Positions 1 to 35,411 of a stretch of DNA of 35,411 bases are shown one piece after another. Within the stretch, counting starts at the first letter, position 1, and every line of letters begins with the position of its first letter. The notes beneath the pieces are model-generated. The model was not told the DNA's origin, ran no database searches, and was given only the letters and a program-made list of their open reading frames with translations. Source of the stretch: Methylocystaceae bacterium (lineage in GTDB: Bacteria; Pseudomonadota; Alphaproteobacteria; Rhizobiales; Beijerinckiaceae); NCBI GenBank assembly GCA_003152255.1, contig PLZT01000203.1, forward strand, positions 1 to 35,411. Reading direction: 5' to 3'. The position numbers and the translations under genes were made by a program.

Positions 1-1
1 G

Positions 2-67
2 CTTGTCGATCTTCCCATGGCCTTCGCCGACCAATGGTCCGCGCTCGGACTTGTTCGTCCGGCCTGA
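2..67 (+). CDS. C-terminal tail of an unidentified protein (partial)
   Basis: The second forward frame is open from the left edge and reads LVDLPMAFADQWSALGLVRPA followed by TGA at 65-67. Amino acid composition and codon use look like genuine coding sequence of a high-GC genome, with a mix of Leu, Val, Ala and aromatic residues, rather than the Arg-rich output of the overlapping first frame. Only 21 residues are visible, so no family can be named. Before the neighbouring element inserted, this gene would have lain about 0.4 kb beyond the 3' end of the tRNA-Ala gene. The call rests on codon character alone. Confidence 0.3.
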   Translation, partial: LVDLPMAFADQWSALGLVRPA

Positions 68-458
68 CCACGGCGCCCGCCCGGCGGCTGAAGTCGCGGG
101 CGAAGCGGCGCTGCCCCCATGCGGAGATATTCGCGGCTCCTTATCGAGCAATGAACCCGGGCATATATGAGGCGCGTCCGATGAAGCCATTGGTCCGCCG
201 GCGCCTAAACGTTTTTCCTCCCGACCAAGTCGGAATCGAACCTGCCTCCGCGATTGTCGAACCGGTCTCTTCAGGTCGCCTCAACGCTCTCGGCGGAAAA
301 TGAAATTTTGCGCTCGGAGACTCCCGTCGAATTGACGCGCGAAGTCTCCGATTTTGGAGTCTCTGACACGCGCTCTTTGGCGCAACGCCCTGCTAAGTCC
401 CGGACATGTCGGGACTCTCCGCGAGACTAAAAAGCGTAGCAAAAACATGAAGTTAGCG
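68..458. other. Chromosomal flank without a supported gene
   Basis: No convincing coding frame is seen. The first forward frame stays open to 303 but its product is Arg/Pro-rich with no recognisable domain, as expected of a shadow frame. A short hairpin lies at 396-416 (AGTCCCG, 7-nt loop, CGGGACT) without a T run, so it is not called a terminator. GGAGACT at 317-323 can pair with AGTCTCC at 345-351. This is the DNA that lay immediately downstream of the tRNA-Ala gene before integration. Confidence 0.4.
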
Positions 459-505
<47 letters not shown>

Positions 506-620
506 TTAAAATCTGTCGTTTCTAACCGTTCCGGCGCATTCCGATTTATTCCACAGCCCTTGCAAAACAGAGCGTAGCAGCTCATTCTCATTCCGCGCTG
601 TTCCTCCCAATATATTTCCG

Positions 621-643
621 GTGCCGATATGGTGCCGATATGA
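621..643 (+). promoter_or_regulatory. Probable left arm-type integrase sites (tandem GTGCCGATATG)
   Basis: Two head-to-tail copies of the 11-mer GTGCCGATATG lie 115 bp inside attL and 10 bp before the integrase start. A copy matching at 22 of 23 positions, in the same orientation, is at 11242-11264, 55 bp inside attR. Paired short direct repeats on both sides of a tRNA core site are what arm-binding N-terminal domains of P4/lambda-type integrases recognise. Position next to the integrase start also fits autoregulation, which is inferred. Confidence 0.7.
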
Positions 644-652
644 AAAGCCTCC

Positions 653-1954
653 ATGCCGGTTCTGAAGCTCACGAAAAGAAGCGTTGACGCCCTCGAGCCC
701 GGCGACAAAACCTATTTGGCTCGCGACGCTGATCTGAAGGGTTTCGCCTGTCGCGTCACGCCAGCGGGTGCAAAGTCATGGGCAGTTGCCTATCGTCCGC
801 GACCAGGCGGCAGGGGCGTCCGCGAGAAAGTGGCGACGCTCGGCGGCGTGACGCAGCTAACGCCCGATCAAGCGCGGCGCATGGCGGCGGACATGCTCGC
901 ACAAGTTCGGCTTGGCGCTGATCCGGCCGCCGAAAAAGCCGAGCGACGCAAGGCGCTTACTGTCGGCGACCTGCTTGACCTATTCGATGCGCAATATGTT
1001 GGGCCGATGGTCAAGCCGGGAACCGCCCTAAGCCATCGCATTGCCCTTGCCGAGCTTCGCGGAGCGCATGGCGGATTGAAGGCGGAAGCGCTTACGCGAG
1101 GGCATGTCGCGACGCTCCACGCCCGAATGTCCGATCGTCCCTACGCGGCGAATCGCGCTGTTGCGGTGTGGGGCAAGGCGTTCACATGGGCGGCGTCACG
1201 CGGCCTTGTGCCGGAGGGCGTCAACCCGACGAAGGGGCTGCAGAAATATCGCGAGCAAGGGCGCGAGCGGTTTTTGACCTCGGAAGAATTGGGGCGGCTC
1301 GGATCGGCGCTCGCCGATGGCGAAACCATCGGGCTGCGCTATGACGTGGACGAGACAAAACCGAAAGCAAAGCACGCGCCCAAGGCTGAAAACCGGCGCG
1401 TCCGACTTGACCCGTTCGCCGCCGCCGCAATTCGACTCTTGATTTTGACCGGCGCTCGGCTTCGCGAAATCCTTCACGCACAGTGGGGACAAGTCGACTT
1501 TGAGCGCGGAATTCTTTTCTTGTCGGACTCGAAAACCGGGCGCAAGCCGGTTTATCTGAGCGCCGCCGCGCTCGCCATCTTGGCCGCGCTTCCGCGCCTC
1601 GAAGGCAACCCGCATGTCATCGCCGGGGCGAGGGACGGTGCGCCGCGCGCGGACCTCAAAAAGCCTTGGGCCGCTGTCTGTCGCGCCGCCGGGCTCGAGG
1701 GCGTCCGGCTTCACGACCTGCGGCATTCATTCGCTAGCATAGGAGCGGGGGCGTCTATGGGGCTCCCAATCATTGGGAAGCTGCTAGGCCATACACAGGC
1801 GTCAACCACGGCCCGTTACGCGCACCTGGACGCGGACCCATTGCGCCGCGCCGCCGACACGATCGGGGCGACGATTGCGGCCGCGATGGACGGGCGCAAG
1901 GGCGGCGAAGTCGTGGCGATCGCTAAGAATAAAGGCCCTCGCCATGGTGACTAA
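653..1954 (+). CDS. int: Tyrosine recombinase (P4-type integrase)
   Basis: This 433-residue protein should catalyse site-specific integration and excision at the tRNA-Ala 3' end. Residues 1-95 match the arm-DNA-binding DUF4102-type domain (LTKRSVDAL, then LKGFACRVTPAGAKSW). A SAM-like core-binding domain follows at about 100-205 and the catalytic domain at about 250-400. All catalytic positions are visible: Arg269 (TGARLRE), Lys294 (SKTGRKP), His354 and Arg357 (LHDLRHSF), His380 (LLGH) and the nucleophile Tyr389 (TARYAHL). Length is normal for the family. It lies just inside attL, at the end distal from the intact tRNA, and is transcribed into the element. No strong Shine-Dalgarno sequence precedes the ATG; paired GTGCCGATATG repeats end 10 bp upstream. 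The gene appears intact, so the element may still be mobile. Confidence 0.96.
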   Translation: MPVLKLTKRSVDALEPGDKTYLARDADLKGFACRVTPAGAKSWAVAYRPRPGGRGVREKVATLGGVTQLTPDQARRMAADMLAQVRLGADPAAEKAERRKALTVGDLLDLFDAQYVGPMVKPGTALSHRIALAELRGAHGGLKAEALTRGHVATLHARMSDRPYAANRAVAVWGKAFTWAASRGLVPEGVNPTKGLQKYREQGRERFLTSEELGRLGSALADGETIGLRYDVDETKPKAKHAPKAENRRVRLDPFAAAAIRLLILTGARLREILHAQWGQVDFERGILFLSDSKTGRKPVYLSAAALAILAALPRLEGNPHVIAGARDGAPRADLKKPWAAVCRAAGLEGVRLHDLRHSFASIGAGASMGLPIIGKLLGHTQASTTARYAHLDADPLRRAADTIGATIAAAMDGRKGGEVVAIAKNKGPRHGD

Positions 1955-2519
1955 GCCGACTGGACGGCCGCGCGGGAGGCCGAAGAAAGAGAAGCCCGAA
2001 AAACAGCGTCGCGAAGTCGGGCGCCCGGCCGTGCCGATTTGGCTTGACGAGGATCGTTATCGTGTCGCGCTTCACCTCGTGCTAACGACGCTGCAAAAGG
2101 CGGATAACGCGCCGGCAGCGCGCTTGGTTGTCGCCTTGACGGAATGCCTTGAAATCGAGCCGAATAATGATTGTGGTTTTGTTCGCTTCGAGCAGGTCCG
2201 GCGACCGGGCGCGGCCGCCACGGTTGCGGGCAGATCGTCGACAATTCGCGGCAAAGCGCGAAGAAACAGGACCGAATTAGAGGCTTATTGGCTGCACCAT
2301 ATGACTTCCGCTATGGCGCTGGCCTTCGGCGCGAAGAACGTGCTGGCAAAATACAAAATCATTCAGCACGCCGACGCCATCGGCGAAAAGCAATTTGCGA
2401 TTGAGTTTCTAGTCCCGATTGCGGACGCGAGCGCGGGCGCGGACCTTAAGCAAACCCTGCTCGACCTGCCGCCCGATTTTTTCGCTAATTTCGTATCAGC
2501 GACAAATCCGAAAATGTGA
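1944..2519 (+). CDS. Hypothetical protein with AT-hook-like N-terminus
   Basis: The ATG at 1944 overlaps the integrase end by 11 bp, implying translational coupling. This start is preferred over the upstream one at 1875 because the protein then begins MVTKPTGRPRGRPKKEK, a compact AT-hook-like basic motif (GRPRGRPKK), and because the extra residues of the longer version look like a shadow of the integrase frame. The remaining residues to 191 contain a mixed alpha/beta region (LEAYWLHHMTSAMALAFG, then IEFLVPIADASAG) with no family that I recognise. The basic motif suggests binding to AT-rich DNA; role otherwise unknown. Position between the integrase and the excisionase-like gene suggests a control or excision accessory. 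Confidence 0.65.
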   Translation: MVTKPTGRPRGRPKKEKPEKQRREVGRPAVPIWLDEDRYRVALHLVLTTLQKADNAPAARLVVALTECLEIEPNNDCGFVRFEQVRRPGAAATVAGRSSTIRGKARRNRTELEAYWLHHMTSAMALAFGAKNVLAKYKIIQHADAIGEKQFAIEFLVPIADASAGADLKQTLLDLPPDFFANFVSATNPKM

Positions 2520-2527
2520 CTATCGTT

Positions 2528-2611
2528 CAAAGCCGTTCCACCAGAGGGATGGCCGTGCAACTCAATTTGCAAAGCCATTCCGGAGAGAGGATGGCTATGC
2601 AACTCACCACC
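2528..2611 (+). repeat. Tandem 42-bp imperfect duplication over the start region of the HTH gene
   Basis: Two adjacent 42-bp units (2528-2569 and 2570-2611) share CAAAGCC(G/A)TTCC at the start and GATGGC(C/T)(G/A)TGCAACTCA further on. The period is 14 codons, so the duplication is in frame. Each unit carries a purine-rich stretch, then ATGGC, then an (A/G)TG before CAACTCA, so it duplicates a ribosome-binding site plus start. The second unit has the better Shine-Dalgarno sequence (GGAGAGAGG, 2582-2590). Confidence 0.75.
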
Positions 2612-2851
2612 AAAAACCAAACGGTTTTGCTGACGCCGAAGGAAGCGGCGGCGCGGCTTCGCGTTTCGGAATCGACGCTGGCGAAGTGGCGAATGACGGC
2701 GTTGCGCGCGCTAGCCTTCGTCAAGGTCGGCCACAAGGTGCTTTACGATGAGCGCGAGGTGGAGAGGTTCATCGCGGCGCAGATGCGCCATTCGACGAGC
2801 GATGCCGGCGCGGAGGCCGCCAGGGCGAAAAGCTCAGCGAGGCGCAAGTAA
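2597..2851 (+). CDS. Excisionase/AlpA-like helix-turn-helix DNA-binding protein
   Basis: The chosen ATG at 2597 lies 6 bp after GGAGAGAGG, the best Shine-Dalgarno sequence in the region, giving 84 residues. The core LLTPKEAAARLRVSESTLAKWRM followed by FVKVGHKVLYDEREVERFI is the winged-HTH layout of the MerR-like excisionase/AlpA group: turn, recognition helix, wing, then a helix ending in an acidic-basic stretch. Such proteins in P4-like elements direct excision or activate the integrase or replication promoters. Alternative in-frame starts exist at ATG 2549 and at GTG 2516, which overlaps the stop of the preceding gene; the latter would add the two duplicated 14-residue units. The gene lies in the early rightward operon. 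DNA-binding family is clear; exact role (excisionase or activator) is inferred. Confidence 0.8.
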   Translation: MQLTTKNQTVLLTPKEAAARLRVSESTLAKWRMTALRALAFVKVGHKVLYDEREVERFIAAQMRHSTSDAGAEAARAKSSARRK

Positions 2852-3012
2852 ACTTCAAGTTCTGGTGCGTCCGGCATGGCCAGCCCTACGTCGTGGCGCA
2901 GTCGATCGAAGACGTGCGCGCCGCTTTCGACGTTTGGCGCGTCGTCGACTGCACCCTCACGAACAAAACCATCCCCAACATGCCGCGTCGCGATGACGCC
3001 GCGTCCCTTTAG
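2821..3012 (+). CDS. Small coding-like frame without a canonical start
   Basis: A frame shifted by -1 relative to the HTH gene reads QGEKLSEAQVNFKFWCVRHG and then PYVVAQSIEDVRAAFDVWRV and on to TAG at 3010-3012. Third codon positions are overwhelmingly G or C and the sequence has a balanced composition with aromatic residues, unlike the Arg-rich competing frames, so it looks translated. The frame is open from 2752 but has no ATG, GTG or TTG until GTG 2893, which would yield only 39 residues and would cut into the coding-like part. Options are a non-standard start, a -1 frameshift from the HTH gene, or a gene that has lost its 5' end. No homologous family is recognised. It sits between the HTH gene and the SpoVG-like gene, consistent with an operon member. 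Confidence 0.5.
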   Translation, partial: QGEKLSEAQVNFKFWCVRHGQPYVVAQSIEDVRAAFDVWRVVDCTLTNKTIPNMPRRDDAASL

Positions 3013-3025
3013 ACGGAGCCTTATC

Positions 3026-3310
3026 ATGCAATTCGAGGCGCGCAATTTTCGCATCATGAAAAAGAACACGCTGCTTGGATTCGTGGAGATCGAAACGCCT
3101 TCCGGACTGGTAATTAACGACGTCGCCTTGCACGAGAAGAATGGCAAGCATTGGCTGTCAATGCCAGCCCGCGCCTATGAGAAGAACGGCGAAAAAAGTT
3201 GGATTCCCTACGTCAAATTTAAAAATCGCGAGACGACCGATAAATTTCAGGCCGCCGCGCTGCCCGCCGTTGTCTCCGCCCTCAAGGAAGCGGAGGGCGG
3301 CCATGATTGA
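3026..3310 (+). CDS. SpoVG-like small phage protein
   Basis: The ATG at 3026 follows ACGGAGCC and gives 94 residues. The sequence MQFEARNFRIMKKNTLLGFV, then ETPSGLVINDVALHEKNGKH and WLSMPARAYEKNGEKSWIPYV, follows the layout of small phage and element proteins related to the SpoVG fold: a strand-rich core, a central NDVALHEKNGK turn and a PARAYEKNG motif, then a helix. SpoVG relatives bind nucleic acid; in phage elements they usually sit next to replication genes, as here directly before the primase-helicase, which it overlaps by 8 bp. That coupling suggests a role in replication or its regulation. Assignment to the SpoVG group is from pattern only. Confidence 0.65.
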   Translation: MQFEARNFRIMKKNTLLGFVEIETPSGLVINDVALHEKNGKHWLSMPARAYEKNGEKSWIPYVKFKNRETTDKFQAAALPAVVSALKEAEGGHD

Positions 3311-5576
3311 AACACACAACGCCAGCCTGGCGCAAATTCTCGCCAAGGGCGGCCTTGCAGTCTTTCCGTGCGGTGCAGATAAGAAGCCCGTTTTTGGATG
3401 CAAATGGCGGGACGCATCCACAACCGATCCATTGAGCATCGAAACCCTGTGGCGCGACAATCCGGACGCGCCGCCCGCGATCGATTGCGGCAAGAGCGGC
3501 CTCGCCGTTGTCGACGTTGATAATCATGAAGGCGGCGAGAATGGGTGCGCCAAATTCGCCGAGATGGAATGCGAAAACGGTTCCATAGACTTCGCCCCGC
3601 GCATCACGACGCCGAGCGGCGGGTATCACGTTTATTTCGCACAGCCCGAAGATGGCGGCCCGATAGGGAATGGCACAGGCGACCTTCCGAAAGGAATAGA
3701 TGTGCGGGGCGTTGGCGGATACGTCCTCGCCGCCGGGGCTGTTATGCCCGATGGTCGCAAATACACGCCACAGCCGGCATCGCCGCGCCTGTCGGATGTA
3801 TTGGCCAACGGAGGCCTCGCGCCCCTTGATGGATGGCTCCTCGATCTCATTCGCCCCGCGCCGTCGCAACAGGAAAAGACCGCGCCGCCCCGTCGCGAAA
3901 CCAATGGCGATTGCTCCGCATATGCGAATGCCGCGTTCGATAACGAATGCGGCAGCGTCGCCAATGCGGGGAAGGGCGGCCGGAACGAGCAGTTGAATAA
4001 ATCGGCATTTAACCTCGGCACGCTGATCGGCGCCGGGCTGCTAGGGGAGGCCGAAGTCGAAGCGTCGCTTCTCGCGGCCGCGAAACAATGCGGTCTAACT
4101 AATGGTGAGGCAAGGGCGACTGTCAAATCTGGAATGAAAAACGGAAAAGACCACCCGCGCCAGCGTCCCGACGACAACCGCCGCGGCAATGGACAAGACT
4201 GCAAAGGCGACGACGCCGAGAAGCATCGTTCGCAGCCCCTTGAGCCGCCGGCGCCTATCGCGTTCAAAACAGCGGCGAGGTTTTGCGGCGAATATGTCCC
4301 GCTGGCCTACACAATAGAGCCAATCCTGCGATCCGCGTCGCTCTATACATTGACGGCCAAGACAGGCGCGGGGAAAACCGCCTTCAATGTAATAGCCGCT
4401 CTCGCCGTAGCGACCGGACGCGCCGACATTCTCAACCGCGAAGTCGTCAAGGGCCGCGTCGCCTATCTCGCTTGCGAGAACCCCGACGACATCCGAATGC
4501 GCATCAAGATCGCCGCCTACCTGCTCAGCATCAATCTCGATGACATTGGCGACGATCTGCTGATTTTGGATTATCGCGCCAAACCGGAGGCCGTTCACGT
4601 GGAACTAAAACGGCTCGCCAAACAGAGACCGTTCGCGCTGGTCATCGTCGATACCCTCGCCGCGTTTTTCGACGGCGACGACATTAACAACGCCGTTCAA
4701 GGCGGCCAATTCATGCGCCGGCTGCGACCTCTCACACAAATCGCCGGCCTGCCGACCGTCCTAGTGTCGGCGCATCCCGTAAAGAACGCCTGCGAAGACG
4801 CGCTCATTCCCTACGGTAGCGGCGCAATCCTCAACGAGGTGGACGGTAATTTGACCTTATGGAAGCGGCCCGATACCGGGACTGTATCTCTGCATTGGCA
4901 AGGCAAATTGCGCGGGCTGGAGTTTCAGGCCGTCCAGTTCCGGTTCGAGGAAGCGGCATCGCCGGAAATTCTCGACGCCAAGGGACGGGAAGTGCGCCTG
5001 CCGACGATGAGGCCATCATCCGAACAAACATCCGATGACAAGCAAGCGTCGGAAGCCGACCGCGACCGCGCGCTGCTAGCAGCCATGGTTGAATGCCCAG
5101 GCGCGACCATCCGCCATTATGCGGGCATCACCGGCGTTGCCCAAACAAACATAACGCGAAAACTCCAACGCCTTGCCAAGGCTAAGCTCGTCGAGCAGGT
5201 TCTCGACAAGTGGACGGTGACGGCGAAGGGGCGGAAAGCCGTCGCCACCCCCGGAACAGAGCCGCCCGCAACGCCTAGAGAAACCTATGTTTTTACCGGA
5301 ACAAGAAAAAGCCCGGAAAACCAAGGGTCTGTTCCGGGGGTGGAACAAGAAAAAAGCGGAACAGAAACCGGAACAGAGCCGCCCGCAACGCCTAGAGAAA
5401 CCTATGTTCCACCCGGAACAGAGCTTGTGGAACAAGACCAATGTTTATCTCCGTGTTCCACTCCCTCTCTCTCTAAGAGAGGGTGGACCGGAACAGGTGG
5501 AACAGAAACCGAGGTTGAGGGCGGTTTTTCTTTTATCGAGGATCGAGCCGACGACTGGCAGGAGGAGGCGCTTTGA
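3303..5576 (+). CDS. Bifunctional primase/polymerase-helicase (PrimPol plus AAA ATPase)
   Basis: This protein probably initiates replication of the excised element. The ATG at 3303 overlaps the previous gene by 8 bp and gives 757 residues; longer readings upstream have no domain support. Residues 1-190 form a PrimPol domain: catalytic Asp71 and Asp73 (VVDVDNHEGG), TPSGGYHVYF at 103-112 with His109, and IDVRGVGGYVLA at 132-143. Residues about 330-560 form a RepA/RecA-like ATPase with Walker A TGAGKT (Lys358) and Walker B LVIVD (Asp450). A winged-helix segment lies near 585-650 (HYAGITGVAQTNITRKLQRL), suitable for origin recognition. The tail (about 650-730) is low-complexity, rich in Gly-Thr-Glu and Pro, and its DNA carries the GGAACA repeat cluster described separately. 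The domain set is typical of plasmid and prophage/satellite replication proteins. Confidence 0.9.
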   Translation: MIETHNASLAQILAKGGLAVFPCGADKKPVFGCKWRDASTTDPLSIETLWRDNPDAPPAIDCGKSGLAVVDVDNHEGGENGCAKFAEMECENGSIDFAPRITTPSGGYHVYFAQPEDGGPIGNGTGDLPKGIDVRGVGGYVLAAGAVMPDGRKYTPQPASPRLSDVLANGGLAPLDGWLLDLIRPAPSQQEKTAPPRRETNGDCSAYANAAFDNECGSVANAGKGGRNEQLNKSAFNLGTLIGAGLLGEAEVEASLLAAAKQCGLTNGEARATVKSGMKNGKDHPRQRPDDNRRGNGQDCKGDDAEKHRSQPLEPPAPIAFKTAARFCGEYVPLAYTIEPILRSASLYTLTAKTGAGKTAFNVIAALAVATGRADILNREVVKGRVAYLACENPDDIRMRIKIAAYLLSINLDDIGDDLLILDYRAKPEAVHVELKRLAKQRPFALVIVDTLAAFFDGDDINNAVQGGQFMRRLRPLTQIAGLPTVLVSAHPVKNACEDALIPYGSGAILNEVDGNLTLWKRPDTGTVSLHWQGKLRGLEFQAVQFRFEEAASPEILDAKGREVRLPTMRPSSEQTSDDKQASEADRDRALLAAMVECPGATIRHYAGITGVAQTNITRKLQRLAKAKLVEQVLDKWTVTAKGRKAVATPGTEPPATPRETYVFTGTRKSPENQGSVPGVEQEKSGTETGTEPPATPRETYVPPGTELVEQDQCLSPCSTPSLSKRGWTGTGGTETEVEGGFSFIEDRADDWQEEAL
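5251..5504. repeat. GGAACA repeat cluster: candidate replication origin iterons
   Basis: Twelve copies of GGAACA or its complement occur in 252 bp: plus strand at 5253, 5298, 5342, 5358, 5370, 5415, 5429, 5490 and 5499, minus strand at 5330, 5405 and 5454. Extended versions fall into types: GGAACAGAGCC (5253, 5370; near-match 5415), GGAACAAGAMM (5298, 5342, 5429) and GGAACAGAAACC (5358, 5499). An exact 41-bp direct repeat (5251-5291 and 5368-5408) lies within. The copies occur on both strands and in more than one reading frame of the host gene, which argues for selection on DNA rather than protein. Iterons next to or inside an initiator gene are a known origin arrangement (for example P4 and RepA plasmids). 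Origin function is inferred. Confidence 0.65.
5454..5495. repeat. Nested inverted repeat inside the GGAACA cluster
   Basis: Outer arms TGTTCC (5454-5459) and GGAACA (5490-5495) enclose an inner perfect 8-bp stem CCCTCTCT (5463-5470) and AGAGAGGG (5476-5483) with a 5-nt loop. CCA at 5458-5460 can also pair with TGG at 5484-5486. The stem is a polypurine/polypyrimidine tract. Such a structure in the middle of iteron-like repeats could be a strand-opening or priming site; no T run follows, and translation continues through it, so it is not called a terminator. Confidence 0.5.
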
Positions 5577-5995
5577 CCTCCGCCCGCGCCCTGCTCGCCG
5601 AAGCAGCCGCCCGAGGCGTCCGTGTCCATCTGCGGCACGGCGAGCTTAAGGCCGCTTATCGCGGAGCCCCGCCACGCGACTTGCTGGACAAGCTGCGGGC
5701 CGCCAAGCCGGAGATTATCGCGGAGATCGCGGCCGAAAGCGCACCCCCGCCGACGCAACCCGCGTCCGTTGTCGCAATGCCGCCACCGCCGGCATTGACG
5801 CCAGAGCACCTCGCAGACGCCCGCGCCGCCGTCGATCGTCTTCTCGACCAGATGGCGCACGAGACCGCTCGCCGCCGGGAATGGTGGCGCGAGCCTCCCG
5901 AGGGCTGGGCCAAGAGCCGGCATTGGCGGGACGCCGTGCGAAGGGACAAGGGAATGTCGGCGAACTGCCAGAATCAGAAAAGGAAAGCGCAATGA
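5573..5995 (+). CDS. TubC docking-domain-like small protein
   Basis: The start is TTG at 5573, overlapping the primase stop codon, with a strong GGAGGAGG Shine-Dalgarno sequence at 5560-5568. The 140-residue product begins ARALLAEAAARGVRVHLRHG and continues with LRAAKPEIIAEIAA, the two-helix plus hairpin pattern of the TubC N-terminal docking domain, a small fold often found after primase-type genes in integrative elements. A Pro/Ala-rich linker (about 57-75) leads to an acidic-basic helical region and a Trp-rich segment (REWWREPPEGWAKSRHW). It probably binds a partner protein, perhaps the primase-helicase, since the two genes are translationally coupled. No enzymatic motif is visible. Confidence 0.7.
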   Translation: MTSARALLAEAAARGVRVHLRHGELKAAYRGAPPRDLLDKLRAAKPEIIAEIAAESAPPPTQPASVVAMPPPPALTPEHLADARAAVDRLLDQMAHETARRREWWREPPEGWAKSRHWRDAVRRDKGMSANCQNQKRKAQ

Positions 5996-6063
5996 AAGCA
6001 AATACGTCCGTCTCCGGTCCCCTCTTAATTAAGGCCGCGATTTTTGCCTGCGGCTGGCGCTGA
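5992..6063 (+). CDS. Possible 23-residue peptide
   Basis: ATG at 5992 overlaps the preceding stop codon (ATGA) and has AGGA at 5981-5984, 7 bp upstream, a good ribosome-binding site. The product MKANTSVSGPLLIKAAIFACGWR has a short hydrophobic stretch and no known family. The overlap and ribosome-binding site are the only support; it could equally be a non-functional readthrough end of the operon. Confidence 0.35.
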   Translation: MKANTSVSGPLLIKAAIFACGWR

Positions 6064-6100
6064 CATGCGCTCGCGCGCTACTCGTGCATCGACTACCTTC

Positions 6101-6163
6101 GGGGAAGGACCCAATGAAATCAAAGACTTACGTTGCTTATGGTTAAGCTCTGGGTCCTTCCCC
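6101..6163 (+). promoter_or_regulatory. Large stem-loop upstream of the terminase gene
   Basis: GGGGAAGGACCCA (6101-6113) and TGGGTCCTTCCCC (6151-6163) are a perfect 13-bp inverted repeat enclosing 37 bp. In RNA it would form a very stable hairpin. The 5' arm contains AAGGA, a Shine-Dalgarno sequence, placed correctly for a ten-codon ORF that fills the loop (6114-6146). No T run follows the 3' arm, so it is not a simple terminator. In DNA it could be a protein-binding or packaging site, since it precedes the small terminase gene. Function is not known. Confidence 0.65.
6114..6146 (+). CDS. Ten-codon leader-type ORF inside the stem-loop
   Basis: ATG at 6114 and TAA at 6144-6146 encode MKSKTYVAYG. 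AAGGA in the 5' stem arm (6105-6109) lies 4 bp before the ATG, so folding would hide its ribosome-binding site. The ORF lies entirely in the hairpin loop. This geometry suggests a leader peptide whose translation opens or is blocked by the hairpin; it may also be chance or the relic start of a lost gene. Confidence 0.3.
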   Translation: MKSKTYVAYG

Positions 6164-6169
6164 TATAGT

Positions 6170-6185
6170 GACCCTCTCGCGGGTC
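6170..6185. promoter_or_regulatory. GACCC-N6-GGGTC dyad, candidate operator of the late genes
   Basis: A 5-bp dyad GACCC/GGGTC with a 6-bp spacer lies 52 bp before the terminase GTG and 17 bp before a TATAAC (6202-6207) that could be a -10 element. The same half-sites recur in the arms of the upstream large inverted repeat (GACCC 6108-6112, GGGTC 6152-6156), giving four alternating half-sites in 78 bp. A repressor or activator site controlling the late operon is a reasonable inference; no recognisable -35 element is present. Confidence 0.35.
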
Positions 6186-6236
6186 AAGCCCGAGCGCTTG
6201 GTATAACTCTAGGCAGAATTTCCTAAGGTGTGAACA

Positions 6237-6785
6237 GTGAACAAAACCGAAGCCGACACAGTTTCCAAGAGTGGATTTGCGCGTCGCTTAGGCGTCACAC
6301 GGAGCCGCATTACAGCATTGATAAAGCGGGGGCTTCCGGTTCGCCGCGACGGAAAAATTGTTGTTACCGATGCTCTGCAATGGGTGAAGAACAACTGTAA
6401 ACAAGGAAACACATATCTTGATCGCGGCGTTAACAGGCTGATCGCCGCCGACGCCGCTGCGGAGCCCACGGTCGCTATTGTCGGGCCGGCGGACGCGGCT
6501 GGTGACTTTCCTGAATTTTGGAGCACGAGCGAGGCAATCCGACGCAAGGAAAGCGCGGTCGCTCGATTGAAGGAACTGGAGCTTGCGGAGCGCAGCGGCC
6601 GGCTACTGGACGCGGCCGAGGTGCTTTCGGACTGGACTACGCAACTGACCGACCTCCGCAAACGGATGCTCTGCGTCGCGTCGCGCGTCGGCACCAGATT
6701 ATCGCATTTGTCGCGGTCCGAGGTATCCGAGATTGATGCCGAAATTCGCGCCGCGCTTTTTGAATTATCGGGAGCAGAGCCATGA
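6237..6785 (+). CDS. Terminase small subunit, Nu1-like
   Basis: The protein should recognise the DNA packaging site and partner a terminase large subunit. The GTG at 6237 follows AAGG at 6225-6228 and gives 182 residues. Residues 12-50 (FARRLGVTRSRITALIKRGL, then PVRRDGKIVVTDALQWV) match the winged HTH of lambda Nu1-type small terminases; the C-terminal half is helical with the DWTTQLTDLRKRMLCVASRV region common in this family. No large subunit gene follows: the next genes are small and unrelated. In satellites such as PICIs, a stand-alone TerS redirects a helper phage's large subunit to satellite DNA, which is the favoured inference here. It starts a new transcription block after a 170-bp regulatory gap. 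Confidence 0.78.
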   Translation: MNKTEADTVSKSGFARRLGVTRSRITALIKRGLPVRRDGKIVVTDALQWVKNNCKQGNTYLDRGVNRLIAADAAAEPTVAIVGPADAAGDFPEFWSTSEAIRRKESAVARLKELELAERSGRLLDAAEVLSDWTTQLTDLRKRMLCVASRVGTRLSHLSRSEVSEIDAEIRAALFELSGAEP

Positions 6786-7228
6786 TCGCGAGATTGACCG
6801 CGCCGCCGCCGCCAAACGTGGACAGTGTGAATGAACGGCTGATCGAGCTAACCCGCCAAGTCGAGCGCGCGTTTGCAATGCTTTGTGCTTTAACCGAGCG
6901 CGTTGCTGCAATCGCGGCCGAACCAAATACGAGGCGTCGAGAGGATGACGAAGCCCTGCCAGCGCGGCCGCCGGGAACGTGGGTATCGTTCAAGGAAGCG
7001 TCCTATCTAACCGGCCGTTCATTGCCTTGGCTTCGAAAATGGCGAGGGCGCGGCGAGATCGCGCAGCATATCGAGGGCGGTTGCATCCTGCTCAATCTGG
7101 AAGACGCGCAGCGTGCGCTCGTGCGCCATTCGCGCACATTAAAAACAGTGCGATTGTCGAATCATGACGAAGAAACTCCTCGATCCGCTCGCCCTATCTC
7201 GCGCTCGCCTCATCGCCGCCGAAACTGA
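6782..7228 (+). CDS. Small protein with HTH-like C-terminal region
   Basis: ATG overlaps the terminase stop by 4 bp (ATGA), so the two are coupled. Of 148 residues, about 10-60 form a helical, coiled-coil-like part (NERLIELTRQVERAFAMLCA). Residues 70-120 (WVSFKEASYLTGRSLPWLRK, then GEIAQHIEGGCILLNLEDAQ) read like a HTH_17/excisionase-type winged helix with a helix, a tryptophan-containing recognition helix and a wing. The last 30 residues are Arg/Ser/Pro-rich and overlap the next gene. It may assist DNA recognition in packaging or late regulation; a precise role cannot be given. Confidence 0.65.
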   Translation: MIARLTAPPPPNVDSVNERLIELTRQVERAFAMLCALTERVAAIAAEPNTRRREDDEALPARPPGTWVSFKEASYLTGRSLPWLRKWRGRGEIAQHIEGGCILLNLEDAQRALVRHSRTLKTVRLSNHDEETPRSARPISRSPHRRRN

Positions 7229-7760
7229 ATTGCTCGCCGCCCGCGAGGCGATGCGCGCGCAAGCAAAAATCGCGGGTGTTACGCACGCTAGTTTGTTTGG
7301 GGAAAGCGCGCTCGTTTTGCGCTCAAGTGCTGAGCGATGGGTTAAGGAAGCGCATTCCGAGGGCTGGGACGATGCGCGCGCGGTGGACAAAGAAAACACC
7401 CGCGCGCTCGAACGCATCGCGAAGGAAGCGGCCGACGACAGAGCCGCCGGAAGACCGAGCAAGTTCGCGCATCTTGCCGGTTGCGGCGAGGCGCTGGCGA
7501 GGAACGTGCGCAACGAGAAACAGTTCGAAATCGATCCGAAGGGATGCGACGCCGATTTTCTGGAAGAGCGTCGCCGCATGGAAACTATCAGCGGTCTCTA
7601 CAAACTTTGCGAAGCGTCCGGCGTGGATTTTGAGACAGCGTTTCCACCCGGTTCGCTCGCGACGCCGGCGAAGATGGCGATGGCCGAAACGATCGTCGCT
7701 GGCGCGAGCCGCCGTGAAAGCGTTGTCGATTTAGCAGCGCGGAGAGGATCAAAAAAATGA
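7164..7760 (+). CDS. Hypothetical late-region protein, mostly helical
   Basis: The ATG at 7164 lies 65 bp inside the preceding gene, an unusually long overlap; no later start has a better ribosome-binding site and the N-terminus (MTKKLLDPLALSRARLIAAE) looks genuine. The 198-residue product is mainly charged amphipathic helices, with a central RNEKQFEIDPKGCDADFLEE segment. No conserved motif is recognised. It is in the tightly packed cassette following TerS, so a packaging, scaffolding or capsid-modifying role is possible but unproven. Confidence 0.7.
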   Translation: MTKKLLDPLALSRARLIAAETELLAAREAMRAQAKIAGVTHASLFGESALVLRSSAERWVKEAHSEGWDDARAVDKENTRALERIAKEAADDRAAGRPSKFAHLAGCGEALARNVRNEKQFEIDPKGCDADFLEERRRMETISGLYKLCEASGVDFETAFPPGSLATPAKMAMAETIVAGASRRESVVDLAARRGSKK

Positions 7761-8134
7761 GTTTCGTTTCCCGATTCCAACAAGTCGCCGATGCTTTCGA
7801 ACGCGAGAAAAGGCGCCTCTCATTTTACAAGCCGACCAAGCCCGCGAAGCCCGCGCCCGCGCCAGCAAAGCCTGCTGGTAAGCGAAAGGCCGGCGAAGGA
7901 CCGGATGCGGCCGAATGGTCCGACACCGTGTCAGACCCCGTAGCGCTGGCGGCCAGTATCTGCCGTGCGGCGGCCAAAGCTCGCGGCGAGATCACGGATG
8001 ATGACGACGCCGACGACGACCAGGACGACCAGGAAATTGTTGACGCCGACGAGGAAGACGACAACGCCAAGAAGGCGAAAGACTTGGCGAAAAAAATAAT
8101 AGAGGCGGGCAAGCGCCGGAGAAACGAGCAATGA
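7757..8134 (+). CDS. Hypothetical protein with a strongly acidic run
   Basis: ATG overlaps the previous stop by 4 bp. Of 125 residues, the N-terminal 30 are helical (MSFVSRFQQVADAFEREKRR), then a Lys/Pro/Ala-rich linker (KPTKPAKPAPAPAKPAGKRK), a short helical segment and an Asp/Glu-rich stretch (about 78-103), ending in a basic helix KKIIEAGKRRRN. Alternating acidic and basic tracts suggest an unstructured DNA-mimic or protein-binding tail, as in small phage scaffold or decoration factors. Family unknown. Confidence 0.7.
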   Translation: MSFVSRFQQVADAFEREKRRLSFYKPTKPAKPAPAPAKPAGKRKAGEGPDAAEWSDTVSDPVALAASICRAAAKARGEITDDDDADDDQDDQEIVDADEEDDNAKKAKDLAKKIIEAGKRRRNEQ

Positions 8135-8490
8135 GCGGATCATGGCGTCTCGCGGGCGCGGCGACGGAGGCGCATCAAATCGAGGAGAACGAGGCGCTCG
8201 CTGCGATCGCGAGCGGTTCCCAAAATTGGGCGGTGACGCAAGTTGCGATCGGGAACAGCGCAACGCTGTTGTGTCCCTCGCGCGCCGGCCGGAGAAGTGT
8301 CACGCTGACAAATCGTGGCGTCACAGCGATTTATTTCGGCAGCGACAACAAAGTATCCGTTGCATCCGGCGTCCCTCTTCCCGGCATCGTCGGCGCGTCA
8401 AAAACAATCGGAACAAGCGCTGAGATATGGGGCATCACGGCCGACGCGGCGAACGTGTCCATCGAGGAATTGTTTAACCGGAGCGAATGA
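8131..8490 (+). CDS. Predicted small beta-rich phage structural-type protein
   Basis: ATG overlaps the previous stop (ATGA). The 119-residue product has a central pattern of alternating strands: VTQVAIGNSATLLCPSRAGR, SVTLTNRGVTAIYFGSDNKV and GITADAANVSIEEL. The succession of an AIGNSAT strand, a VTLTN turn, a YFGSDN strand and a terminal VSIEEL strand resembles small beta-sandwich proteins encoded near phage head and tail genes. Homology is a pattern judgement only. In a satellite such a protein could decorate or modify a helper capsid. Confidence 0.62.
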   Translation: MSGSWRLAGAATEAHQIEENEALAAIASGSQNWAVTQVAIGNSATLLCPSRAGRRSVTLTNRGVTAIYFGSDNKVSVASGVPLPGIVGASKTIGTSAEIWGITADAANVSIEELFNRSE

Positions 8491-8491
8491 A

Positions 8492-9040
8492 ATGGTTGTC
8501 CGAATTTTGACCGGCGCGCAAGTTGAGCGAAGCAATTTTGTCATGCCTACTGACGTGGAATTGCGCCAATTGATGCATCTGGTTTTGACGAGGTTTCCTA
8601 TCCTAGACGGCGCGAACGCGCGCGACTGGACCCCGCGCGACGCCCTGGAGCGCGAGCGAAGTTTCAAAAACGCATTTTGGGCATTGGCATTTTTCACGCG
8701 ACTCGAAAACGTGGAACGAAAGCGCGTTCATTCGACGAGTTTTTGGTGCGGTGAAGTTGATGCGTTTTTGAACCAGAGCAATGTTTGGGATTTTGAGTGT
8801 GGCCAGGCCCCGTTCACCATCGCGGTGATCGCGCACAACGATATTCCGTTTGCGCCGCTCGACCGCTGGCCATTGGAAATGTCGTTTGGCTTGCAAGTTG
8901 GCGGCGGCGGAAGGCGCGCGAGCGATGCTTGGAAGCGCGTGCTTAAAGGCGAGTTTCGCGCGCCCGAAGTTGTGCAGCAGACGCGCGAGAGCAACTTTTA
9001 TCCCGTGCCGCAAGTTCGGTTTTACGGCGACGGATATTGA
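8492..9040 (+). CDS. Hypothetical late-region protein
   Basis: The ATG at 8492 is 2 bp after the preceding stop; longer in-frame extension upstream to 8315 would overlap the preceding gene extensively and is rejected. The 182-residue product is a soluble alpha/beta protein with many aromatic residues (NAFWALAFFTRLENV; STSFWCGEVDAFLNQSNVWDFE; RESNFYPVPQVRFYGDGY). No catalytic motif or family is recognised. It is the last gene before two tandem hairpins, so it closes the late transcription unit that starts with the terminase gene. A structural or host-interaction role is possible. Confidence 0.7.
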   Translation: MVVRILTGAQVERSNFVMPTDVELRQLMHLVLTRFPILDGANARDWTPRDALERERSFKNAFWALAFFTRLENVERKRVHSTSFWCGEVDAFLNQSNVWDFECGQAPFTIAVIAHNDIPFAPLDRWPLEMSFGLQVGGGGRRASDAWKRVLKGEFRAPEVVQQTRESNFYPVPQVRFYGDGY

Positions 9041-9045
9041 GGCTT

Positions 9046-9074
9046 CGCGCGGTGTGTTGTTGCTTCACCGCGCG
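9046..9074 (+). terminator. First hairpin after the late operon
   Basis: CGCGCGGTG (9046-9054) and CACCGCGCG (9066-9074) form a perfect 9-bp stem with an 11-nt T-rich loop, starting 5 bp after the stop codon of the preceding gene. No T run follows directly. It is followed by a second, longer hairpin with a T run. Confidence 0.45.
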
Positions 9075-9079
9075 CGAGC

Positions 9080-9127
9080 CGGCGGCGCTCTTTGTTGTGG
9101 AACGGTGGGGAGCGCCGCCGTGTTTTT
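9080..9127 (+). terminator. Intrinsic terminator of the late operon
   Basis: CGGCGGCGCTC (9080-9090) and GAGCGCCGCCG (9110-9120) make a perfect 11-bp GC-rich stem with a 19-nt loop, followed by TGTTTTT (9121-9127). The loop is large, but stem and T tract fit Rho-independent termination of the genes beginning at the terminase. Confidence 0.7.
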
Positions 9128-9237
9128 CGAGACTTCGCGGAGTTGGAGGTAGCTCCCCAAATCCGCGCGAGGCCAGCGCCGCGCCGGGGGCTCCTAGACC
9201 CGTCGCGGCGCGCGGGCCTCACAGATGAGGAAACAAA

Positions 9238-9489
9238 TTGAAGCACGCGGCGGATGAATTTATGCACGAAATAACGATGCGTCGCGGCGCGGACGGGATG
9301 TTCTACATTGCCGATGAATTTCTGCCGGCGCTTTCCGTTCCGGCGCAAGACCTCGCTGATATGCGCCTCAAACTCGCGCCGCTTCTGGCAAGCTGCGCCG
9401 GAATCGAAGATTTCAAAATCAAGCTGAAATCCGCGCCGCTCGTGCATCATCTTGAGCCGAGGCGCCCGAGGCGATCTGACGGAGATTGA
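9238..9489 (+). CDS. Small hypothetical protein
   Basis: The start is TTG at 9238, with GAGGAAAC at 9227-9234 as the ribosome-binding site; the next in-frame ATG (9262) would remove MKHAADEF and has no good site. The 83-residue product contains MHEITMRRGADGMFYIADEF, then a helical DLADMRLKLAPLLASCAG segment, with a basic C-terminus. No family is recognised. It lies alone beyond the late terminator and is followed by a 218-bp inverted-repeat element, so it has its own expression or is a remnant. Confidence 0.55.
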   Translation: MKHAADEFMHEITMRRGADGMFYIADEFLPALSVPAQDLADMRLKLAPLLASCAGIEDFKIKLKSAPLVHHLEPRRPRRSDGD

Positions 9490-9537
9490 ACATAGTCTTC
9501 ATCTGGCGGCGCGTCAGGAAATATGGGAGCGCGTGAA

Positions 9538-9755
9538 GGGGTCTGAGTAGCAGCGGAACAGAAAACCAACATAGGCCCATTTTGGCCAAGGGGTTAGCCG
9601 TTGATAGATTGTTGGACGGGTTTATGTGAGTTTTTCGGAGCGATTTAGGCGGATTTCGAGGAGCGCCGGCATCATCCCATCAAACCCACGTTTGTTGAGA
9701 AATCAAATTGTTAGGCGCTTGTGTAGGTTTTCAGCTCCGCTGCTACTCAGACCCC
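9538..9755. mobile_element. 218-bp non-coding element with 30-bp terminal inverted repeats (MITE-like)
   Basis: The left end 9538-9567 (GGGGTCTGAGTAGCAGCGGA and ten more bases) and the complement of 9726-9755 agree at 28 of 30 positions. The 158-bp interior is AT-richer than its surroundings and has no credible gene; a short minus-strand reading MMPALLEIRLNRSEKLT ends in a stop and could be relic coding sequence. No clear target-site duplication is seen at the edges (GTGAA directly outside on the left recurs only 6 bp beyond the right end). A MITE, a deleted insertion sequence or a cargo boundary are possible. It ends 13 bp from the stop of the J-domain gene. Confidence 0.6.
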
Positions 9756-9768
9756 GGGATGTGAACGG

Positions 9769-10176
9769 TTACAATCTGTATTTCCTATTTACAAATACCG
9801 CACAAGCTACCCATCCAAGCAATACAATATAACCGTTATATGTTTCCTCATTCCCTGTGTCCCCGAGCATGAAACAGTAAACGCCAAATATCGCTAGCAT
9901 TAGACTTACAGCAATATTAAAGATAACTTGATATGCGCTTGCTGTCTCGTGCTTCTGTTGCGCAGCCTCTGCGGCCAAGGACAGCTGAAAGTCATAAGCG
10001 ACTCTTTTGTAATGGTCTTTAAGAACGTGGTATGCTTCGTTTATGTTCTTAAAGCGTTCAGTGTCTCCGGTTGGCGCATCTGGATGGTAGACCTTCGCAA
10101 GACGGCGAAATGCTTCGGCTATCGCTTTGTCGTCTGCATGCTCGTCGACACCGAGCACTTCATAAAAAGTCGCCAT
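9769..10176 (-). CDS. Membrane-anchored J-domain (DnaJ-like) protein
   Basis: A co-chaperone-type protein predicted at the inner membrane with its J domain facing the cytoplasm. The ATG is at 10176, with AGGAG on the minus strand 11 nt upstream; the longer frame upstream is not supported. Residues 1-70 are a J domain: MATFYEVLGVDEHADDKAIA, FRRLAKVYHPDA with the essential HPD triad near 34-36, and INEAYHVLKDHYKRVAYDF. Two transmembrane segments follow (VIFNIAVSLMLAIFGVYCFM and YIVLLGWVACAVFVN), giving a 135-residue protein. J proteins stimulate DnaK ATPase; here no partner chaperone is encoded nearby. The gene is markedly more AT-rich than its neighbours and runs opposite to the replication and late genes, as cargo genes (morons) often do. 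A role in host defence or phage interference is conceivable but not shown. Confidence 0.85.
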   Translation of the reverse strand: MATFYEVLGVDEHADDKAIAEAFRRLAKVYHPDAPTGDTERFKNINEAYHVLKDHYKRVAYDFQLSLAAEAAQQKHETASAYQVIFNIAVSLMLAIFGVYCFMLGDTGNEETYNGYIVLLGWVACAVFVNRKYRL

Positions 10177-10375
10177 AGGTAGGTATTCTCCTAGAATTGG
10201 CCTCGGTTGTTTGGGCAGCCCTGCGGAAATTAAGTGGATTCCTGCCGGGTTGCTGGATGCGGGGCGGTCACGATTTTGTCGCGGCGGCGGGAGGGCGTAG
10301 CCCGACCAGAGCGACAAACTCGTGAGCAATCGTCATGCGGCGACCGCCGTCGCTTTGGCCTTGAAGTAAGCGAGG

Positions 10376-10750
10376 CTAAAAATAGGGCGCTTTTTGGTGC
10401 ATGCGCATGTAGGGCAATAAATGAGCGCCAAACTCGTTGTAAAATCGGCCAATTTCCGCAAAGTGTCTATCACGCGCATCAAGGGAACTGTCATCCTCGC
10501 GCCCATCAAGAGCATGGTGCTTGATCATCGCTTCGCGTAGGCCGTCAAGATACGAATTGACCTCCTTTCCGAACAGGAATGGTACCTCGCCTCTCGCACC
10601 GTCAAACTTTCTAACGTGACCGTTGGTGACATTGCCTCCGCGTATGATTTCATCGACGACATCTCGAAGCGAGTCGTAGACGGCCATCCGCATTTCGAAA
10701 AGGTCGAGCACGGCGCGTTGATGTGCCGTGCGCCATTGAAGGAAGGCGAT
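10376..10750 (-). pseudogene. N-terminally truncated hypothetical protein of a membrane-anchored family
   Basis: The minus-strand frame reads VIAFLQWRTAHQRAVLDLFE, MRMAVYDSLRDVVDEIIRGG and continues to PYMRMHQKAPYF. This matches a widespread proteobacterial family in which an N-terminal membrane helix leads to QWR..HQR..LDLFEKR..VY..LR and ends PYMRMHQ. The expected membrane helix is absent: upstream of VIAFLQ the frame becomes Arg-rich and meets a stop at 10802-10804, while another gene fragment abuts at 10750. A GTG at 10711 could start a 111-residue protein but has no ribosome-binding site. It is therefore read as a gene fused or truncated at 10750. Function of the family is unknown. Confidence 0.6.
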
Positions 10751-10914
10751 TACTTCTTGTCTATCCCGGCGTCGGCGAGGGTGGGTCTCCCAACTTGGTT
10801 CTCATTCGGAACTAAGTCAGTGCGTTTGCCTTGTGCCAGCCCCACGGTCTCTTTCTGCACGCGGATGCACTCGCCGAGGCGGCGCTCTTGCGCCAGGGAA
10901 TCGCCTCGCCTATT
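10750..10914 (-). pseudogene. Fragment of a phage/plasmid DNA-associated protein
   Basis: In the frame ending at 10750 the minus strand reads LAQERRLGECIRVQKETVGL and, shortly after, RPTLADAGIDKK and a stop. Full-length proteins with the pattern RAERRLGELL..QKETVGL, then PTLADAGIDKKLSSRAQKLA, are common in prophages and plasmids; here the sequence stops exactly after GIDKK where LSSRAQ is expected. The N-terminal part before about residue NRRGDS is not recognisable either. It is a remnant broken at the junction with the neighbouring truncated gene. Confidence 0.6.
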
Positions 10915-11241
10915 CTTTGAGCAAGCGAACGGCTGCACAACCAGACGCCACGAAGCGGCCCGACCACGGATGAACTGGCGGGGCGTTTTTGCGTTTGCGG
11001 GAACATCTTGAAATGCGCCGGCGTCGTGACAACATCGAATCATGAGACGGGGCAAGCCTCCCGTTTCTGACTTTGCCCGGCCAGCTGCTCCCCCACGCGC
11101 TGAGCCGGGCCTTTCTTTTGGGGTTATCGCTCCATTCCCGCCACCCTCTGCCCGCGCGCCCGCGACGCCTTGGGATTGCGGGGCGGCGATTTTGGGCACG
11201 GCGGTGGCGTCATGATCTGACTTGGAGCGGCGTTTCGACCC
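10915..11241. other. Non-coding right end of the element
   Basis: No supported gene. Open frames here are Arg/Gly/Pro-rich with no domain. The stretch holds an ACGGG-N8-CCCGT dyad at 11047-11064 and, after it, a plus-strand terminator-like hairpin at 11075-11119. Residual coding from the broken minus-strand gene may extend into it but cannot be recognised. Confidence 0.4.
11075..11119 (+). terminator. Terminator-like hairpin near the right end
   Basis: GCCCGGC (11075-11081) pairs with GCCGGGC (11104-11110); AGC/GCT inside can extend pairing; CTTTCTTTT follows at 11111-11119. Orientation is rightward. No rightward gene lies directly upstream, so it may insulate the tRNA and chromosome from the element, or be left over from a lost gene. 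Confidence 0.55.
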
Positions 11242-11264
11242 GTGCCGACATGGTGCCGATATGA
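11242..11264 (+). promoter_or_regulatory. Probable right arm-type integrase sites
   Basis: GTGCCGACATG followed by GTGCCGATATGA, matching the left copy at 621-643 in 22 of 23 positions and in the same orientation. It lies 55 bp inside attR. See the left site for reasoning. Confidence 0.7.
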
Positions 11265-11319
11265 GCGGACCGCGCAAGCAAAGCACTGGGTCTTTTCGTC
11301 TCTAAGTATCTGATTTTAT

Positions 11320-11395
<76 letters not shown>

Positions 11396-11686
11396 ACATT
11401 ATTCTCGCCAGCTTTTGGGACAAGCGGGAGCTTCGCAGCGGCTCGTGCCGCTGGGATGGGCGCTGTATAATCGACACGCGGCGAGGCCGCAAGGGCGCAA
11501 TGCGAGTTTGTGACGATTTTGGCGCGCATTTTCGCGCATTGCCAGGCTTTTCCCGCGCACTGGCGCGCGGGCGAGGAAAAATGCTAAGGGACCCGATCGT
11601 TCCTCGGGCGGCGCCGGGTGGCCGGCGCCTTTTTCACGGGGCGCGCCGGAGCCTCGAGCGCCGCGACTCTCTGGCGGGATATTTAA
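11396..11686 (+). promoter_or_regulatory. Structured leader and possible promoter of the sphingolipid operon
   Basis: A TATAAT at 11465-11470 could be a -10 element, though no good -35 is seen 17 bp upstream. Between it and the operon start lie CAGCGGC-tcgt-GCCGCTG (11436-11453), CCCGCGC-N6-GCGCGGG (11552-11571) and a strong terminator at 11610-11634. A transcript of about 160 nt from near 11477 to 11634 would be a small RNA or an attenuated leader. The operon's own ribosome-binding site precedes the GTG at 11687. Confidence 0.45.
11610..11634 (+). terminator. Intrinsic terminator 53 bp before the spt-like gene
   Basis: GGCGCCGG (11610-11617), loop GTGG, CCGGCGCC (11622-11629) and TTTTT (11630-11634) form a textbook Rho-independent terminator. 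No rightward gene ends upstream in the present arrangement, so it either ends a small RNA or acts as an attenuator for the downstream operon. Confidence 0.78.
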
Positions 11687-12922
11687 GTGACGAAGCACAG
11701 AAGCCTCTCGGACTATGCGGCGCGGCGGTTCCGTTTCGCCGGCAACGCGCTGCTCGAATTTTCGGACCCGTTCTTCGCGCAGATCGACAAGCTGAAGGCC
11801 GATCTCGAAAAATCCGGCAAGCATTTCGTCAGCTTCGCCAATTACGACTATCTCGGCCTCGCGAATCACCCGCGCATTATCGACGAGGCCAAGCGCGAAC
11901 TCGACAATCTTGGGGTTGGCGCGTTGGCCTCGCGGCTTGTTGGCGGCGAACGCAGCACGCATAAGCCGTTCGAGGCGGAGATCGCCAAATTTCTGGGCTT
12001 CGAGAGCGCGCTGACGCTGGTCTCGGGCTATCTCGCCAATGTCACGACCATCGCCTGGCTGATGGGCAAGCGCGACGCGATTTTCATCGACGAACTCGCG
12101 CATAACAGCATCGTCGCCGGCGCCGACGGCTCGGACGCCGAGGTCATTAAATTCCGCCACAACGACTATGACCACCTCGAACATCTGCTGCACAAGCGGC
12201 GCGAGGAGTTCCGCCATGTGCTGATCGTCGTCGAGGGCATATACAGCATGGACGGCGACACCGCCGACCTGCCGCGATTGCTGGAGATAAAGGACAAGCA
12301 CCAGATCTGGCTGATGCTGGACGAGGCCCATTCGCTCGGCGTTTTGGGCGAGACCGGGCGCGGCCTGCCAGAGTTTCAGGGCGTCGATCCTTCGCGGATC
12401 GATCTCGTCGTCGGCACGATGTCGAAGACGCTGGCGTCTTGCGGCGGCTATGTTTGCGGCAGGAAGCAGGTGATCGACTGGTTTCGCTACACGCTGCCCG
12501 GTTTCGTCTATAGCGTCGGATTGTCGCCGGTGATTCTGGCCGCCGCCCGCACCGCGCTGCGGCTCATGCAAGAAGAGACCTGGCGAATCAGCAAACTCGC
12601 CAAAAACGCCGAGTTTTTCCGCGATTCCGCTCATGCCGCGGGGCTTTCCACCGGTCCGGCGATTGGCCGCGGCGTCGTGCCGATCCTGTTTCAGGACAGC
12701 GTCGAAACCATGTGGGCCTCGCAACATCTGCTGGAGCAGGGTTTTTATGTGCCGCCGATCGTGCAGATCGGCGTGCCGAAGGACCAACCGCGCCTGCGCT
12801 TCTTCATTTCCGCCAATCACACGGAAGCCGAGATTCTCGGTGTGATCGCGGCGTTGCGCGACATGCCGCCGGTTTCCGAGGAAGCGCACCGGATTGTCGC
12901 GGCGGCGATGGCCGGAGCGTGA
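11687..12922 (+). CDS. spt: Alpha-oxoamine synthase, probable serine palmitoyltransferase
   Basis: A PLP-dependent fold-type I enzyme expected to condense an amino acid (serine) with an acyl thioester to a 3-keto long-chain base in the cytoplasm. The GTG start at 11687 gives 411 residues, usual for the family. Motifs: ANYDYLGLANHP near 51-62, His139 (DELAHNS) that stacks on PLP, Asp212 and His215 (LDEAHSLG), and the PLP lysine Lys247 (GTMSKTLASCGG). Spacing of the Asp, His and Lys matches the bacterial serine palmitoyltransferase. Other members of the family (KBL, BioF, ALAS) share these motifs; the downstream ceramide-synthase-like, desaturase and hydroxylase genes favour the sphingolipid assignment. 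It is first in the operon, after a structured leader. A ceramide reductase and a dedicated acyl carrier protein are not present in this window. Confidence 0.75.
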   Translation: MTKHRSLSDYAARRFRFAGNALLEFSDPFFAQIDKLKADLEKSGKHFVSFANYDYLGLANHPRIIDEAKRELDNLGVGALASRLVGGERSTHKPFEAEIAKFLGFESALTLVSGYLANVTTIAWLMGKRDAIFIDELAHNSIVAGADGSDAEVIKFRHNDYDHLEHLLHKRREEFRHVLIVVEGIYSMDGDTADLPRLLEIKDKHQIWLMLDEAHSLGVLGETGRGLPEFQGVDPSRIDLVVGTMSKTLASCGGYVCGRKQVIDWFRYTLPGFVYSVGLSPVILAAARTALRLMQEETWRISKLAKNAEFFRDSAHAAGLSTGPAIGRGVVPILFQDSVETMWASQHLLEQGFYVPPIVQIGVPKDQPRLRFFISANHTEAEILGVIAALRDMPPVSEEAHRIVAAAMAGA

Positions 12923-13104
12923 CGCCTTATTCCAAAGAGTAGCGAGGGGAGGAAGCGCGCCCAAAGGCCCGGCCGGTCCAGCGGTCGAAGTCTCATGTAA
13001 TTGCCCGCCGCCGCTCTCGTTTTTTGAAGCAGTGCAACTATAAAGGACGCTCGCCGCGTCGTTATGACGCTTTTATCGACACTGGAACAGGGTTAGGTTT
13101 CGAC

Positions 13105-14244
13105 ATGGCGCAAATCGACGTGGCCCCGGCCAAAGGCCTGTTTGGGTTTTTGACATATAATAAGCTCCCGCGTTTGCTCTATGCGGGAATGACGGGATTC
13201 GCGCCGCCGCTCGACGTGGAGCGCTGGACCCTGCACGGCCATATGCTCAATCCGCATTTCAAGCTGGTCGAGGCTCAGGAGTTTCTGGCCCGCCGGGATG
13301 GCGAATGGGTTGGGCGCATTATGGCGCAAGTCTATAAACCCGAGTTCACCCCCGTCGGCGCCTCGCGCTTTCAATTCGGCTCGCTCGACGCCGTTGATGA
13401 CATCGAGGTCGTGCGGGCTCTGACCGGCGCGGCGGAAGACTGGCTGAAGGCGCGGGGCGCTGATCGCATCAGCGGTCCGTTCTCGCCGACGATCAACGGC
13501 GAATGCGGCATGCTTGTCGCGGCCTTCGAGTCGACGCCGGTGTTCTTGACGCCCTGGCACCCGCCTTACCTCTCCCGCCATGTCGAGGCGCTCGGCTATG
13601 TGAAGGCGCGCGATCTCGTCTCCTATCGCTTCGATCTGTCGCCGGACGACTTGAACCAACCGGCCCGCGTCTCGAATCGGCGCGAGTGGAAAGACCGGCT
13701 GAAAATCCGCCAGATCGACTATTCCCGCATGAAACAGGGCGAGACGCAGTTGATGTCGGACCTCTTTAACGACGGCTGGCGCGACAATTGGGGGTTCGTG
13801 CCCTTCACCCTCGACGAATTCAATTCCATCGCCGACGCTCTCAGCTTCGCCACGCCGCCGGAATACACGATAGTCGTCGAACTCGACGGCAAGCCGGTGT
13901 CCTTCGCCGTCGCGCTGCCCAATTTGTTCGAGATCATCGACGATCTCGACGGGCGTTTGTTGCCGTTCGGTCTCGCGCGGCTCATTCCGCGCTTTCGCAA
14001 GCACAAATACAAGAGCGGCAAGCTGCTGCTGCTCGGCACGCGCAAGGAGCTGCAAAGCAGCGCCACCGGCGGCGCGATTCTTATGGCGATCATCGAGGAG
14101 CTGCGCCGCCGCGCGCTAGAGACGAATCTCGAACATCTCGAAGCCGGCTGGGTGCTCGAAGACAACATCGCCATGCGCCGGCCGATTGAAATGTTCGGCG
14201 GCAAGCTCGAAAAGATCCACCGCATCTACGACAAGCGCCTATAG
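13105..14244 (+). CDS. bcerS: GNAT-like acyltransferase, probable bacterial ceramide synthase
   Basis: Likely N-acylates the long-chain base formed by the preceding enzyme, giving a (keto)ceramide. The ATG at 13105 (MAQIDVAPAKGLFGFLTYNK) follows a TTAGG Shine-Dalgarno sequence and gives 379 residues; a longer TTG reading from 13024 has an unconvincing N-terminus. The protein has two GNAT-like halves: LARRDGEWVGRIMAQVYKPE and FGSLDAVDDIEVVRALTGAA with GADRISGPFSPTINGECGML, then a second part ending in LEAGWVLEDNIAMRRPIEMF, the usual end of this family. The Caulobacter ceramide synthase belongs to this family, which databases often name dATP pyrophosphohydrolase or GNAT-like. Assignment rests on that family resemblance plus operon context. 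It lies 182 bp after spt and 31 bp before the desaturase. Confidence 0.68.
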   Translation: MAQIDVAPAKGLFGFLTYNKLPRLLYAGMTGFAPPLDVERWTLHGHMLNPHFKLVEAQEFLARRDGEWVGRIMAQVYKPEFTPVGASRFQFGSLDAVDDIEVVRALTGAAEDWLKARGADRISGPFSPTINGECGMLVAAFESTPVFLTPWHPPYLSRHVEALGYVKARDLVSYRFDLSPDDLNQPARVSNRREWKDRLKIRQIDYSRMKQGETQLMSDLFNDGWRDNWGFVPFTLDEFNSIADALSFATPPEYTIVVELDGKPVSFAVALPNLFEIIDDLDGRLLPFGLARLIPRFRKHKYKSGKLLLLGTRKELQSSATGGAILMAIIEELRRRALETNLEHLEAGWVLEDNIAMRRPIEMFGGKLEKIHRIYDKRL

Positions 14245-14275
14245 GCCGGGGCGCGAGACAGAAGGAATGAAATCC

Positions 14276-15268
14276 ATGACCATCTCAGTCACGGCGAATG
14301 GCGCGGATCGCTCGCATATTGAAAGACGCAAGGCGATCCTGGAGAAATATCCACAGGTGCGCGAATTGTTCGGCCGCGACGAGACGACCTTCAAGATCGC
14401 CGCGGCGATTTTTGTCGGACAGATGGTCATCGCGGCTTTTCTTGGCTGGCTCGGCCTCTCGTATTGGCCGCTGACGCTGCTGCTCGCCATCTGCGTCGGC
14501 GCCTTCGCCAATCACGCCAATTTCGTCATCATCCACGACGCCATCCACAATTGCGTGTTCGAGAGCCATCTCCTCAACAAATGGACGGCGATCCTCGCCG
14601 ATCTCTCCAACGGCTTTCCGACGGCGATGGGCTTTCGCTGCTACCACATCAAGCATCATTCGCATCTCTCCGCCTATGACTACGACGCCGACGTGCCGAG
14701 CCATTGGGAAGTGGAGTGGGTCGGCGACAGCGGCTGGCGCAAGGCGCTGTGGCTGTTTTTCTTCCCGGCGATTCAACTGGCGCGTCTGTCGCGGCTGAAG
14801 GGCACGGTGCCGATCATGGGCAGATGGACCTATATCAACATCGCGGTCATCGTCGCCTTCGATATCTTCGTGCTGTGGGCCTTCGGGCCCAACGCCTTGC
14901 TCTATCTCTTCCTGTCGTTCTGGTTTTCGGTGGGAGGGCTGCACCCCTTGAGCGCGCGCTGGCTGCAGGAGCATTTCGCCTTCGGCCCGGACCAGGGAAC
15001 CTTCGACTATTACGGCCCGCTCAACACGCTGGCGCTGAACATCGGCTATCACAACGAGCATCACGACTTCCACGAAATCCCGTGGACGCGGCTGCCGAAG
15101 CTCAAGGCCATGGCGCCGGAGTTTTACGACACGCTCGGCTGTCACCGCTCCTGGGTGGCGCTGCTCGTCACCTTTATTTTCGATCCCCGATATTCCCTGA
15201 ACACGCGTTCGGAGAATGTCGAACATGCGGCGCATGCGGCTGAAGTCGCCGCGCAGCCGGCGGAGTGA
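14276..15268 (+). CDS. DES1-like sphingolipid desaturase
   Basis: A membrane di-iron desaturase, likely introducing a double bond in the long-chain base of ceramide. The ATG at 14276 lies 9 bp after AAGGA and gives 330 residues. Three histidine boxes are present: HDAIH (87-91), HIKHH (124-128) and HNEHH (259-263), with the characteristic GYHNEHHDFHEIPWTRLPKL and APEFYDTL surrounding the third. This is close to the signature of eukaryotic delta-4 dihydroceramide desaturase DES1 (GYHNEHHDFP..PG..L, then APEYYD). Transmembrane segments lie near 42-80 and 185-220. A generic fatty-acid desaturase is the alternative, but the sphingolipid-type third box and the neighbours favour the specific call. 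Next gene starts 5 bp downstream. Confidence 0.82.
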   Translation: MTISVTANGADRSHIERRKAILEKYPQVRELFGRDETTFKIAAAIFVGQMVIAAFLGWLGLSYWPLTLLLAICVGAFANHANFVIIHDAIHNCVFESHLLNKWTAILADLSNGFPTAMGFRCYHIKHHSHLSAYDYDADVPSHWEVEWVGDSGWRKALWLFFFPAIQLARLSRLKGTVPIMGRWTYINIAVIVAFDIFVLWAFGPNALLYLFLSFWFSVGGLHPLSARWLQEHFAFGPDQGTFDYYGPLNTLALNIGYHNEHHDFHEIPWTRLPKLKAMAPEFYDTLGCHRSWVALLVTFIFDPRYSLNTRSENVEHAAHAAEVAAQPAE

Positions 15269-15272
15269 GGTC

Positions 15273-15938
15273 ATGACCTTCGAAACAAAAAACATCGGCG
15301 GCGAGACGCCGGAGCAACTCAGCGCGTCGCCGCGCCTGTTCGAGAGCGACCTGCTCGACAAGCTCTCGCGGGTGCATCATCTGACGCCGGTGATCATCTA
15401 CACGCCGATCATTCTAGGGCTGACAATCTATTCGCTGACGCTGCAAGGCGCCGCCACTGCCGCGCTTGGCCTTTTTGTCGGCTACATCGCCTGGACGCTG
15501 ACCGAATATTTCGGCCATCGCTATCTGTTCCATACGGTGTTCGCGCTGCCGCTCGGACTCGGGCCGCGCTTCCAGTTTCTCATCCACGGCGTGCATCACA
15601 TCTACCCGAGCGATCCGCTGCGCCTAGTGATGCCGCCGCTGCTGTCGGCGCCGATCATGCTGCTGGCGCTCGCCGTCATCCGCTTGCTGTTCGGCGGCGT
15701 GTTCGGCTGGCCGGTGCTGGCGGGATTCATCGGCGGCTATGTGATCTATGATTTCGTGCATTTCTGGACGCATCACGGCCAGCCGAAATCGAAGCTCGGC
15801 CATCTCGTGCGCCGCCTGCACATGCTGCATCACTTCCGCGACGCGACCAAGGGTTTCGGCGTGCACGCGATCTGGTGGGATTATGTGTTCGGCACGGCCT
15901 ATCGCAAGGGCGAGACGCCGGGCACGAAGGCGGTTTGA
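15273..15938 (+). CDS. Fatty acid hydroxylase superfamily protein, FA2H-like
   Basis: A membrane di-iron hydroxylase of 221 residues, probably adding a hydroxyl group (2-hydroxylation by analogy with FA2H/Scs7) to the acyl chain of ceramide. ATG at 15273 is 5 bp after the desaturase stop, with GTGAGG as ribosome-binding site. The histidine clusters of the family are all visible: HRYLFH, HGVHHIYPSDPLRLVMPP, HFWTHHG and HMLHHF. The phrase GVHHIYPSDPLRLVMPP is very close to the HGxHHxxPxDxxRLVxPP motif of fungal and mammalian FA2H. Four membrane segments fit a compact core without the cytochrome b5 domain of the eukaryotic enzyme. It ends the operon; its stop codon is 2 bp from the convergent ligA stop. 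Confidence 0.8.
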   Translation: MTFETKNIGGETPEQLSASPRLFESDLLDKLSRVHHLTPVIIYTPIILGLTIYSLTLQGAATAALGLFVGYIAWTLTEYFGHRYLFHTVFALPLGLGPRFQFLIHGVHHIYPSDPLRLVMPPLLSAPIMLLALAVIRLLFGGVFGWPVLAGFIGGYVIYDFVHFWTHHGQPKSKLGHLVRRLHMLHHFRDATKGFGVHAIWWDYVFGTAYRKGETPGTKAV

Positions 15939-15940
15939 GG

Positions 15941-20930
<4,990 letters not shown>

Positions 20931-21293
20931 GAAGTCACTTCTTGAGCACGAAGGGCCCCGGCCATTAGGCTCGCGGGCTTCCTTGCGATGATTCCGACGG
21001 CCTGTCGGCCGCGCCGAGACTTAACCGCATCGAGACTTGGCCGCATTGAGACTGGCCGCGTTGAACTGGTAGAGCCTTCGGCACCGTCTCGCAAGCCGAT
21101 TAGCGCTCCGCGCCTCCAGCCGGTATGGTCCTTGCGAGGCGATTCCATCGACTCGGCTCCCTTGCGGAGGGCGGAGGGCGGCAATATACGCTGGCCAGGG
21201 ACGGGTGGCGAGCGATCGCGCCGGGATATGATAGTACTAGTAGATAAGCGTCGGCGGGCTTCTCCAGGCGGCGGTGGAACAGGAATAGACCCG
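20931..21293. other. 363-bp divergent intergenic region with short tandem repeats
   Basis: Separates the leftward GGDEF-EAL gene from rightward ptsP. No gene is supported: the forward frame that is continuous with ptsP from 20988 has an atypical Arg/Ser/Pro-rich sequence without PtsP similarity. Three 15-16-bp units, (C/T)GAGACT(T)NNCCGC(A/G)T, lie in tandem at 21015-21061. A TATGAT at about 21228-21233 could be a -10 element for ptsP, with no clear -35. Confidence 0.4.
21015..21061 (+). repeat. Three tandem 16-bp units upstream of ptsP
   Basis: CGAGACTTAACCGCAT (21015-21030), CGAGACTTGGCCGCAT (21031-21046) and TGAGACTGGCCGCGT (21047-21061) follow head to tail, the last one base shorter. They may be transcription-factor sites or a simple local amplification. 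Confidence 0.6.
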
Positions 21294-23561
21294 ATGCGGA
21301 GCGTTCATGGCGGACCACGCCTGTTGCTGCGCCGGCTGCGCGAAATCAGCGCGGAGCCGGTGAACGCGCAGGCGCGGCTCGACAAGATCGTGATGCAGAT
21401 CGCCGCCAATATGGTGGCGGAGGTGTGTTCGGTCTATGTCCTGCGCGCCGACCAACGGCTTGAACTTTACGCCACGGAGGGCCTGAACCGCGAGGCCGTT
21501 CATCTGACCACCATGCAGTCCGGCGAGGGCCTCGTCGGCCTGATCGCGCAAAGCGCCGAGCCTCTCGCCTTGTCCGAGGCGCATGAGCATCCGGCTTTCT
21601 CCTATCGTCCGGAGACCGGCGAGGAGGTCTATCACTCCTTCCTCGGCGTGCCGATCCTGCGCGGCGGCAATACGGTCGGTGTGCTGGTCGTGCAGAACAA
21701 GGTGCGCCGCACCTATTCCGAGGAGGAAGTCGAGGCGCTGCAAACCACGGCGATGCTGCTCGCCGAAATGATCGCCTCGGGCGAATTGCAGTCCATCGCC
21801 AAGTCGGCCGATCTGCTCGCGCTCAACGGTCCGTTGTCGCTCAAGGGCGCGGCGATCTGCGAAGGCGTTGGGCTCGGCTATGTGTTGCTGCACGAGCCGC
21901 GCGTCGTCGTGAAGAACCTTCTCGCCGAGGACGTTCAGGCGGAATTGCGGCGTCTCGACACGGCGATAGACGCCATGCGGATGTCGATCGACGAACTCGT
22001 CGCTCACGGACACCGCATGGGCGTCGGCGAGCATAGGGAGGTGCTCGAATCCGTCCGCATGGTCGCCAATGACCAGGGATGGCTGCGCAGGCTGCGCGAG
22101 GCGGCGATGACCGGCCTTACCGCCGAGGCCGCGGTCGAGCGGGTGCAGAACGACGCCAGGGCGCGAATGCAGCGCCAGACCGACCCTTATCTGCGTGATC
22201 GGCTGCATGATCTCGACGATCTCGCCAACCGCCTGCTGCACCAGTTGACGGGCCAGACCTATGTCGCCGACCGCGACAGCGTGCCGGAGAACGCGATCAT
22301 CGTCGCCCGCAACATGGGGCCGGCGGCGCTGCTCGACTATGACCGCGCGAAACTGCGCGGGCTGATCCTCGAGGAGGGCGGGCCGGCGAGCCACGTGGCG
22401 ATCGTCGCGCGCGCGCTTGGAGTCGCCACGGTCGGGCTTGTTCCCAACATCACCGGCCTCGTCGAACCTAACGATGCGGTGATTATCGACGGCTCGACCG
22501 GCGATGTGCATGTGCGCCCGCAGCCCGACGTGCGCGCCGCCTACGCCGAAAAAGCGCGGCTGCGCGCGCGCCGGCAGGAGCAGTATGCGCGGCTGCGCGA
22601 TGTTCCCGCCGTCACCAGGGACGGCGTTGCGGTCGCGCTGCACATGAACGCCGGCCTCACCATCGACGCGCCATTCGTCCACGAGACTGGCGCCGGGTCC
22701 ATCGGTCTCTTCCGCACCGAATTGCAATTCATGCTGGCCCCGCGCTTCCCGCGCATGAAGGAGCAGTACCAGTTTTACAAGACCGTCCTCGACGCCGTTC
22801 CCGACAAACCTGTCACCTTCCGCACGCTCGACATCGGCTCGGACAAGGTGCTGCCCTACATGGCCAAGATCGACGAGGAGAACCCGGCGCTCGGCTGGCG
22901 GGCGATCCGGATCGGCCTCGACCGGCCGGGATTGTTGCGGTTGCAACTGCGCGCCATGCTCAAGGCCAGCGCCGGACGCGATCTGCGCGTCATGTTCCCG
23001 ATGATCGCCAATGTCGCGGAATTCGATCTCGCCAAGGCGATCACCTTGCGGGAAATGGAGTTGATCCGCCGGCACGACCACGGGATGCCGACGAAGCTCG
23101 AACTCGGCGCCATGGTGGAGGTGCCGGCCTTGTTGTGGGAGTTGGATCAGATCGCCGAGCGCGCCGATTTTCTATCGGTCGGCTCCAACGACCTCGTGCA
23201 ATATCTTTACGCCGCCGACCGCGACAATACGCGCGTCTCCAAGCGCTACGACAATCTCTCGACGCCAGTGCTGCGCGCCCTCAAAAGCATCGTCGACGCC
23301 GGCGACCGCGCGGGCACGCCGGTGACGCTGTGCGGCGAAATGGGCGGGCGGCCTTTGGAGGCGCTCGCGCTGCTGGCGATCGGCTATCGTTCGCTGTCGA
23401 TGTCGCCGGCCTCGATCGGTCCGGTCAAGGCGATGATCCTCGGGCTCGATCTCGAACAGGCGCGGTTGTTCCTCGCCTCGCTGATGGCCAGCGACGAGGG
23501 TCGGCACTCCTTGCGCGAGCACCTGCGCCAATTCGCTACCGCGAACGGGGTTCCCTTGTAG
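21294..23561 (+). CDS. ptsP: PEP-protein phosphotransferase EI-Ntr
   Basis: First enzyme of the nitrogen phosphotransferase system: autophosphorylates from PEP and passes phosphate to NPr, linking carbon and nitrogen status to regulation. The ATG at 21294 ([20 protein letters not shown]) follows AGGAA by 8 bp and gives 755 residues, the normal length and N-terminus for alphaproteobacterial PtsP. Domains: GAF (about 15-165, with [20 protein letters not shown]), a PEP-utiliser N-terminal helical domain, the phospho-His domain with His367 ([12 protein letters not shown]), and a C-terminal PEP-binding barrel with [22 protein letters not shown] and Cys680 (TLCGEMGG). All active residues are present. 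It is followed 47 bp later by prfA. The usual upstream partner lysC is absent here. Confidence 0.95.
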
Positions 23562-23608
23562 CGACGCTCATTTTCGCGCCGCCAGCCCGCCCCACGCATG
23601 GATTTAGA

Positions 23609-24679
23609 ATGTTCGCGCAAGATAAACTCGATCTTATTTTACGTCGTCACCAGGAAATCGGCGAAAAGCTCAGCAGCGGTCCTGACTCGCAGAGTTTTGT
23701 CGCGCTCTCGTGCGAACTCGCCTCGCTCGACGAGACCGCGGCGGCGATCGGCGCCTATCGCGCCGCGCAAAAGGAAGTCGACGAACTGCGCGAATTGCTC
23801 GCGGACGCTTCGACCGACGAGGACATGCGCGCCTTGGCCAAGGGCGAGATCGCGGGCGCGGAACAAAAGCTCGAAGAAGCCGGCGAGGCGCTGAAACTCG
23901 CGCTATTGCCCAAGGACGCCGCCGACGAAAAGAGCGTCATTCTGGAGGTTCGCGCGGGAACCGGCGGCGACGAGGCGTCGCTATTCGCGGGCGATCTTTT
24001 CCGCGCCTATCAGAAATACGCGGCGCTCAAGGGTTGGAGCGTGGAGATCGTTTCGGCGAGCGAGGGGGCGCTCGGCGGCTATAAGGAAATCATCGCGGAG
24101 ATCGGCGGACGCGGCGTCTATGGACGGCTCAAATTCGAGTCGGGCGCGCATCGCGTCCAGCGCGTGCCGGCGACCGAGACGCAGGGACGCATCCATACCT
24201 CCGCCGCCACCGTCGCCGTGCTGCCGCAGGTCGAGGAGGTCGATCTCGTCATCGACGACAAGGATTTGCAGATCGACACAATGCGCTCGCAGGGCGCCGG
24301 CGGCCAACACGTCAACAAGACCGAGTCGGCGATTCGCATCACCCATGTCCCGTCCGGCATCGTCGTGATGATGCAAGAAGAGCGATCGCAGCATCGCAAC
24401 AGGGCGAAGGCGATGGCCGTGCTGCGCTCGCGTCTTTACGACGCCGAACGCTCCCGCCTCGACAGCGCGCGCTCGGAGGATCGGCGCCAGCAGGTGGGCT
24501 CGGGCGACCGTTCCGAGCGCATCCGCACCTATAATTTTCCGCAAGGCCGCGTCACCGACCACCGCATCAATTTGACGCTCTACAAACTCGACAAGGTGAT
24601 GGAAGGCGAAGCGCTCGACGAGATCATCGACGCGCTGCTGCGCGACCACCAGCAGAAGCTGCTCTCGCAAACGCAGTGA
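23609..24679 (+). CDS. prfA: Peptide chain release factor 1
   Basis: Recognises UAA and UAG stop codons and triggers hydrolysis of peptidyl-tRNA on the ribosome. ATG at 23609 gives 356 residues ([20 protein letters not shown]), matching the family length. The GGQ catalytic motif is at 231-233 ([19 protein letters not shown]), and the PAT stop-codon-recognition tripeptide is in [20 protein letters not shown]. It forms a pair with ptsP. In most alphaproteobacteria the next gene is prmC, the methylase that modifies this GGQ glutamine; here the next gene is purH on the opposite strand, so prmC must lie elsewhere. Confidence 0.97.
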
Positions 24680-24727
24680 CGCGGCGAAATCCGCAAGCGG
24701 CTGGCGTTGAAGCTTAAATCCGTCGCC

Positions 24728-26320
24728 TCAATGCCGGAAATGCCGAACGCCGGTGAACACCATCGCGAGCCCGGCCTCGTTCGCCGCCGCGATCACGTCC
24801 TTGTCGTTGACCGATCCGCCGGGCTGAATCACCGCCGTGGCGCCCGCCGCCGCCGCCGCCAGCAGGCCGTCGGGGAAGGGAAAGAAGGCGTCCGAGGCGA
24901 CAGCCGAGCCCTTGGCGAGGCTTTCGGAAAGGCCCAGCGCCTTGGCCGCCTCCTCCGCCTTCGCCGCCGCGATGCGCGAGGAGTCGACGCGCGACATCTG
25001 CCCGGCGCCAATGCCGACCGTCGCCCCGTCCCTTACGTAGACGATCGCGTTGGATTTGACGTGCTTGGCGACGCGAAAGGCGAATTTCAGATCGGCCAAC
25101 TCTTGCGTCGTCGGCGCGCGCTTGGTCACCACCTTTAGCGTCATATCGTCGACGACGGCGTTGTCGCGGCTCTGCGCGAGAAAGCCGCCGGCCGCCGTGC
25201 GCAGCGTCAGACCGCGAGCGCGCGGATCGGGCAGGCCGCCGGTCAAGAGCAACCGCAAATTCTTTTTCGCCGCCACCAGCGCGATGGCGTCCTCGTCGGC
25301 GTCCGGCGCGATAATGACCTCGGTGAAGACCTCGACGATTCTTCGCGCGCTCGCGGCGTCGAGTCTGCGGTTCAGCGCGACGATGCCGCCAAAGGCCGAA
25401 ACCGGATCGCAGCGCAGCGCCTTGAGATAGGCCTCCTCCAGCGTGGCGCCTTCCGCGACGCCGCAGGGGTTGGCGTGCTTGATGATCGCGACCGCCGCCG
25501 CGCGGGCCGGATCGAACTCGGCGACGCACTCGAACGCCGCGTCGGTGTCGTTAATGTTATTGTATGAGAGCTGCTTGCCCTGGATCTGTCGCGCCGTGGC
25601 GACGCCGGGCCGTTGCTCGCCGGTGAGGTAGAACCCGGCGGACTGATGCGGATTTTCGCCATAGCGCATCGGCTGCGCCAACCGCCCGCCGAGCGCCCGC
25701 CAGGGCGGCGTCGTCTCGCCCAGCGACGCGGCGAGCCAGTTGGAAATCGCCGCATCATACGCCGCCGTGCGGGCGAAGGCTTTTTGCGCGAGGCGGCGAC
25801 GCGACGCCAGCGTCGCGCGCCCGTCGTTCGCGTTCAGTTCGGCGAGGAAATCCGCGTAATCGCCGGGATCGACCAGCACGGCCACGTCGTCGTGGTTCTT
25901 GGCCGCCGCGCGGATCATCGCCGGTCCGCCGATGTCGATGTTCTCGACGCATTCGGCGTCGGGCGCGCCCTTCGCCAGCGTCGCCTCGAAAGGATAGAGA
26001 TTGACCACGAGCAGGTCGATCGGCTTGATGTCGTGCGCCAGCATGGCGGCTTCGTGCTCGGGATTTTCGCGGATCGCCAATAGCCCGCCATGCACCTTGG
26101 GATGCAGGGTCTTGAGCCGCCCGTCCATCATCTCCGGAAACTGCGTCAGATCGGCGATGTCCTTGACGGCGAGACCCGCCTCCGCGAGCGCCTTGCGGGT
26201 GCCGCCGGTCGAGACCAACTCGACGCCGCGAAGACTAAGCGCGCGCGCGAATTCAACGAGGCCCGTTTTGTCGGAGACGGACAGCAGAGCGCGGGCGATG
26301 GGACGCAGATCGACGGGCAT
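24728..26320 (-). CDS. purH: Bifunctional AICAR transformylase/IMP cyclohydrolase
   Basis: Catalyses the last two steps of de novo IMP synthesis: formylation of AICAR with 10-formyl-THF and ring closure. ATG at 26320 gives 530 residues, the normal length. The N-terminal cyclohydrolase (MGS-like) domain contains [28 protein letters not shown] and [13 protein letters not shown]; the transformylase domain starts near 200 and includes the catalytic Lys281-His282 ([11 protein letters not shown]), [11 protein letters not shown] and NAIVYV. The C-terminus ends [14 protein letters not shown] as in other PurH proteins. It is convergent with prfA (48 bp apart) and diverges from the Phd/PIN pair. Confidence 0.97.
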
Positions 26321-26448
26321 GGAGTTCCTTCAGGCTGACTTTTAGCGGGCGTGCTTGACCTATCACGAATCCCCCGGCGCCGGAACCGGGGCGGGGTCGC
26401 GGACCGGGCTATGTCGCCGGGACGCGACGCTGGACAAAGGCCGCTCGA

Positions 26449-26470
26449 TTAGCTAGCGTCGCTTAGCTAG
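26449..26470. promoter_or_regulatory. Candidate operator of the toxin-antitoxin pair
   Basis: TTAGCTAG occurs twice (26449-26456 and 26463-26470), 14 bp apart centre to centre, with GCGTCGC between; the whole stretch is also nearly self-complementary around TAGCTA palindromes. It ends 11 bp before the antitoxin ATG and overlaps where the operon promoter should lie. Such paired palindromes are typical of sites bound by the antitoxin or toxin-antitoxin complex for autorepression. Confidence 0.55.
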
Positions 26471-26481
26471 GATATGAAGTC

Positions 26482-26712
26482 ATGGACATCGTCACGATTC
26501 ACACGGCGAAGACGACCCTGTCGCAACTGTTGGCGCGCGTCGAAGCAGGCGAGGAGATCATTCTGGCGCGCGGCAAGACGCCGATCGCCAAATTGACGCC
26601 TTACCATCCGCCGCCGACCAGACGCCGCTTCGGCGCGCTGCGCGGAATCGTCAGCGTCGGGCCGGAGTTTTTCGAACCTCTGTCGGAGCAGGAACTGGCG
26701 GCGTGGGAATAG
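26482..26712 (+). CDS. Phd/YefM-family antitoxin
   Basis: A 76-residue DNA-binding antitoxin that should neutralise the adjacent PIN toxin and repress the operon. The sequence MDIVTIHTAKTTLSQLLARV, then EAGEEIILARGKTPIAKLTP, matches the Phd fold (strand, AKTxLS helix, GEEIILARG strand-turn). The C-terminal part after residue 45 (RRRFGALRGIVSVGPEFFEP) is the toxin-binding tail ending in an acidic SEQELAAWE. AGGA lies 9 bp before the ATG. The toxin gene starts 4 bp downstream. Confidence 0.9.
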   Translation: MDIVTIHTAKTTLSQLLARVEAGEEIILARGKTPIAKLTPYHPPPTRRRFGALRGIVSVGPEFFEPLSEQELAAWE

Positions 26713-26716
26713 CGAT

Positions 26717-27103
26717 ATGCGGCTGCTGCTCGACACGCACGCCTTCCTCTGGTGGCTTGCCGGCGACGAAGCTCTCTCTCCCGCCGCGCGGGCGGCGATA
26801 GCGGACGAGGCCAACGGCGTTTTCGTCAGCGCCGCGTCGGCTTGGGAAATAGCGACGAAACATCGCATCGGAAAATTACCTGGCGTCGCCGCCGTAGTCG
26901 CCGATCTCGACGGCGCCATCGCCGATCAGGGCTTCGAGGCTTTGCCGATAGGCGTTCGTCACGGGCAGGCGGCGGGCGCTTTGCCGGGGCCGCATCGCGA
27001 CCCGTTCGACCGGATGTTGATCGCTCAAGCCATGCTGGAAAATCTCGTGCTTGTCTCCAATGAGCAGCCCTTCGACGCCTATGGCGTCGCGCGTTTATGG
27101 TGA
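26717..27103 (+). CDS. vapC: PIN-domain ribonuclease toxin (VapC family)
   Basis: A 128-residue PIN-domain nuclease, probably cleaving RNA under stress or antitoxin loss. Metal-binding acidic residues are visible: Asp6 (LLLDTHAFLWW), Glu44 (SAWEIATKH), Asp95 and Asp98 (HRDPFDRMLIAQA), and a later acidic position (SNEQPFDAYG). The GPHRDPFDRMLIAQA stretch is the family hallmark. Paired with a Phd-type antitoxin rather than a VapB AbrB-type, as is common for this PIN subgroup (MRLLLDTHAFLWWL). The pair lies between purH and the heparinase-family gene, which are normally neighbours, and so is probably an insertion. Confidence 0.92.
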   Translation: MRLLLDTHAFLWWLAGDEALSPAARAAIADEANGVFVSAASAWEIATKHRIGKLPGVAAVVADLDGAIADQGFEALPIGVRHGQAAGALPGPHRDPFDRMLIAQAMLENLVLVSNEQPFDAYGVARLW

Positions 27104-27162
27104 GGCCGAGCGTCGCGGCGCGCGCGCTTCAGCCGATGACGCCGTTGGGGCGCGGCCGCGAT

Positions 27163-28905
27163 TCAGATCGAGTCGCCGCCCGCATCGCCCGAATCTTCGT
27201 CCCCGAGATCATCGATCCGTGTAAACGTCCAGCGTAGCCGCATGCTTGGCTTCGCGGGGCCGGCCACCACGATTTGCGTCGTTTTGCGGGCGCCCTCGGG
27301 CGCGGCGAAAAAAATGCTTTCTTCCAGCCTTGGCGTATGGCCGCCCGCTTCGAACAGCAGCCGCGCGCCGCTTGGCAGCGCCAGTTCGATTCCGCGCCCG
27401 TCGGCTTGCGGCGCCGCGCCGACGCTCGGATGTAAATGGAAGCGCGCCGAGAATTCATGCGCCGCGCTTTCGTCTTTCGCGTCCTTCTTTTTCGCGCTCT
27501 CCGCCGCGACCAGCCGATCCTGGCCGATAAGGCGCGAACCGTCTTGCGTCAGCGCCAGAATGCGTTCGTGTATAAGCCCAAAACGTTCCTTGTAGCCGTC
27601 ATGCGCGGCTTCGATCACTTCGCCCCTGCGCGAACGCCGCCGCTCCACGCGCATCTCGCGCGGACCCGCGACGATGAGTCCGGGGTTCGCCTTGCTGGAA
27701 AGCGGCTCGATCTGGCTCGAGGATTGGTCGTCGATGACGAGCGTGGAATGGGCGGCGCTGGCGCGGGCGATCTCGCGCGCTGCTTCGTGCTGCGCGGCCG
27801 GCGCGCCGCAATTGACCACGACGCGCTCGGACCCCAGCGAAAATTCGAAGGCGAGCGCGCCGGAGTGGGCCACGCGGGAAAACTCCAATGGCGGCGGCGC
27901 GCCGACGTCGATGAGCGCCAGCGCGCCCGGCGCCGTCATGCGGCGATAGCCGCTGTCGGGCGCATCGAGCGGCGGAACGGCGCCTCGCGCCTCATGAGTG
28001 AACACCGCCGCCAGCTCTCCGGGGTCGGTCGCCGACATGCCGTTGAACAGAGCCAGCGAGCCGTCGCCATGCTGCAGCAGGCGCAACATCGGAATCATCC
28101 GGTTAATGGCGCCAAGCAGCGGCTGTGGCGGCTTCATGCCGCGCGCCGCGTAAAGTTGCCGCAACGGCAACAGATCCAGCGCGAGGTCGAGGACGGTCTT
28201 TGGATTGCGCCCGATATGGCCGCCATCGCCTAAAATTTGGCGCTCCAGTTCCCGCGTGAACGCCTTCTTCGCCTCCGATTGCACATCGGCGCCGACTTCG
28301 GCGCAAAGGCAAAACTCCAGCAGCGCCAGCGCGCAAAGCAGGCGCTCCGTCCCCCGCGCCGGCCCCTCGAGCGCGCGCGAGAGTGCCTTCGCGCCCTGAG
28401 CCAGCGCCGCCATGAAACCATCGTAAAACTCCGGCGGCGCGCCTTCGAGCAGCGTGGGAGAATGCGCGAGAAAGCATAGCATCCGGCGCGCCGTCACCAT
28501 TGGCTCGAACGCCGGATCGTCGGCCTCTTGGCCGCGCTGTTCCATGAACGCGTGAACCAGCGCCCGAGCATTGTCGCGCGCCGGGGCGCCGCCGGCGGCG
28601 CGCAAATGCCGCAGCCAGGAAAAGCCGGTGAGCGCGCGGCGCCAATTCGCCGACGGCGGCTCCAGCGCGAAGGGCGAATATCCCCCCGCATTCACGGTCT
28701 TGCCGCAAAAAGAAAAATAGCCGGCGTAAATCTCGTCCGCGACGGTGGCGTCGCCGGTGCGGATGTCCTGCGGCGCGATGCGCAGACGATCAGGCGCGGC
28801 AATTCGCCGCGTCAGCAGAGCGCGGCGCGGCGCTCCGGCGCGAATGGCCAGACCTTCGGCGGCTCGCGCCGCCGATTGCAAGACGCCGCGCAGTCGATCT
28901 TGCAT
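27163..28905 (-). CDS. Heparinase II/III family protein
   Basis: A large protein of the heparinase II/III group; the substrate in alphaproteobacteria is not established, though a polysaccharide lyase fold is clear. The ATG at 28905 (MQDRLRGVLQSAARAAEGLA) gives 580 residues; an upstream GTG at 28992 would add 29 poorly conserved residues. An all-helical toroid part (about 80-290, FSWLRHLRAAGG; GDGGHIGRNPKTVLDLALDL) leads to the beta-sandwich half (GYRRMTAPGALALIDVGAPP; HSTLVIDD; RRGEVIEAAHDGYKERFGLI). GDGGHIGRNPK and HSTLVIDD are characteristic. It usually lies between rsmB and purH; here purH follows only after the Phd/PIN pair and rsmB is absent upstream (a carbonic anhydrase gene diverges instead). 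Confidence 0.88.
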   Translation of the reverse strand: MQDRLRGVLQSAARAAEGLAIRAGAPRRALLTRRIAAPDRLRIAPQDIRTGDATVADEIYAGYFSFCGKTVNAGGYSPFALEPPSANWRRALTGFSWLRHLRAAGGAPARDNARALVHAFMEQRGQEADDPAFEPMVTARRMLCFLAHSPTLLEGAPPEFYDGFMAALAQGAKALSRALEGPARGTERLLCALALLEFCLCAEVGADVQSEAKKAFTRELERQILGDGGHIGRNPKTVLDLALDLLPLRQLYAARGMKPPQPLLGAINRMIPMLRLLQHGDGSLALFNGMSATDPGELAAVFTHEARGAVPPLDAPDSGYRRMTAPGALALIDVGAPPPLEFSRVAHSGALAFEFSLGSERVVVNCGAPAAQHEAAREIARASAAHSTLVIDDQSSSQIEPLSSKANPGLIVAGPREMRVERRRSRRGEVIEAAHDGYKERFGLIHERILALTQDGSRLIGQDRLVAAESAKKKDAKDESAAHEFSARFHLHPSVGAAPQADGRGIELALPSGARLLFEAGGHTPRLEESIFFAAPEGARKTTQIVVAGPAKPSMRLRWTFTRIDDLGDEDSGDAGGDSI

Positions 28906-28982
28906 CGTCTCGCCGGCCAGAGTCGCCTCCCCACGCCCAAGAATCACGCGCTTAAAGCCGCGACAATGCGGAGTACAACGGA

Positions 28983-29012
28983 TTGACGCCACGCTCCAGC
29001 GTACTTTAAACT
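28983..29012 (+). promoter_or_regulatory. Possible sigma-70 promoter of the carbonic anhydrase gene
   Basis: TTGACG (28983-28988), an 18-bp spacer and TAAACT (29007-29012) fit a housekeeping promoter about 100 bp before the gene. Spacing and -35 are good; the -10 is a moderate match. Confidence 0.4.
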
Positions 29013-29062
29013 AATTGAATACAAAGGGAGTTATTCTTGCCGAATCTGCCCCGCTATGCGTC

Positions 29063-29093
29063 TTCGCGCGAAAATGGCAAGGTTTTGCGCGAA
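29063..29093 (+). promoter_or_regulatory. Hairpin in the leader of the carbonic anhydrase gene
   Basis: TTCGCGC (29063-29069) pairs with GCGCGAA (29087-29093), and AAAA/TTTT (29071-29074, 29083-29086) continue the stem past one bulged G. It ends just before the Shine-Dalgarno sequence GAGGAG and 16 bp before the ATG at 29110, so it could affect mRNA stability or translation. Confidence 0.4.
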
Positions 29094-29109
29094 TCGAGGA
29101 GATTGACGC

Positions 29110-29643
29110 ATGCCGCTTTACAAGATCGACGGAATCCCGCCGCGCCTGCCGGCGCAAGGGCGCTACTGGATCGCGCCCAACGCCTGTCTGATCGGCCGCG
29201 TGGCGCTGGACGAGGACGCCAATGTCTGGTTCGGCTGCGTGCTGCGCGGCGACAATGAATGGGTCACCGTCGGCGCGCGCACCAATATCCAGGAAAACAG
29301 CGTGCTACACACCGACATGGGCTATCCGCTCGACATCGGCGCCGATTGCACCATCGGTCACGGCGTGATTTTGCATGGCTGCACGATCGGCGACAACACG
29401 CTGATCGGCATGGGCGCGACCATCCTCAACGGCGCTAAGATCGGCCGCAATTGCCTTGTCGGCGCCAATGCGCTGGTCACCGAGGGCAAGGAGTTCCCCG
29501 ACAATTCGCTGATCGTCGGCACGCCCGCCAAGGTGTTGCGCACGCTCGGCGATGACGCCGCCGCGCATAATCGCGAATCGGCGAAGCACTATGTCGAAAA
29601 CGCCCGCCGCTACGCTGGCGGCTTGGAATTGATCGCGGAGTGA
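29110..29643 (+). CDS. Gamma-class carbonic anhydrase family protein
   Basis: A left-handed beta-helix protein of 177 residues that likely hydrates CO2 at a metal centre (trimeric in the family). ATG at 29110 follows GAGGAG. Metal ligands His67 (VLHTDMG), His84 and His89 (TIGHGVILHGC) are all present, as are Arg46 and Asp48 (LRGDNE) and Gln61 (NIQENS), matching the ligand set of the archaeal enzyme Cam. Hexapeptide repeats (IGDNTLIGMGATILNGAKIG) and the C-terminal GTPAKVLRTL helix are typical of the YrdA/PaaY subgroup, which lacks Cam's acidic loop. Transferase-like relatives exist, but conserved histidines favour carbonic anhydrase or a related hydrolase. Confidence 0.88.
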   Translation: MPLYKIDGIPPRLPAQGRYWIAPNACLIGRVALDEDANVWFGCVLRGDNEWVTVGARTNIQENSVLHTDMGYPLDIGADCTIGHGVILHGCTIGDNTLIGMGATILNGAKIGRNCLVGANALVTEGKEFPDNSLIVGTPAKVLRTLGDDAAAHNRESAKHYVENARRYAGGLELIAE

Positions 29644-29695
29644 TGGGGGCGCCCGCCCCACTGCGCAAGCCTCGCCAAAATCCTAAACCGCTCGC

Positions 29696-31936
29696 ATGAG
29701 CGGCGACGGGGTTGAGGGCGGGGGACTGATTGTCGAGGTTCTGCCGCCCGTGGCGGTGGACCAGACCTATAGCTATTTCGCGCCCTCTGGGCTCGCGCTG
29801 GCGCCCGGCGACTTCGTGAAAATACCGCTGGGGCGGCGCGAGGCTATTGGAGTCGTTTGGGCGGTCAAGGCCGCCAGCGGTCCACCGGGCAATCTCAAAA
29901 GCGTGATCTCGCGCTACGACCGGCCGAAACTGCCGCAGAATCTGCGCGACTTCTTGGACTGGCTGGCGCGCTGGACGCTGGCCCCGCGCGGCATGGCGTT
30001 GCGCCTCGCCACCGGCGCCGGCGAAGACGCGGGGCCGCCCGCGCCGCGCCTGCTCTATCGCCTCGCCGGGCCGCCGCCACGACGGATGACGCCGACCCGC
30101 GCCCGGGCACTGGCGGCGGCGGAAGGCGGGCTGGCCTTCACCAAAAAAGCGCTGATGGAGGCGGCCGGTTGCGGGGCTTCGGTCATCGACGCGCTGGTCG
30201 ACGAAGGCGCGCTGGAGACGCTGACCGCCCCGCCGCCGCCAATCTGCGGCGCGCTCGATTCCGCGTTTTGCCCGCCCGTTCTCGAAGCCGAGCAACAACT
30301 CGCGGCGGACGCGCTATTGGGCGCGGTGACGGCGCGCGGCTATCGCCCTTTTTTGCTGGAAGGCGTCACCGGCTCGGGCAAGACCGAGGTTTATTTCGAG
30401 GCTGTCGCCGCGGCTTTGCGGGCGGGTGGGCAGGCGCTGGTGTTGATGCCGGAAATCGCGTTGACCAGTCAGTTTCTCGAGCGTTTTTCGGCGCGGTTCG
30501 GCGCGCGCCCGGCCGAGTGGCATTCCGGCGTCTCGGAAAAGAAGCGCGCCCGCATCTGGCGCGCGGCGGCGGAGGGCGAGGCGCGGGTCGTCGTCGGCGC
30601 GCGCTCGGCGCTATTCCTGCCGTTTGGCGATTTGCGGCTCATCGTCGTCGATGAGGAGCATGAGGGCGCCTATAAGCAGGAGGATGGGGTCAACTATCAC
30701 GCCCGCGATATGGCCGTGGTGCGCGCGCGCATCGAGGGCGCGACGCTCGTGCTGGCTTCGGCCACGCCGTCAATTGAAACGCGCGTCAACGCCGCCAGCG
30801 GCCGCTATGCGCATCTGCGCCTCAAGGCCCGCGCCGGGGCGCGAACAATGCCGCGGCTGGAGGCCATCGACATGCGCGTCGAGGGGCCGCCAAAGAACCG
30901 CTGGATCGCGCCGCGCCTCGCTCTCGCGGTTGGCGAGACCATCGCGCGCGGCGAACAGGCGCTGCTGTTTCTCAACCGGCGCGGCTATGCGCCGCTGACG
31001 CTGTGCCGCCATTGCGGCCACAGATTCCGCTGCTCCGACTGCGACGCCTGGCTGGTCGAGCATCGCTTCCGCCGCGCGCTGATCTGCCATCATTGCGGCC
31101 ATATGGAGCCGCGCCCGCATATTTGCCCGGAATGCGAGGCGGAAGACGCGCTGGCGGCCTGCGGCCCCGGCGTCGAGCGTCTCGCGGAAGAAGCCGCGGG
31201 GCTGTTTCCAGACGCCCGCGTGCTCGTGCTGTCGTCGGATTTTCCCGGCGGCGCCGAGCGGCTGCGGCGCGAATTGGACGAGATCGCCAAGGGCGCCTTC
31301 GATCTCGTCATCGGCACGCAGCTTGTCGCCAAGGGTCATAATTTTCCCTTTCTGACGCTGGTCGGCGTCGTCGACGCCGATCTGGGCCTAGGCAGCGGCG
31401 ATCCGCGCGCGGCGGAGCGGACGTTTCAATTGCTGGCGCAGGTGACCGGGCGCGCCGGGCGCGGCGATCAGCCGGGCAGGGCGCTGATCCAGACCTATCG
31501 CCCCGAGCATCCCGTGATTTCCGCGCTGCTCTCTGGCGACGCCGAGGAGTTTTACGCACAAGAAACGAGTCTGCGCCAGCGCGCCGGCTTGCCGCCGTTC
31601 GGGCGTCTCGCGGCGCTGATCGTTTCGGCCAAGGACGCCGCCCTCGCCGAAACCCACGCGCGCGCGCTGGCCCGCGCGGCGCACGGCCTGCCGACGAGCG
31701 AACGCTACCGCGTCGCGGCGCTGGGCGGCCTGCCCGAAGAAGGCGAGATCATGCTGCTCGGGCCCGCCGAGGCGCCCATCGCGCTGCTGCGCGGGCGCTT
31801 TCGTTTCCGCCTGCTGGTCAAGGCGCCGCGCAGCGCCGATCTGCAAGGGTTCTTGCGCGATCTGCTGGCGGCGGGACCGCCTGAGCGCGGCGGCGTGCGC
31901 GTGCAGGTCGACGTCGATCCGCAGAGTTTTTTGTGA
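29696..31936 (+). CDS. priA: Primosomal replication protein N' (PriA helicase)
   Basis: Restarts stalled replication forks by binding forked DNA and loading the helicase. ATG at 29696 gives 746 residues. The N-terminal 3'-DNA-binding domain begins IVEVLPPVAVDQTYSYFAP and includes GDFVKIPLGRREAIGVVW. Walker A is at 223-230 (GVTGSGKTEVY) and the DEEH box at 319-322. The zinc region holds eight Cys in four CxxC pairs (CRHCGH, CSDCDAW, CHHCGH, CPEC). The helicase end includes GTQLVAKGHNFPFLTLVGVV and TGRAGRG. All expected motifs are present. It is convergent with the terC gene. The gene lies 52 bp after the carbonic anhydrase gene and may be cotranscribed. Confidence 0.97.
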   Translation: MSGDGVEGGGLIVEVLPPVAVDQTYSYFAPSGLALAPGDFVKIPLGRREAIGVVWAVKAASGPPGNLKSVISRYDRPKLPQNLRDFLDWLARWTLAPRGMALRLATGAGEDAGPPAPRLLYRLAGPPPRRMTPTRARALAAAEGGLAFTKKALMEAAGCGASVIDALVDEGALETLTAPPPPICGALDSAFCPPVLEAEQQLAADALLGAVTARGYRPFLLEGVTGSGKTEVYFEAVAAALRAGGQALVLMPEIALTSQFLERFSARFGARPAEWHSGVSEKKRARIWRAAAEGEARVVVGARSALFLPFGDLRLIVVDEEHEGAYKQEDGVNYHARDMAVVRARIEGATLVLASATPSIETRVNAASGRYAHLRLKARAGARTMPRLEAIDMRVEGPPKNRWIAPRLALAVGETIARGEQALLFLNRRGYAPLTLCRHCGHRFRCSDCDAWLVEHRFRRALICHHCGHMEPRPHICPECEAEDALAACGPGVERLAEEAAGLFPDARVLVLSSDFPGGAERLRRELDEIAKGAFDLVIGTQLVAKGHNFPFLTLVGVVDADLGLGSGDPRAAERTFQLLAQVTGRAGRGDQPGRALIQTYRPEHPVISALLSGDAEEFYAQETSLRQRAGLPPFGRLAALIVSAKDAALAETHARALARAAHGLPTSERYRVAALGGLPEEGEIMLLGPAEAPIALLRGRFRFRLLVKAPRSADLQGFLRDLLAAGPPERGGVRVQVDVDPQSFL

Positions 31937-31951
31937 GAGCGGCGGCGAAAC

Positions 31952-32599
31952 TCAGCGTTTTCGCAGCGCCATCGCTCCCATGAGCACGACGAGAGCGCCC
32001 GCCACCGAGAGCGGCGTCTCCAGCGGCAAATGGAGGCGCGTCCAAAAGGGGTCGGTCGCCGCCATGCCGCCGGCGACCCAGCCCAGGACGCCCGCGCCGG
32101 CCCAGATCAGCAGCGGAAAACGGTCGAGCAATTTGAGCAACACCCCCGCGCCAAACATCACCAGCGGCGCCGACAGCGCCAGCCCGAACACAATGAGGCG
32201 CATCGAGCCATGCGCGGCGGCGGCGATGGCGAGCACATTGTCGAGCGACATCACCGCGTCGGCGACGATGATCGACATCACCGCGCCCCAAAGATTGGGC
32301 TTGGCCTCCACATCCTCGCGGTCGTGGTCGCCATGCGGCAATTTGATCGCGACATAGAGCAGCAGCAGCGCGCCCGCCGTCTTCAGCAGCGGCACATGCA
32401 AAAGCTGGACAATCGCCAGAGTGAAGCCGATGCGAAGGGCGACGCCGCCAAGCGAGCCGAGCAGCACGCCCCAGCGCCGCCGCTCCTCCGGCAGCCGCCG
32501 ACAGGCGAGCGCGATCAGGATCGCATTGTCGCCGGACAGCAGAATATTGATCCAGACGATTTCGAAGACTTCCCAGGCGAGCGCGAGATTTCCGGACAT
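31952..32599 (-). CDS. TerC/YjbE-family integral membrane protein
   Basis: A 215-residue polytopic membrane protein of the TerC superfamily, probably a metal (manganese or related) exporter by family analogy. Seven hydrophobic helices are visible. The hallmark acidic motifs are VWINILLSGDNAILIALACR near 15-34 and a second VADAVMSLDNVLAIAAAA (about 110-128), which form the two metal-binding half-sites. ATG at 32599 abuts the mtaB stop codon with no gap, so it is cotranscribed and coupled with mtaB and dapF. In alphaproteobacteria the gene after mtaB is normally ftsY; here terC occupies that place. Confidence 0.9.
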   Translation of the reverse strand: MSGNLALAWEVFEIVWINILLSGDNAILIALACRRLPEERRRWGVLLGSLGGVALRIGFTLAIVQLLHVPLLKTAGALLLLYVAIKLPHGDHDREDVEAKPNLWGAVMSIIVADAVMSLDNVLAIAAAAHGSMRLIVFGLALSAPLVMFGAGVLLKLLDRFPLLIWAGAGVLGWVAGGMAATDPFWTRLHLPLETPLSVAGALVVLMGAMALRKR

Positions 32600-33802
32600 T
32601 TACGGCCGTTCCGCCAGCAGGGCGCGGCCGTCGTGGCCCAAAACGCGAATGTCGAACATTTCGCCGGCAATGGCGCCGGGCGTGCGCGCCAGCGTGAAAT
32701 CCGCGGCGCGGGCGAGGCCGCCGCGCTCGGCGAGCACGCGCAGCGCCTTACCCTGCTGATTCGCCAGATGGCGCGTCAGCCGCGCCTCGCCGAGCGCCCG
32801 CAGCCTTTGCGCGCGCGCCTTGGCGATATGCGGCGCGACTTGCGGCATGCGCGCCGCCGGTGTTTCCGGGCGCGGCGAAAAAGGAAAGACATGCAGATGC
32901 GTCAATCCGCATTCCTCCACGAGATCGAGCGTGCGCGAAAACATTTCCTCCGTTTCGGTCGGGAAGCCGACGATAAAATCGGCGCCGAACACAATATCGG
33001 GACGCGACAAACGCAGCTCCTCGCAAAATTTTATCGCGTCGCGTCGCGAATGACGGCGCTTCATACGCTTCAGGATCAGGTCGTCGCCCGATTGCAGGGA
33101 GAGATGCAGATGCGGCGCCAGCCTCGGCTCCTCCGCCACCGCCTCGATCAATGTCGGGTCCGCCTCGATGCAGTCGATCGAGGAAATGCGCAGCCGCGCC
33201 AGTTCCGGCAGTTCGGCGAGCAGCAGCCGCGCCAAACTCCCCAGCGTCTCGCCGCCGGCAAGATCGCCGCCGTAAGAGGTGAGATCGACGCCGGTCAGCA
33301 CGATCTCGCGCTTGCCGGATGCGACGAGCTCGCGCGCCGTCGCGACGATCTCGCGCGGCGGCGCCGAGCGCGACGGTCCGCGCCCGAACGGAATGACGCA
33401 AAAAGTGCAGCGGTGGTCGCAGCCGTTCTGCACGGCGAGAAAGCCGCGCGTGCCCTCGCTCGCGCCAAGCGCCTTTGGCGCGGCGAAGCCGGCCCCCGCC
33501 TGCGCGAACAGACTTTTGTCGCCATTGCCGACGACGCGCGTCACGCCTTCCATGGCCGAAAATTCCGCCGGCGCTATCGTCGCCGCGCAGCCGGTGACGA
33601 TGATGCGCGCATCGGGGCGTTCGCGATGCAGGCGGCGGATGGCCTGGCGCGCCTGGCGCGTCGACTCCGCCGTGACGGCGCAGGTGTTGACGATGACGAG
33701 ATTTTCTTCCCCCGCGCCGCGCGCCTCGCCCGCGAGCGCCTCCGATTCGACGATGTTGAGCCGACAGCCGAAGGTGATGGTGTCGACGGCGGACCCGCTC
33801 AT
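32600..33802 (-). CDS. mtaB: tRNA t6A37 methylthiotransferase MtaB
   Basis: A radical-SAM iron-sulfur enzyme that adds a methylthio group to t6A at position 37 of ANN-decoding tRNAs. ATG at 33802 overlaps the dapF stop (ATGA) and gives 400 residues; an upstream start is rejected because it would overlap dapF. N-terminal cluster cysteines are Cys13 (FGCRLN), Cys41 (NTCAVT) and Cys72 (TGCAAT); the radical-SAM triad is Cys128, Cys132 and Cys135 ([13 protein letters not shown]). The absence of the expected GCK...QxN detail of MiaB and the FGCRLN start favour MtaB. The C-terminal TRAM-like part is short. Middle gene of the dapF-mtaB-terC operon. Confidence 0.93.
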
Positions 33803-34665
33803 GTCGCCAGCCTCTCGAAAATGGCGGGATCGAGCGTCGTTTCGAATTCGAATTCGACCGGCCCGGTCATGTGCGCGTGATCGTCGTCGCGCCAGTGAAT
33901 GAGAAGATCGCCGCCGGGAAGTCTTATGTTGGCGCGACGCCCCGTGCGAAAACTTCGCGCCGCCGCGACGAGCGTGGCGCAAGCCGCCGAGCCGCAAGCT
34001 TTCGTGGCGCCGGTCCCGCGCTCCCAGACGCGCAGCAGGATTTCGTCATGGGGCAGAATTTGCGCGAAGGAGATGTTCGCGCGCTCGGGAAAGAGCGGAT
34101 GACGCTCCAACACGGGACCGAGCTTTTCGAGATCGACCGCCCCGGCGTCGTCGACGAAGAACACCGCGTGCGGATTGCCCATGCCGACGGCGCAAAACCG
34201 CTCCGGCGCGCCCGCGACTTGCGGCTCCAGCGCGATATCGCTTGTGTCGCCAACATCGTGCGCCAGTGGAATCTCGGACCAGGCCAGACGCGGGCGGCCC
34301 ATGTCGACGGTGAACAGCGTTTCGCCGGCGCGCCAGCTCTCGACGAGGCCGGCGTCGGTCTCGAGGCGCAGATGTTCCGGGCCGCCGTCGCGCGCCAGCG
34401 CCCAGGCGACGCAGCGCGTGCCGTTGCCGCAGGCCGCCGATAGCGAGCCGTCGATGTTGTAGATGCGCAGCGCGGCGTCGGCGCCGCCCGCGCAGGGGTC
34501 GTGCAGCGCCATCAATTGGTCGAATTTGAGTCCAGGCTGGAGGGCGATGGCGCGCGCTTCTTCGGGCGCCAGCACGATGTCCGAGCCGCGCAGATCCAGC
34601 ACGAGGATTTCGTTGCCGATTCCGTTCATGCGCAGAATGGGACGCCGGGCGAGTTTGTGTGTCAT
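33799..34665 (-). CDS. dapF: Diaminopimelate epimerase
   Basis: Interconverts L,L- and meso-diaminopimelate for lysine and peptidoglycan synthesis. The ATG at 34665 gives 288 residues; an upstream start at 34695 would add ten unconserved residues. The N-terminus carries [16 protein letters not shown], a variant of the usual KMHGLGNDF motif. The two catalytic cysteines are Cys79 ([14 protein letters not shown]) and Cys224 ([15 protein letters not shown]), with Glu216 in [16 protein letters not shown] and [12 protein letters not shown] are also typical. Its stop overlaps the mtaB start, forming an operon. No frameshift or truncation seen. Confidence 0.95.
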
Positions 34666-34821
34666 GTCGCGGGTTTTACGATTTGGCCGTGTCAAGGATG
34701 GGCCGCTCCTGTATAGGAGAAGCGGCGGTCGCGCGCCAGAGTCGGGGCGGTCTTTGACAGTGGCGATTTTGCGCCATGTCCCTTCCGGCGGCGCGGCGGG
34801 GAGGCCAAAGAGGACGCAGCG

Positions 34822-35411
34822 ATGAGTTTCTTCGACAAGCTTAAGGATTTTTCGGCGACGCTCGGCCGTCTCGCCGCCCGTTGGCGCGTGCTGGGCGCGC
34901 TGGCCCTGCTGATCGGCTTTGGCGTGCTATATCTACAAAAGAGGTTATCTCCCGCCTTGGCCCCGCCCGAGGTGACCGCCGGCAAGACCACGCCGGCCGA
35001 AAAAGCCCCGCCCGCCGAGAGCTTAGACGACAATAAGACCGGCGCCGCCGACAAAACCGAGCCGCCTGCTGGCGCCGAGACGCCAGTGGAAAGCGTCTCC
35101 GGCCAGATTGTCGACGTTCCCGCGCGCCCGGTTCTGGTGTTGAAGGGGCAGGCCAAATGGGACGACGCGGCCAAGACGCTGACCGATTCCCTCGCCAAGG
35201 TGACCGCGGCGGCGACCAAGGCCGGCCTCGCGCCGAACGGGCGCCCGCTCGCGGTCTTCACCGACACGGACGACAACGGCTTCCATTACGAGGCGATGCT
35301 GCCGATCGCCAAGGCGCCGGAGGGCAAGGTCAAGCTCGCTGATGGCGTCGATGTCGGCGCTTCGCCCGCCGGCAAGGCGTTGAAGTTCGAGCACCGCGGC
35401 TCCTACGACGA
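34822..35411 (+). CDS. Membrane-anchored GyrI-like/AraC effector-binding domain protein (partial)
   Basis: Cut by the right edge after 196 codons. ATG at 34822, with GAGG and AAAGAGG upstream, gives an N-terminal cytoplasmic piece ([20 protein letters not shown]), one transmembrane helix ([17 protein letters not shown], about 23-39), a Pro/Ala/Lys-rich periplasmic linker (about 45-90) and a soluble domain from about 95. The domain begins [20 protein letters not shown] and includes [20 protein letters not shown] and [11 protein letters not shown], the GyrI-like (AraC effector-binding, SRPBCC/BURPS) pattern: strand, long helix, P-L-A strand, FEHRGSYDD. Such domains bind small molecules; a periplasmic ligand sensor is inferred. 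It diverges from dapF across 156 bp. Confidence 0.85.

What the first reader, a model, noticed from the sequence alone, without database searches (positions are those of the whole stretch)
11687..15938. Compact sphingolipid operon with eukaryote-like desaturase and hydroxylase
An spt-like synthase, a bacterial ceramide-synthase-like protein, a DES1-like desaturase (GYHNEHHDF) and an FA2H-like hydroxylase (GVHHIYPSDPLRLVMPP) lie head to tail. Bacterial sphingolipid clusters are known, but linkage to both a DES1-type desaturase and an FA2H-type hydroxylase in one operon suggests a bacterium making desaturated, hydroxylated ceramides similar to those of eukaryotes. Ceramide reductase and carrier protein genes are not here, so they must be elsewhere or replaced.
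Basis: partly seen in the sequence, partly recalled or inferred. Interest (0 to 1): 0.78.

Follow-up and report, generated by a model that had tools for sequence, protein, structure and literature searches.

The report
Sphingolipid gene cassette in methane-eating bacteria
Four neighbouring genes in a methane-oxidising bacterium look like most of a pathway for making sphingolipids, fats best known from animals, plants and fungi, including two enzymes of the kind those organisms use to desaturate and hydroxylate ceramide; partner genes lie elsewhere in the genomes of its relatives, but no such lipid from these bacteria turned up in the searches made here.

Summary
The window is from a Methylocystaceae-type methanotroph; ORF1-4 (Spt-like synthase, tandem-GNAT bCerS-like acyltransferase, DES1-type desaturase, FA2H/Scs7-type hydroxylase) run head to tail. 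The same order on one strand occurs in 28 of 30 such loci found with ORF2; the others are a contig cut inside the desaturase gene and a lone second ORF2.

The missing steps lie elsewhere, in relatives. Of 32 Beijerinckiaceae genomes, the 15 with cassette-type Spt and acyltransferase all hold the desaturase, the hydroxylase, a dedicated ACP, a ketosynthase and a close GT21 (ceramide-glucosyltransferase family) enzyme; desaturase, hydroxylase and close GT21 are in 0 of the other 17. A short-chain reductase goes with them (13 of 15, 2 doubtful); no CerR orthologue was seen. Outside the cassette, the hydroxylase sits by GT21 (7 of 7) and the desaturase with the reductase (2 of 2).

Best reading: a glycosylated, desaturated, hydroxylated ceramide made with a non-canonical Spt and an SDR for CerR. 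No activity or lipid is shown; a published Methylosinus lipidome reports no sphingolipid.

The parts
11687..12922 (+). ORF1, Spt-like alpha-oxoamine synthase (411 aa, GTG start, conserved in homologues); predicted to condense serine with an acyl thioester
   Evidence: Aminotran_1_2 1.2e-48; solved Spt 3a2b 7.6e-63 and Kbl 1fc4 1.2e-64, lysine K247 in GTMSKTLA aligned with GTFSKSLA (that it is the PLP lysine is recalled); below every NCBIfam cut-off; own clade
13105..14244 (+). ORF2, tandem-GNAT acyltransferase, bCerS-like (379 aa)
   Evidence: PF00583 4.4e-4; 35% identity, 4e-53, to the GNAT near a canonical Spt in L039; AlphaFold model pLDDT 87.4 matches tandem GNATs, 7q3a E 4.6e-13
14267..15268 (+). 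ORF3, DES1-type sphingolipid desaturase (333 aa)
   Evidence: PF00487 5.1e-22 and PF08557 6.6e-9; His boxes H90/H94, H130/H131, H262/H265/H266 in 41 of 41 sequences, H127 in 40 of 41
15273..15938 (+). ORF4, FA2H/Scs7-type hydroxylase (221 aa)
   Evidence: Scs7 4zr1 8e-23; PF04116 2.7e-14; ten histidines in HX4H, HX2HH, HX3H, HX2HH and RLVMP identical in all rows of an alignment of the window with 43 unique homologues (columns filled in at least 95% of rows)
13056..13070 (+). terminator-like stem in the gap between ORF1 and ORF2; may separate transcription of ORF1 from ORF2-4
   Evidence: consensus scan only
11610..11629 (+). G+C-rich stem followed by TTTTT upstream of ORF1; terminator or leader element
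   Evidence: consensus scan only

Best explanation
The four genes are the backbone part of a bacterial glycosphingolipid pathway. ORF1 condenses serine with an acyl thioester, probably on a dedicated carrier protein, to a 3-keto long-chain base; ORF2 N-acylates it; an SDR encoded elsewhere reduces the ketone in place of CerR; ORF3 desaturates the long-chain base (most likely at carbon 4); ORF4 2-hydroxylates the N-acyl chain; a GT21 enzyme, perhaps followed by a GT2, adds sugar. Shown by computation: gene identity by family, the catalytic motifs named in the parts, conserved order, and co-occurrence with the other genes in related genomes. Inferred: every substrate, the reaction order, the position of double bond and hydroxyl, the sugar, and that the window's own genome (not held) carries the second module.
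For: Order spt-gnat-des-fah on one strand in 28 of 30 Methylocystaceae-type loci. Profile over 32 Beijerinckiaceae genomes, 15 with the cassette-type Spt and acyltransferase and 17 without: des 15/15 and 0/17 (E <= 1e-20); fah 15/15 and 0/17 (E <= 1e-20); close GT21 (41% identity or more, E <= 1e-87; best other genome 1.6e-54) 15/15 and 0/17; KAS 15/15 and 4/17 (G309, G297, G319, and G322 at 40%); ACP at E <= 1e-15 15/15 and 3/17 (G309, G297, G319), at the search's own 1e-4 15/15 and 8/17; SDR at E <= 1e-75 13/15, only 45-46% in the other 2, and 1/17 at 43% (G284). Rearrangements keep partners together: fah 60-1330 bases from GT21 in 7 of 7 genomes where it is outside the cassette; MaoC-SDR-GT2-des on one strand in 2 of 2 genomes where des is outside. 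ORF2 is 35% identical to the GNAT near a canonical Spt. An SDR with 3-ketosphinganine reductase activity exists in Bacteroides (PMC9278070, passages).
Against: No lipid or activity is known. A lipidome of Methylosinus trichosporium OB3b reports only PG, PE and methylated PE at 4 mM phosphate, with MGDG, GADG and ornithine lipid at 10 uM (PMC9239053 sections 5 and 16 read); 'sphingo' occurs once in its main text, for the added standard. OB3b itself is not among my loci. That paper leaves its MGDG glycosyltransferase unidentified, and GT21 could be it. ORF1 scores higher against the BioF model than any Spt model and passes no cut-off; the row next outside its wider clade is a BioF-like protein, L155 (86/86, long branch). 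G310 has a Spt of this clade (55%) and a GNAT (35%) but neither des, fah, close GT21 nor KAS. The SDR matches of G296 and G336 (46%, 45%) stand alone and may be paralogues, for G295 and G334 have second copies at 43-44%. The profile is not corrected for kinship: the 15 are 9 genera of one family. KAS, ACP, MaoC and SDR could equally be a fatty-acyl elongation set.
Confidence: 0.6

Rival explanations
1. The ceramide core is right, but ORF3 acts as a hydroxylase or bifunctional enzyme (as animal DES2 does at C4), giving phytoceramide or another hydroxylated form rather than a double bond.
For: One public source names some relatives 'sphingolipid 4-desaturase/C4-monooxygenase'; DEGS2 is bifunctional (PMC10140171, abstract in listing); in Caulobacter a DesA-family desaturase/hydroxylase is suggested to hydroxylate the N-acyl chain (PMC11324152, passage). 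The family signature does not separate the activities.
Against: The same source names other close relatives 'sphingolipid delta-4 desaturase'. Neither name rests on an assay that I saw.
Confidence: 0.2
2. ORF1 uses glycine or alanine and the pathway makes N-acyl aminoketones or 1-deoxyceramides rather than serine-based ceramides.
For: ORF1 is outside the canonical Spt clade and its best PDB match is Kbl.
Against: A close GT21 enzyme occurs in 15 of 15 cassette genomes; a 1-deoxy base has no C1 hydroxyl to glycosylate (stated for 1-deoxy sphingolipids in PMC8311935, passage).
Confidence: 0.12
3. The oxygenases act on ordinary fatty acids or other lipids and sit beside the ceramide genes without working on ceramide.
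For: No substrate has been tested.
Against: Co-occurrence, 15/15 against 0/17, and partner-keeping rearrangements.
Confidence: 0.08
4. The unlinked ACP/KAS/MaoC/SDR module is an acyl-supply line whose trans-2-enoyl thioester is condensed by ORF1, so that the carbon-4 double bond comes from the acyl chain and the SDR is an acyl-thioester ketoreductase, not the ceramide ketoreductase.
For: The module has ketosynthase, SDR and MaoC-dehydratase-like proteins; I saw no enoyl reductase among the seven genes of the module in L116, though none was searched for in the genomes.
Against: A DES1-type desaturase is present in 15 of 15, and in two genomes SDR and MaoC sit with it, in one of them (G331) shown away from the ACP and KAS.
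Confidence: 0.07

Closest known systems
Caulobacter-type bacterial ceramide pathway (Spt, bCerS, CerR, dedicated ACP)
   Same: An oxoamine synthase next to a GNAT acyltransferase related to the one in a canonical Spt neighbourhood; a dedicated ACP exists in relatives.
   Different: ORF1 is in another clade and below Spt cut-offs; no CerR orthologue found, an SDR instead; DES1-type desaturase, FA2H-type hydroxylase and GT21 added. In Caulobacter the acyl hydroxylation is ascribed to a DesA-family enzyme, CC_0202 (PMC11324152, passage).
Eukaryotic de novo pathway (SPT, KDSR, ceramide synthase, DES1, FA2H, glucosylceramide synthase)
   Same: Same set of reaction types predicted: SDR-type reductase, DES1-signature desaturase, Scs7/FA2H-type hydroxylase, GT21-family glycosyltransferase.
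   Different: The N-acyltransferase is a tandem GNAT, not a eukaryotic ceramide synthase; common descent of the desaturase or hydroxylase with the eukaryotic ones was not tested.
BT_0972 3-ketosphinganine reductase of Bacteroides thetaiotaomicron
   Same: An SDR doing the keto reduction in a bacterium (PMC9278070, passages); precedent for the proposed role of the SDR here.
   Different: Sequences not compared; the SDR here has no assay.
PfSgaAB of Pseudomonas fluorescens MYb115
   Same: A non-canonical oxoamine synthase with SPT activity, with a presumed KDS-reductase homologue SgaC (PMC12134224, passages).
   Different: There an iterative type I PKS supplies the chain; here separate ACP and KAS proteins.
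HpnI (hopanoid glycosyltransferase)
   Same: The GT21 enzyme scores 156 bits against HpnI.
   Different: Cut-off is 310; a second, 29-33% identical copy in the 15 cassette genomes, and 29-36% hits in some others, is the likelier HpnI (not itself scanned).

Membership tests
Serine palmitoyltransferase (Spt) | passes a curated Spt model | tested here: not met
   NF047599 294.6 of 500, NF047600 275.2 of 640, NF047603 211 of 670 bits
Serine palmitoyltransferase (Spt) | PLP-lysine motif and oxoamine-synthase family | tested here: met
   K247 aligned with the lysine motif of solved Spt, alignment over residues 35-384
Serine palmitoyltransferase (Spt) | groups with canonical bacterial Spt in a tree | tested here: not met
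   own clade; Spts L039-L041 (over NF047603 cut-off) group with the row L032 (39 rows, several long branches)
Serine palmitoyltransferase (Spt) | uses L-serine | not testable with these tools
   needs an assay
Bacterial ceramide synthase (bCerS) | GNAT-superfamily protein homologous to the acyltransferase in a canonical Spt neighbourhood | tested here: met
   35% identity, 4e-53; tandem GNAT fold; Caulobacter bCerS itself was not compared
Ceramide reductase CerR | orthologue of the epimerase-like protein beside Spt | tested here: not met
   query taken from L039 by position and reading; 49-53% identity in two more sphingomonad-family genomes, but in 15 cassette genomes 27-40% hits, mostly partial, best 2.2e-22, about as in two genomes without the cassette (2.5e-20, 3.5e-19); G001 is 90% complete and the window's genome is not held
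Sphingolipid Delta4-desaturase (DES1) | Lipid_DES N-terminal domain PF08557 over cut-off | tested here: met
   35.5 bits, cut-off 23; rare in Pseudomonadota: 5 of 398 genomes, three of them Beijerinckiaceae and one (G385) probably spurious
Sphingolipid Delta4-desaturase (DES1) | three histidine boxes | tested here: met
   41 of 41 sequences, one box histidine 40 of 41
Sphingolipid Delta4-desaturase (DES1) | regiospecificity and ceramide substrate; common clade with eukaryotic DES1 | not testable with these tools
   no eukaryotic sequence at hand; fold search weak, best viral hits are desaturases at E 0.016-0.058, best PDB hit 8xks_K 0.0075
FA2H/Scs7 ceramide fatty-acyl 2-hydroxylase | metal-binding histidines and RLVMPP as in Scs7 | tested here: met
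   that these histidines bind the metal in Scs7 is recalled
FA2H/Scs7 ceramide fatty-acyl 2-hydroxylase | acts at carbon 2 of the N-acyl chain | not testable with these tools
   needs lipid analysis
GT21 ceramide glucosyltransferase | Glyco_transf_21 domain, distinct from HpnI | tested here: met
   PF13506 3.8e-43; HpnI below cut-off; one source names a number of relatives 'ceramide glucosyltransferase'. Tested on L116 of a relative, not in the window
GT21 ceramide glucosyltransferase | transfers sugar to ceramide rather than to diacylglycerol | not testable with these tools
   needs an assay

The most novel reading that the evidence does not exclude
Type II methanotrophs and other Beijerinckiaceae make a eukaryote-like glycosylceramide with a Delta4-unsaturated base and a 2-hydroxy acyl chain, through a second, independently assembled bacterial ceramide pathway: a non-canonical Spt, an SDR instead of CerR, and DES1-, FA2H- and GCS-type enzymes that kept company through several genome rearrangements.
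Probability: 0.35. Interest if true: 0.85.

Novelty: new variant of a known kind. Interest (0 to 1): 0.64.

Why it matters
Surveys for bacterial sphingolipids look for relatives of known Spt, bCerS and CerR sequences (as in PMC11334938, passages); a pathway with a non-canonical Spt and no CerR could be missed or half seen. If the reading is true, methanotrophs, which matter for the methane budget, carry a membrane lipid class that the one lipidome paper I read does not name; environmental glycosylceramides of unsure source (PMC10667739, passages) could in part be theirs; and the origin of the eukaryotic DES1 and FA2H steps becomes testable with bacterial relatives that work in one pathway.

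Tried and rejected
CerR by similarity: no orthologue, only general hits of this kind. Conserved neighbours of the cassette in Methylocystaceae: downstream genes that read as LigA and GGDEF/EAL proteins are neighbours in 15 of 19 sequences compared (names by reading) but have no visible lipid role. Fold search with the ORF3 model (mean pLDDT 78) was not informative. The public protein search with ORF3 gave 1134 proteins of which 120 were listed; no listed name is eukaryotic (most rows bear no organism), so a tree with eukaryotic DES1 was not built. The sphingomonad-family PF08557 gene (G569, 42% identity over residues 17-314) stands without a cassette partner in the 20 kb read; the G385 hit lies in a proline-rich frame and was taken as spurious. 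Promoter scan gave 2 sites against 1.1 expected. That the GT21 enzyme is HpnI was rejected. Arrival of the cassette with the mobile element upstream was considered: the integrase and Prim-Pol genes lie on the far side of the tRNA, and the LigA-like neighbour is shared with relatives, so the cassette looks resident.

Rows dropped before counts: of 18 genomes with an ORF2 match, G338 (27% identity) was left out; of 42 without a match, 15 were taken, not at random. G309 and G310, with more distant ORF2 relatives (40% and 35%), were counted among the 17 without the cassette.
Full report
What is there. Four genes lie head to tail on the + strand at 11687-15938. ORF1 (11687-12922) is a PLP-dependent oxoamine synthase; ORF2 (13105-14244) a GNAT; ORF3 (14267-15268) a fatty acid desaturase with the sphingolipid Delta4-desaturase N-terminal signature PF08557; ORF4 (15273-15938) a fatty acid hydroxylase. 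ORF4 aligns with solved Scs7. The gaps are 182, 22 and 4 bases. A terminator-like stem in the first gap means that a single transcript is not established.

Where it comes from. ORF2 found 33 loci in named genomes: 30 from Methylocystaceae or from records that match ORF2 at 60% identity or more, one Rhodobacteraceae, one Novosphingobium, one labelled Bacteroidota. The nearest, PLAI01000112.1, is 99% identical in ORF2. The window's own assembly is not held; the nearest genome, G001, matches the cassette region at 97% DNA identity.

Conservation. All four genes at 50% identity or more, in this order on one strand, are in 33 of 53 loci examined: 28 of the 30 Methylocystaceae-type loci and 5 of 20 loci fetched by handle, one of these (L061) from G001's genus. 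Of the two exceptions among the 30, L008 ends inside the desaturase gene and L026 holds a lone second ORF2 in a genome that has the cassette on another contig, L019. In the wider family some genomes have spt-gnat-des without fah in the cassette, some spt-gnat alone.

The genes that seemed missing. In four of the wider-family loci (L042, L044, L045, L047) a ketosynthase and a small ACP sit near the cassette. Searches of 32 genomes (15 with the cassette-type Spt and acyltransferase, 2 with more distant ORF2 relatives, 15 with none) gave: KAS in 15 of 15 and in 4 of the other 17; ACP at E <= 1e-15 in 15 of 15 and 3 of 17, at 1e-4 in 15 and 8; ORF3 in 15 of 15 and 0 of 17; ORF4 in 15 of 15 and 0 of 17; the close GT21 enzyme (E <= 1e-87) in 15 of 15 and 0 of 17; the SDR at E <= 1e-75 in 13 of 15, at only 45-46% identity in 2 (G296, G336), and in 1 of 17 at 43% (G284). 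The two weak SDR matches stand alone and may be paralogues. The 15 genomes are 9 genera of one family, so the plain chance figure of 1.8e-9 for a 15-of-15 against 0-of-17 split overstates the case. Exceptions: G310 has a Spt of this clade (55%) and a GNAT (35%) without the rest; G309 a GNAT (40%), KAS and ACP without the rest; G297 and G319 KAS and ACP alone.

A second module. In Methylocystis G304 (L116) the genes run ACP, KAS, a small protein without a Pfam match, MaoC, SDR, GT21, GT2 on one strand (the genus follows from its kinship to G001). In G001 (L114) the same run can be read, with a stretch of unknown bases. GT21 is PF13506 at 3.8e-43 and falls below the HpnI cut-off; one public source names a number of its relatives ceramide glucosyltransferase.

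Rearrangements. In the seven cassette genomes where ORF4 is not in the cassette it lies 60-1330 bases from GT21. In the two where ORF3 is not in the cassette, it lies in a MaoC-SDR-GT2-des run, while the KAS-ACP locus I fetched for one of them, G331, has no SDR among its conserved genes. These moves tie the hydroxylase to the glycosyltransferase and the desaturase to the reductase, and favour the SDR as the keto reductase of the base or ceramide over an acyl-chain role; MaoC going along with it is a point the other way.

The synthase. ORF1 keeps the lysine motif of solved Spts but fails every NCBIfam Spt cut-off and scores best against BioF, also below cut-off. In a tree of 39 oxoamine synthases it groups with its Beijerinckiaceae orthologues, G310 and the Rhodobacteraceae row L030 (99/97), apart from the canonical Spts, whose membership rests on NF047603 over cut-off. 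Rows outside include 5-aminolevulinate synthase (L156), glycine C-acetyltransferase (L158) and BioF-like proteins below the BioF cut-off (L155, L035); L155 is the row next outside the wider clade (86/86). Several long branches make the deep order unsure. So 'works like Spt' rests on gene company, and 'is a canonical Spt' is rejected.

The reductase. The epimerase-like protein beside ACP and Spt in L039 was taken as CerR by position and reading. It has orthologues at 49-53% in two more sphingomonad-family genomes, but in the 15 cassette genomes only 27-40% hits, mostly partial, about as good as in two genomes without the cassette. In Caulobacter CerR is periplasmic and related to NDUFA9 (PMC11087976, passages). 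A bacterial SDR with the activity is known (PMC9278070, passages).

Catalytic residues. Box histidines of ORF3 are in 41 of 41 aligned sequences, one of them in 40 of 41. In ORF4 the ten histidines are invariant in the 43 unique homologues aligned. The ORF2 model is a tandem GNAT, with N-myristoyltransferases among the lower matches.

Against. A lipidome study of Methylosinus trichosporium OB3b names no sphingolipid of the cells (PMC9239053, sections 5 and 16 read in full, other passages by search), and leaves its MGDG glycosyltransferase unidentified. The strain is not among my loci, and the study followed phospholipid and glycolipid classes, but the finding weighs against sphingolipid as an abundant lipid under those conditions.

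In print. Searches with Methylocystis and sphingolipid (4 papers, all listed), methanotroph or Methylosinus with ceramide or sphingolipid terms (798 papers at two terms, 25 listed, mostly general ceramide papers), Beijerinckiaceae genera with sphingolipid or Spt (12 of 45 listed), family names with desaturase terms (13 listed), and sphingolipid desaturase or bacterial pathway terms (capped) listed no paper whose title or shown abstract reports sphingolipids of these bacteria. The library lacks most subscription papers; the paper on convergent bacterial ceramide synthesis is not held. Automatic annotations already name ORF3 relatives sphingolipid delta-4 desaturase.

Verdict. Real, conserved, and most simply a variant bacterial glycosphingolipid pathway; product and enzyme activities unproven.

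Noticed in passing
window 653-11395: A phage-type integrase with Arm-DNA-binding domain (653-1951), a Prim-Pol/AAA protein (3141-5573) and ORFs without a Pfam match (7164-9037) precede tRNA-Ala (11320-11395, minus strand): perhaps an element integrated at the tRNA, next to but outside the cassette.
   Followed up: partly
L030 7059-18019 and L031 9851-12635: A Rhodobacteraceae MAG and Novosphingobium album carry GNAT-ACP-KAS runs near genes that read as sugar-export or glycan genes; in L030 an ORF1-like synthase (51%) and what reads as an inositol-phosphate synthase lie nearby (names of the neighbours by reading).
   Followed up: partly
L057 (G295) and L059 (G326): Second synthase-GNAT pairs (44-45% and 29-31% to ORF1 and ORF2) in genomes that also have the cassette, near a protein that reads as a CDP-alcohol phosphotransferase.
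   Followed up: no
L049 (G331) and L053 (G291): Lone ORF2 relatives (54% and 53%) among genes that read as hydrogenase genes.
   Followed up: no
L026 10001-11138 (Methylosinus sp. Sm6): A lone second ORF2 copy that aligns in two overlapping pieces, suggesting a broken gene; the cassette is on another contig, L019.
   Followed up: no
L135 9182-10231 (G569): A DES1-type desaturase in a sphingomonad-family genome, 42% identical to ORF3, without cassette partners in the 20 kb read.
   Followed up: partly
G297 and G319: These genomes have the KAS and ACP pair (KAS 50% and 59%, ACP 44% and 65%) but no ORF2, ORF3, ORF4 or close GT21 match: a relic or another use of the module.
   Followed up: no
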